Shown: in pieces, positions 1 to 64,000 of the stretch
How positions within the stretch are numbered: position 1 is the first letter of the stretch
Layout of the letters: every line of letters starts with the position of its first letter
Assembly: GCA_949751835.1 (NCBI GenBank)
Contig: CATKHK010000025.1
Span: 372,001-436,000 of the forward strand
DNA: 64,000 bases
Direction of reading: 5' to 3'
Source of the DNA: Blepharisma japonicum
Lineage: Eukaryota; Ciliophora; Heterotrichea; Heterotrichida; Blepharismidae
Program-made: the position numbers and the translations under genes
Notes under the pieces: model-generated
The model's database searches: none
What the model was told of the DNA's origin: nothing
What the model saw: only the letters and a program-made list of their open reading frames with translations

Positions 1-656
1 TAGATGGAAAATGCTGGGGTTAAAAATCAGATAATTCCAACATAGAATAGCTCATTACTCATATTAAAATCATCACTAATATCTTTAATTGCATAAATTC
101 CAGCTATCATAATTAATTCTTCAATAAAACAAACAAATGTGTAAACACAATCAGGAATGTCAACCCAATCATTTTTTGGTCTGCTTAAATTTAATGGAAA
201 ATATTTATCAGCATCTTTTCAAAACAAGCATATAATACAAGCAGTAATAACCGGTAGCATGAAGAAGCAAAGCATTTTCACAAGCCATCTTTGTCGAGTT
301 CTATGGATATTTTGTTTAAATCGATTATTTTGAATTTCCCAGTCTTTGTCTAAGTGGAAAATGAAGTACAATCTATAGCATCTCAAAATATAAGGAAAAA
401 ATACAAGATAATGAGCTATTAAAGATCCAACCTGATAAAGCCGATTTTCATAATAGCTGAGTTCATATGGATTGAGATATCCTTCTATTATAATCGGAAA
501 TGTTAATAAAGTCTCCAATAAGTTTGATCAATGTGTAATATAAATTAATACAGGGGACCTAGATTTTATATTCCTCTCGTTTCTTCTTTTGTAAAGCATT
601 ATCCCAATTCCTACATACACTAAAAAAGTAAATGCTACGATAATATATAATAGCAT
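1..656 (-). CDS. multi-pass membrane protein, 7TM receptor-like (C-terminus outside window)
   Basis: About 218 N-terminal residues are visible; the gene runs off the left edge. The frame from the ATG at 654-656 is open when TGA is read as Trp (for example at 219-221). Six hydrophobic segments follow one another: residues about 1-22, 37-60, 75-100, 125-147, 160-185 and 195-215. Between the third and fourth is a charged loop containing RCYRL and the stretch NIHRTRQRW. The spacing and the short extracellular N-terminus resemble 7TM receptors, and the RSPVLIYIT segment recalls the 7TM-RGS proteins of protists and plants. The RGS domain, if present, would lie beyond the window, so that subclass is a guess. 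It is divergently arranged with the gene at 920, sharing a 263-bp spacer. Confidence 0.6.
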
Positions 657-919
657 TTATTAAGTAGAGAAATTATTAAAAGGAGTAATGAAATAAAGAA
701 AAATAAAAGAATTTTATAGAGTTTTTTATAATTTAAATACTGATTAAATTAGTTTTTCTAATAGGTGAAAATATGACATGGTTTTTTTGCTATTCTCTTG
801 TTTAGCAATTTAAATTTAAAATCAGACTAATTTATATTGATAAAATATATGCAGCCTAGGTGGCTCCAAATATCATTTATTTTTTTATCATATCCTCTAT
901 TCAATTTCTAATAATTTGA

Positions 920-1825
920 ATGCATCAGCACTCTGTGAATTTACGACTTCCACTACTTGAAACTGAGGAGATTAGAGCTCTAACAGATCGTCCCTGCTCA
1001 CACACAAACAAGTTAGTTGAGGAAGCATTTTTTTCAAATCGAACTCAAAATAAAGACCTTGATGAGTCTGATTGGAGTTCTATCAGTCTTCTTCAAAAAG
1101 AAATAAAAGATGCTTCTAATGCTCTCAAAGTATATGATTGGCAAAAGAAAAAAGTTTCGCCTTTCAATCCTGATTCCCGATACCCCTCAAGCGGAAGAAT
1201 TCAAATTCCAAAAATTGAAAAACTGGAAAGAGAGCTAAAAGAAAAACAGAAAATTATCAATGAATTGAGAAAAAAAAATTATGAGCTTGAAAGAACTATA
1301 AGAGAATTACAGTATGATAAGTAAGAGTAATATAGAGAAGAACTTACCAAAATCAACTTAAAATTGAAAAATGAGCTGAATGAAGCGATTACAGAGTGTC
1401 AAAAAATATCTGTAAGAATAAATTAGAAAACCATAGATAGGGATGAGAAGAAATTGCCAGATATTTTGAAATATACACATTTTTTGATGAAAAGCTTAAA
1501 AGAAAATAATGAATTTAGGGTATTATTTGAAGACAGGATTACGCCGACGAATTATTTATCTTTTATTATGGAAGAGAAATATGACACAGCTTTATTAATA
1601 TCATTGCAAATTTTAAGTGATGTAATCGTGCATTTGATGCCTTTAGAATCATTATTGAATGAATATCAAAGTGAGGATAAAACTTATGAAATTAAAAATG
1701 AAGATGTCAGCATGACGATTACATCTGAGGACAGTAGCTTGATATTTCACCAAATAGATGCACAAAGCCAACGAATGGTGAAATTGAATCAAGAAATTGC
1801 CCATGCAATGGGTAAAATAAAATAA
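920..1825 (+). CDS. coiled-coil protein, two 15-nt introns
   Basis: The spliced product is 291 residues. Exons are 920-1320, 1336-1411 and 1427-1825, and the frame is continuous only after removing two 15-nt GT...AG introns. The central part (about residues 95-165) is a Lys/Glu-rich heptad-like helix with repeated E-L-K and I-N-E-L patterns, probably a dimerising coiled coil. The N-terminal 90 residues are polar and the C-terminal 130 residues form a mixed helical region with no motif I recognise. The final codons are followed by TAA. No signal peptide or membrane segment is seen. Family unknown; a structural or ciliary role would be a guess. The intron boundaries are the strongest evidence that the gene is real. 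Confidence 0.8.
1321..1335 (+). other. 15-nt intron (phase 2)
   Basis: The intron begins GTAAG and ends TATAG. If it were retained, translation would reach TAA at 1322-1324. Excision joins AA|A (Lys) and continues the coiled-coil frame. Confidence 0.9.
1412..1426 (+). other. 15-nt intron (phase 0)
   Basis: The intron begins GTAAG and ends TTAG. The in-frame terminal TAG would stop translation if it were retained. Excision links the coiled-coil exon to the C-terminal exon in frame. Confidence 0.9.
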
Positions 1826-1895
1826 TGCTCAAGATTATATTAATAGCAGCATTTATTTATCAAAATCTTTCTAAATTTGCATTTTCTTTATGAAA

Positions 1896-3845
1896 TTAAA
1901 AAAGATTCTTACAAAAAATGCAAGTTTCAGCGCACTTCTTATGAGTGTGATGTCCGCACCTTCTTATTATAAAAGGAAATCCCTCAAGCGGTCCCGCACA
2001 TTTTTGGCATAGGAAAGTCTCATCTATTACATAAGGCTGTAAAATTTCTTCATAAAGCATTTTGAAACATTCTGGGATTTCTTTTTTAGCAGATCTTGAA
2101 GCTGCAGTATAAGCTTTCAAATAGCTTCCTAAAGACATGATAAGATTTTTTATTTCGTCATCACAACCTTCAATATCAATTTCTTTGATAAATTCAACAG
2201 GATTTGGATGGTATTTTAACGCCTCAATAACTGATTTTTTCTTCGTAAAGTTATCTTTTGCTTCAGAAAATGTTTGCTTTCACAATTCTGGGAATTGACC
2301 AATATGTTTCAATCTTAAATCAAAGTTATCAACCAAATCTTCATACTTAATTTTTTCTTTTTTCACCTTAAAATACTCACTTGCTTTATTTTTATCAATT
2401 TCGAATAAAATTGAGACATAAGACGGATTACTTCCAACAAATTCAATTGTATCTGGATGCTCACTGAGGATCCTAAAGCAATGATGTGACCTAACTTCTA
2501 ACGAAATTTCCAATGCTTCAATAATTTTCCCGTGTTTTAAAAAATAGCTATTAATTTCATCTTGGAAAACTTTTGGGATGTTTTTGTACACAAAAACCGC
2601 TTTTGTTACAACATGTGGAGGAATTTTGTCTATAATATATTGAAAATGTATAAGTTCTTTATGACTAAGCACCTGCATGAGGGTTTCTTCAAGCATTTTT
2701 TCATCTTCGGGAAGGGGCATGATCATAACTATCAGACATACCATTTTCTTTGATAAAAATTCTTGAATAATAAAATTTCATACTTGAGAACTAAAAGGAA
2801 TACTAATGGCAAGCTGAGAGGCTTCATGCATCGAGTTATTTTGAATCAGACTGACAATTTGTGACTCCATTATTGGAATTCTGTCAAGCTTGAATTTGCT
2901 TGCAAGCTCATATGCTTGATTATATTTTTTCTTTTCAATTAAATGAATCAGTTTATCTTTTGCTGTTAAAGGCGAAATTTTATAAACTTCAGTTTCTCCT
3001 ACTAAATAAAAGGGTGAATTAGATTGATTGTAAGAGAGAAGAAACTTATTAACAGGTGCTTTCGCTGAGAATGTTAATTCTTGTTGCAAGGAGTATACCG
3101 ATAAATTATTGGCATCAATTTCTAATACATATCCTTGATTAAATGACCCTATTGCTAAAGGAATTGTAGATATCATTATTGATTTTATATGCCGAAAAGT
3201 ATCAAAGCCTTGATTTTGAGAATACTCCAGCACATGAACTGCAGTTCCAGCTGACACAAAGCACATTGCAGCTGATGCCCAATGTATCAAACATTTCGAG
3301 TTATCAGGAATAGTAAGTGAATGCGTCGTTTTTTCTTGTAATAAATTAAAGAACTCAACTTTTGAATTCAATGAAAAACAAACTAAGTGATGATGAATTA
3401 TCATATCTTTCAGCCCATTAATTCCACTTTTCACTGCTCTTTTTGAAACTCTTACTCATCCTTTTTGCATTAAAATTAATTCTGTCTCAGTCGCACAGAT
3501 AATTGCTAATTGCCCCAAATCTTTATTAGCAATCCCAACTTTCATAGGATTCGTGACATCGACATTCATTACCTCTGCCGCTTGTTCTGAATCATACGCA
3601 ATGACTTTATTTTCAGTGCAGCAAGCTACCAAGTTCCCTTGGGTTGCTACATGCTTGATTTTAGTATATGGGCCTATCAATTCTGCTTCCTTTGCTTGTA
3701 TGTTTAGTAAATGAATAAAACCTTTATTTGTCCCTAGCGCTATATATTTCTGTGATATTGCTGCAGAAGTAATTATGTCATCCTGCCTTATCAGTTCTTG
3801 TGAAAAGGCTTGAGCATAAACAGCAAAAGTGAATAATTCAACCAT
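1896..3845 (-). CDS. Vps41-like HOPS/CORVET-type vacuolar sorting subunit
   Basis: A single exon of 649 residues with TGA read as Trp at several sites. The N-terminal 220 residues show WD/propeller-like strands: 'IALGTNKGFIHLLN' parallels the first blade of Vps41, and 'IHWASAAMCFVSAGTAVHVLEY' matches the Vps41 pattern of a Trp-containing blade followed by GTxVxV. The middle is alpha-solenoid. The C-terminus is a RING-like Cys/His cluster (CxxC...C-GHHTHKKC...CxxC), which Vps41, Vps8, Vps11 and Vps18 share. It is shorter than human Vps41 (about 850 residues). As a HOPS subunit it would tether late endosomes or lysosomes to target membranes. Vps8 is an alternative. The ATG lies only 11 bp beyond the stop of the upstream kinase gene. 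Confidence 0.65.
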
Positions 3846-3856
3846 TTTTAATATTT

Positions 3857-4645
3857 TTACAATGTGTTACCATTACCATTATCCCCTTCACAACAAGAAT
3901 TATTTCTGTTGACGAGATTCAATGCTTCTTCCATTGAAAGTCGTTTGTCCTGGTTAGGTTCTAGCATCCCTAAAATTGCATTCTTTATATTATCGTGCAA
4001 ATCTATTTTTTTGAGCTGCTCTTCTACGAATATTCGAACAAAATGATCATCTCTTCTATTTAAATCTGGAAACCTTACACCGCATAAGAGCTCCAAAAAG
4101 GTTTTTCCTAACGCTCAAACGTCTTCTTTTTTTGCGTCAATCTTGCCATTTCATAGCCCGCCTTCGTAGTGCATGATATAAGCTCTGCTCATATACGATT
4201 TTGTTCCTCGGTTTATTTGTAATTCGTATTCTTCGTTTATAGAGGCTGCTTCTCCAAAGTCTCCAATCTTGAATTTTCCGTCATGATAAAAGATATTTGA
4301 AGGCTTAAGGTCCCTGTGGACTATGTCTGAGTCATGGAGAATTTTCATTGTGTTCAATGTGGACTTTATAAGATTTTCTAATTTATTAAATTTTCCTTTG
4401 AAATCGTAATCTTCTGTTGTATATCGGCATCTTTGAAGTAAAATCCCAGGCTCACCATTGTAGTTGTTGGCACCTAAAATTTTAACCACTCCTCCTGGGC
4501 AGAGTTTGAAAGCTTTCATGTGTATTCGAGCTTCGTTGACTGATCCTTCGTGGTATAGCTTTAAAACGAGTTTTCCGTATTGTTTAGAGTTTAAAAAGTA
4601 TAGCTTTGAGCCATTTGTAACTAATGAATACGCCAATTCAATCAT
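3857..4645 (-). CDS. small Ser/Thr protein kinase with atypical N-lobe
   Basis: A 262-residue single-exon protein made of little more than a kinase domain. Visible elements are a beta-3 Lys in LVLK (residue 29), a candidate alpha-C Glu (about 38), the catalytic loop HRDLKPSN (110-117), the metal-binding DFG (129-131), and DVWALG of subdomain IX, whose Trp is a TGA codon. Thus the catalytic residues are present. The glycine-rich loop is not recognisable (only NGSKLYFL) and the APE motif ending the activation segment is replaced by a sequence near SRAYIMHYEGG. It could be an active but divergent kinase or one with a modified nucleotide pocket. The tail is Asn/Gly-rich and ends in TAA 11 bp before the Vps41-like ATG. 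Confidence 0.85.
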
Positions 4646-5366
4646 CCTATAATTTTGATATATTTATAAGTAAAAATGGAAGGAAATAATAAAGACTATT
4701 AATATGGGCGTTTTAAAATGCTTTAAATTAGAATGAATATATTCTTTTTACGTCTATAAGACTATTTCATGATGTCCTTCAAAGATAAGTAATTTTCTGA
4801 AATTTAAAAAATTAAAGATTTTATAGAAGTTAGAAAATCAGAACATTTTCTTGACTAATGCAATTTTGAAACTGTAATTGCAGAAGAATCAAATTGGTAA
4901 AGTGCAATTCTTTATTAGTTTTCAAAATAAAAAGCAAAGATCAGCTTATAAAATAATCAGTCATAATCTTTAGTGGTTATTCTAATAAGAATTTTTATTT
5001 TTTGACATAATTTTATTTGTTGAAATTTTTATATAATTCAATTATTCTTAGATCCTTTCCTATATGAAGTTTTAAAAATTGTATATCACTCTGGGAGAAG
5101 CTTCACTTATTAAAGCTTTGAATTATATTTTTATTTTACAAAATGTTTCCCTTTGTGGACAAAATTATCCCCTACATCCTATCAAAAGAAATGAAGTAGA
5201 TAAAGCACTTACTAAACAATAAGAGAAATAGAATGCAAATATAATTTTTCACATCAGAATCATTTGATGTTTTATAAGTAATTAAAAAGAAACATACTAT
5301 AAAAATCGAAAATATCTAGAAGAAATCAATTCTAAGTCTAAAATGAGAACAATATACGTGTTTAAA
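4646..5366. other. intergenic region, no gene recognised
   Basis: These 721 bp of AT-rich sequence lie between the 5' end of the kinase gene and the 3' end of the VHS-GAT gene. All frames are broken by TAA/TAG. I see no tRNA-like cloverleaf, repeat or conserved coding stretch. It presumably contains the kinase promoter. Confidence 0.6.
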
Positions 5367-6917
5367 TTATCTTCGATTAGCTATCTCTGCAAAGAAGTCT
5401 TCAAACTCATCTCTTTGTTGGGCTTGAGAAGGCTGTGGATAAGGCTGAACAAATGGCTGCTGAGGGTATCCTTGATTAAGCATAGGATTGTATTGAGGCT
5501 GAGGCATAGGCGGATATTCGTATGTCGGAGGATAGTCCATTACTACTTGAGATTGGGCTTGCATTTGAGGATTAAACCCAGGAGTTTGATAAACAGGCTG
5601 AGCTGGAGGTTGCATTGGCTGAGAAAAAATAGAGTGCAAGTCATATATGTTTTGTTGCTCTCTATGAGGAGTAGGCGTATAATCTTCAGCTTCGTCAAGT
5701 AATAAATCTGGCAGAGGAGCAAGTTTTCTCCCAGGCTGAGGAGGTTCTTCTATTCTTGGAATTTCTGGAGGTGGAGTTTTAGGTTGTGCTTTAATTTCTG
5801 GTATTCTTTGTGGCTCAGGTTGTCTTCCCCAAACATATTTTTCTAGTTTATCTAAAGGATTTTCCTGAATTTCTAAGAAATCTTCACCGAGATCCAACAA
5901 ATTATCTTCGTTATTTGTTTTCCCTTTCAGCACATCAACTACTTCTTTATTTGACCCTCCTCTTTTTATAACTCCTACAGCAGTTTTAAAACTTTCCATT
6001 TTCGAATTTATAAAATCCATGATGCCTAATAGCTCAACGGTCTCTCTTTCATCTGTACTATTAGAGGCCTTATAAGAAATCACCCAAATTAATTTCTTTT
6101 GTGCAGACCTGCAGTTTCTTACAACTTCTTTTACGCTTTGTTCTTGCAGTTCTCTAACATCTCTAGTTCTAGCAATTATATCTTCTAGCATAGGTAAGTT
6201 TCTTTTTAAAGCATCGATGTCGCTTTGCATTAGTTTTGGTTCTTCATCTTCGTCAAGTCCTCCTCTAGCTGGGACTTTTGCCCTTGGAGGTGTTACTTTT
6301 CGAGGTAAGACATCCCGTTCTGATGATCCTTTAAGCTGCTGCTCCATATCAGCTAATTCAAAAGCAGGGGATGGATCTCCATCAAATTTTATCATAAACC
6401 TTTCATTAGGGTCTCTTGCTGGGAATTTCAATCCTTCTTTTCTTAATTCTCTATAAATTTTCATAAAGGATGGGTATGTATCTTCATGCATCATAAAGGT
6501 ATCTGCCCAGAGCTGAATTAAGCACAAAACGCGGTCTTCAACTTTGCGTCAGCCAGGGTTCTTGTAAAGTCCAGCCATCTTTTCAACCAGATTTAACTTT
6601 CTTCTTCGTCTTTTTAGAAGCTGTGTGAAACTTGGGATAAATTCACGATTGCTCAAATAGCGATGAAAATGACTATTACAATTTTTTACACAAGTTTCTA
6701 GGAGAGATAATGTAAGCTCAATGGTTTTCAGATCTGTTGATCTAAAAAGCTGTTTAAAATATTCAATTCCTTCTAGACAACTAAGTAAATGTTACTAGCG
6801 GCGGCGGGAATTCATTCGATCTGCAATTTCAATGTTTAGGCCATAGTCAGGCTCCTTTAATTCATCTGAGGTAGCCTTTTCAAAGAGATCTATTAATTTG
6901 GGCCCGTGCTGCGACAT
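5367..6917 (-). CDS. VHS-GAT domain sorting adaptor (TOM1/GGA-like)
   Basis: The spliced product is 511 residues (exon 1 6796-6917, exon 2 5367-6780). Residues 1-150 form an all-helical VHS domain, starting around 'LIDLFEKATSDEL' and including a Trp in 'NPGWRKVEDRVL' encoded by TGA. A GAT three-helix bundle follows at about 222-315 (MQSDIDALKRNL...ELLGIMDFI). A clathrin-box-like NLLDLGEDFLE lies near residue 335, followed by a Pro/Gln-rich tail of about 150 residues ending in the acidic DEFEDFFAEIANRR. There is no gamma-ear, so it resembles TOM1 rather than animal GGA. Such proteins bind ubiquitinated cargo and clathrin on endosomes. The ATG at 6917 was chosen because it opens the VHS domain directly. 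Confidence 0.88.
6781..6795 (-). other. 15-nt intron (phase 2)
   Basis: On the minus strand it reads GTAAC...CTTAG. Retention would make TAG at the exon junction. Removal joins the first VHS helix to the rest of the VHS domain in frame. Confidence 0.9.
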
Positions 6918-7910
6918 ATATATTAATAGGTAATTTACTTGAATTTTAAAAAACCAGTGACATTAATTAGAATAAGCTTTTTCGCATCCAGGATATGCTG
7001 GCTAGTACTCTTTGGATCTGCATTATTGAACCTTTGAATGCTAATTATTTAAACTTTGGTCAGTAATAAATTTGAATTTAAAGATATGAATTATTTAAAT
7101 ATTAATGTTTGCTTTAATTTAATGATAGCAGAAGCTTGCCTAAAGCTTTTTAAAATTTGAAAACTTTTAAACTTAATCTTGTCTCAAATCTATATGGAAA
7201 TTTCATCAATGCTTTTTAAATTTTTTTTTATTTTTCTTATTCGATTTTTTCTACAATTCTTGAAGTAGATTATAAAGTTAGATTGGGCATACAGCAAAGC
7301 CAATTCATTTTACTTTCTATTATTTCATTTATCAGAAAATCATTTATTCTATATCTATAATAAATATTAAAATAATTTCTCAGCAATATTTATTGATTCT
7401 TTAATTTCAAAAATTTTATTCAGAGCTACTAATCCTAAATAAATTTAAGTTTGATTCTGAATTATCATCCAATTTTAAGGAAAAAATAGGCAAAACTTTA
7501 GCAGATACAGATATTATTTTATTGAGATTTTAATGCTTATTGCTGGTATGAATTTAGATAGTCCGAATGTTTAAAGTCTTCTCAGCGAACTTATCTTGAC
7601 GAACCAGCTAAAATTTTGTCATTTTCTCATTTGTAAACCTTTCAAGCTAGAAAGATATAAGATCCAGTGAAAGCTAAGCCCATGCATGGGATATAAGCAA
7701 TCTTTAATTAAAAATTTAGCATCTTTTTTAAATAATTTAAAAATTCAACCAAAGCTCAAATCAATACAGCCCATTATTTCTTTAATAATTACATTTAAAA
7801 AAGGTCTAAATAAAAATAAAAAATCAAAAAATTGTATTTTTTCCATCAATTATACAGCAATCAAATAAATTCTTTCATAAACTTTTAATATCACTATAAA
7901 ATATATATCA
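6918..7910. other. 993-bp intergenic region between divergent genes
   Basis: This is AT-rich sequence between two divergently transcribed genes, so it should hold both promoters. A 60-codon Lys/Asn-rich frame at 7686-7868 has no homology I recognise and the composition of random AT-rich DNA. I looked for tRNA and spliceosomal RNA signatures and found none. This is one of the longest unique gene-free stretches in the window. Confidence 0.55.
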
Positions 7911-8969
7911 ATGCTTAGAAGTGGAGAAGATCTTGAAGAAGTACGACAAATATCAACACAAGAAATTAAAAGAATCCCTAAAATGAATAAAATTGTTCCT
8001 ATCAATAACTCGGAGGCAGCTCCAAAAGAAGCTGAAAGTCAACCCAGAATTGAAGACCATGAAGAAAAGTTATGCAGGATTTGTATGGAGCCAGGAAGAG
8101 GAAACAGAAATTTAATTTCTCCTTGCCGTTGCTCAGGCTCTGTAAAGTACATCCATGAAATTTGCCTCAAAACTTGGCTTGTTTCGCAAACTGAAGATAT
8201 TGCTGAAGCAAAATGTGAGCTATGCAAAGAAAAATTTGACATGGAATTTAAAATCGAAAAGGTTTGTGTTCCAACTGAATATTGTAGGCAAGGAGCTATT
8301 CAGTGTTTGTTTGTGCCTTTATTACTAATAGTTATGGGCATGCTTTTTATTGTGGCTTATTTGCTTTCTGATAAATATTTATCGAATGCTGATACACAAG
8401 AGAAAGGGTACATTATTGCTTTAATTGTTACATGTGGAATTTCAGGCTTTGTGATTCTAGTTCTTATCCTTAATTCGTTAAGGGAAACTTGCACAACTTC
8501 AAAACTGACTGAATGAGTAATCTTATCAAAGAACTTTGAAAACGAGCCTGCACAAGCTAGCGAAAAAGATGAGAAATCAAGAGATGAAACATTATTGGAC
8601 AGAACTGCACAAATTCAAGTAGCAGTTATCAGCGATTCCAATGAAAAAGATGATGATGATTTGCTTGAGAGAAGCATACAGATGAGGCCTGTTATTATGG
8701 TTGTACCGAAAAATTTGAAAATTGGGAATAAAAAAGTAAAAACGCCAATTTTGGATCCTCCAATGGTCCCAGTTTTCAAGTATGGGAAACTCAAGGCATT
8801 TACTCCAAAATATATGACACCTACTGGGAGCATTTCTCCTATGATGAGTTTAAATTTAAATGGAGCTGCGAATACTGATCCTTTTCATTTCAAAGAGCCA
8901 GGAAGTCCGCAATATCATATGGTTTCTTCTAAAGCACCTTTTTTGAATTCAATAGAAATCTCGATATAG
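7911..8969 (+). CDS. RING-CH (MARCH-type) membrane E3 ubiquitin ligase
   Basis: A 352-residue single-exon protein. A C4HC3 RING-CH finger lies at residues 55-105: C55, C58, C72, C74, H82, C85, C102, C105, with the Trp after the His-x2-Cys typical of MARCH proteins. Two hydrophobic segments follow at about 131-152 and 167-189, then a cytosolic tail of about 160 residues rich in Asp, Lys and Pro. That is the standard MARCH layout: an N-terminal cytosolic finger plus a two-TM hairpin. These enzymes transfer ubiquitin to membrane proteins and direct them to endosomes. One TGA is read as Trp just after the second TM segment. The gene ends in TAG. Confidence 0.92.
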
Positions 8970-9097
8970 ACCTGCAAATAAACTCATTAATTTTTATTGC
9001 CATACAATTAGGCAATGCATTATATAAATAAATATAATCAAGTTTTAAGCCCTATATGGCTCAGCTTTTATAAAACTTTTAATATCAGTTATTAATT

Positions 9098-10318
9098 ATG
9101 GCTGAAGAAATTAGAAAACTGCTAAATGATGAAAAAGCTCTTGCAAAGGTAGCTAGACCTGCATTTCAAGAAATTGACACAGACAGATCAGGATACATAG
9201 AAGAAGGTGAATTATTACAAGCTATGACAAAAGCAGCTCAATCAATGAGATGTAAAGTGCCTACAAAAGATCAAGTAAAACAAATTGCTAGAGCAATTGA
9301 CAAAAATCAAGACGGCAGAATTTCTTTTAATGAGTTTATCGAATTAGTCAAAAAAATGCTGCGAGATTTGATAGGTGAGCCAGAAGAAGACAAGTACGAG
9401 CCAAACGAACCAAATAATTCTAATCAATTAGAAACCGAAAATATCGAAAATGCTATATCTCAACTTACTAAGCTATTAAACAACGACCAAGCTCTTGCGA
9501 AAGTATCAAGACCTTCTTTCAATGAAATCGATACTGATAACTCAGGATACATTGAAGAGAAAGAACTTTCACGTGTTATGATTAATGCCGCATCAAGTAT
9601 GAAAGCTAAACCTCCTACTAAAGAAGATGTGAAAAATATTATGAGGCAGATTGATAGAAATAGTGATGGCAGCATTTCTTTTCCTGAATACCAAGAAATG
9701 CTTAAAATTATGCTGAGGAAAAAAATTGAGGAGCTTGAAAAGATGAAGCAAGAACAACTTGAGATCCAGAGGAAGCAAGAGCAAGGAAGACTGATATATG
9801 AGCTAAGAGAGCTTATAAATGATACAGAGTCTCTAGCAAGAATGGCTAGGCAGCCATTTCAAGAGATTGATAGTGATGGCTCAGGATTTATTGAAGAAAA
9901 AGAGCTGCTCAAGATTATGACAAAAGCTTCATTTAATATAAAATGTAAGCCTCCGACAAAAGAACAAGTTAAAAATATCATGAGAGAAATTGATAGAAAT
10001 CAAGATGGAAAAATTTCTTTCAATGAATTTTTAGAAATGCTAAGATCATTGATAAGAAGAGTATTAGATGAATTAGAAGGAAGAACACAAACAATTGACC
10101 AAGATCAAGCTGAGCAACAAATAAGGCTTTTCGAAAAATATTTGCAAGATAGTGGAATTGCTATGGCTTTTCAAATTATTTATACTGAAATCTTGACCAA
10201 GAAAATTGATCCAAGTAATGTGTTCACATATACAGCAATGAGGCTTCGACAGATAGGAAAAGAAGTCGCCCATTTACTGCCAAAAAACTTGACTGCCCAA
10301 CTATCTAATGAAAATTAA
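9098..10318 (+). CDS. calcium-binding protein with three EF-hand pairs and a conserved helical tail
   Basis: 406 residues, single exon. Six canonical 12-residue EF loops start at D27, D68, D145, D186, D258 and D299, each with Asp at 1, acidic or Asn at 3 and 5, Gly at 6, and Glu at 12. They form three near-identical pairs, each preceded by an L-L/I-N-D-x-x-(S/A)-L-A-(K/R) helix and joined by coiled-coil linkers, so the gene arose by internal triplication. The last 75 residues lack EF hands and form helices around 'GIAMAFQIIYTEIL' and 'YTAMRLRQIGKEV'. All six loops look competent for calcium. The target is unknown; a ciliary or cortical contractile role is plausible for a heterotrich but is inference. 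Confidence 0.9.
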   Translation: MAEEIRKLLNDEKALAKVARPAFQEIDTDRSGYIEEGELLQAMTKAAQSMRCKVPTKDQVKQIARAIDKNQDGRISFNEFIELVKKMLRDLIGEPEEDKYEPNEPNNSNQLETENIENAISQLTKLLNNDQALAKVSRPSFNEIDTDNSGYIEEKELSRVMINAASSMKAKPPTKEDVKNIMRQIDRNSDGSISFPEYQEMLKIMLRKKIEELEKMKQEQLEIQRKQEQGRLIYELRELINDTESLARMARQPFQEIDSDGSGFIEEKELLKIMTKASFNIKCKPPTKEQVKNIMREIDRNQDGKISFNEFLEMLRSLIRRVLDELEGRTQTIDQDQAEQQIRLFEKYLQDSGIAMAFQIIYTEILTKKIDPSNVFTYTAMRLRQIGKEVAHLLPKNLTAQLSNEN

Positions 10319-10428
10319 AATTTAGTCGTAAATAATATATTTAGAGCGCTTTATAAAAATGAAATAAAAGTGTTGAATAATAAGATCATATTGATTTTCC
10401 CATTATATATGCTTGTTGAGGAATTATA

Positions 10429-11058
10429 ATGGAATTTAAATATAAAGACCAGCAGACTCCATTATGACAATTTTGGAGACTTCCAATAGATCCTACAATC
10501 CCTAAAAGCAGGCATGATAGTAAAATTTTCCCATTGAGACTTGCTTGCATGAATGCACACTACGATACTTCTCAAGAGTTTATGGATTTTTCAAGTCAAA
10601 CTATTGAAAAATCCGAATTTGATTTAATTGCAAATAAAATTAAACAGAGAGTCCAATGCGGAAAAATTACTTATGATGCATTAAAATATTTATTTATAGT
10701 ATGAACTGCGTTTTTACTTGTCTCTGTAATTTCAGCAATAATATATTTAGAATTTTTGGCAATGGGGATAGATATTGCATGAATTGCAGTAATGCTTGTT
10801 GTGACTAGACTGATGGGGCATTGTTTCATTAAAAGGATGCAAAAAATTAAAAATTTTATTGAGCCTGATGTTGCTTTATTAAATGAGAAAATTGGTCAAA
10901 GAAACTTATCCCTCATAATAGGAGAGCATTGCTATTGAATTGAAATCAAAATAGTCCACTATACTCCTCCAGTAGTTCCAATAAGTGATCTGGAGGGATT
11001 GCCATCTGCTTTGACGGCATTTGAAACAAAGGTAACTAGTCGAAATGTGCAACTTTAA
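10429..11058 (+). CDS. two-TM hypothetical protein with four UGA-Trp codons
   Basis: 209 residues, ATG at 10429 and TAA at 11056-11058. The frame contains four TGA codons spread along its length and would be missed under the standard code. Read as Trp they fall in plausible contexts: 'TPLWQFWRLP' near the start, two within or beside hydrophobic segments, and 'CYWIEIK' near the end. Two membrane segments at about residues 88-109 and 110-132 are separated by only a few residues, suggesting a hairpin with both ends cytosolic. The sequence after the hairpin ('EHCYWIEIKIVHYTPP') looks like a beta sheet. I do not recognise the family. It is co-directional with its neighbours. Confidence 0.75.
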
Positions 11059-11426
11059 ATACACTAATTCTTTTTAAAAACTGTTAGAATAACCAATCTT
11101 AATTACACTGTTTTAGAGCACAGCAAATTTCTTGAAATTACTATTAAATAATAATAAGTTAATTTAAAGATTTGGAGCACTTTCTGTTTTTGCAATAGGA
11201 AAGTTTTAAATTAAAAGGAGGCACATTATCAATTTAAAAAGGTTCCTTAAGAGTGCTTTGACATTTCGAGTAAATTTAAATTTTTTTAAGTAAAGTCCAT
11301 CTTAATCAAGCTAGTTGATGTTTTCATCTTCTTGTATATTACCTTTATATGCTATATTTTAGGTAATTTAATCTTTGAAAATATGTTGATACAGTTCCAA
11401 ACATCTTAATTAAGTAAATTAATAAA
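11059..11426. other. intergenic region, nothing recognised
   Basis: These 368 bp of AT-rich spacer lie between two co-directional genes. There is no open frame of note, no structured RNA and no repeat. It probably contains the 3' end of the two-TM gene and the promoter of the peptidase gene. Confidence 0.55.
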
Positions 11427-13583
11427 ATGGCTTATAGGTTTAGAGCTGTCCAGCATATTCACAATCGAATAAGAATCGATGAATATGCAAAGCTCGCCAC
11501 AAATACTCTACAACTAGTTAGCTTTATATAGAACCAACTCATCAAAAAAGAAGCTGACAATTTCAAAATATTTTCAGAAAATATCAATCCTGAATATCAA
11601 GCCTTTATGAAGAGATTAAAAATGAGAACTGTTGATCACAAAGATACTCCTCCTGAGCAAATTGGGAATTATTTCTATTTTTCTGTAGAGGAACCTTTTT
11701 TTATATGTTCTAGGAAAAGGATTTTTGATGTAATTGATATTTAGGATGGGACAATTGGGAACTCCGAGACTATTTTTCGAATTGAAGAAATCCCTGAGCT
11801 AAGAAATGCGCAGGACGAACAAAAATACAGAATTGGCTCACCTATAATAAGACTCTCTGATGATCACACAAAACTCATTTATGTTGTTGATTTGCATGGA
11901 AATGATAGACCAACATTAGGAGTAAAAGATTTAAAGACAGGGAAAATTATCGTAAAATATAAACAGGACCGCATTCCTATAGCAGGAAATGCAGAATGAG
12001 CTGAAGACGGCAGAAGTTTTTATTACACACTTCCAGATGAGCATAATCGTCCGTCAAAGGTAATTTACAATAAGATTTTCATTCACAATTTAAATGATAA
12101 AAGCGAAAATGACAAATTAATATTTGAAGAAACCAGTGGGGCCTATTATTTGGATTTATCTCAAACAAAAGACAAAAAATACACAATAATTTCATCTCAA
12201 TCAAGGAGCTCTTCAGAAATGCATGTAATTGATAGAAAAACAAATAAAACGCAAATTGTTGCAAATAAAGAACCAAACACAAGGTATTTTGTAGAGCATA
12301 ATAAGGTAGTTCCTATTTAGGATTATTTCTATCTTGTTACGAATAAGGATGTTCCGGATTTCAAAATTATTAGATTTCCTTCAAAAACTTCTCAAAAGCA
12401 AGCCCAAACTGTTGTTGGCTTTGAAGATAGCTTATGCATCGACGAAGTCGATATGTTTGAAAACCATTTAGTTGTCTATTGCAGAGAAAATACAATCCCA
12501 AAGATAAGAGTATATGATTTGCGTACAATGGAGCACAAAAAAATAGAATTCACTAAAAATAAAGAAGAAATTTACTCAATTCAGCCAGGAGTTAATATGG
12601 ATTTCTACTCTAAAGAGCTAAGATTTACTTATTCTTCACGTTTAACTTATGAAATATCATATGGCTATGACTTAGATACCAACACTCTTTATCCAGTTCA
12701 CGAAAAAAAGTTTTCAGGAGTCCCTTATTATGCAAATAAATTTGAATGCAAGAGGCTCCAAGTCCCTTCTCATGATGGCTTATTGATACCATTAACACTA
12801 TATTATAGGTCAGGCTTACATAAAAATAGAAAGTAATGTTTATATAGTAATCGGCTATTAATGACTGGATATGGGGCTTATGGAACTCGAAGTGATCATA
12901 GCTTTAAATATAGCCAATTAGCCGCAGTAGAAGAAGGATGGGTAATAGCTGATGCCCATGTTAGAGGTGAAGGAGAAAAAGGAGTTCAATGGCATCAAGC
13001 AGCAGTTAAAGAGCTTAAACAAAACTCGTTTTTAGATTTTATTTCAACAGCTTCATTTTTAATTGCACAGGGATACACAAGGCCAAATCTTATGGCTGCT
13101 TATGGGACATCAGCAGGAGGCTTGCTTGTGGCAACAGTTATGAATATGAGACCAGAATTATTTAAAGCTGTAGTTTTAGACGTTCCATTTGTAGACCCAT
13201 TATCAAATATGCTTAATGAAGAGTCAATATTAACAATTCCTGATAGAGACGAATGGGGAGATCCAATTTCTGATGTAAATATTTACAATGAAATTCGTAG
13301 CTATTCTCCATATGAAAATTTATCGATAGCAAGATATCCTCCACTTTATATTACAGCTGGGCTGAAGGACTCAAGAGTTGATTATGTAAGTATTTTGAAA
13401 TATGTTGCTAGGATGAGAAAAAGAAAATATTTAGACTCCAAGGAGGGTTTGATTTGTGATCAGAATATTGCACTTGATGTACAAAAAACAGGACATTTTG
13501 GGGATGGGTCTTTGGAAAGCGAAGCAAAAATGTGGGCATTTTTGAATAAAATTATACCATCTCCTTCAATCATTCAATATTAA
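11427..13583 (+). CDS. prolyl oligopeptidase family serine peptidase, oligopeptidase B-like
   Basis: The spliced product is 698 residues from five exons. The N-terminal half reads as a beta-propeller with 'SPIIRLSDDHTKLIY' and 'AEWAEDGRSFYYT' blades (the W is TGA). From about residue 425 comes the alpha/beta-hydrolase domain: 'GYGAYG', then the nucleophile Ser542 in YGTSAGG, Asp628 in AGLKDSRVDY, and His670 in KTGHFGD. This is a complete catalytic triad in the spacing of family S9A. The 'GAYG' and GTSAGGLL context matches oligopeptidase B, which cleaves short peptides after basic residues. No signal peptide is obvious, so it is probably cytosolic. The length agrees with bacterial and kinetoplastid oligopeptidase B (about 690-730). 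It is the most intron-rich gene here. Confidence 0.92.
11517..11531 (+). other. 15-nt intron (phase 0), GTT start
   Basis: Reads GTTAG...TATAG. Its last codon is an in-frame TAG. It is the only one of the eight introns that starts GTT rather than GTA. Confidence 0.85.
11730..11744 (+). other. 15-nt intron (phase 0)
   Basis: Reads GTAAT...TTTAG with in-frame terminal TAG. Excision joins IFD to DGT in the propeller domain. Confidence 0.9.
12306..12320 (+). other. 15-nt intron (phase 0)
   Basis: Reads GTAGT...TTTAG with in-frame terminal TAG. Excision gives a continuous propeller blade ending in DYFYLVTN. Confidence 0.9.
12833..12847 (+). other. 15-nt intron (phase 2)
   Basis: Reads GTAATG...TATAG. 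Retention gives AAG-TAA. Excision connects the propeller end to the hydrolase core just before the GYGAYG motif. Confidence 0.9.
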
Positions 13584-13830
13584 GCAGATAAATTAATGGT
13601 TTAGATCAAAATATATGTTCAAGTAAAGTTAGTACTTATTGTCATAACATAAGTAAAATGCATATATATTTATTATAATAATTAATAATTTATTGAAATT
13701 TATTGATAATTTTTATTTGCAAAGCCTCCTAAATAATAATTGTTATTCAAAACTATGGGTTTAAGGTGCTACAACAACTTAAACAATAAAAAATGAACAT
13801 TAACTTCGAATTTCCAAAAAACACTATAAA

Positions 13831-14811
13831 ATGTTTAAGATCCATTTTGATGTGGAATATTCAAAGACAAGCAGAGCGATATGTCGAACATGCAAAAGTA
13901 AAATTTTGAAAGGAGAAATGAGAATTTATATTTACCACTATGATGATTCTGAATATTATCACTTAAATTGCTATAAACCAAAAATCAAGCAATATATTTG
14001 TAAAAATGACATCAAAGTTTGTTTAAAGGGCGAAGATGAGGGTATATTTGATAAGTGGCTTAACGAATGAAATATAAACTATGAGCCTCTTGATAAGCCT
14101 TATCGTAGCCCTCCAAAATTAGATAAGCAAGTAGAATCAAAGTCTTCTAAATATAAAAGGGCATGAATAGAAGTATTCAGATTTATTTCACCACTAGAAG
14201 CCTCTTATACACTTTCTTTGGTATGCAAGGAATTTTATCATATTACTTGAGATGAAGAGCTTTGGCATTTTTATTATTTAAATCAATATAAAATTAATAT
14301 TGAGCAATATTATAGCTGAAAGAGCCAATATATTTTAGCAAATCTCCATTCTTGCGCAGGATGCCTTACCTTCTTAGATGATAATAACTTTCAAAAGTGC
14401 CCATTATTGAAAAAACCTATTTGTTACAAATGCTTGGGAACTCCTAAGTACAGAATATTAAATAAAACCGATATCAAATATCAGTACAAAATAAATCCAA
14501 ATGTTTTAAATTTAAAATTCTACGATGGCTTTTCTGGAACAAAACAAACTTATTTTTTCATGGTTAAAAAGGCATTGATTGAGTATCGCAATCAAAATAA
14601 ACAAAGAATATTAAAAAAATTCGAAAATCAGCCAGAGTATATCGAAATAAAAGAAATTATTGATTCAATTAATGTTGAAAAGATTAAAGAAAATATCCTA
14701 CCAGATGCAAGATTGATGAAAAATCGGTTTTATAATTGCTTTGATAAAATCATTAAATATATTCGAAACAAAGAAGGAAGTCTAAAAGAAATTGTGCCTT
14801 TAAGCATATAA
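13831..14811 (+). CDS. PARP-type zinc finger plus F-box-like protein
   Basis: 326 residues, single exon, four TGA codons read as Trp. Residues 7-52 match the PARP-type zinc finger: 'VEYSKTSRAICRTCKSKILKGEMRI' followed by 'YYHLNCYKP', giving CxxC...HxxC ligands. Residues about 113-145 look like an F-box ('FISPLEASYTLSLVCKEFYHITWDEELW'). A second CxxC...C...CxxC cluster (HSCAGC...ICYKC) lies at about 175-202, and a Lys-rich helical tail completes the protein. No poly(ADP-ribose) polymerase catalytic domain is present. A nicked-DNA-sensing finger joined to an F-box would suggest substrate recruitment to an SCF ligase; this is inference from domain content. Confidence 0.8.
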
Positions 14812-15421
14812 AATAAAAGAAGCTTATGCTTTCAAAATTATATTTTAAAATTTAAAGAGCTATCTTAATAATACGCAGTATGATAGATACCAATTATAGC
14901 TTAATTAGATGAGGCATAGTTTCATCCAATATGGATGGAGTTAGTGTTAAAAATTTTGCTATTTACAATACAAATTTACTATGAAAATAATATAATTTTC
15001 TTTTCTTTTGCATAAACGCATTTATTTTGATTATTGGCCATTCCAGATATATGCACAGAAATATTATTTTTTATAGTAAATTTTTAGCAGTACTTCGATC
15101 CAATATTGGTATAACTCGCCTGATAGTTTGACTAGGGATTGAAATGGAAGGATTTCTAAAATAAGATGATTCCTTATTAATATTTTTTGCTTGCTATCCA
15201 AGGGAGGAATTAAGTTGGCACTTTCGATATTTTCCCTTATTATTTCTTGGTCTCTTAATCTTTCGTTTTCTCTTTGTTGGCATTCATACTCTCTTTGCTG
15301 CTCTTGCTGCTCTTACTGCTCTTTAAGCCTTAATTAGAGGAGTCCTAGGATATATATTATCTAATTATACAATATAAGAAATTTCTTATATTTCAGTTGA
15401 ATAAAGAAAGTTATATAATTA
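14812..15421. other. intergenic region containing a coiled-coil gene scrap
   Basis: 610 bp between convergent genes. The left two thirds are AT-rich with nothing recognisable. About 15211-15340 is a degraded duplicate of part of the neighbouring gene, listed separately. Confidence 0.6.
15211..15340 (-). pseudogene. duplicated fragment of the adjacent coiled-coil gene
   Basis: The sequence from 'actttcgatattttcc' through the 'ctttaagccttaa' region aligns with about 16284-16383 inside the gene at 15422-16852. Long identical runs such as the 'tctttcgttttctctttgttggc' type are shared, with one extra CTCTTGCTG-like repeat of roughly 15-18 bp. It has no start, encodes only a slice of the Glu/Arg/Gln-rich helix, and lies just downstream of the intact gene in the same orientation. 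It is either a local duplication remnant or the lost 3' end of an older, longer copy. Confidence 0.7.
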
Positions 15422-16852
15422 TTAAAGATGGGTAATCGAGGATCCAACATGAAGTAGAGAAAGCCCTTTTCCTCTTTGAAAAGTTGAGCCGAACCCTGGT
15501 CTTGGAATATTAGCTCCTAGTGGATTAACAATCGGGTCATGCTTCTGAGGATCAAAGAAAAACTCATTTCTACTAGTTTTTCTATTAGAAAACGATCCAT
15601 TTACAGGGCTTCCCGCAAAACTTTTATCATCTCCAAAATTACTAGCATTTCTTGACAATCCTCCTGGACTTGGGTCTCTTGAGGTCGGTGAATTCGGATT
15701 TGGCAATTGAGAAAAGCTTCTATGAGCTCTTAAAAATGCTTTTTGAAGTGGAGATTCCCTAGGATGAATTCCTGGGACTGCTTTAAACTCTAAATCTTCA
15801 TTTGAAGTCAAAATTGGTGAAAAAATTTGCTTTTCTTTTTCATCCATCTTCAACTCATTATATTTTTGCATCATTTTATTCTGCGATTGGTTCTCAAGAA
15901 CCTGCTTATATTCTTCTCTTTCCTTGGCTCTCAAAAACATAAGCTGACTTTCATAGTTTTTTGTGTTTTCTACTTGCCTTTGAACACTTTGCTTTTCTCT
16001 TTCAAAATCCATTCTTTCCATTTCCCTTTTCATGTTTTTCTCCTGTAGCTGCTGCTGGAGTGTTTGTATGGTTTCTTGCTTGCTTGCCATTTTTCTTTCT
16101 CTTTCTTGATTCATTTTTTCTTCGGCTCTTCTTCTTGCTTCATTTTCCCACTGATTTACTACTTCAACCTTTTTAATTTCTTTTTCTAAATTTTCTCTTG
16201 CTACAGGATTATAAACAACTGCTTTATTTGTTCTCTGTTCATCTAAATTTCTATTAAAATCCATCAATTTTTGGTCTCTTAAGTTGACTCTTTCGATATT
16301 TTGCCTAATTAATTCTTGGTCTCTTAGCCTTTCGTTTTCTCTTTGTTGGCGTTCATACTCTCTTTGCTGTTCTTTAAGTCTTAAAACTTCCATTTCTGTT
16401 CTAATTTTTTCGTCTTTTAAATCTCTTTTCATTTTGTTGTCACGGTCCATTTGGTTGCTAAGTGTATTGAGCCATGATTTATCAGCTGATTTTTCTTGTT
16501 GGTTCATTTGAGCTCTTAATTGAGCTTTATAGCTAGACATATCCTGATATTCTTGACCTAGCTGCTGTTGCATATACTTATATTCTTGTTTGGCTCTTTG
16601 GTCATAGTCCTGGATAGCTTTACTCTTTTTTTGCATGAGATTGGCTTCGATTTCTCTGAGCATTTGTTCATCTCGTCGCTGCTGTTCCTTTTCCTGTAAC
16701 TGCCTATCAAGTTCGTCACGCAGCAATCTTTTATTAAGACTTGCTAACTCTGAGTCAGCTTTTTCTTGCATGAGATTTGCCTTTGACTGAGCCTCAACGA
16801 GCGCTGCCCAATCATTTGGTCTTTGATATGGTTTTATTCCTTGAAGTGCCAT
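15422..16852 (-). CDS. long coiled-coil protein (trichoplein/trichohyalin-like composition)
   Basis: 476 residues, single exon. Residues about 25-330 are an almost unbroken charged helix dominated by Glu, Arg, Gln and Lys ('REYERQQRENERLRDQEL' and similar), diagnostic of an extended coiled coil. The N-terminus is short and includes 'PYQRPNDWAALVEAQ'. Residues 345-476 are Ser/Pro/Asn-rich and probably disordered, with a Gly/Pro-rich end. No catalytic motif or membrane segment is seen. Proteins of this composition are common in basal bodies, ciliary rootlets and cortical cytoskeleton of ciliates, but no specific family is claimed. Confidence 0.85.
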   Translation of the reverse strand: MALQGIKPYQRPNDWAALVEAQSKANLMQEKADSELASLNKRLLRDELDRQLQEKEQQRRDEQMLREIEANLMQKKSKAIQDYDQRAKQEYKYMQQQLGQEYQDMSSYKAQLRAQMNQQEKSADKSWLNTLSNQMDRDNKMKRDLKDEKIRTEMEVLRLKEQQREYERQQRENERLRDQELIRQNIERVNLRDQKLMDFNRNLDEQRTNKAVVYNPVARENLEKEIKKVEVVNQWENEARRRAEEKMNQERERKMASKQETIQTLQQQLQEKNMKREMERMDFEREKQSVQRQVENTKNYESQLMFLRAKEREEYKQVLENQSQNKMMQKYNELKMDEKEKQIFSPILTSNEDLEFKAVPGIHPRESPLQKAFLRAHRSFSQLPNPNSPTSRDPSPGGLSRNASNFGDDKSFAGSPVNGSFSNRKTSRNEFFFDPQKHDPIVNPLGANIPRPGFGSTFQRGKGLSLLHVGSSITHL

Positions 16853-17071
16853 TGCTTGAGTATATATAATAAAGATACCATTAAATTCTAGAATTAAGGG
16901 ACAGAAGCTTTATGATATAAAATACTTGAAAAATAAAGAGATATTTTTAAAGACTATAATCCTCAAACAAGCAACCATTTAACTCATTTTTATATTAAAG
17001 GACATTTTTATTAATTTATGATTAAATAATAAAAGCTCTTCATATTAATTAAATCATGATTTATTTTATTA

Positions 17072-20000
17072 CTAGTCATCAAGTTGGCATAAAAAGGCAC
17101 TTCCTCTCTGAATCCAATGCTGAGGCCGTTTATGAGTCGGGACATCAATAGAAATGATATAATTTGTGGAATGCCCAGTTGTTGATAGCTGTCCTGCTCT
17201 TGCTGAGGTTTTATAAACAGGCATTAAGTAATACTCTTCCTCTTCATCGACATTGTCTTGCACCTCACTTGGTATAAATGAAATTAAAGGTGCTAAAGTC
17301 CACATAACTCCAGGCTTAGAATCTTCAAGTACGTTAGTTTCTGGGTCCCACCTGCATCCTTCCATATATAATCCATGTACATAAACTCCATCATCGATTT
17401 TTTCTTCAATTCTTTCGATTTCAGTAAATGACTGCAACTCAAATGTAAATGCTAAATTATCAATTGGGACACGGAATTTTCGTGAACGACTTTGCATCAC
17501 TGATGTCAAAAATCCTTGTGGGAAAAAGAAAGAGCTTAGCCAATAAGATTCAGGCTTTCCATGGATGAGCCATTTACGGATAAATGAAACCCTTTCTTTG
17601 AGATCAGTAAACCAAGATGCAAGCGGCTTAAGAGAAGGATAAGCAACACGATTCCAAAGCTCAGGAATCAAGTTATTGTTCATTGCGGTATACATTCTAT
17701 CAAGATCATCAGACATCAAGACAAGACCTTGTATGGCTTTTCTTAAGTCCTCCAAACTTGTTTTGCATCTATTCAGCAGCCTATTAAATCGTTCCATTTC
17801 TTGACCTAGAAAAGTAGCCATAGCTTCCATCAGTCCATTTTCTACTACAAAAGTATGCACACCTGCTTCAGATTTCATTAAAATTTTAGGCAACTCCTCC
17901 AAAAATTTGGCAGCAAGCTCATCCACCATCTCATCAGGAGTTTTCCCCATAGAAGACTTTCCTTTTTCTTTAGGTTGAATTAATAAAGCCGCATTTAATA
18001 CACTAGAACTTTCTTGCTGTTGGAAAGTAATATTTGCATTTTCATGCATCCCAAATATTTCTGGCTCATCTGAAATAGGCAAGTTCATAACATAATCTTT
18101 ATAAGCTTGAACCGTGCTTTCTGAAGGAATTGCATATATACCACTTTCGGAAAACTTGAAGGCATCTTCGAGGACTTCTGGCTTTATGAAGTAGGAAAGC
18201 GTGCTCATTAAGCATCTCCTATCTAAATCATCAGTAACTCTCCCACCATAGTTAATTTCTCCTGTAACAAATTTAATAGCTTCCCATGGAACCACTTCTT
18301 GTTCATTTAAGAAATTTTCAATGACACGAATAGAAGTTTCTAGATCACTTTCATTAAATTCATAACGAATATTCCAGCCTAATGGACCGAATTTTCGACG
18401 TTCTTGTATTACTGCATGGAATAAGCATAAAGAGAAAATCAATTTTTGCCAAGTTTCAGGCTTGCTTGATTCAGCAATTTTTTCATCAGTCATAAGAGTC
18501 ATAGATCTAAGCAAGTTTGATTTAATTCCTTTAGGTGGCTCAATTGTGACTTTGACTCCATTCTGCAAAACAGGGATAGGGAAATAATTGCAAGGCATTG
18601 ATGTCAAGAAAATTCTGAATTCTTCATGGATGACAGTTTTTGGATCATCAAAGTTTTCTATTTGTTTTTCTAGATCGGGCATCCACGATTTTGCAAGGTG
18701 ACAGTTTTGTAAAATAACCCATTTTCCTTCCCTTAAACCCTTTTCAATAGCTTTTCTTGCTTTTTCATCTTGTCCTTTACCAAGAGAAATAGGGTCAATT
18801 CTATCAAGGAATTTTCTGTCGCGAGCAAGCCTGGTGATCATAGACATTGGATCAGCACCTTGGCTTAAAATGAAAATAATTGGAGTCCTCTTGGTAGTTT
18901 CTACATAAACTTCTTCCATTGATGTAGGTGTAACCTGAACAAATTTAGGACCTAAAACGCTGTTAATGAAATCTGAGACCATGTATATGATTTTTTCTTC
19001 TCTGAAAGCTTTTATTAGAAGCATTTTGTGGAATATTGATAAGTTGTTGTATCTTCCTGGCAATGGCTCTTTTTGTGGCTCTTTTGAATGAATCCATGTA
19101 TGTCATTCTTTTCTGTTATTCCTGATATCTTCGCCTACAAAAGGTTCCATAAATGCTTCACTGATATTTTGCAAAAATATAATGAAATTCCACGATTTTT
19201 CAGTGACTCCTGCTATATCAGGCTTTGGAGTTCTTCTAAAGTCAGCAGGGACCAGAGAAACACCTCTTAGCAGTATAGCCCACTCAGCATCTTTAATAAG
19301 TCCAGCATCTCTTTGTATTTGTGACGCCAACAAAAAGCTGAAAATCAGTTTATGAGCATTAAAAAGTCCTCTACAAATATTCGAGTAAATGACTTCAGTG
19401 ATTGCATTAATCAAAATTTCAATCCTTACTTGGGCATCTGGTGATGTTGGGGCTTGATCAATAATGGAATTAAAGAATTTTGAAAAATAGCTCAAAGAAT
19501 ACTGGTACATAGGGTCAATATTTGCTAAGTCAGCAATCACGAAATATAAAATTGATCCTCTTCGGGCGACTTTTTGGTATTTAGCTCTAGCTGCTTCATT
19601 TTCTTTTTTGGTGTTTTCTGCAGTTATCATTCTTTTATTGATCAAATCTGATGACTTTTTGGCTGTTTCCAGTCTAGCTATTAGTTTTGCATCATCGAGT
19701 ATATTTCCTTCTGTAGCAGAAAGGGATTGAAGAATTAAAGTTTCGAAGTTTTTTAGCTCTCTTTGTCCATCACCAATATCTTTTACTAGTTTATTTTGTT
19801 CAATTTCTATTTTTGGCTCTTCTTTGCGGACGACATCGCCTAGAAGTTGCTCTTCTAGACCTTTCATTGTGACTGTGAAGTTGATTAAGCTGACCCTGAT
19901 GCTGATTTCTGGGAGATAATGAGGATTAGAAAGTTTTGTAATGATATAAAGTTTGAAATTCATATCATAATCAATGTCAGTTTCTCCCATCCTCAATGTG

Positions 20001-23000
20001 AATCTTCCTGGAGACTGCTCTACTAGATGTTTATTTAAAACAGGGTCAAGCAAAGGATTTAAGGTTTCACCTACATCTTCAATTAGCATCGGAATTCCAT
20101 CTCTTAAACAAGTTTTTAAGCTTCTTTCAAAGTCTTTATCAGTCTGCTTAATAAGTTTTAGTCCTTTAGACTCCTCCATCTTTCTAATCCACCTATTAGC
20201 TTGCTCTTGAGGATCAATCATAAGTGGCCATCTTTCAGACCTAGTAACCAAAATTGCATTGCTGACACTCACAGAATCAGTAGGTAGAGTCGCAATATTC
20301 CATTCTCTAATTACAAGTGGATCGCCCATTACCTCAATTAAATCAAAATTGCTGCTGAATGGAATTCCAAGCTCTTGACATTTGCTCATCCAAAAGGTTA
20401 CAAGTTTGTTTCTATACAGCCCAGAAAATGGTCCATAGTAATTAACGCAAGCTGCTGACAAATAAATGTCTCCTAAAATATTTCTTAATTTTTCTGTCAA
20501 TCTGTCCACAGAAATTTTCCATCTTTGATGCTCATCTTTAAGCCCTTCAGTTAATACAGAAGCTCTTGAAAGTCTTAGATTGGTAGTTTGGATTTCATTG
20601 TCTAAGCTGATTTGTTGATCAAGCACTGCTTTAAATTTCGCCTCAAGTCCTGCAACCTTTTCTTGTTCGACTCTTAATCTATTTTGTGTATCGGTTAAAT
20701 TTGCAACGGCTTCAGATAATGCTTTGTTGAATTCTTCTAATTTTTTCCTTTTAGGTTCGACTTCTTTTGATACTTGTGCGTAGTTTAATATAGCATAGAC
20801 CCACTCACATAATGATTTAGATGCGACATTTTGGCCTCCAACTTTTTCTGGTGTAAATTCAGGGAGACTATTGATTTTATTTCTCAGCTTTTTAAGGGTG
20901 ACAGTCTTTATGCTGTCTTTTGGGAATTTTATTAGAGTATCTAGGAAGTTGTTCTGGAGTATTTTTCTGATAGATTCCCAAGAGGTCTGGGCTTCTAATA
21001 AAATAGCAATTGCTTCGAGGGTAAACACAACTAGCTTAGGAGGGTTGGCGAAAGTTCTGATTTCTGCTATATCTTTTGTGTTTATATTCCCTAATGCTCT
21101 TATTGCTTCTTCTAATATAGGCATGGCTTGGTTAAGGTCGGCTTCAGCATCTTCTTGTAGGACTTTGATTTCTTGAGTTTTCGAGTTAACTTCTCTTTCC
21201 TCTTCCTCTACAATTTCTCTAACTTTATTTGCTTGGACTGTATCTACTTCAAGTTTTTTCCCTAATTCTTCGCATTCTTTTTTATTTACTTCTAAAACAG
21301 GTGCTAGACTCACAAGTGTTTTTTGCATTTCTTGCACATCTAAATTAGTCTTAATTAGCTGGTCAACACCATTTCTGTATCTTTGTCGTGCTCCACTTAG
21401 CTCTTTCTGCTTTTCTTCGAGGAGTTTAAAATAGCCAGATATTAAATCAATGTAGCTTTTTGGTGTGATATACACTTTTCTGTTTAAAATTTGGTAAAAC
21501 TCATCAGCCATTTCAATAACACTTTGATGGACATCAACACATAATCTCGCCAAAGCACTTTTTACTTTCAAAGACTCATCTCTTGGCAAGAAATCAATAC
21601 TCAAATCTTGGAATTTGCTTTCAGATACACTTAGCAGCGCATCATTAGGCCATGGATCAACCCAATCAATTGTGCAGCAATTTACTAATGATGGGAACAT
21701 TCTCATGCGAACTCTTAGAGCATCACCAACAGGGCTCATGCAAAGCACAATATGTAAGTTTTCTCTTACCCTCTGTATGAAAAAGTTGTAAACATTTTCA
21801 AACACTTTTTCCCTTTCTGCAACTATTCTGAGATCTTGTTCTATAGGATCAAGCTCTTCTTTTGTAAAAAGATTAGGCACTTCTCCAGAATTTAAAATAT
21901 TGTTTATGTCTTCAAGGAAAGATTCGCTTATTATCTGAGTATCAGTCAATAAAAATACTGATGGCTTTGGAATCACCCCTCCTGCTGCTATAAACAGCTT
22001 TTTTAAGTCTTCTCTAAAAGAAGCTAACTTATAGTCCTTGGTGACTTGAATTTGGAAGAATTCACAATGGCACATAAATGCAGCCAGTTTTGTAAGCGAC
22101 TGTTTTCCACAGCCACCAACACCAATCAGCATAGCGTTTCCTCGCTGTTGCCGTAAAATTCTACACAGCCTAGAAAGATGCTCAATTGCGTCGTTAAAGA
22201 AGACTAGTTTCATTTCATGGTTTCCTACTGAATTATACTCATCAAGAAATTCGTTGACTCTTCTCATAAGAATTTGTGTGCTGCCGACCATTTCGTACTC
22301 TCTTTCGTCCATAGCTAAATCCCCTTTCAGGAAATCTGCAAAAATGATGGTTTTTTCAACAAATACTTGGTCATGGGTTAAAGCAAGTCTGAAGTGCTGG
22401 CCGAGGATTTTTGTAACCATTTCTGTAAACCAGAGCTTATCTTGTTTATTAATAAGCCTATCATGGAACACTCTCATTGCTTCATGAACCCAAAGGAAAA
22501 TTACACTATCAGGGTTATTCAAGCTTCTAGGCTTTCCCATAAGAATCCCTTGGAATACTTTAGAAACATCACGAAGGTTGAATAAATAATGCGACTTAGC
22601 TGGGGTGGGCAATAGTTCTACACTAATTTGCTGATAAATGTGAATGGTAGCTGAAACGATTTGTGGGACTATTGCAATTACTTCACTTTTCCAGACTTTA
22701 CTATAGAAACCATCACAAATAGTCTTAAAAATGGTGATCATATTTTCTTCACTTGTATGTGGAATACATAATACATGGAAATGCCTTGTAAATCTCTGAG
22801 TAAGTTTGTTTCGTCCTCCTTCAGGTGGCGCTGAACAGCAGATAAGTGTGGTATCTACAATTCTTAATGGGAACTTTTTCTCGCGATCATAAATAAAGCC
22901 TTGATCACAAAACTGACGTAAAAGCTCTATTGGTGGTTGGGCACCAAACTTTTCTACAGCTGGCATGTTAACATCATCTATTAATAAAGCGACTTTTTTA

Positions 23001-26000
23001 GTACCAGGACCACCAAGCAAATCTTTTCTTTTTGCATCAAGTTTTGTGACAATTGAGTTTTGGGTGTAAAGAGATGAAGTTTGTGCTGAAAAAGTGATGA
23101 AAATTGGGTACATATTGTCTGTTTCTTTCATACTTGTCAAAGTATTTGTGATAATTACTGATTTTCCGACTCCTGTATAGCCAGTAATAAAGACTGGGTG
23201 TTGAATACTTATATTGTATTTAAGAAGATGCTCGAAACGTATTGTATCTTTAGTAGGAACGAGCATTTGGAAATAGCTTACTTCAGGATTATACACAAAA
23301 TCAGTTTTCAAAGAATCCCATTGCTTGTAATCACCTGTAATTTTGTTAGAAACGACGCAGGAGTCATACAATGAACCTTTGGGTAAGTCTACATTAAGAT
23401 CTGAAGATATAGCAGAGTCAAACTTGGTCATACTATTGGTATCTAAAGCACCTCCAATTGACCAAGTCAAACAAAACACAAAGATTTTATCAAGGTATTT
23501 CTTGAATGGGTCAATATTATCATTAAATCTTGGGTTTCTATCAAACTGAACTACCGCCTTTAATAAGCTACAAAATGAATTTATCAATGAATTGGTCATG
23601 GTGGGTATTGGCTCAGACAATCTTTGCACAATCGATAAAGCTTTCCCCATATAAGTGCTTATAAGTGTAACTAAGTAATCCCTTTGTTCAGGCTGCCATT
23701 CAGATAACTCTTTGGTAATCCATGTTTGTATCAAGGCTTTCCAGCCGACAGCTTCAATATTCATATAGACCATACCGCAACGAGATACAGTAGCTGGAGA
23801 TGCTGAAGAGAGATCAGCAACCTCGAAGAGCATCCTCATTTCTGGCTTAAGTTTTATTCTTTCTTGATTAGCTAAACATAGCATCATATTGTCATCAAGG
23901 ACTGTGTTCATATTTTCGATCCATAACGAGTCTACAGGTCCATCAAATACAACCCATCGCCTTGTGAGTTCTTCTTTTTTAGCAAATTCTCTCATAATTG
24001 AACTAGCTAAGCCGTCTTTCCAGTCAAAAGTGACTTCATTATACTCTCCATATAATTCACCCATAGAAATTGCTTTGGGATTTAATATTTGGAATTGTAC
24101 TTTCTGATAGCTCTGATTACGCGAATTTTTCATTCTCAGTAATGTTAACGCTTGTGCCAAAGTTTTATAGCAAGTTGATTTTCCAGCAGTCGCAGGCCCC
24201 ACAATCATGACTCCAAATCTTACTTCAAAAGTTTCAAAAAGCTGTATAACTTTATTAACAAAAGTGTCAATTGGCTGTAATTTTTCCTTATCAATGCATT
24301 CTCTAATTGCTGTCTCGAGCTCTCCATAATCTACACTAGGAATATCAACATCAGGGAATAAGTCTTGCACAATTGCATTAAAAAGCACTAAATCTTCCTT
24401 CAAAAACTTCGGGACATTGGAATCTTTCATTGCTCTTATCAAAATCTTATCATTAGTCAGATGAGGCTCTTTTCTCTTCAAAGATCCAGCCATGTTAAGC
24501 ACACTCTTTACAGCTCTCATACCAAAGTCATAATGGTCTTGCTGAGAAAGCTGCTCTGAAGCAAGCTTATAAAGCTTAGTCATTTTTCCTGACAAATTTT
24601 TGGCGTCATTGAAGCCTTCAGCATATAGCATAATTTCTGCAATAAGAGTATAATCTGGAACCATCATAGAAACAGGCCTAAACAGAACTTTTAAGTTGTC
24701 AGGGAGTTCAGTTCTTCCAGCATAGCTTGGGTTCATAGTGATAAACACACCAGTTTCAATCTTCAGCACAACTTTTTTGTCCTCAAAAAAGAATTCTTGT
24801 TTGTTGTCATCTTTAGACTGCTTAATAATTCTAAGCTGCTGAGCAATGACTGAGAGCACCTCAATATCAATTCTATTGAACTCATCCAAGCAACTCCATG
24901 AGCCTGTATAGCAGAGCCCCATAAAGAGTTTTTCCATCATTTGGTAAGTGATTTGTTCAGAACAGTTGAAAACAATGCAGTATTTGCCCATAGCTTTGGC
25001 AAGATCTTTTACAGACTCAGTTTTACCAGTCCCTGCTGGGCCTGCAGGGGCTGAGCCTAAGTTGATTTTCATAGCTCCGGTAATTGTCATCCAGCATCTA
25101 TCAGTAAGAGGAGTAATGACTAGCCTTGTGGTAGCTCCCATAAATTCAAATCCATACTCCAAGTCAGCATTCAGCTGAGAAATCTTAAATTTCTCTTCAA
25201 AGTCAGCCCAATAATAGCGCAAATGTTTTTGCCATCTAAAATCGCTTGCAGAAGTGACTTCTTCATCCTTAAGCATTTCAATAGTATCTCTATTATGGAC
25301 ATCTTGAGTGACAAGGGCTACAATTCTTCGTCTCATTGATAAAGTTAGCTCTTCTTTTACAAGATTTGTAAGTTCTTCCAGATATCCGCTGATAGTATCA
25401 TGCCAATCAGTCAGAGATTCAGCTACGTCACTTTTTCCTGACAGATTTTCCTCTGTGCTTCAGGTCCACATAATCATAGCAGTGCACAGGATGACTTGGC
25501 TTACCAAATCAGTGCTCAAAATGAAATCTTTGCGAGAAAGGTCGCCATACTTTTTAATGGCTTCTCTGATATAGCGACGCAATGACTCACTCATTTGGAT
25601 CTCAAGCGTTTTAAGCCACTCATCAGGATTTCCTTTAGACTTGATTTTTGAATGCAGCATCAAGGCTTCTTTTTCTGCAGAAATGAGCCCAGTAAAAGAT
25701 TCCGCTTTATCTTCTTCAAACTCTAGCTCATAGATATTCTCAAACATGCTTTTTAAGTGGGTCTGGATTTCCCTTGCATTTTGAGAATTAGAAAGGATTA
25801 TCAGCAGCTCATCATTAGAAAGGAAGAAAAATCTAGGGAAATTGACCCTTTGTTTATCAAGATGTTCTTCTATTTTCTTCTGGAGCTTTTCTAAGTTTTT
25901 ATTTGTATCTTGTAAGTTTTTAAGAAGCCCTTCTTCTGTAGCAGCTTTTAGTGCATTGGGAGAGTCCCATACTTTTTTCATTTTTTCTTTAAAAAAGGTG

Positions 26001-29000
26001 TCAATTGTTAAAAAGGCTTTGTGGCTTTTATTAAGCTTCTTTGCAATGTCTCCACTTTTGAAGATTTTGTCGAGCTCACCCCATTGTTTTTGGCATAGCA
26101 GTCATTCATCAAGAGTGGCAGCAAAGACTTTGAAAACTTTGTTCCAGTAGTCAACTTTTTCAAACATTGGGCCTACGAATCTATTTGAAATTAAAGTGGA
26201 GAGACCAGCTTGTGAATCTTCGAGCTTAACCATTATTTCATCAACTTCTTTAAATATATAGTTTTCTTCGATTTTTTCAACATGGAATTCAACATTGTCC
26301 CAGCCTGATACGATCTCGCTGAGCTGATTTTGGATTTCTTCTTCTTTTCTAGCTCTTAATGCGATTTCTGCAATTTCTTCTCTCATATTGTTGACTTTGA
26401 TATCTAAAAGCTTTCTTAAAGTGAAAGTTTCATCTTTTATATCAATATCAATCCCAATCACTTTTCTTATCTGCTCCCAATGCCGCTCTTCGAGTCCTTT
26501 AAATCTCAAATCACTGACAATTGGCATTGTATCTTTCAGCACATCAACATATGACTTAAGCACTTGTGGAACATAATTTCCTTGGTCTTCCAGCGATTTG
26601 CATTTTTTCGCGATTTTATCGTAGCCATCGACTTCTTTGCTGATAACTTCTACGTCAATTTTGCAAAACGGAGTATTGCTCCAGATCACAATTTTCTTTT
26701 CCCATTCATCTAAGGCTTTCCACATTTCATTCTTATTTTTCCAATCCTTAAACGTATCTTCTACCTCTGGGTATTCTTTAGGCTCCATTTCTAGCTCTAA
26801 ATAGTAATTTCTGAAATCCTTGGTATCTTGTACCAAATTTACTACTTTTTCTCCAATTTCTGCCAAAATTGCAATATTTTCTTGCTTATTTGCATCTTTA
26901 TTCGCAAAATCTTCATTTTTCAGTAACTCTTTGATATCATTGTTTCTTTTTTCCACTGAATGTGCGCTCTCTCTGAGCATTCTTGTGAATTTAGTCTTAT
27001 CATTTTCTCCACGCTCATAAAATGCTTGCATTTTTGTTCTTAAAGAGTCTAATTGTGTCAGCGTCTCATTGTATTTTCTTTTATTGAGATCAGTAAATCT
27101 AATGCTATAAGCTTCCATAAGTTGCATTAAATCTTTCAAATCATTGACACGATTTGTGATGTCTTGCAAGCTGTCTTCAATCACTTTCATATGCTTGACC
27201 GCATTTATGTATTCTTCTACTTTTTTAGGGATTCCTTTGATATTGTTGTTGTACTCTCCTAAAGTTTTGGTCAGTTTCATTGCTGAGTCTAAAGCAATTT
27301 CTGGGAGCAGCTCTTCTATTTTTTGCAAGCAGTGTTTTGGAGATGGGATTAGCTTTCTCTTAATGTGCAGGACGTGAAGCTGGAATATCCCAACGTCTTC
27401 TTCTTCCTTCATTGTTTTGAAATCGTGAATTTGTCTTTTATATTCATCAATTGCATGCTTAATTTCTTCAATTTCTGCATCTCTGTATTTCTCTATATCC
27501 ATTCTTGTATTTTCGATGTAAATGTCAAGATTTGGCAACAAGTGCTGGGAGAAATTCACAAGTGCGGCGAATGAGATATCGATTCCATCTTTAATGTCGC
27601 TACCAATTTTCTTTATTATTTCGTCGTTTACTACCATCTGCAATAAGTCAAATTCTTCTTCGACTGGCTTTTCTTCGAATTCGTCGAGAGCTTTGGTATA
27701 TCTTTCGAACTCAGGGACGCTTACAAGCATATAATTGTTTAGTAGCATGGTTAAGCCTCTTAGTATGGCGTCGTCAATAGCGATTTTGACAGCTTCGTTA
27801 TCAGGCTCATAGAAGATTTCTCGAAGCTCAAAATCTGAGTTGATGACTAGTAGAGGGCTGTGCTGTCTTCTTTGCCCAATCGATTTTTTATCTTTTTGGC
27901 CATAGTCAAAATTGACGACTTTGAGTACTTTTTGTGTGGATTGGACTGATAAACTCATTTTTGCATCAATAATTTGGTAGTCGCAGAGTCTGATGAATTT
28001 CGCTAATCTTTTATAATGGGTTCTTATAATAGCTTCTTGGGTATATGGCATTTGCTTATTTGAGATATCACCAACCAAAAATGGGTCTGCGTCTTCTTCT
28101 GGGCCTTTTCTGCCTTCTTCATCATTAACTGTAGTTTTATTTTCTCTTCTAAAGGCTTCTAATGATTCTTTACAAGAAATTGCGACGAGATTTTTGATAT
28201 TAGTTTCAAGGTCTTCAAGTTCATCCCCAACGGCAATTCTTTTGGAATCTTGGGCTGCATTGAATTCTTCAAGAGTCCTTACATTATCAAAATTCAAGTC
28301 GAGTAAATCAAATCTTAATATTTTCCAGCTTTGGTGACGGACATTTAGCAGCGGGTCTCTGAGTTTATTATCAAGAATAAATAGCTCGTGCTCTAGATAT
28401 TGAGCTCGCTCAGTCATCATATTTCTTCTTCTTAGATTTTTCCATAGTGAAAAGTTTTTCCATTTTTTATATTGTTTGAAAAACTTGATTTCTTTAAGCC
28501 TCTGATAAAGTTTATATTCTCTTTCCCATTCTTCTAGAGATAAAAAGTAAGCTTCTCCTTTGATAAAATGAGTGACACCTCTTGAGCTAATAGTAAGGTA
28601 CTCATTTGGATTTTTCTTTTTAAATGGGACTAATTCAAAGTCATAAGAATCACCTTTTCTGTTACAATACCAGAAATCTTCCATCAGCTCAGGGTCTGAT
28701 TTTATGACTTGGATAAAATCATAAGGTGTAGGGTTTTCAGCGACTTCATTTGTAAGCATTTCTTCTTCTTTTAAAGGTCTTGCATCTCCATGGACGTGCT
28801 TTTTCCTATTCCCAGTCTTTAATGGAGGTAAATTTTTAGTTTTGAAGCTTTTAGTTGATGACAGAAGTGGCTCAATTTTTCTTGTCTCATCAGAAAGTAT
28901 TCCGAGCCTTTTGGTTTCTTCTGTAAACACCATCGATCCACCTTTTGTCATTAAAGTCATAGCTGGGGAAAACACTGATCCTTTAAGAAATGGAGAAAGG

Positions 29001-29194
29001 GGTTCAAGCGTTTTGGGTTTCCGAAGATTTGTGGTAGATTGGGTATTCAATGATTGTAGTCGAGGGACTAAGGATGGTTTTGGCTTAGAGAGCTGGAGTG
29101 CGGTGTTGCTGGCATTTCTGGCTAAGGTTTTATTTCCAAATTTGTCTTGGGGTCTAAGCCGATCTGCGAGTTTTCTTCTTAAATCTTCTTCCAT
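17072..29194 (-). CDS. axonemal dynein heavy chain (inner-arm, DNAH3/7/12-like)
   Basis: A single exon of 4,040 residues; TGA is read as Trp at several sites (for example 19103 and 25460) and the true stop is TAG at 17072. The N-terminal 1,250 residues are the tail and linker. AAA1 carries GPAGTGKT at 1385-1392, followed by CLDEFNRI and ITMNPSYAGRTELP. AAA2 has GPATAGKST (about 1667), AAA3 GYTGVGKS (about 2010) and AAA4 GVGGCGKQS (about 2361). A stalk coiled coil with the microtubule-binding tip follows, then AAA5, AAA6 and a C-terminal domain ending GSAFLCQLDD. Length and ending fit single-headed axonemal inner-arm chains (about 4,000 residues) rather than cytoplasmic or outer-arm ones. It drives sliding between axonemal doublets. 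A 12-kb gene without introns is notable. Confidence 0.95.
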
Positions 29195-29540
29195 ATTGTT
29201 TGTATTCGCAGTAACTGTTTATTTGAATTATTTTTTGGATTTCTAAAATAAATATCTATAATACTGGTGTGTATATAATTAAAGTATTATTTTTCTATAT
29301 AATATTTTCAAATTTTATCATATTTACCAATGCAGTAAAAATTTTTTTATGTATATATCTCACCCCTTTTATACTCCTATAGGGGGAAGCACCTATATAG
29401 TGTCTCAACGTTTTTGGACTCCTGCATAAACAAGATGACTTTGTAAAATTACAAATATAGATATTTCTCTACAGATCGAAAATAATTTTAGTTCTTATAA
29501 ATTTTATTGATTGAATTAATTTTTATATTAATTTACAAAA
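29195..29540. other. intergenic region upstream of dynein gene
   Basis: 346 bp of AT-rich DNA between the SLOG gene stop and the dynein start, both on the minus strand in the same direction as the dynein. A short CCCCT...AGGGG inverted repeat near 29363-29385, containing CCTATAGG, stands out in GC content but is weak. No gene is seen. It should carry the dynein promoter... the SLOG gene lies upstream of it. Confidence 0.5.
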
Positions 29541-30641
29541 TTATTTTCTTTCAGGATCCCAATATGAAGTTAATAAAGTCACTGTCAAATGAAGATGCAC
29601 AATAATGGCTAAGTCCTCTTCATTCCCATTTTCAGGAAAAATGAAAACTTTTCCTCTTAAAATTGCATCTTCTAAATAAGATAGAGCCCTATTTCCTTTT
29701 TTCCCTTTAAGAATCAAAGAGATCTCTTGTCCAATTGGAGTTGCTTCAATTGCTAGGACAGTTCAGCCCCCATGAACAGCCCTTTCAGCATCCTTCATGC
29801 AGTCCTCAACCTCTCCAGCTAATATGCATAAGCCTCGACATTGGAAAGCATTACTTCCTCCAATCCCTTTTCTAAGCTTATCTGCTAGTAAAATTTTGAA
29901 AAGGGCAATGTCATTTCATTTCATATTGTCATTTTTATGTCCCAGTACAAACAAATGAGAATGACCAGCTGATAACTCATTTGGAGGGTTTCCGCTATTT
30001 ACTTTGGTAGGATACATAATCTGATCTTCTGGGCAAATCCCAATCAACTTCACTTTTTTCCTCAAGCAAGAATACTCAAATCCATTTCTAAGCCCACTAT
30101 CAATTATCACAGCATCAGTCTTCATAGCAACCCTTACGATCCCAATAAGCAGTTCTGAATATTGAAACAAATTAAACCCAGAAAGAATAATTACTGGACA
30201 ATTTTCTTTAAATCCTGCATCAGTCAAAATTTCTTTAAAATTTAAATCTCTTCTATTTGGATTCAGAACATTACATAGTTTCGCTACATTTTGACCTGGA
30301 AATAGCATCTCATTTACAGTTCAATCTTTACGAAGCTCTTTAATTGTTTGTCGTTTATTTGATAAATTTGTTTGGGCTTTTTCAATTTCAGGGGAAAATG
30401 TTGAATAAAGATCAGGAGTTTCTGGGATCGAATAGTGATGCTCATGTCGGCTTCTTGACCCTGATCGCTTTTTAGGGTGAGGAGATTCTTTTCCGTAGGA
30501 AATTATGCCATATCTTTTTATTTGATCACTATGTCTACTTTCAGGACTCATAGAAATACTTCTATTTGAGAAACTTGAATGTGTTTTCGTATCAAAAGAG
30601 TTTCGAATTCCCTGATGCAAAGAATTTGAGGCCCTTTCCAT
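29541..30641 (-). CDS. SLOG/LSDAT-domain protein (TRPM N-terminal domain-like)
   Basis: 366 residues, single exon, at least three TGA codons read as Trp. The first 100 residues are Ser/His/Arg-rich and probably disordered. From about residue 135 the Rossmann-like LSDAT_euk pattern appears: a strand 'CPVIILSGFN', helix, 'DAVIIDSGLRNGFEYSCL', then 'VKLIGICPEDQI' and 'GHSHLFVLGHKND'. A second half follows with 'RGLCILAGEVEDCMKDAERAVHGGWTVLAIE'. SLOG domains bind nucleotide-derived ligands, and in animals this version is the N-terminal module of TRPM channels. Here no channel is attached, so it would be a stand-alone cytosolic ligand sensor. Ligand unknown. The stop is TAA at 29541-29543. Confidence 0.72.
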
Positions 30642-30790
30642 TTTATATAGCTCTTTATATAATAATTGGCATAATTTATCATTATCCTATACCTTATATT
30701 AAGCTAATTAAATATCTATTCAATTTGTCTGCTCAACTTAAACCCAAAATTTTATAAATTTCAATTTTAGGAACACTAAATCTGATTATT

Positions 30791-32197
30791 TTAAGATGTT
30801 CTTTCATATTCGACTTCAGACATGTTATTGCCTTTGTTTACTTGAAAAGCAAAATCAGTAGATGATACTTCTACCTTTCCCCATTTGTTGATCAGCAGTA
30901 TCATGAAGCTTTCTTCTCTCATAAGTATGATGCCATTCCTTACAAAGATCGAAGAATTAGTCCTGATCGTTCTTGCAACTTCTTCATGAGGAAGCTGTAG
31001 TTTTATGCACCCAGTTTCATCACCAACTAAGACTTCCCAAGCCGTAAAAGTATTCGATCTAGTTTTCACTTGGACTTGGTAAGGTTCTGAAGCTGCTTTG
31101 CATTTGATGTTGAAGCCTCTAAGCTCAGGCTCTAAAGAACCGACTTGAGTAAATGTAGGGGATTGCTTGGTAGATGATATTTCAGGCTTAGGCTTGTAAT
31201 GCTGTTGGGGTTCAGATTCTCCCCAATTCTCATGAGGCTTGTCTTCATGGCTTTCATGTTGTCTGCTATCTCGATTATATCCTCCACGGTTTCCTCTTCT
31301 TTGATTTCTGCGTTCATTGTTGCGTGGCCTATCTCCATAATAGTTATGCTCTTGATTTGAAGTTGATGGTCTCTCTTCAGTTTGATGCTCAGTGGAGTGC
31401 TCTTTTGAAGTTTCTTGATTTCTGACTTGGTCATGAGATGTATAAGGACGACCTCTGTAGTTGTTATTATATCCGCCTCTTCTATTTCCTCTACCCCTAT
31501 ATCTGCCGCGGCCTCTTCCTTCATTATATGAGTCTTCTTTTACTTCATGATGCTCATCTTTATGCTCTTCATTACGGTATCTCTGCTGATGTTCATCTTT
31601 GTGGCCTTCATTATGGTATCTTTGTTGGCGTTCATCTCTATTGCCTTCGTTATTGTATCTCTGCTGATGCTCATCTCTGTTGTATCTCTGGGGATTTTCA
31701 TCTCTACGGCCTTCATTATGATATCTTTGTTGACGGCCTTCATTATGATATCTCTGCTGACGATCATCTCTATTACCTTCATTATGGTATCTCTGCTGAT
31801 TTTGATAAGCGTCGTTAGTCCTTTGATTTTGCCTTCTATTTTCCACGTTTCTGTCTTCGTTTGTCTCATTTTTTCTGAAACCCCATTGCTCTTCATCATG
31901 CTCACCATGACTTTGATAAGTTCTGTTATTTTCGTGGGTATTGTCACCATAATTTTTGAATTGGCCTCTTCTTCGGTTTCCTCTGTAGCCTCTTGCTCCT
32001 CGGGGACGATTTTCTGATGAGTAATGTCCTTGTTGACGATTGTCGCTTCCTCCGTATGAAGTGCCTTTGTAACCACTGGATTCACCTTGATTTTGGGTAT
32101 TGCTGGTCTCATCACCCCAAGGGTCATCGACATTTGAAGTGCCAGCTCCACCTGTGGATCCGCTGAATCCTTGAGGTCGTCTATCGAGATCAGACAT
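30791..32197 (-). CDS. RGG-rich disordered protein with C-terminal OB fold
   Basis: 468 residues, single exon. Residues 1-350 are extremely polar: a tandem QQRYHNEG-type array at 134-217, an RGRGRYRGRG-type RGG box at about 227-250, and a second Arg/Gly patch near 295-306. Residues about 352-447 look like an OB fold of the SOSS-B/NABP type: 'FTAWEVLVGDETGCIKLQL' gives the central strand pair with conserved GDETG, followed by 'SSIFVRNGIILMREESFMILLIN'. This predicts single-stranded nucleic-acid binding, with RGG and Tyr/Arg repeats able to promote RNA binding or condensation. It could act in RNA granules or in ssDNA protection; the sequence alone does not decide. Confidence 0.8.
   Translation of the reverse strand: MSDLDRRPQGFSGSTGGAGTSNVDDPWGDETSNTQNQGESSGYKGTSYGGSDNRQQGHYSSENRPRGARGYRGNRRRGQFKNYGDNTHENNRTYQSHGEHDEEQWGFRKNETNEDRNVENRRQNQRTNDAYQNQQRYHNEGNRDDRQQRYHNEGRQQRYHNEGRRDENPQRYNRDEHQQRYNNEGNRDERQQRYHNEGHKDEHQQRYRNEEHKDEHHEVKEDSYNEGRGRGRYRGRGNRRGGYNNNYRGRPYTSHDQVRNQETSKEHSTEHQTEERPSTSNQEHNYYGDRPRNNERRNQRRGNRGGYNRDSRQHESHEDKPHENWGESEPQQHYKPKPEISSTKQSPTFTQVGSLEPELRGFNIKCKAASEPYQVQVKTRSNTFTAWEVLVGDETGCIKLQLPHEEVARTIRTNSSIFVRNGIILMREESFMILLINKWGKVEVSSTDFAFQVNKGNNMSEVEYERTS
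31547..31798 (-). repeat. in-gene tandem repeat encoding QQRYHNEGxxDEx units
   Basis: Seven imperfect units of 8-14 residues, each centred on QRYxNEG or QRYxRDE, lie in the disordered half of the OB-fold protein. At DNA level the units are 24-42 bp and recur with high identity, so copy number should vary between strains. Confidence 0.85.
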
Positions 32198-32302
32198 CTC
32201 TTATATTTTTATATGGATTATGTTATAATTGTGAATAGTGATTATTTAATGGACTTTGGGGTGATAGTAAATTTCTCAGATGCAAATAAGCTTTAAGAAT
32301 CT

Positions 32303-32998
32303 TTAAAACCAATCAGCCGAACTTTTACTAAAGGGGCATTCTGGAGTTTTTGGTTTCAGCTTGCTTGCAGAAGGAAGAGGCGGCTTTATTGAGTCTAAAG
32401 ATGGCCGAATCATGTTGACATTTTGAAAATTAGTCATACGGTGATGGGATTCTCTTATTTTGACAACAACTCCCATAGAGCTTCTTAATCGATTTCCAGA
32501 ATTTTCCTTTAAATCAGAGCCACTTTTCGAAATCGCAAGCTTCTGCGATTTTGGTCTCCTAAAGCCATTCATTGAATTCCTCAAATCTGAAGCATTATAA
32601 AACACATCGCATGAATTCATCCTATTAGGAAGAGGTTCTGCAAAGATATCAGTATTATTTTCATCAGAAATCCTATCTTCAGAGTCGGATTTTGTTGTGC
32701 ATTTTCTATTTAATTTCAAGCTTTGGATTCTTACAGTCCCACGCTTGGATTTAGGTATTATTTGTTCTTCTTGGCTTGATGATGGCTCAAAAGAACCTTC
32801 ACTTGAGTTAGAGCTGAGCGACGTTAGGCAGGCTGATGGAGAAAGACTTTGTGAGTTGGTTGTGGACCTTTGGGTAAAAGAACTGTGAGTTGCAGATCTT
32901 ATGTTTATTCTTGATGCTTTGGAACCATGACTTCCAGGCCGAGGAGGAAGTTTGAGAGGGGCGAGTTGGACTAATTCGTTATTCGGAGAAGGATCCAT
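32303..32998 (-). CDS. Ser-rich, probably disordered hypothetical protein
   Basis: 231 residues, single exon, TAA stop. It is rich in Ser, Pro, Asn and Lys, with no predicted domain, signal peptide or membrane segment. Candidate short motifs include 'PLKLPPRPGSHGS' near the N-terminus, several basic-Ser clusters (possible phosphorylation sites) and a C-terminal 'SSADWF'. The frame is open from a clean ATG and its codon use resembles that of neighbours, which supports a real gene. Function unknown. Confidence 0.65.
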   Translation of the reverse strand: MDPSPNNELVQLAPLKLPPRPGSHGSKASRINIRSATHSSFTQRSTTNSQSLSPSACLTSLSSNSSEGSFEPSSSQEEQIIPKSKRGTVRIQSLKLNRKCTTKSDSEDRISDENNTDIFAEPLPNRMNSCDVFYNASDLRNSMNGFRRPKSQKLAISKSGSDLKENSGNRLRSSMGVVVKIRESHHRMTNFQNVNMIRPSLDSIKPPLPSASKLKPKTPECPFSKSSADWF

Positions 32999-33327
32999 TA
33001 TGAAGTAATAAAATTCATCGTTAATTATAAGGATGACTTATGATATTATATATGGCAACTGGTTGCATATGCGAATGGAATTCTCCATAATTTTTAAATT
33101 AGTTTTGAGCATATTAGCCGATAATAAACGGCTATGATAAATATGATCTAAGGGAACAATGAAAATGTCAATTAATTATTATAATTTTATATGGAAATTT
33201 ATAATATTGAAAATTAAAATCCTAAAACTTATTTTTGAATAATTCCTTATATAATGATACCAATGGAAAAGCTAATTATTACCTTATAGAATTCGTATGC
33301 TTACAATTAGAGATACTTAAATAGAAA
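32999..33327. other. 329-bp divergent intergenic region
   Basis: It separates the start codons of the Ser-rich gene (minus) and the Snu114 gene (plus), so it should contain two promoters. It is AT-rich and no conserved motif was recognised. Confidence 0.55.
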
Positions 33328-36240
33328 ATGGACGAAGACTTATATGATGAATTTGGAAACCCGATCAATGCAGAGTCTGAGTCTGGAGAATCTGAAGAAA
33401 GTCCCCCACAAGACGAAGAAATCGAAAATAATGAAGAAACTCAAGGAATCATTGGAAGCGATAACATCATGATTGAGCCTACAGGTCAAGAAATTGTGCT
33501 GCACGAAGACAAAAGATACTATTTAGATCTTGACCAAGTCTATCCTGAGGCAGAAACTCTTATTATGGAAGAAGACGCTCAACCTATTACCCAGCCTATT
33601 ATACAGCCTGTCATTCAAAAGAATTTCGAGTTTACCTTTAAAGAAATTCCTTTTACCACTAGCCCTACAGAGTTTCTGGTATCTTTATCTCACTGTCCTG
33701 ATTCAATCCGAAATATCGCATTTATTGGGCATCTTCATCATGGAAAAACGACTTTTATTGATTTATTAGTTGAAGACACTCATCCACAGATTGTAAGTGA
33801 TCCTAATGACCCATTAAAATATATGGATACAAGAAATGATGAAAGGAAAAGAGAAATATCAATAAAAGCCAAGCCTTTGACCGTTGTTTTAGAGAGTAGT
33901 AGAGATAAAAGCTATTTATTCAATATTATGGACACACCAGGACATCCTAATTTTAGTGATGAAGTGACTGCTGGATTAAGATTGGCTGATGGGGTCATAT
34001 TAATCGTCGATGTGATTGAAGGTGTGATGATAAACACAAAACAACTTTTAATTCATGCTTTAGAAAATGAACTAAAAGTAATAGTGGTCATCAATAAGTT
34101 TGATAGATTACCATTAGAGCTAAAAATTCCTCCAGGTGACGTATATTTCAAAGTAAAACACACTTTAGATGAAATAAACTCAATAATTTCAGCTCATGCA
34201 CCGTGGCATCCAAAAGTATCTCCTATTAATGGAAATGTAATTTTTGCGAGTGGACTGTATGGGATGGCTTTTACACTAAGCTCTATGGCAAAAGTTTATA
34301 CAAACATTTATGGGCCGAATTTCGATTATGAAGAATTTGCTAAAAGATTGTGGGGTGATCTTTATTATAATAAAGAGACTAGAAGTTTTACAAGGAAGCC
34401 ACCTTTAGGAAAGTCAAATTCAGACAGAAGCTTTATTGAATTCATTGTAGAACCAATTTATAAGTTACTGGGATACACTGTTAGTGAAGAAAAAGAACAA
34501 TTAGAAAAATTTTTAAGCTCAGTTGGACTTTTTTTAAAGAAAAAGCATTATACCTATGACTCTAAAACTTTATTAAAAATTGTCCTACGAACTTTCTTCA
34601 AAAAACCAAGCTGTCTCGTAGATCTTGCGGTAAAAAATTTTCCTCCACCTTCTAAATCTAAGAAATTCGAACAGAATTATAAAGGACCTTTGGCAGGAGA
34701 GATTGTTGAAGAGATAATTAAAGGAAAAGAGAGCGGACCTTTAGTTGTGGATATTGTCAAGCAGTATCATGATTCTGATTGCAATTTTTTTTATACATTT
34801 GGCAGAGTCCTTAGTGGGACATTAAGGGCTGGGGAATTAGTAAATATTTTAGGCCAAAAATATTCTATTCAAAACCCTGAAGACAGATTCCAAGCAACAA
34901 TTGATAAAATTTATTATTTTAATTCTAGGTATAAGCTGCCAATTCAAGAAATTCCAGCAGGCTGCTGGGCTTTAATAGAAAGCTCACAAATCGATATCCC
35001 CAAAACCTGCACGATAACCAGCCCTGATCTTTCAGAAAATATAGAAATTCTTAAACCCTACAGATTCAACACATCAAGTATAGTTAAAATTGCAATGGAG
35101 CCGTATAACCCTTCAGATTTGCCTAAAATGCTTCAAGGTCTCAATTTTTGTTCTAAAAGCTACCCATTGCTTGATTTTAAAGTGCAAGAAACAGGAGAGC
35201 ATGTCATAGCTGGCACTGGAGAGCTTTATCTTGATTCAGTGCTACACGATGTGCGTGAACTGTATTCTGATATAGAAATAAAACTCTCAGATCCTTATGT
35301 CTCATTTAATGAAACTGTCATAGACACTTCATCTTTTAAATGCTTCGCTGAAACTCCTAATGGCAAAAATCGTTTTTCTATGATTGCTGAACCATTAGAA
35401 GCTGCAATAGGTTCTTCAATAGAAAAGCACAAAATCCATATAAATTGATCTCCAGAGAAACTTTCAAGCCATTTTGAAGAAAATTTTAACTGGGATGTTT
35501 TAGCTTCTTCGTCAATATGGGCATTTGGCCCAGATTCATATGGTTCTAATATTCTTATAAATGATATTTTACCGTATGAAAGAGATGATAATTTATTAGC
35601 AAGCATCAAAAATCCAGTCGTTCAAGGATTTCAATGGGCTTGTAGAGAAGGGCCGCTGTGTGAAGAGCCAATACGCTTGACAAAATTTAAGATTTTAGAA
35701 GCTGCAATGGCAACTGAACCAATTTATAGAGCAAGTGGCCAGATAATACCTACAGTTAGAAGGGTCTGCTATTCATCATTTTTATTGTCAAGTCCTAGAT
35801 TAATGGAACCTTACTATTTAGTAGAAATTCAATGCACTCAAGACTGCATCCCAGCTGTTCATTTAGTTATGACAAAGAGAAGAGGGCATATTGATATGGA
35901 AGAACCTAAGCCAGGCTCCCCACATTATACACTTCTCGGGACCTTGCCTGTTATAGATTCCTTTGGGTTTGAAACTGATTTAAGAACCTATACAAGCGGT
36001 ATGGCATTTTGTGTATCAATTTTCGACCACTGGGAAGTAGTTATTTCTGACCCATTAGATCGAAATATAAAGATCAAACCATTAGAGCCTTGCCCAGTTC
36101 CCCATTTAGCAAGAGAATTTATGTTAAAAACTAGAAGAAGAAAAGGCTTAACCGACGACATTACCATTACAAAATTTTTTGATCATCCATTATTAAGAGA
36201 TATGGCCAAAGAAGACCAAGATCTTGCACCATATTTTTAA
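33328..36240 (+). CDS. EFTUD2: U5 snRNP GTPase Snu114 (EFTUD2, U5-116K)
   Basis: 970 residues, single exon, with an internal Trp TGA at 35446-35448. An acidic N-terminal extension of about 110 residues ([11 protein letters not shown]...) precedes an EF-2-like GTPase: G1 GHLHHGKT at 134-141, G3 DTPGH at 202-206, G4 NKFD at 256-259. Domains II-V of EF-2 type follow, including '[11 protein letters not shown]', a strongly conserved Snu114/EF-2 segment. The acidic N-terminus and length (human EFTUD2 is 972) separate it from EF-2 itself, which lacks the extension. In the spliceosome it controls Brr2-driven unwinding of U4/U6. It is relevant here because this genome must splice 15-nt introns. Confidence 0.95.
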
Positions 36241-36336
36241 TTAATTTAGTTTCGGATCAGTAAATAGCCATTTTATTTAAAACTACTATAAGCCATTGAT
36301 AATTGAAGTAACAGTTAACGTCTTTAATAATCAAAT

Positions 36337-36969
36337 ATGGTGAAGCTAGCAATTCTGATGGTCTTATCTCTCACAGCCTTAGCAGTGAACCCAAGTCTCT
36401 TTAAAGCACAGTTCTTACAAACCCAAGGAGACCAAGCAGCATGCCAACAGCCTGAAGAGCAAGCTTGCCAACAGCCAGTCCAAGTTTGCAAAGGAGAAAA
36501 AGGAGATAAAGGGGAACAAGGACCACAAGGACCAGCAGGCCCAGCAGGACCAGCAGGACCACAAGGCTGCCCTGGCCCTAAAGGAGAACAAGGCGAAAAA
36601 GGAGAAAAAGGAGAAAGAGGCGCACAAGGACTCCAAGGTCTACAAGGAGAAAAAGGAGAGGCAGGATGCCAAGGGCTACAAGGACCACAAGGGGAAAAAG
36701 GAGAAAAAGGTGAGAGAGGATCCAGAGGAGTTTCTGTGAAATGCATTGAAGTTGATGAGTGGGATGAATGCGATCAAAAAGTAGTACAAACATCAGTTAA
36801 AAGCTGCGACGGGTCTGTTTCATCAAGCTCTGTGGCTAGTAGTTCAAGTGTAGGCCAAGCTAGTGTTGTGGGACAAGCCAATGTGATTGCTCAAAGTAGC
36901 TCAAGTGGCCAAAACAACGCAATAGCCCAAAACAATGCAATTGTTCAAAACAACGCTGTAGCACAATAA
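36337..36969 (+). CDS. secreted collagen-like protein 1
   Basis: 210 residues. A signal peptide is apparent ([18 protein letters not shown]). After a Cys/Gln-rich stretch come 27 uninterrupted Gly-X-Y triplets at residues 53-133, rich in GEK, GPA and GPQ, with Lys/Glu pairs that stabilise bacterial-type triple helices where hydroxyproline is absent. Cys residues flank the helix, possibly for interchain disulfides. The C-terminal 70 residues are Ser-rich, then turn into repeats of the form Q-(N/A)-N-x-(I/V)-x-Q. The gene is a tandem paralogue of the next one, with a near-identical 5' end. It is probably an extracellular or extrusome component; location beyond secretion is inference. Confidence 0.88.
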
Positions 36970-37330
36970 TGCATTAAGCAATTTTTTTATCACTTTGTCT
37001 TTGTATTAGTAATTTCCTTTTTAAATTCAAAATTTTGAATTTATGTTCAAAACAAAATTCTGATCTTTATTCTTTAATTAGAAAAATCCAAACTTTTACA
37101 AAATGAATAAATATTATTCGAATTTGAAATTCTTTTGAAAAGCATTTCTTTTAAATTTGTAGAATTTTGTTTTTGTTTATAATATTCATCTACAGAGAAT
37201 ATACAGATTTCATCTTTATCCTACATATATATAAATATTTTAATTATTTGAAATTTAAAATAGTCTCCATCTTTCTATTAATAATATACATTGAGATAAT
37301 TTGAATGGCTTAATTTCTGAATAATTAAAT
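36970..37330. other. spacer between the collagen-like paralogues
   Basis: 361 bp of AT-rich DNA with no open frame. The last bases before each collagen-like ATG are similar (TCAAAT versus TTAAAT), consistent with duplicated promoters. Nothing else was recognised. Confidence 0.55.
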
Positions 37331-38041
37331 ATGGTGAAGCTTGCTATTCTGATGGCCATGACTTTGTGCGCTTTTGCGGTGACTCCAAAAGTCTTTAGAA
37401 GCCAATTCATAGAAACAGAGGGCTATGATTCTGGAAGCCAACAATATGAAGAGCAGCAGACTCAAGCTTGCAAAGGCGAAAAAGGAGATAAAGGAGATCA
37501 AGGCCCACAAGGCCCTCCAGGTCCTTGTGGCCCACGAGGACCTCAAGGATGTTCTGGCCCAAAGGGTGATCAAGGAGAAAAAGGTGAAAAAGGATGCCAA
37601 GGGGATGCAGGTCTTCCTGGTATAAAAGGAGAAAAAGGAGACCAAGGTGCACAAGGATTAGCTGGATGCCAAGGTGAAAAAGGAGACAGAGGTGATAGAG
37701 GCCCTAGAGGTGCCTGCATTAAGTGCACTGAAATTGATGATTATGATGAAAGCCAAGTCTCTGCATGCACAGATTCTACAAAGCAAGGAAGTTCGCAATG
37801 AACTTCCTCATCTGCTGCCAGCTCTCAATCTGCTACTTCATCAGAAGCAAAATCTCAACAATCAGAGCAAGTGGTTCAAATAAACAAAATTAACCAATCC
37901 AATGAAATTGTTAAAGGTGATAAAAGTGGAACAAGCTCAGCAGGCTCTGTTACTTCATCAACTATTTCACAAGATGGAAAAGTAACGCAAGTTAATCAGA
38001 TTGATCAGGCAAATATAATTTCTCAAGCTGCTAAAAAATAG
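37331..38041 (+). CDS. secreted collagen-like protein 2
   Basis: 236 residues; one TGA read as Trp near residue 157, stop TAG at 38039-38041. The signal peptide [16 protein letters not shown] is nearly the same as in the upstream paralogue. It again has exactly 27 uninterrupted Gly-X-Y triplets (residues 49-129), with Cys inside the helix as well as flanking it. The tail of about 105 residues is Ser/Gln-rich and ends in alternating 'QINKINQSNEI' and 'QVNQIDQANIISQ' motifs, which recall curlin-type amyloid repeats. Reading TGA as stop would remove this tail. The pair evidently arose by tandem duplication and then diverged. Confidence 0.87.
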
Positions 38042-38380
38042 AATAAACAGTTTTTACATACAAAAATTATCTTTTAAATTTTCATTTTTTCATAATTGGA
38101 TTGTAAATATAATGCATTAAATTTAATAAAACAAACCATTATGTCTTAATAATTTTGCACAAAAATACAAATTAATAGCTTTTTAAGAAATGTTTTATGA
38201 TTAATTAATAAATAAAGTTTATAAAATTATCATTAATAACATATTTACAAATTAAACTTTGCAAATCTAATTGTTTATATAGATTTCTAACTTAAAGTAA
38301 AAAGCTCTGACTAATTTTAGTTAATTATTTAAATATAGAATATCTATTAATAATTCCATATTTAAAAATCTTATAAATTA
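38042..38380. other. intergenic region between convergent genes
   Basis: 339 bp of AT-rich DNA between the stop of collagen-like gene 2 and the stop of the DNAAF4-like gene. Because both genes end here, this should be 3' flanking sequence only. No structure was recognised. Confidence 0.55.
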
Positions 38381-40165
38381 CTAATTCTGACTCTTTCTAA
38401 TTAATTCTAAATCTTGTTTGATTGCTTGGTTATCAGGATCTAACTTCAATGCTTGATTCAAATCTGCAGTAGCTGAGTAAAGCTGCCCCATTTCAGCATA
38501 AGCTTTAGCTCTCCTCCAGTGCAACCTTAATTGCAGAGAAGGTTTTGGCTCCAATTTAAATGCTTTATCCACCGTAATTATTACATCCTGGGGCTTTTTT
38601 AATAGTAAGTAGCAAGCAGAAATGTTTGTATAAATTGAAGCTTTCTCTTCTTTATTTTTTTTACAAAGACCTAAAGCTTCTTTATATACTTTTAAAGCTT
38701 CTTCAGCGTTGCCAATTCTAAATGCATCACTTGCAGACTGCTTAAGTTTTTCATACAAAATTCTATTATTTTCTGATGTATATTTTGAGGCAAGAATTTT
38801 TGCATGCTGATTTTGTGGTTCTATTTGTAATACTTGGTTAGCTAAAGCTAAAGATTCATCTTTATTTTCAATAGCTTCAGCTTTTCTCAGCAAAACCTTG
38901 CATTTAAGTCTTAAATTATGAGTAATCAGTTCCAGAGCTTTATCACACATTTTCACACAATTTTCTTTATCTTCTTGCTTTAAAAATATTTGTGCTAAAT
39001 TTGCAATTGATAATTCATTCTCTGGATCAATTTCTAAACTTTTTGTATATTCTATTTTGGCTTCATCGATTTTGTCCTCTTTATATAGCAAATCGCCTTT
39101 ATTTTTTATTAAATTAGATTCTCGTCTTTTTTCAAGCATTTCAATATCTTTTTGAATACTTTCGTCATCAGGAATAAAAGATTTAGCAGAATTATATTCA
39201 TCTATTGCTTCAGAAATCATTCCTTTTCATGCCAAAATGGCGCCTATTCTGATCTTGCAAATTCCTTTTAATAAATCTTCGGTGCATAAGCTAATGCTTT
39301 TATATAGGTCATCCAATGCTTTTTGGAATTCATAAGTCTTCATGTAGCAAACAGCTCTATTCATTAAGCAGGCGAGATTATTCTGATCAGCCTTAATAGC
39401 ATTTGAATATGCACTTATTGCAGACTCAAAATCACCTTTCGAAAATAGATCATTTCCTTTATCTTTTAGCCATAATGGATGAGATTCGTGAACTGGGCCT
39501 TCTAAAGGTTTAATATTGTGAGGCAAGGGTGGCTCATTTTCATTGCTTTCTCTTGCGGGGACATTTGGGTTTTTTCTTGGTGTGAACTCAATTTTCTGTT
39601 TAAATGTTCCTCTTACTTCAGGTAAATCTGTTCTTTCTTTAAATATTTCATTATTTAAGCTTGGAATTGTGGAAGGACTAAAAATATCTTGTTCAGCTTT
39701 AATCTTTTCTTCTTCTTTTTTCTGCTCAATAACTCTTCTACGATCATCGTCCAGTCTCATTTGTTCTGTGACTGAAAAACGGTCCATTTCAATTTTGTGC
39801 TTTTCCAAGGCTTCTTGGGTTTCTTTAGAATTTTGTTCAAATTCAGACAAAGAAAGTGCTCTACGTTGCTTTGCGAGATCTTTGTCAGAGCATGTGAGTG
39901 ATGCCCAGGATTTTCCGATGATAAATTTGGCAAGAATCAGCTCTAAGCAAGCTTCTTTGGCAATTGCACGATTTAGAGGGCTTTTATAATCGATATCTTC
40001 AGCAAGATCCCACTCCATGAAAATTTTTGGAGATTTAAGATGAAACTTGACGTAGTTTCGAGATAGAAACAGATCAAAGTAGCCTTTTTTACTAAGGATC
40101 GGATTTCGACAGGGGACTGTAATTTTTATGATTTCAAATTCCTGCTCCCAAGTATATTTACTCAT
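38381..40165 (-). CDS. DNAAF4: dynein axonemal assembly factor 4-like (DYX1C1), CS plus TPR domains
   Basis: 594 residues from the preferred ATG at 40165 (MSKYTWEQ...); an in-frame ATG 11 codons earlier is less likely because the CS domain starts directly at MSKYTW. Residues 1-90 form the CS domain, followed by a charged linker. Next comes 'IEFTPRKNPNVPARES', which matches the conserved INFTPR...RES of DNAAF4, and 'PLWLKDKGNDLF', which matches its first TPR (PEWLKDKGNKLF). TPRs then continue for about 350 residues, more than the three of the 420-residue human protein. One TGA at 39221-39226 is read as Trp. DNAAF4 is a cytoplasmic co-chaperone with HSP90/HSP70 needed to pre-assemble axonemal dynein arms. 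Its 5' end is the left edge of the segmental duplication. Confidence 0.88.
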
Positions 40166-40445
40166 TTTTTGAATTATTAAAATAAAGTAATATAGCAATT
40201 CGCTATTTAATTTAAATACGATTAATTAGAATTATGTATGCAATATAAAGAGAAAATATAAGCCAATTAAAAAATTTCGATATACCTGTAATAGGATAAA
40301 AGATAATTAATAATCTCATTAGAAAGTTTAAGAATTACTCATTAACTAAACATTCAGTAATTATATATTTAAATCTCGAAAAATATATGCTATATATTAT
40401 AACAACTATAAAAAATTTGATAATCTCTTGAAATTATCTTAAGAT

Positions 40446-43400
40446 TTAACGATAAACGCTATAAAAGCCTCTATTAAAGCTCGCCATTTCATACTGCCTT
40501 TGATAAAGCTTTACAGCATCTTCGCCTGAAGCCAATCTCAAAATCTCTTTGCAAATTGCATTACTTAGATTTTCCGCTCCCGAATAAGAGTTTATATCTA
40601 GAAAGGCATTAGTTCCTCGCGTCGTTTCACCAATCTCTTCAAAAGCATTTCTTGAGTTTTGGCTTGTATAAAATCCATGAATTGGGATGCAATTTCTTGC
40701 AGCTTTTGCAAGCTCTTCATGATAATTTTCCATTGAATTAGATTGGAATTGTTTATGCTTCTCTTTCTTGCTAAATTGATGATTAAACGGATTTGAAGAT
40801 GGACTATTTTCAAAGTCTCCAATTAGAATTACTTGAGAAATATTTTCATGCTTATATCTATCATTGATATATTTCAATGCTTTATTAATTGCTTCATTCC
40901 CTTTTCCCCCTTGAGTGCGAGCTTCTTTGATAAAGGATTCTAATACTTCTGGCTTATTTGATCAAGGAGATGCTTGAAAAATTAAATCAGGAGGGCATGA
41001 AGTCGTTCTATAAATGCAATATTTAATTTGAAAACACCCTGAACTAACTCCTTTTTTGACTAAAATTTCTCGAGTGCGTTTAAAAATAATCCCAATTGTA
41101 TTTTTGGCATTTTGGAGCAGATGAGACATGGACTCCGTAGCCTGAAGCAAAATAATGATATTATAGCTATTTTCCGTAAAGTTTGAAATATTTTGTTCAA
41201 GTATAAAACTTTTGAATCCATCAAGATTTCCTTGAGTGATATTATTTAAAAATTCCATAGACCTATCATGGGTCTCTTTTACATATTTCACATGCTTATT
41301 TTCATTGCTATTTTTGGTTTCATAAAATTCGTTTCTTTTTTGACGTAAAAGCTCATAGATTGTTGCATTGTCGCGAGCACTTGAAATATCTATATCACTG
41401 ATTTGAAATTTTTGTAACTCTTCAGCAAGCAATACCATGCTGAAAGATCCTTGCTGTCCTTGTCTTGCTGACCTACCCATTATTTGAGTTTCTTCTGATG
41501 CCTCTTCAGATAAGAAAGATTGAATTACATGGACTCCACCATTACTTTCAACAGTATGATTTTGACATTTAAAATCAATTCCGCGTCCAAAGACTCTCGT
41601 AAACAAACTGACATATCCAGATATTGTTGCCTGATTAATCAATCTATAGCGATCTCCTGACCTTAAATCTTCTGTTACTATTTGGATATGAAATCGCTTT
41701 CAGCTTGGATTAGAGTTATTGTAAAAATCCATTAATTTTTCTGAAGTTTCAAAAAATATTAGAATTGCTCTCTCTCCTTGTTTTTTTCCTATAATTTGAC
41801 TATTAATTTCTTCAATTATCCTTTGAAAATAATTTTCTTTATCATTTTCAATATGAATATCAGCATTTTCTCTGAAAGATCTATTATTTTCTCCAAACAC
41901 AGAAGGCATATAGCTATAATTTCTTATATTATAATCATTTTCAATAATATTTTTTTCGTGGTGGCCAAGAGTTTTTAGAGTTCCTGTTACTCCCATAATG
42001 TGAGTAAAATAATTTGGCATCTCAGCATAGGAAAATTCTCCACAATTGATATCAATTCCAATGTTCCTTGCAAGGCTTTGTTTGCTTATGCGATTATTTT
42101 CATGCTCTTTATAATAAGTCCACATAGTATAATATCCGAATCTCCAACCGAATGACACTCCGTCATACATTTTGTACCCTATTTGATCATCTTGCAAAAT
42201 ATATTCATGAGAATCCAAATATTTTAGATAAAATATCATATCTTTTGTCGCTTCGATAATCAATTCTTGATAATTAGAAAAAAAAGACCGGCATTTTATA
42301 AATTCTTGAGATTTAAATATATCTATTAAATTGAGATTTCCTTTTCTTCTGCTTCAAATGAGATTAATCAGATTGGTTACAAGATCATTCTTAAGAGTAG
42401 TACAAGGCCTATACATTTTTCCATAAAATGTTTTGCTAAAAAATACATCTACTTCATCAATCAATAATATTCTTGGCCTTTCGCATTCTGAGTAAGTTCG
42501 AAAACCTGCATTTTCAGATTTTGGGTATATTTCATTTTTAACAAATTTTCTTATATCTATTTTTCTATTGATCTCATTTTCACATAGTTCATTAAAAGTT
42601 CCATAGCTGATTCAGTAAGAAATATTTAATCAGTTAAATAATTGACTAAATTCGTTATGATCTCTTTTGCTTAAGTGCTCGCTATAGCACGCGCAACTTA
42701 CACTGAACCCCAATATAGCCAGCATTGCAGATGTTAGGCCTAAAGTTACAGATTTTCCTTCTCCTGTCAAAATTTGTATGAGGTTATTACCAAATGTTGT
42801 TTGGCTACTATAACCAATCCCAACAATTCTAAATATTGATAAAATTTGAACAGGATGAGGTGACAATATGATTTTATTATTATTCTCGTTTAAATCAGGG
42901 TTAGCTTTTTTTATATTTAATAAAGTCCACAATGAAGCTAAATAAGCAAGAAGCTTTGGAATAATTTTTTTATCTGTTGTGTTTAAGTTTTTCTTAGAAC
43001 ACATAAAATCAGAATCAAAATCAATAGTAGAGAACTTACTACATATCAGTGCTGATAGTGCATCTATTGCTTCACCTATACTTGAGTCCGATGTTAACCC
43101 TATATATTTACTGCTAATCTTTTTATAAAATTTGTTATACTTTATAAAGTGCTCGGCTAATGCAGTTTTATCTATATTCGATCCATCTATTCTTTCCATA
43201 ACATAGTCTATATTGGATATCTCAGTTCTTTCTGCCCATAATCTATGTTTTTCAGTTTCAAAAAACTTATGCTCATTAATGATTATAAGTCCAGTGTTCT
43301 CTTTTTCTAGCTCATCATAGATTGCTCTCACTTTTAAGCTATTATGACCCTTCTTAAATTGAACTAAAAGTTTATCAATTAACTTATCAAGCCATTCTTT

Positions 43401-46400
43401 CATTGGAGGAAAGTTTATTGATATGGTTTTTATGCTGATTAGCGATTTAATAGCATTACTAGTTGAGCTTGAAGGGTTTGAAGCTATAATTTCATGAATT
43501 TTTGCTTTATCTTTAAAAGTATTTTCAATTTTATTCAATCATTCTGTTAAGTCAATTCCTTCAATATTTATTGAACTTTTAAATGAATATAGGAGTCTAT
43601 ACCCAATTCTGAGTTTTGCATAGTCAGTGTCTAGGAAGTCATCTTTATTAATGCACTCAAATGTATTTTGTTTGACTTTATCAATTTCTGCTTTCAACCA
43701 ACTAATACATTCATCATAGATTTGAGAGAAGTTTAAAATATGACTTTCAATTTCTCCAAACTTCTTCATTGCGCGAAAGTTTTCTTTTAATGATTTAAAG
43801 CGATCATCAAGTATTTTTTCGTGGTTTATTTCATCATCTTGAACTGTGAAATTTTTTAAATAACTTGCAATGCCAGAAAATTCATTATTTAGTTCATCTG
43901 AAATTTCTGAATAGTTTTGACAATATGATAATTTCAAATAAAGTTCTATTGGATTGTCATCATAATAATATTCTTCTCCAAATTCTTCATTATCATAACT
44001 TTTACAGTGCAAGAACTTGAATTCTTTTAAAGACTGAAGTAATATATCATATTCTTTGATTTTATCAAGATAATAGTTACTAAATCGGGTATTATTAGGA
44101 GGTTTTGATCTATTATAATTTATATATATATTTACAAAGAAGCCTGATAAAGAAGAATAAGTACTTTGAGTGAGTCTGTCAAGAAAATCTAATCTGCTCC
44201 CATTTTTTTGGTCAATAAGTTTAATATTGAATTCTACTATTCTTTGAAAGTCTTTTCAGTTGGATACAATAATATTTATTTTCTCATCATTTATATTTCA
44301 TAAGCAGCGACATAAGTCTTCAAATTTTTTATTTATTTCTTTTCCTAACTTTTTATCAATGAGATTTTTTCCATCAATTCCTAAAGCCTTTCAAATAATT
44401 TGATAATGCTCATATATTGCTGCTTTCTCCAACGCTAATTCTAGATTATTTTGCTTTAAAGCATTGCATGCTTCGTCAATAATCAAATTCAAAACATCCT
44501 TCAGCTTGCATTTTGAATCATTTATTGACTTTGAACCTCTTTTATTAATCATGTCATCGATAATTATTTGACACAATTTTTCTATATCCTTGTCTTTAGT
44601 AGCAATTTCTAGTAGAATTGCTCTATCTTCTTTATTTATCTTTAAATTTTTCTTCCATTCTTTAATTTTTAGCTTTACATTATTTTCAATCTCCTTTGGG
44701 AGAATTTGATAAATGTTTTCGATTGATTTAATTTTTTGTTTTTTATCGTAATAATTGCTTTTACTCATTTCTTCTTCAATACTTTCTATTTTTTTATTCA
44801 CAATTTGTTTTATTTTTTCAATGCAGTCGGTAAAATTAGGATTTTGTTGCGCTGCTTTTTCAAGCTCTTTAATAATATGTTTTGGACTGATAAAATCTTT
44901 ATAAGATTCAATTGGGATTTTGTCGAAATTTTCTGGAATAGATTGTGGAAGATTTTTAATCCTTGTTTTTAATCCGAAAATCTCAGGTCCTAATGGACTT
45001 GTGATTTCTGAATAGCTTAAAATGGGACATATTTTTTCAAGATTTCCAATAAAAGTCTCTGCATCACAGTAGCTATATTTATTAATTTCATGTTCAATTC
45101 TTTTAATCCATTTCTTTATTTTATCTGCAAAGAAATTATAAAAGTTTACTTCTGACTCGACTAGGCTTAATTTAACCTCTTCATCAACATAGCTAAAAAT
45201 TGTTTCTTTGGCTCTTTTGATATTCTTTTGATTTTCTACAACCTTATTTATATTTTCATCTTCAATTTTTATGCTTGCCCTATCCAAGCAAAATTTACTT
45301 GCTCCCATAAGATTGACTATAATTGATTGTATTTTATTTGAGATTATTCTGAAATTTCTGCGTCTCTTAAGCTTATCCAAATTATTTATTAATATTTCTG
45401 CTTCAGAAAATTTACAATTATCTATGCAAGTAATGATATGTTTTTCAGTTTCACTAATTTGTTTGCAAAATTCATTTTGAATTTCTGAAAAGCGTTTCGA
45501 AAACGTGGTTTTATTAGCTGTGATTTGATCTATTAAAGATAGGGATTCAAATATTAACAAAGATAAATAGTATTGATTTATTTGATTCTCATGTTTATAG
45601 TGTTCAGATGTATTAAATAGCTCTTGCTCAATACGATTTATTTTAGTATTGTATTCTTCAAGTATATCTCTACATTCCAAATAGTCCATAATAGATTGAG
45701 CTTTATTTCTTAGATCAATTCCTTTCTCAAAGGCAGAGTATAATCCCTGAGAAGCTTCTTTGCATTGGGATTCTGTCAATGATTCTTTATGAATGAATCT
45801 TTCTATTATATCGAAATAAGCCTGAAAACTTTGATGGATTTGCTGCCAATTTTTCTGAAGAAATTCAGTAAATTTCATTCATAAATCTTCAGAGTTTATA
45901 AATGATATTTCTTTGCATATTTTTAAATAATTTAATGAATAGTTTGCTTTTGTTCAGTTAATATTTTCCTTAGTATTAGTACTTTTGATTTGCTTTTCTT
46001 CTTCTTTTGCAGGTATCTTAAATTCATCCATATCTTCATGATAATTTTCTTCAAGTGCATTAGTTTCCAAGTTATTTTGATCCTCAGCAGATGATTTTGA
46101 TTCTTCTATTTCATTGAGAAATTCAGCTTTAATTTCATTTAAAACTTGATTAATACGGCCTTCAAATTGAATATAATAGCTTTCTCCTTTTTTTTCTAAT
46201 GAGGGTATAAACTCTTTTAAAGTTTCAAGTGATTTCATTTGATTTACAATATCAAAAGCTATTTTAATTGAGCTGGAGTGTTCAATATTTAAGTCAATAT
46301 CTTTAAATTTTGAATCAATTTTATCCACGAACTTAATAATTTCTTCATTAATTTTGTCTAATTCTGACTCACAAGCACCGGGGCAAATTCTTTCTATTCA

Positions 46401-49400
46401 CTCCCCTTCTTTTAGTCCTGATAGCGAATTTGATAATAAATTAAAATCTATTCTTTCAGAGCTTGCAAAATCATTAAGAATCTCTTTAATGCTACTCCTA
46501 AAGTTCGTCATTTTTCTCTCTATCTCAAATATTAGCCTTTTATGCGTAGCTCTCACTTTTGTCTCAACCTCACTGATTTTCATTAGTAATTCCATTTCTT
46601 CAAAAATTGCTTTAGCTGCTGATAAGCTATGGGCATCTTTATCTCTTATAATATCAAGTATTTTTTTATCTAGTTTATTATAATGATCAAAATATTGCTC
46701 TATTGCATATTTGATAGAAGAATCTAAGTTTTCAATGTCAATAATATCTTTGAACACATCTATTTCTTTAATATTGCTCAAAATTCCGAAATAATTAATT
46801 ATAATATCAATATCATTTTCTTCAATTTTATCCTTAGCGTATAATGGCGCTAAATTCCCAACTAAAGCCAATATACAAGATTTTATTATTTCTAAGAGTT
46901 TTTGATATTTTATGTCTAAATCACTCAAATTCAAATATCCCCCAATATTTTTTAAGTAGGCTTTAACTTCTTTGATCTGATTAGAACATAAATTAAAATC
47001 TTTAATTTCAAAACTCTTTTCTGCTTTCTTTATCATTTCAATAATAAAATTCTCATATATCAGCTTCAATTCAGAATTTTTCCCATTAAACTCTTCGAAA
47101 ATTTCAGCAATAAGACTCAAATTTTTCAGCTTAGCTTTTGCAACTTCAATTTCAAAATTTTCAATATCGTTTTTTTCATTTAATTTGAGCTGTTGTTCAA
47201 TATTATTCAAGAATTCTTCAGAAGAAGGAGTTTTTCCTTTTAGATGGTCTTCTCTAATTTTTTCTGATTCTTTAATTTCATTAAAGCTACGCTTATATGC
47301 TTCTACAGTATCTTTGAGTAGCACATTCTTTTCATGAACTGAACTATTGAATAGCATAATAGCAGAATTATATACTTCTTTAGTTCCTTCAATTACTGAA
47401 TTGACACAATTGTTATATTTATCTTTATATTCTTTAAATAAGCTAGATAATGTTTTTAAATCATCTAGCCTGTCTTTTATCATAAAATAATCTTTTATTC
47501 GTAGTGCAGTTTCAATCTCTCCTTTATAGACCTCAATTTGAATTTCTATTTTATCTCTTGATTCTACTGTCAAAAAACAATTAAAAATATTTTCAGGATC
47601 ATTAATAGGGGTTATCTCAAGAATTTTATGGAGAATATCTTCAGGGTCATCAGTCAATGGAGAAATCACATTAATATTACCTCTTGTTTTTTCCTCAATG
47701 TCAGCTATTAAATCTCTTGTGAAGCTATCATGAATTTTATTAATTGAGTTATTAATTCTTCCATGAATATTTTTAATTTCATTTTTTTCATATCTTGTAA
47801 ATGCATATGCAAAGGATTGAGAATGCTTTTTTAATCCAGGACAAAATTTAGCAAGAGAATGAGCTAAATTTTCGAATCCCTGAAATCTACCACCCTCATC
47901 TTTTCCACTTATTAAAATTATTGGTCTTACGCTTTTGCATTTTTGTATTGCATTAACGATTCCTCTGGTATTTGCTATATCAACTTCAGCTCCTGCAGTG
48001 TCCATAAGTCCTGGTGTATCACATACAAAAATTTCTGATTCTGTAGGAATTTTTACTGCAGTTATATTTTTGGTTTCAGATTGATTTAAATTAGAGACAT
48101 TAACCTTTTTGAGTACTTTATCATTTATTACTATTGGAACAATATGCTCTACGCCATTCTCTATTATTTTCGTCAGTATGGAGCCAGCTAGAAAATGGAC
48201 TGTAGTAGATTTTCCACACCCAGTTGACCCAATCAATAAAATTATATCTTTATTTTCCAAATTTTCAGTTGCAATTTTTGATTTTTCTATTAATCTAAAT
48301 AGTTCTTTAAAATTTATAGGGCTTAGGTTTGTAATAGTTTCTTTGATCAGTCTGACGGCATCGTCCCAACTTTGATTTTTTGAATACTTTTTCAAATTAT
48401 CAACAAGTCCATAATCTATCTTAGTATCAAATTTTCGCGCTTCTTCATTCAGAATTTCAAACTCTTGGTCTATATCTATTTGGTTTATCTTTTGCAAAAG
48501 CATTTCTGGAATTATAAATTTAAAGGATTTTAAAGAAAAATAGCACAAAATCTTTGATAAATGCTTTTCTAAACTTCATGGCATTGATTCAGTGTCTTCG
48601 TAAAGATCATCTAGAAACTTTATTTTGCTTTGAATATAATTGCTTTCTCTTTCTTTTAAAATCTTGTCCACTAATTGATTATAAAGCAAACAAAAATGTT
48701 TAAGCTCTTCTAAGGTCTTTTCTTCTTCATCTACTGACTCTTGCTCCCCTAGCTCCTTAAAACTCTCAATATCAGCTTGTGTCTCTTTTATCTTTTCAAA
48801 CAAGCTTTCAACATTTTTAATTTTATATTTTTCAAGCCCAAGTTTAAATTCTTCTTCAATATTAATTTCGCTTATTTTATCTGAATCAATTTTTTCATTT
48901 TCAAATGTTTCATAATTTATAGAAACTTTTTCAAGATCAGCAAATAATTTGTTCAATTCTGTTAATATTTCTTCTTGCTCTTTTTCTTTTCGATAGTTTC
49001 CTTTTTTATTTCAAAGATTAATATATTTTTTGCAATCCTCAATTTTTTTCAATAATTGTTCTTTATTGTTAATCTGATACTTTGCGAAGCCCTCTTGTAT
49101 TTTTTGTTGTAAATCATATAAATTTTCATTCTGGTAATCTTGAGTAAAACTACTTCTGCATTCAGTGAGCTGATCTAGTGGTGATTGCTCTTTTATATTC
49201 CCTAAGTTAGGTGCTTCATTTTTCTGCTCTTCAAAGAGAGGCACTTTGGCTTCATCAATTTTTTGAGAAATAGATTGAAAATCATTATCATCAGGTGTAA
49301 TTATATTATTATTTATTGGCTTTTCGCCAAAATAGATACTTTTCTCTATTTTTAAATTTAGATCAGCTTTATTTTCTTCAGAATTTTCTAGATCATTAGT

Positions 49401-49787
49401 TAAGATATCCAATGACTCTTCATTTATCTCTTGGAGAATAATCTCAATGCCAACATCTATAATTTCTTCTCCATTTTCTTGAATTGAGATCATCTGCTTG
49501 ATTGGTAAGCCTTGACCGAGATGGATATTGGCGGATCCCAGCTCAATTAAATCTGATGAAAAAGCCTTTAATATTAAGAAATCTCGATCATATTTTTCGA
49601 CTTCTGAATAAATTCGCCATGCTTTATTTAGAATCTCATTATCTGATTGGTGAACAAATTTTCCTGTTACTTGATTAATGAGTTGAAATTTGATCTCAAG
49701 GCTAGAGTTGATCTTAGCAATATTCTTTATTTCAGCATCAATAACTTTGATAACCATCATCACTTCAGGTTTCAATTTCTCCACCAT
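40446..49787 (-). CDS. giant GTPase-SecA motor-vWA fusion protein, copy A
   Basis: A single exon of 3,113 residues; about ten TGA codons are read as Trp and there is no internal TAA/TAG. Residues 1-120 may be a C2-like beta domain (weak). A G domain follows: GSTGCGKST at 520-528, DTPG at 590-593, and a poor G4 near FTRYEKNE. Residues about 750-2300 are helical repeats. Then comes a SecA-type motor: HPVQ, ILTGEGKS (Walker A, 2341-2346), LSKRD, SYGTFNE, DEVD (Walker B, about 2444-2447), GVTGTL, GRGID and GRSARQG (2771-2777), in SecA order. The C-terminal 215 residues resemble a vWA domain whose MIDAS is degenerate (QATESMS). SecA is normally a bacterial or plastid translocase; no signal, transit or membrane segment is seen here. 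Function unknown, partner paralogue adjacent. Confidence 0.88.
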
Positions 49788-50537
49788 TTATATTATTATA
49801 AGCTATAAAAATATTGGGGCTCAAGTGGACATAAAAGATGGAAAATGGCGAAATTTTTAGAGAGAGAGTTATCTATACAAAATTTAGTGCAAAAAATACT
49901 AGAAACAAGTAAAACCCCTACTATTTTCTAAAAATTAATTTGCCTCAATAAATGAGAATTAAAGAAACCATAAAAAAATTAAAAATATTTTAGGAAAGCA
50001 TGCATGCAGTATTTATATTTCATCCATAAATTATCGTTCTTGAGACTCTAATAGCAGATTGAAACAATCAAGCTCTAATTGGTAGAAGTTATAGCCCCAT
50101 TTTTATATGTAAATAAGAGCCTTTCAAGACATAGCCTTATTATTATCGTTAAGTATATAATTTAAGACTTGGAAAAGTAAATAAAAATCTAGAAACTTTA
50201 ACATCTATTTTAAAGTAGCAATTTAAGCTTTATTTGAAAGAATCAATATTAATAAATAAATAAATATGAAAAATATCTGTTCTTAGAAGTTAAGCGAATT
50301 ATTAATAATTCTTTATTAAAGCAAGCTTAAAGTCAATTAAAAACTTATAAAAGTTATAAATTAGTATTTTTAATATCTTAAAATTAGCATATTTCCAATT
50401 TTATTATATTCATTAGCTGCTTTTACTGTCTTAACAATGCAAAATTTCCTGAATCATGCAGGCCTAAGATTTTTGCAATTTAAATTGATTCATATAATAT
50501 CTATGCATTGATATTATATGAAGCTAAAATTTGATAA
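49788..50537. other. upstream region of giant gene A, duplicated non-coding DNA
   Basis: About 750 bp aligning with 60438-61182. In the unduplicated arrangement this was a divergent promoter between the giant gene and dynamitin. Well-conserved blocks include the 60 bp just upstream of the giant gene's ATG ('ttggggctcaagtggacata') and the 'cctgaatcatgcaggcctaa' block next to the dynamitin start. No ORF or RNA gene was seen. Confidence 0.7.
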
Positions 50538-50575
50538 ATAGAAGGAAAAGTCCAAGTATTAGAAACTCCAGACTA
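50538..50575 (+). pseudogene. 5' scrap of dynamitin gene with lost start codon
   Basis: It aligns with the first 38 bp of the intact dynamitin gene at 61183. The ATG has become ATA (50538-50540), a TAT-TAA end follows the breakpoint, and homology stops after 'ctccagacta'. It is therefore dead as a dynamitin gene. Confidence 0.85.
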
Positions 50576-50834
50576 TTAATTTTATTGTCATTTTAATATA
50601 AAAAAAATACCTAAGAAAGCTCATGGGAATTGTTAGCTTACCACGATTTAGAGGACTTTTATAATCGATGTCTTCAGCAAGACTCCATGAAATTTTTGGA
50701 GATTTAAGATGAAACTTGACATAGTTTCGAGATAGAAAGAGATCAAAGTAGCCTTTTTTACTAAGAATCGGATTTCAAAAGGGAACTGTAATTTTTATGA
50801 CTTCAAATTCCTGCTCCCAAGTATATTTACTCAT
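50559..50834 (-). pseudogene. truncated DNAAF4 5' end; chimeric 91-codon open frame
   Basis: The ATG at 50834 starts a copy of the CS domain of the DNAAF4-like gene (residues 1-64 align, with a two-codon deletion and Cys-Arg changed to Phe-Trp at a TGA). After the breakpoint at 50642 the frame runs on through 66 bp of filler and antisense to the dynamitin scrap, ending at TAA 50559-50561. It has no TPRs, so it cannot be a normal assembly factor. The promoter was duplicated too, so it may be transcribed. A relic or a nascent orphan CS-domain peptide are both possible. Confidence 0.8.
50576..50641. other. 66-bp filler at the duplication junction
   Basis: It lies between the end of copy A homology and the start of copy B homology. 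It matches neither flank in my reading. It is AT-rich and could be inserted DNA from end-joining or sequence that has since drifted. Confidence 0.7.
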
Positions 50835-51104
50835 TTTTTGAATTATTAAAATAAAGTAATATAGCAATTCGCTATTTAATTTAAATATGATTAATTAGAA
50901 ATATGTATGCAATATAAAGAGAAAATATAAACCAATTAATTAATTTCGATTTACCTGCAATAGGGTAAAAAATAATTAATAATCTCATTAGAAAATTTAA
51001 GAATTGCAACATTCAGTAAGAATATATTTAAAATCGTTAAATATATACTATATATTATTACAAGTATCAAAAATTTTGATAATCTTTTGAAATTATCTTA
51101 AGAT

Positions 51105-54100
51105 TTAGCGATAAATGCTAGAAAAGCCTCTATTAAAGCTTGCCATTTCATACTGTCTTTGATAAAGGTTCACAGCATCTTCGCCTGAAGTCAATCTCAA
51201 GATCTCTTTGCAAATTGCATTACTTAGATTTTCCGCTCCTGAAGAAGAATTTATATCTAAATAAGTATTAGTTCCTCTTGTCGTTTCACCTATCTCTTCA
51301 AAAGCATTTCTTGAGTTTTGGCTTGTATAAAATCCATGAATCGGAATGCAATTTCTTGCAGCCTTTGCCAGTTCTTCATGATAGTTTTCCATAGAATTTG
51401 GTTGGGAATGTTTATGCTTCTTTTTCTTACCAAATTGATTATTAAACGGATTTGGAGGGGGACTATTTTCAAAGTCTCCAATTAGAATTACTTGAGAAAT
51501 CTTTTCATGCTTATGTCTGTCATTGATATATGTCAATGCTGTATTGATTGCTTCATTTCCTTTTCCACCTTGAGTACGAATTTCTTTGATAAAGGATTCT
51601 AATACTTCTGGTTTATTTGACCAAGAAGATTCTTGAAATATTAAATCATGAGGGCAAGAAGACGTTCTATAAATGCAATATTTAATTTGGAAACACCCCG
51701 GACTAACTCCTTTTTTACCTAAAATTTCTCGAATGCGTTTAAAAATAATCCCAACTGTATTCTTGGCATTTTGGAGAAGATGAGACATGGGCTCTGTAGC
51801 CTGAAGCAAGATAATGATATTATAGCTATTTTCTGTAAAGTTTGAAATATTCTGCTCAAGTATGAAACTTTTGAATCCGCCAAGATTTCCGTGAGTGATA
51901 TTATTTAAGAATTCAATAGACCTATCATGAGACTCTTTAACATATTTCACATGCTTATTTTCATTACTATTTTTGGTTTCATAAAATTCATTTCTTTTTT
52001 GACACAAAAGTTCATAGATTGTGTTATTATTGCGAGCATTTAAAATATCTATATCACTGATTTGGAATTTTTGCAGCTCTTCAGCAAGCAATACCATGCT
52101 AAACGATCCTTGCTGCCCTTGTCTTGCTGATCTACCCATTATTTGAGTTTCTTCTGATGCATCTTCAGATAAGAAAGTTTGAATTACATGAACTCCACCA
52201 TTATCTTCAACAGTTTTATTTTGGCATTTAAAATCAATTCCACGTCCGAATACTCTGGTAAATAAGCTAACATATCCAGATATTGTTGCCTGATTAACCA
52301 ATCTATAGCGGTCTCCTGACCTTAACTCTTCTGTCACTATTTGAATGTGATGTCGTTTTCAGCTTGGATTAGAATTATTATAGAAATTCATTAGTTTTTC
52401 AGAAGTTTCAAAAAATATTAGAATTGCCCTCTCTCCTCGGTTTTTTCCAGTAATATGGCTATTAATTTCTTCAATTATCCTTTGAAAATAATTTTCTTTA
52501 TCATTTTCGACGTGAATATCAGCATTTTCACTGAAAGCTCTATTGTTGTCTCCAAACACAGAAGGCATGTAGGTGGAATTTCTTATATTATAATCATTTT
52601 CAATAATAGTTTTTTCATGATGGCCAAGAGTTTTTAGAGTCCCTGTTACTCCCATAATATGAGTAAAATTATTTGGCATTTCAGCATAGGAAAAATCTCC
52701 ACACCTTATGCTAATTCCAATGTGATTTTCAAGGCTTCGCTTGCTTATGCGACCATTTTCATGCTCTTTATAATAAGCCCACATAGTATAATATCCATAG
52801 CTTGTATGGAATGACACTCCATCATGCATTTTGTACCCTATACGATCATCTTGCAAAATGTACTCATGCGAATCTAAATATTGAAGATAATATATCATAT
52901 CTTTTGTTGCTTCAACAATCAATTCTTGATAATTAGAAAAATAAGACCGGCATTTCATAAATTCTTGAGATTTAAATATATCTGTTAAATTGAGATTTCC
53001 ATCTCTTCTACTTCAAATGAGATTAATCAGATTTTTTATAAAATCATTTTGAATTTTAGTAGCGGGCCTAAAAATTTTACCATAAAATGCTTTGCTGAAG
53101 AATACATCGACTTCATCAATCAATAATATTCTTGATCGCTCACTTTCTGAATGAACTCTAAAATCTGCATCCTCTGAATTCGGATATATTTCATTTTTAA
53201 CAAATTCTCTTATATCTATTTTGCTATTGATCTCATTCTCACATAGTTCATTAAAAGTCCCATATCTGATAAAGTCAGAAATATTTAAGCAGTTAAATAA
53301 TTGACTAAACTCTTCATAATCTCTTGTGCTTAAGTGCTCACTATAGCATGCACATCTTACGCTGAATCCCAATAGAGCTAGCATTGCTGATGTTAGACCT
53401 AAAGTCACAGATTTTCCCTCTCCTGTCAAAATTTGTATGAGGTTATTGGCAAATGTTGTTTGGCCGCTATAGCCAATACCAATCATCCTAAATATTGATA
53501 AAACTTGAACAGGGTGAGGCGACAATATCGCTTTATAATTATTCTCATTTGAATCAGGGTTAGTTTTTTTAATATTCAAAAGAGTTCACAATGTAGCTAA
53601 ATAAGCAAGAAGCTTTGGAATAATTTTTTTATCTATTGTGTCTAATTTTTTCTTAGAAGACATAAAGCCAAAACCAAAGCCAGCAGAGAATTTACTACAT
53701 ATAAGCACTGAAAGTTCATCAATTGCGTTACCTATACTTGAATCTGTTGTTAATTTTATATATTTACTGCTAATCTTTTTATAAAACTTTTCATACTTTG
53801 TAAAGTGCTCGGTTAATACAGTTTTATCTATATTCGATCCATCTATTCTTTCCATAACATAAACTATATTGAATTTCTCTGTTCTATCTGACCATAATCT
53901 ATGCTTTTCGGTTTCAAAAAATTTATGCTCATCAATTATTATAAGTCCAGTGTTCTCTTTTTCAAGTTCATCATAAATCGCTCTTACTTTTAAGCTGTTA
54001 TGGCTCTTAAATTGAACTAAAAGCTTATCAATTAATTTATCAAGTCTTTCCTTCGCTGGAGGAAAGTTTATTGATATAGTTTTTATGCTGATTAGTGATT

Positions 54101-57100
54101 TAATAGCATCATTAATTGAGGTTGAAGGATTTGAAGCTAGAATTTTATGACTTTCTACTTTTTGATTAATGGTATCTTCGATTTTATTCAATATTTCTGT
54201 TAAATCTATTCCTTTAATATATATTGAATTTTTAAATGAACATAAGAGTCTATAGCCAATTCTAAGCTTTGCATAGTCAGCGTCTAAGAAGTCTTCTTTA
54301 TTAATACACTCGAATGTATTTTGTTTGACATTATCAATTTCTGCTTTCAATGAGCTAATACATTCATCATAAATTTGAGAGAATTTTAAAATATGGCTTT
54401 CAATTTCTCCAAACTTCATCATTGAGCGAAAGTTTTCTTTTAATGATTTAAAGCTATCATCAAGTATTTTTTCGTGGTTTATTTCATCATCTTGAACTGT
54501 GAAATTCTTTAAATAGCTCGCAATGCCAGAAAATTCATTATTTAGCTCATCTGAAATTTCTAAATAGTTTTGACAATATGATAATTTCAAATAAAGTTCT
54601 ATTGGATTACTATCATAATAATATTCTTCTTCAAATTCTACATTATCACAATTTTTACAATGCAAGGATTTGAATTCTTTTAAATTCTGAAGTAATATGT
54701 CATACTCTCTGATTTTGTCAAGATGATAGTTACTAAATTGGGTATTATTAGGAGGTTTTGACATGTTATAATTCCTATATATAGTTACAAAGAAATCTGA
54801 CAAAGAAGAATAAATGTTTTGAGTCGGCCAATCAAGAAAATATAACCCGCTTCCATTTGTTTTGTCAATAAGTTTAATATTAAACTCGACTATTCTTCGA
54901 AAATCTTTTCAGCTGGATACAATAATATCTACTTTTTCATTTTTTATATTTCTTATGCGGTGGCATATGCCTTCAAATTTTTTATTTATTTCTTCTCCTA
55001 GCTTTTTATCAATGAGATTTTTTCCATCATTTCCTAAAGCCTTCCGAATGGTTTGATAATGCTCATATATTGCTGCTTTCTCCAATGCTAATTCTAGATC
55101 ATTTTGCTTTAAAGCATTGCATGCTTCATCAATAATCAAATTCAAAACTTCCTTCAGCTTGCCTTTTGAGTCATTTATTGACTTTGAACCTCTTTTATTA
55201 AAAATATCATCAATAATTATTTGACACAATTTTTCTATATCCTTGTCTTTAGTAGCAATTTCTAGTAGAATTGCTCTTTCTTCTTTATTTATCTTTAAAT
55301 TCTTCTTTCATTCTTTAATTTTCAGCTTTACATTATTTTCAATCTCCTCTGGGAAAAACTGATAAATGTTTTCGATTGATTTAATTTTTTGCTTTTTATC
55401 GTAATAATTGCTTTTACTCATTTCTTCTTCAATAATTTCTATTTTTTTATACACAATTTGTTTTATTTTTTCAATGCAGTCGGTAAAATTAGGATTTTGT
55501 TGCGCTGCTTTTTCAAGCTCTTTAATAATATATTTTGGACTAATAAAATCTTTATAAGATTCAATTGGAATTTTGTCGAAATTTTCTGGAATAGATTGTG
55601 GAAGATTTTCAATCCTTGTTTTTAATCGTAAAATCTCAGGTTCTAATGGACTTGTGATTTCTGAATAGCTTAAAATGGGACATATTTTTTCAAGATTTCC
55701 AATAAAAGTCTCTGCATCACAGTAGCTATATTTATTAATTTCATGTTCAATTCTTTTAATCCATTTCTTTATTTTATCTGCAAAGAAATTATAAAAGTTT
55801 ACTTCTGACTCGACTAGGCTTAATTTAACCTCTTTATCAACATAGCTAAAAATTGTTTCTTTAGCACTTTTAATATTCTTTTGATTTTCTACAACCTTAT
55901 TTATATTTTCATCTTCAATTTTTATGCTTGCCTTATCCAAGCAAAATTGACTTGCTCCCATAAGATTTACTATAATTGATTGTATTTTATTTGAGATTAT
56001 TCTGAAATTACTGCGCCTCTTAAGCTTATCCAAATTATTTATTAATATTTCTGCTTCAGAAAATTCACAATTATCTATGCAAGTAATGATATTTTTTTCA
56101 GTTTCACTAATTTGTTTGCAAAATTCATTTTGAATTTCTAAAAAACGTTTCGAAAACGTGGTTTTATTAGCTGTGATTTGGTCTATTAAAGATAGTGATT
56201 CAAATATTAGAGAAGATAAATAGTATTGATTTATTTGATTCTCATGCTTATAGTGTTCAGATGTATTAAATAGCTCTTGCTCAATACGATTTATTTTAGT
56301 ATTGTATTCTTCAAGTATATCTCTACATTCCAAATAGTCCATAATAGATTGAGCTTTATTTCTTAGATCAATTCCTTTTTCAAATGCAGAGTATAATCCT
56401 TGAGAAGCTTCTTTGCATTGGGATTCTGTCAATGATTCTTTACTAATGAATCTTTCTATTATAGCGAAATGAGCCTGAAAATTTTGATGGATTTGCTGCC
56501 AATTTTTCCTAAGAAACTCAGTAAATTTCATTCATAAATCTTCAGAGTTTTTAAATGATATTTCTTTGCATATTTTTAAATAATTTAATGAATAGTTTGC
56601 TTTTGTTCAGTTAATATTTTCCTTAGGATGAGCACTTTTGATTTGCTTTTCTTCTTCTTCTTCTTTTGCAGGTATCTTAAATTCATCCATATCTTCATGA
56701 TAATTTTCCTTAAGCGCATCAGTTTCCAAGCTATTTTGATCCTCAGCAGATGATTTTGATTCTTCTATTTCATTGAGAAATTCAGCTTTAATTTCATTTA
56801 AAACTTGATTAATACGGCCTTTAAATTGAATATAATAGCTTTCTCCTGTCTTTTCTAATGAGGGTATAAACTCTTTTAAAGTTTCAAGTGATTTCATTTG
56901 ATTTACAATCTCAAAAGCTGTTTTAATTGAACTGGAGTGTTCAATATTTAAGTCAATATCTTTAAATTTTGAATCAATTTTATCCACGAACTTAATAATT
57001 TCGTTATTAATTTTGTCTAATTCTGACTCACAAGCACCGGGGCAAATTCTTTCTATTCACTCCCCTTCTTTTAATCCTGCTAACGAATTTGATAATAAAT

Positions 57101-60100
57101 TAAAATCTATTCTTTCAGAGCTTGAAAAATCATTAAGAATCTCTTTAATGCTACTCCTAAAGCTCGCCATTTTTCTCTCTATCTCAAATATTAGATTTTT
57201 ATGCGTAGTTCTCACTTTTGTCTCAACCTCACTGATTTTCATTAGTAATTCCATTTCTTCAAAAATTGCTTTAGCAGCTGATAAGCTATGGGCATCTTTA
57301 TCTCTTATAATATCAAGTATTTTTTCATCTAGTTTATTATAATGATCAAGATATTGCTCTATTGCATTTTTGATAGAAGAATCTAAGTTTTCAATGTCAA
57401 TAATATCTTTGAACACATCTATTTCTTTAATATTGCTCAAAATTCCGAAATAATTAATTATAGTATCAATATAATTTTCTTCAATTTTACCATTAGTGTA
57501 TAATGGCGCTAAATTCCCAACTAAAGCCAATATACAAGATTTTATTATTTCTAAGAGCTTTTGATATTTTATGTCTAAATCACTCAAATTCAAATATCTC
57601 CCAATATTTTTTAAGTAGGCTTTAACTTCTTTGATCTGATTAGAACATAAATTAAAATCTTTAATTTCAAAACTCTTTTCTGCTTTCTTTATCATTTCAA
57701 TAATAAAATTCTCATATATCAGCTTCAATTCAGAATTTTTCCCATTAAACTCTTCGAAAATTTCAGCAATAAGACTCAAATTTTTCAGCTTAGCTTTCGC
57801 AACTTCAATGTCAAAATTTTCAATATCGTTTTTTTCATTTAATTTGAGCTGTAGTTCAATATTACTCAAGAATTCTTCAGAAGAAGGAGTTTTTCCTTTT
57901 AGATGGTCTTCTCTAATTTTTTCTGATTCTTTGATTTCATTAAAGCTACGCTTATATGCTTCTACAGTATCTTTGAGTAGCACATTCTTTTCATGAACTG
58001 AACTATTGAATAGCATAATAGCAGAATTAAATACTTCTTTAGTTCCTTCAATTACTGAATTGACACATTTATTATATTTATCTTCATATTCTCTAAATAA
58101 GCTAGATAATGTTTTTAAATCATCTAGCCTGTCTTTTATCATAAAATAATCTTTTATTCGTAGTGCAGTTTCAATCTCTCCTTTATAGACCTCGATTTGA
58201 TTTTCTATTCTATCTCTTGATTCTACTGTCAAAAAACAATTGAAAATATTTTCAGGATCATTAATAGGGGTTATCTCAAGTATTTTATGGAGAATATCTT
58301 CAGGGTCATCAGTCAATGGAGAAATCACATTAATATTATCTCTTGTTTTTTTCTCAATGTCAGCTATTAAATCTCTTGTGAGGCTATCATGATTTTCATT
58401 AATTGAATTATTAATTCTTCCATGAATATTTTTAATTTCATTTTTTTCATATCTTGTAAATGCATATGCAAAGGATTGAGAATGATTTTTTAATCCAGGA
58501 CAAAATTTAGCAAGAGAATGAGCTAAATTTTTGAATCCCTGAAATCTACCACCTTCATCTTTTCCACTTATTAAAATTATTGGTCTTACGCTTTTGCATT
58601 TTTGTATTGCATTAACGATTCCTCTGGTATTTGCTATATCAACTTCAGCTCCTGCAGTGTCCATAAGTCCTGGTGTATCACATACAAAAATTTCTGATTC
58701 TGTAGGAATTTTTACTGCAGTTATATTTTTAGTTTCAGATTTATTTAAGTTAGAAACATTAACCTTTTTGAGTACTTCATCATTTATTACTATTGGAACA
58801 ATATGCTCAACGCCATTCTCTGTTATTTTCGTTAGTATGGAGCCAGCTAGAAAATGGACTGTCGTAGATTTTCCACACCCAGTTGACCCAATCAGTAAAA
58901 TTATATCTTTATTTTCCAGATTTTCAGTTGCGATTTTTGATTTTTCTATTAATCTAAATAGTTCTTTAAAATTTACAGGGCTTAGGTTTGTAATAATATT
59001 TTTGATCAGTCTAACTGCATCGTCCCAACTTTGATTGTTTGAATAATTTTTCAAATCATCAACAAGTCCATAATCTATCTTAGTATCAACTTTTCGTGCT
59101 TGTTCATTCAGAATTTCAAACTCTTGGTCTATATTTATTTGGTTTATCTTTTGCAAAAGTATTTCTGGAATTATAAATTTAAAGGATTTTAAAGAAAAAT
59201 AGCACAAAATCTTTGATAAATGCTTTTCTAAACTTCATGGCATTGATTCAGTGTCTTCGTAAAGATCATCTAGAAACTTTATTTTGCTTTGAATATAATT
59301 ACTTTCTCTTTCTTTTAGAATCTTGCTTACTAATTGATTATAAAGCAAACAAAAATGTTTAAGCTCTTCTAAGGTCTTTTCTTCTTCATCTACTGACTCT
59401 TGCTCCCCTATCTCCTGAAAAATCTCAATATCAGCTTTTGTCTCTTTTATCTTTTCAAACAAGCTTTCAACATTTTTAATTTTATATTTTTCAAGCCCAA
59501 GTTTAAATTCTTCTTCAATATTAATTTCGCTTATTTTATCTGAATCAATTTTTTCATTTTCATAATTTATAGAGACTTTTTCAAGATCAGCAAATAATTT
59601 GTTCAATTCTGTTAATATTTCTTCTTTCTCTTTTGCTTTTTGATAGTTTCCTTTTTTATTTCGAAGATTAATAATTTTTTCACAATCCTTAATTTTTTTC
59701 AATAATTGTTCTTTATTGTTAATCTGATACTTTACGAAGCCCTCTTGTATTTTTTGTTGTAAATCATATAAATCTTTATTCCGGGGATCTTGAGTAAAAC
59801 TACTTCTGCATTCAGTGAGCTGATCTAGTGGTGATTGCTCTTCTATATTCCCTAAGTTAGGTGCTTCATTTTTCTCCTCTTCAAAGATAGGCACTTTGGT
59901 TTCATCATTTTTTTGAGAAATAGATTGAGAATCATTATCATCAGGGATAACTATACTATTATTTATTGGCTTTTCGCCAAAACAGATACTTTTCTCTATT
60001 TTTAAATTTAGATCAACTTTATTTTCCTCAGAACTTTCTAGGTCATTAGCTAAGATATCCCATGACTCATCATTTATCTCTTGAAGAATAATCTCAATGC

Positions 60101-60437
60101 CAACTTTAATAATTTCTTCGCCATTTTCTTGAATTGAGATGATCTGCTTGGTTGGTAAGCCTTGAACGAGATGGATATTGGCGGATCCCAGCTCAATTAA
60201 ATCTGATGAAAAAGCCTTTAATATTAAGAAGTCTTGGTCATATTTTTCGACTTCTGAATAAATTCGCCATGCTTTATTTAGAATCTCACTATCAGATTGG
60301 TGAACAAATTTTCCTGTCACTTGGTTAATGAGTTGAAATTTAAGCTCAAGACTAGAGTTGATCTTAGCAATATTCTTTATTTCAGCATCAATAACTTTGA
60401 TAACCATTATCATTTCAGGTTTAGATTTCTCCACCAT
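51105..60437 (-). CDS. giant GTPase-SecA motor-vWA fusion protein, copy B
   Basis: A single exon of 3,110 residues, TAA stop, several TGA codons read as Trp. The architecture equals copy A: P-loop GSTGCGKST at 517-525, DTPG at 587-590, a helical middle with EE/KK-rich coiled-coil stretches, then SecA motifs TGEGKS at 2338-2343, DEVD at 2441-2444, GVTGTL ending about 2601, GRGID at 2731-2735 and GRSARQG at 2768-2774. A vWA-like tail runs from about 2870. The MIDAS-equivalent is QATEPMS, even less canonical than copy A. All motor motifs are intact in both copies, so both are probably under selection for ATP hydrolysis. Small differences include an expanded EEEE run near 3' of residue 1270 and a shortened KNEKID region near residue 300. 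Whether it moves polypeptide, RNA or something else cannot be told. Confidence 0.88.
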
Positions 60438-61182
60438 TTATATTATAAGCTATAGAAATATTGGGGCTCAAGTGGACATAAAGATGAAAAATGGCGAAAT
60501 TTTTAGAGACAGAGTAATCTAAACAAAATTTAGTGCAAAAAATACTAGAAGCAAGCAAAACCTCTGCTATTTTACTAAAAATTAATTTGCCTCAATAAAT
60601 GAGAAGCATTAAAAAAACCATAAAAAAATTAAAAATATTTTAGGAAAGCATATAGTCTTTATATTTAATCCATAAATTATCGTTCTTGAGAATTTAATAG
60701 CAGATTGAAACAATCAAGCTCTAATTGATAGAGGAAATAGCCCCATTTTTATAAGTAAATAAGAGCCTTTCAAGACATAGTCTTATTATTATCGCTAGAT
60801 ATATAATTTAAGACTTGGAAAAGTTAATAAAAAATCTAGAACATTAGCATCTATTTTAAGTAGCAATTTAAGTTAATTTGAAAGGATCAAAAATTAATAC
60901 ATAAATAAATATGAAAAACGTCTTTTCTTAGAAGTTCAGCAAATTAATCAATATTTCTCTATTAAAATAAGCTTAAAGTTAATTAAAAACTTATAAAAGT
61001 TATAAATTAGTATTTTTAATATCTTAAAATTAACATATTTCCTATTTTATTATATTCATTAGCTTTTTTTACTGTCTTAACAATGGAAAATTTCCTGAAT
61101 CATGCAGGCCTAAGATTTTTGTAATTTAAATTGATTCATATAATATCTCTGCAAGATATTATATTAAGCCAAGATTTGATAA
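60438..61182. other. 745-bp divergent promoter region (giant gene B / dynamitin)
   Basis: It separates two divergent start codons and is the non-coding twin of 49788-50537. It is very AT-rich with short conserved islands. There is no ORF, tRNA or repeat other than the segmental duplication. Confidence 0.7.
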
Positions 61183-62190
61183 ATGGAAGGAAAAGCCCAA
61201 GTGTTAGAAACTCCAGACTACCAAAAAACAATTGAAGAAATAAATGAAGAAATTGAGCCAAAAGTCTTCTCACAAAGTTTAGGAATTGAATCCAAATCTC
61301 GAGATAAATCATTGACTGAAATTTTCGATTATTTTAATTCCTTGGGGAGAAAACAAACTAAATATAATTATGTCAAAGAACAAAAACAAATAATTGATAG
61401 ATCAGACAAAGTAGATACACTAGAGCAAGAATTGGAATCAATAAAAGAAGAGCTTGAAAGACAAGGAACAGATTTAAACGAGAACTCTGAACTTTATAAT
61501 GAAATATCAGAGCTAGGACTCTTACTTGAAGAAGTTAAAAGAAAAATGGAAATAGCATCACACATTCAAATTAAAAATTCTAAAATCAATTTTAATACTC
61601 CAAAAACACAATTGGAGGCAAGTGGTAATGGAAATTTATCAGGAGGACTTTCATTTGAAATTCAATTAAATGATTCTGAAGAAAAAAGCAGAACTGCAAG
61701 ACTTGATAATAAAGTGAGAGAGCTTGAATTTATCGTAGGAAACTGGAAGCAGTCTAAGCCAGCTAATGAAAGTTTAGCTGATTTTATAGCAAAAACTCGA
61801 TTTATAAACTCTGATTTACTAGAAAAACTCACAGACCAAGCTAGACATTTAGGAACTGACCTCGATATTATGCTTTCAGGCCGAACTTCAATTCAAGCAT
61901 CCCCAAACTCCGTTGAGGCCATCAAAAATTTGCATCGAGACACTTTTTCCCATTTAACCGAAATTTACAACCTCCCTCATCTAATTGACAAAATAAAATA
62001 TTCCGCACCTATTTATGCAGCCCATTTAGAACTAGATTTACAGCTGCTAGACTTAGAAACAAATGCAAACTCTTTGCTTTCTGAAATAAACCAATCAAAA
62101 GTTGTCATTGAAGACTTATCAGAAGGTATTGAGTGCAATAGAAACTCAATTTCTAGCAACATCGCAATTTTAAATCAAAAAATAAAATAA
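61183..62190 (+). CDS. DCTN2: dynactin subunit 2-like (dynamitin, p50)
   Basis: 335 residues, single exon, TAA stop. The N-terminus has 'VLETPDYQ', resembling the Y/F-E-T/S-P-D motif of dynamitin, followed by a coiled coil at about 70-125. After a variable linker, residues about 165-335 form the helical C-terminus, with 'RLDNKVRELEFIVGNW', 'YNLPHLIDKIKYSAPIYAAHLELD' and a final helix that matches the dynamitin pattern (leucine-rich helices ending 'NIAILNQKIK'). Human dynamitin is about 400 residues, so this is slightly short. It is the core of the dynactin shoulder and recruits cytoplasmic dynein to cargo. Convergent with the next gene, with only 8 bp between stops. Its first 38 bp belong to the segmental duplication. 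Confidence 0.8.
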   Translation: MEGKAQVLETPDYQKTIEEINEEIEPKVFSQSLGIESKSRDKSLTEIFDYFNSLGRKQTKYNYVKEQKQIIDRSDKVDTLEQELESIKEELERQGTDLNENSELYNEISELGLLLEEVKRKMEIASHIQIKNSKINFNTPKTQLEASGNGNLSGGLSFEIQLNDSEEKSRTARLDNKVRELEFIVGNWKQSKPANESLADFIAKTRFINSDLLEKLTDQARHLGTDLDIMLSGRTSIQASPNSVEAIKNLHRDTFSHLTEIYNLPHLIDKIKYSAPIYAAHLELDLQLLDLETNANSLLSEINQSKVVIEDLSEGIECNRNSISSNIAILNQKIK

Positions 62191-62198
62191 ATATTTTC

Positions 62199-64000
62199 TT
62201 AAAGATTATACGAGGAAAATATAATTTTTGTTTTTTCTTCATCTAAACTACCTTTTGAAACAATTTCTCTTATCGTTGCTTTTTCTGATTTTGATAAAAA
62301 TTTAATTGTTGTGTTTATACGACTAGTTGATAATAACTCTATTAAAAATCCATAAACCCAATCAAAATCGAGCTCTGTAAGTGTATTAATAGATTTGATT
62401 ATGGTTGAAAAGACTTCTGGAGACATTTGGTTGTTTTTGAAAAGGTCACTTATATATTGTGGAGAAAGATTCTAAATATTTCTTACATGGATATATTGAT
62501 AGAGTTGTTGTGGGCTGTTCTTGAAGGAGTTTATAGTTACTTCAAAAGCGGTTGAATTTTTTGGAGTTTCCAAAGATCCTAGCTGTTCAAAAGCTTGTTT
62601 CTTTGCTTGTGAGATGGTTTCTTCTGAAAATGTAGTCGCTTTTGGTTTTGGTAATTTTTTCTCTGCAGGAGGCATTTTAATTTCGCCAGGATTTATCTCT
62701 GTAGGAGTTTTAATTTCTTCTGCAACACCACTAAATCCGACATGTCTTGGGCTATCATCGACCTTTTTCCCCTCTTTCCCTTCTTTTTCCTTTTCTTTCT
62801 TCTTTTCTTCTTCATTTTCTTTTGCTATTTTTTCAGCTTCAATTGCAGCTTTCATCAAATTATCGAACTCTTTTTTGGCTACTAAATTAGATGGCTCAAT
62901 TTCAGTGACCATTTTCATATGTTTTGCAGCATTTACAAACAATCCAGTGTTTCCTTCAGCTTTAGCAAGCCTATAAAGTGATTTTACGTTTCCTGGGTCT
63001 ACTTCAAGTACTTTTTCACAGTCTTTGATGACTTCTTTATTACAGTCCAATTTAAGATAAGCAAGAGCTCTGTTGTTGTGTAACTGAATAATCAATGAAG
63101 TTACTCTAGCATCTTTAAGCTGTGCTTCTTTACTGATATTGAGCTCAATTTTTTCAATCCCAGTAGAAAATTCAAGAATTGCTTCATCAAATTTTTCTTG
63201 TTTGAAATATAGGTTCCCAGCTTCTTTCAGCTTTTCGATTTGCTGAATAAGCCCTTCAAGTGTTTGCAAATCTTTTAACACTTCTGCTTCATTATTGTTA
63301 ATCATTTGGCCTGCAAAGCGCTGAAGAGCTTTGCTTGCTTGAATATTGCTAGGGTCAAGTTCTTTGACACAGATCATATCTGCACGCGCTTTTACAATTT
63401 GTTCTTTTTTCTCATAGGCTAGGCCTCTTCTTAAATAAGCTTTAGATTTTGCAAGATTATCAATTGAAGATTGCTCTAGGGCTAAAGAAGAATATTCAAT
63501 TGTTTTATCATCATCGCCTTGCTGCATATAGCTTGCTGCGATATTATTGTATAACGCTGCTTTTTCATTAGCTAGTAAACTTGAGTTTTCTTTTGTTAAA
63601 TCAATAAGTTCATTTACAGCCGATAAATAGGTGTCTATAGCTTTGTCATATTTTCCTTGGCTATAATACTCATTGCCTTGTAATTTCAATTCTTGGGTCC
63701 TAGAAAGTATTTGTGAAGACTCACTTCCAGTATCAAGCAGTTTATCAGCTAATGACTGCTCTTTTGTTTCTTCCTGTTGATTAATTTTAGGTTCAATTTC
63801 TTTTTTTTCCTCACTTTCTTCTTCTTCCTCTTCAACTATTTGGATTCTTTTAAAGCCTCCTGTTTTATTTACTTCGTCTCTGCACTTTTTTAAGTCAGCA
63901 TTGGCTTCAGCATTTTCTGGTTCTTTTTCTATTATGAACTCGAAATCTTTTAAAGCTTCTCTGTATTCTTTTAATTCAATATATGCTTTTCCTCTTCTGT
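62199..64000 (-). CDS. SPAG1-like dynein assembly co-chaperone, TPR plus RPAP3_C (N-terminus outside window)
   Basis: About 594 residues are visible: exon 62487 to the right edge and exon 62199-62471, with the frame open to the window end. TPR helices occur at the truncated N-terminus (RRGKAYIELKEYREALKDF), then in two further clusters: 'MKLQGNEYYSQGKYDKAIDTY' onward and 'LKEAGNLYFKQEKFDEAILEF' onward. A charged Lys/Glu linker follows, then an RPAP3_C-like helical domain from 'TAFEVTINSF' across the intron to 'TIIKSINTLTELDFDWVYGFLIEL'. Three TPR blocks plus RPAP3_C is the SPAG1 layout; RPAP3 (two TPR blocks) is the alternative. SPAG1 works with HSP90/R2TP-like complexes to pre-assemble axonemal dyneins. 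Confidence 0.8.
62472..62486 (-). other. 15-nt intron (phase 0)
   Basis: Minus-strand GTAAGAAATATTTAG. The in-frame terminal TAG would truncate the protein inside the RPAP3_C domain. Excision restores 'YIH' joined to 'NLSPQYISDLF'. Confidence 0.92.

Follow-up and report, generated by a model that had tools for sequence, protein, structure and literature searches.

What else can a protein-export engine pull when a SecA-like motor is conserved, expanded and constrained in a eukaryote in which no bacterial-type SecY has been detected? SecA powers protein export in bacteria and plastids. The window analysed here, a stretch of 64,000 nucleotides, holds two adjacent genes, A and B, for which the original prediction had claimed motifs in SecA order. 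We found that both genes are intact and encode giant nuclear proteins of a family that has undergone lineage-specific expansion in a Blepharisma-like ciliate. The telomere repeat reported for Blepharisma stoltei did not turn up in the window or in the other loci examined, which leaves the genus tentative.

Two intact giant genes in tandem

We translated the window with table 4, in which TGA is read as tryptophan, and found that genes A and B run uninterrupted from ATG to TAA, with 9 in-frame TGA codons in A and 14 in B. Ciliate code 6 (TAA and TAG as glutamine) was rejected, the frames still being interrupted at TGA. Gene A has the domain order C2-like, coil, G domain, long helical middle, SecA-like motor and vWA-like tail. 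The features are as follows.

51105..60437, minus strand: gene A, 3110 codons in a single frame, TGA=W, stop TAA (table 4 translation)
60078..60437, minus strand: C2-like domain of gene A, residues 1-120, a predicted eight-strand sandwich (AF2 model and Foldseek)
58248..58970, minus strand: GTPase-like domain of gene A, residues about 490-730, with Walker A GSTGCGKST (517), DTPGLMD (587) and a weak G4 (TRYE)
53928..58220, minus strand: long middle region of gene A, residues about 740-2170, 3.6% Pro+Gly (composition)
52068..53525, minus strand: SecA-like motor of gene A (NBD1, PPXD-sized insert, NBD2), residues about 2305-2790 (phmmer, Foldseek, hhalign, Pfam, motifs)
52653..53099, minus strand: insert between DEVD and GVTGT in gene A, residues about 2447-2595 (placed and sized like the SecA preprotein cross-linking domain)
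51147..51836, minus strand: vWA-like domain of gene A, metal site lost (QATEPMS), residues about 2868-3097 (Pfam VWA_2 below cut-off, Foldseek, alignment)
40446..49787, minus strand: gene B, 3113 codons, tandem duplicate of gene A (alignment with gene A)
49428..49787, minus strand: C2-like domain of gene B, residues 1-120 (alignment to gene A)
47589..48311, minus strand: G domain of gene B, residues about 493-733 (motifs, alignment)
41409..42866, minus strand: SecA-like motor of gene B, residues about 2308-2793 (motifs, Pfam, alignment)
40488..41177, minus strand: vWA-like domain of gene B, metal site lost (QATESMS), residues about 2871-3100 (Pfam VWA_2 below cut-off, alignment)

Each of the ten motifs searched occurs once per protein and in order, which, with the two intact frames, confirms the initial observation of two real adjacent genes. 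The two proteins are identical at 2770 of 3115 alignment columns, and dN/dS between the genes is 0.28. Three TGA-coded tryptophans of gene A fall in the stretch aligned with relatives (six bacterial members included, L091 omitted); W2284 and W2475 are tryptophan in 15/15 and 16/16 members with a residue there, and the position of the third, W2693, is variable. Bacterial contamination was rejected because in-frame TGA encodes tryptophan at conserved sites, the neighbouring genes are eukaryotic and the contig is 485 kb long. The ten window neighbours scanned include a dynein heavy chain, the U5 116-kDa factor, dynamitin, TPR and EF-hand proteins, and others.

The G domain had 18 matches in the genome, 12 strong and 6 weak (four on C63, one on C102 and one on C14). 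In the ciliate the family forms tandem arrays, includes decayed copies and varies in its N-terminal modules; CapZ-beta lies a short way upstream of four of the family's G domains, in the same frame in both loci read. In six other paralogue pairs dN/dS was 0.14-0.50; with A/B included, none of the seven measured pairs reaches 1, so there is no average sign of positive selection.

Domains of the encoded proteins

We examined the domains of gene A from the N-terminus onwards. AF2 placed strands between residues 9 and 120, and Foldseek matched residues 1-120 to C2 domains with a probability near 1.00 but with E values of 6e-3 and weaker, which weakly suggests a C2-like fold; by sequence, this segment matched nothing in the PDB, nor any Pfam family above cut-off. 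The middle region, likewise with no Pfam family above cut-off, is probably alpha-helical, and its modelled part (residues 740-860) consists of helices.

The original prediction had called the G domain GTPase-like. In alignment A3 the G2-region Thr and the G3 DxPG were invariant in 13/13 rows, and the G1 motif GxxxxGKST was present in every one of the 12 rows long enough to include the P-loop (L033 is truncated). Pfam MMR_HSR1 was above cut-off for a 381-aa piece and not found in the full-length scan. A PDB profile search returned septins and GIMAP4, ranked below several unrelated P-loop ATPases, and Foldseek on the N-terminal model gave weak matches to mitofusin, bacterial dynamin, IRGB10, IIGP1 and GBP1 (E 8.5e-4 to 2.4e-2). 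The match on the piece, the septin and GIMAP4 rows and the dynamin-like and IRG folds argue softly against the possibility, raised in that prediction, that the domain is not a GTPase. The G4 motif [NT]KxD did not follow: it reads TRYE in A and B and TKYx or TNYH in the other ciliate copies, and GTP specificity is doubtful because of this degeneracy. Among bacterial members G4 is TKYK in L091, has other letters in L034, L069, L070 and L090, and is TKMD only in L033. The P-loop, switch-region Thr and DxPG are shared with dynamin-like, septin/AIG1 (GIMAP) and IRG/GBP GTPases, the neighbours of this domain in the Foldseek and profile searches, whereas the degenerate ciliate G4 and the fusion to a SecA-like motor set it apart. 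These findings lend soft support to a resemblance to dynamin/septin/AIG1 GTPases, with putative GTP binding and hydrolysis. Anti-phage defence profiles matched around the G-domain P-loop in gene A (mad8, 0.0012) and in L090 (LeoBC, 5.9e-8); the scan found no other known family in these two proteins and none in L034.

To the motor, phmmer aligned B. subtilis SecA at 2e-11 over 460 residues, spanning NBD1, insert and NBD2 and running through the insert at the PPXD position. Foldseek on the motor model placed SecA in all of its best 32 matches (top E 1.4e-14); DinG and other folds followed at 1e-5 or weaker. The spacing between motifs II and III is 155 aa in the window genes and 154-168 aa in 17/17 family motors measured, and Walker A, DEVD, GRGxD and GRxAR are kept in 10/10 ciliate motors read (the decayed C98 copy not included). 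In a single hhalign comparison, with L091 omitted, the motor alignment matched chlamydial SecA at 3e-19; homology stops just past motif VI, and the query DEVD lies off the chlamydial motif II, so that this alignment says little on the insert. The AF2 model of the motor is poor overall (mean pLDDT 54, pTM 0.40; NBD2 block means 24-51), which is why its TM-scores to SecA are only 0.21-0.30 by query length; within the insert, 12 of the 15 ten-residue blocks have means of 65-91.

Judged by its sequence, the motor is SecA-like, with tandem NBD1/NBD2 and SecA-type motifs, and the insert corresponds to the SecA preprotein cross-linking domain by position, size and alignment alone, making preprotein binding putative. 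The predicted SecA-type motor with a cross-linking-type insert was thus borne out, and a generic SF2 helicase without the insert was ruled out by the phmmer match, the SecA folds and the SecA-sized insert. The claim of a "full" SecA was not: the helical scaffold, two-helix finger, wing and C-terminal linker are absent, and about 85 aa separate motif VI from the vWA-like domain. With SecA (PF07517 SecA_DEAD; B. subtilis SecA, PDB 1m6n and 3iqy) the family motor shares the order NBD1–insert–NBD2, similar spacing and the motifs GEGKS (Walker A), DEVD, GVTGT, GRGID and GRSARQG. Unlike SecA, it has no full scaffold, wing or C-terminal linker, shares its chain with C2-like, G and vWA-like domains, and belongs to a genome without detected bacterial-type SecY. 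The original prediction had seen no SecYEG, and no bacterial-type SecY was found in the genome, an assembly of unstated completeness: the three SecY-family matches are all Sec61-type, and 3/3 carry the Sec61 plug.

In the tail, Pfam VWA_2 reached 0.05 and 0.04 on the window proteins, below cut-off, and Foldseek rows for the C-terminal region, whose model block means are weak (25-72), included an integrin and TFIIH entries, the latter presumably vWA subunits. The expected degeneracy was evident, as the metal-site Asp is lost in both genes and no MIDAS motif (DxSxS/DxTxS) is present in either. The site is intact (DATGSM) in ciliate paralogues C14a, C14b, C169a and C98b and in bacterial L034, L069 and L090, and the degeneracy in A and B is accordingly read as a local loss.

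The secondary SecA_DEAD proteins described from Planctomycetes and other groups likewise lack most of SecA_SW (scaffold/wing), and the family fits that description of a second SecA_DEAD protein (Kamneva et al. 2015, PMC4452313). Those proteins adjoin type I secretion genes, whereas none of the ten window neighbours scanned is such a gene. The words "GTPase" and "von Willebrand" are absent from the main text of that paper, and in the portion of the open-licence PMC literature consulted we found no description of a giant G domain–SecA motor–vWA architecture.

Bacterial relatives and direction of transfer

We searched one phylum (232 Chlamydiota genomes), one class (369 sampled Gammaproteobacteria) and one further phylum sample (398 genomes), and found strong relatives in 4/232 Chlamydiota and 3/369 Gammaproteobacteria. 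In the 369- and 398-genome searches the query alignment already held L034 and L033, so matches in G002 arise by construction. A G domain was seen in six of the seven carriers and an intact vWA motif in three. The G domain lies upstream of a SecA-like motor in the ORFs L034, L069, L070, L090, L091 (motor degenerate) and partial L033, and the architecture is therefore, contrary to what had been supposed, not special to eukaryotes. The IcmL/DotI family, a Dot/Icm-type marker, was present in 3/3 gammaproteobacterial carriers, 0/4 chlamydial carriers and 0/14 controls. The bacterial relatives found so far fall in groups with intracellular members, and the few carriers probably live inside other cells. 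A pattern-based scan of genome contigs gave two loci; two such scans of viral contigs gave none confirmed by tblastn, and no plasmid relative was found at 1e-8 with a 467-aa piece of L090 as query.

Trees were then compared, with the ciliate as the sole eukaryote. The 31-row tree is without L072, L073 and L094, for which the motif VI search gave no end point, and the 28-row tree is additionally without the long-branched L091, L092 and L093. The normal-size SecA rows came from five of 13 loci searched, those with a full-length ORF; another six had no such ORF, and the remaining two, L087 and L088, were not long enough. Neither the decayed C98 copy nor C169e, which has only the N-terminal part, entered the trees. 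The results showed ciliates nested among bacterial rows (support 98/96 and 97/98), and the AU test against a single bacterial clade gave p 0.022. Because the family branch is very long (1.93-1.96), neither the root nor the transfer direction is secure, and the program issued a warning that long branches meet.

The architecture common to the ciliate and a few bacteria points to gene exchange, and the family was probably acquired from bacteria like Chlamydiota or Dot/Icm-marked Gammaproteobacteria. The reverse, in which intracellular bacteria captured a protist family and the bacterial members are derived, is a less likely course that we nevertheless take seriously. Table 5 of PMC4256840 lists lfa2470 [SecA DEAD-like] among eukaryote-derived transfers, that Legionella analysis inferring movement from eukaryote to bacterium; this protein of the intracellular gammaproteobacterium Legionella fallonii is likened to the ciliate family by description alone, section 18 of the paper not giving its architecture. 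The nesting in two trees and the AU test speak against capture, with the reservation that the root branch is long and the ciliate the only eukaryote. Capture bears on where the family came from and does not conflict with the mechanism proposed below. A giant architecture present in Chlamydiota, Dot/Icm-marked Gammaproteobacteria and a ciliate is a concrete instance, open to testing, in which bacteria and protists would have exchanged a complex machine.

Possible functions of the family

The shared design suggests that a protein-export motor has taken on a new task. We tentatively favour, as a possibility falling somewhat short of probable, that this family, shared with some Chlamydiota and Dot/Icm-marked Gammaproteobacteria and probably bacterial-derived, is a GTPase-switched, membrane-directed ATPase that pulls polypeptides. 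Going by predicted fold and sequence, the C2-like N-terminus, or CapZ-beta in some paralogues, would direct the protein to membrane or actin. The divergent dynamin/septin/IRG-like G domain, on its fold and motifs, could act as a nucleotide-controlled assembly or membrane switch, and the long helical scaffold would join it to the SecA-like ATPase. The homologous NBDs and insert may form a clamp for ATP-driven pulling or unfolding of a polypeptide, a motor that would operate with neither the SecA scaffold and wing nor a detected bacterial-type SecY. The vWA-like domain would hold a partner or substrate, in a metal-dependent manner in some paralogues and not in A and B. The original interpretation therefore stands for the SecA-type motor, GTPase-like domain, degenerate vWA and missing SecY, and falls for the "full" SecA and the eukaryote-specific architecture; its reading as a regulated polypeptide translocase is a plausible inference.

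The intracellular members of the relatives' groups, together with the tandem expansion in the ciliate, suggest a possible role where the ciliate meets intracellular bacteria. A wider scenario, which we regard as fairly speculative, is that the motor became a SecYEG-free membrane polypeptide extractor or unfoldase under a dynamin/IRG-like GTPase, moved between intracellular bacteria and protist hosts and multiplied there, some copies gaining an actin-capping domain, to serve at the host-symbiont interface or in cell-autonomous defence. Host-side, cell-autonomous defence, with IRG/GBP-like G and C2-like domains coating bacterial vacuoles, the motor extracting or unfolding their proteins and the expansion reflecting an arms race, is unlikely. 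It is consistent with the Foldseek matches from mitofusin to GBP1, the LeoBC match of L090, and the tandem arrays, the decayed copies and the variation among N-terminal modules; however, the G-domain matches are weak and at the level of fold, bacterial members with the same architecture misfit a purely host role, and dN/dS is below 1 in every pair.

SecA contains an SF2 helicase core, and Pfam Helicase_C also matches the motor, above cut-off in gene B, so an SF2-derived ATPase acting on RNA or DNA was considered. The SecA-sized insert between DEVD and GVTGT, aligned with that of SecA, and the SecA folds ranking ahead of DinG make such a substrate improbable and less likely than the polypeptide of the favoured mechanism. 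A genuine place in the Sec pathway, as a SecA that drives post-translational export in a eukaryote, for example via Sec61, is very improbable despite the homology to SecA and the three Sec61-type channel genes, given the missing SecA scaffold, wing and C-terminal parts, the lack of a detected bacterial-type SecY in the genome, the giant protein with its C2-like and G domains, and a chlamydial carrier (G001) that has an additional SecA-like ORF of normal size, 1025 aa.

The two giant genes

The ciliate genome (G000) comprises 45.2 Mb in 224 contigs, and the window (C25:372001-436000) has a GC content of 27-37% in 4-kb steps. An AT-rich genome of 41 Mbp with UGA=Trp has been described for the ciliate Blepharisma stoltei (PMC9942806, in excerpt). 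We read the tandem genes A and B under table 4, in which TGA encodes Trp:

51105-60437, minus strand: gene A, 3110 aa, ends in TAA, opened by TGA=Trp
40446-49787, minus strand: gene B, 3113 aa, ends in TAA, opened by TGA=Trp

The aligned C-terminal part of gene A contains three TGA-coded Trp. Those at residues 2284 and 2475 are Trp in 15/15 and 16/16 aligned members with a letter there, six of them bacterial, and the third lies at a variable alignment position. The neighbouring genes are eukaryotic in type (dynein heavy chain, U5 116-kDa factor, dynamitin-like, Vps41-like, TPR and EF-hand proteins).

The A and B proteins are identical at 2770/3115 alignment columns, and the duplicated unit spans 9837 columns at 92.5% on the DNA level. 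The family is under purifying selection, with an overall dN/dS of 0.28 for A/B and 0.14-0.50 for six further paralogue pairs. Because dS is low in the 5' half (0.06-0.08 across the first 1500 codons) and high in the 3' third (0.36-0.43 across the last ~1100), the sequences suggest that gene conversion recently homogenised the 5' part. At ~50640-50830 of the window, 3' of gene A, the duplicated unit contains a remnant of the TPR gene's 5' end (gene at 38381-40165); the duplication therefore carried a piece of this neighbour along.

Domains of the giant proteins

The motor is homologous to SecA. Each of the ten motifs searched occurred once per protein in A and in B, in the expected order, and Pfam SecA_DEAD exceeded its cut-off in both over ~58 residues around the P-loop. 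With the C-terminal 1003 residues, phmmer recovered B. subtilis SecA at 2e-11 in a single alignment spanning the two nucleotide-binding domains (NBD1 and NBD2) and the insert between DEVD and GVTGT. A profile comparison with five chlamydial SecA proteins of normal size gave E 3e-19 as a single comparison without a database and ended just past motif VI; it is unreliable inside the insert, because the query DEVD was misaligned with chlamydial motif II. Both A and B have 155 aa between DEVD and motif III; the 17 family motors measured range from 154 to 168 aa, with DELD as the starting point in bacterial locus L091.

AF2 modelled the SecA-vWA part with a mean pLDDT of 54 and a pTM of 0.40; block means were 65-91 in 12/15 insert blocks, uneven in NBD1 and 24-51 in NBD2. 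The best 32 PDB matches of this model were all SecA chains (1.4e-14 to 1.5e-7), followed by DinG at 1e-5, and TM-scores of the motor model to SecA were low (0.21-0.30 by query) because domain packing was poorly predicted. Only ~85 residues separate motif VI from the vWA-like domain, and therefore there is no room for a complete SecA scaffold, finger, wing and C-terminal linker. The SecY-family genes found in the ciliate genome numbered three, all with the Sec61 plug (3/3) and none of bacterial type; the three Sec61-alpha-like genes lie on C8, C17 and C39.

In a 13-row G-domain alignment, the P-loop, the G2-region Thr and DxPG were all retained. G4 reads TRYE, TKYx or TNYH in the ciliate, and the canonical form (TKMD) was present only in chlamydial locus L033. 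Pfam MMR_HSR1 passed on a 381-aa piece of gene A (23.1 vs cut-off 21.9 bits) and fell below the cut-off in the full-length scan (15.3). Since the Rad17 P-loop model also passed on this piece (24.7 vs cut-off 23.8), the GTPase assignment from sequence alone is soft. The top rows of a PDB profile search covered the P-loop region only, including ABC transporters and the GTPase Der, with septins (from 3.6e-5) and GIMAP4 (3.9e-4) further down. Foldseek with the N-terminal AF2 model (mean pLDDT 66, pTM 0.45) returned mitofusin 2 as the sole match below 0.001 (8.5e-4), followed by Toc34, bacterial dynamin, IRGB10, IIGP1 and GBP1. Residues 1-120 matched many C2 domains with a probability near 1.00 but with E 6e-3 and weaker. 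At the vWA metal site, gene A reads QATEPMS and gene B QATESMS; among the paralogues the motif is intact (DATGSMS) in C14a, C14b, C169a and C98b and reads NAGQ in C169b, C169c, C169d and C140.

Relatives in the ciliate and in bacteria

The G-domain search of the ciliate genome listed 18 places, 12 of them strong (E 6e-70 or better; C14 and C169, 3 each; C25 and C208, 2 each; C98 and C140, 1 each). One C169/C208 pair with near-identical coordinates may represent two versions of one stretch, and motor searches added decayed pieces on C98. CapZ-beta (Pfam PF01115; actin-capping beta subunit) was found at seven places. Three sit in frames as long as an ordinary CapZ-beta protein (266-280 aa), and four precede family G domains by ~500-570 bases:

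C140:60387-61109 (L031/L032), CapZ-beta
C169:1420-2139 (L024), CapZ-beta
C208:9340-10062, CapZ-beta
C208:1429-2142, CapZ-beta

We read through two of these four. In C140, a single frame encodes CapZ-beta, G domain, motor and vWA-like tail; in C169e, CapZ-beta and the G domain share a frame that then runs into the contig end. Elsewhere, C63:240019-254002 contains a cluster of four G-domain matches, all weak (E 3e-6 to 5e-4), which may belong to a second P-loop family.

With the ciliate alignment as query, a single scan of genome contigs turned up two loci on MAGs: a gammaproteobacterial one (L034), encoding a 3462-aa protein, and a chlamydial one (L033), whose frame reaches both ends of its contig without closing. 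In the phylum to which the chlamydial MAG belongs, 198/232 genomes matched at 0.001, mostly at the level of ordinary SecA, and 4/232 matched far more strongly (2e-96 to 1e-142). For the gammaproteobacterial MAG, 9/369 sampled genomes of its class matched at 1e-14 and 3/369 at 1e-90 or better; among 398 sampled genomes of its phylum, the MAG itself was the sole match at 1e-20. The L034 genome matches by construction in the class and phylum searches of the gammaproteobacterial side, because the query alignment includes L034.

L034, L069, L070, L090 and L091 are complete ORFs of 2792-3464 aa (stop to stop) in which the G domain precedes the motor, the motor of L091 being degenerate. In L033 the G domain is incomplete and the motor largely present; L071 consists of part of a motor next to a contig end, with no G domain within view. 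The vWA motif is intact in L034, L069 and L090, and none was found in L070, whose ORF stops soon past the motor, or in L091. The IcmL/DotI family, a marker of Dot/Icm secretion that has relatives in conjugation systems, was matched in 3/3 gammaproteobacterial carriers, 0/4 chlamydial carriers and 0/14 controls. Chlamydiota are intracellular. Bacterial genomes G089, G099 and G414 also hold large SecA-like ORFs of other build (L072, L073, L074 and L092; 2843 aa to >4400 aa), including a 5178-aa frame on G099:C4, and their kinship to the A/B family is only distant.

History and proposed action

A motor tree of 31 rows, with one eukaryote only in the set, was rooted on ordinary SecA. In it, the ciliate proteins formed one clade (100/99) amid the bacterial giants and grouped with four bacterial rows (98/96). 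Removing three long rows gave the same result (ciliates 95/99; ciliates with three bacterial rows 97/98), and on that reduced tree a single bacterial clade was rejected (p-AU 0.022; test chosen after the first tree was seen). This placement calls for caution: the stem of the giant family measured 1.93-1.96 changes per column, and the tree program warned of long branches meeting. For L. fallonii lfa2470, a published analysis inferred the opposite direction, transfer from a eukaryote to the bacterium (PMC4256840, in excerpt).

We propose that the SecA-like clamp would pull polypeptide, driven by ATP, that the C2-like or CapZ-beta domain would recruit the protein to membrane or actin, that the G domain may act as a switch, and that the vWA-like domain may hold a partner, with a possible role toward intracellular bacteria. 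Taken whole, this reading is tentative and we give it slightly less than even chances; its single homology steps are rated higher. No description of a G domain-SecA-vWA fusion was found in the open-licence PMC literature searched. SecA_DEAD proteins that lack the scaffold part have been described (PMC4452313, in excerpt), and a SecA DEAD-like domain is listed in a Daphnia transcript table (PMC5037449, in excerpt).
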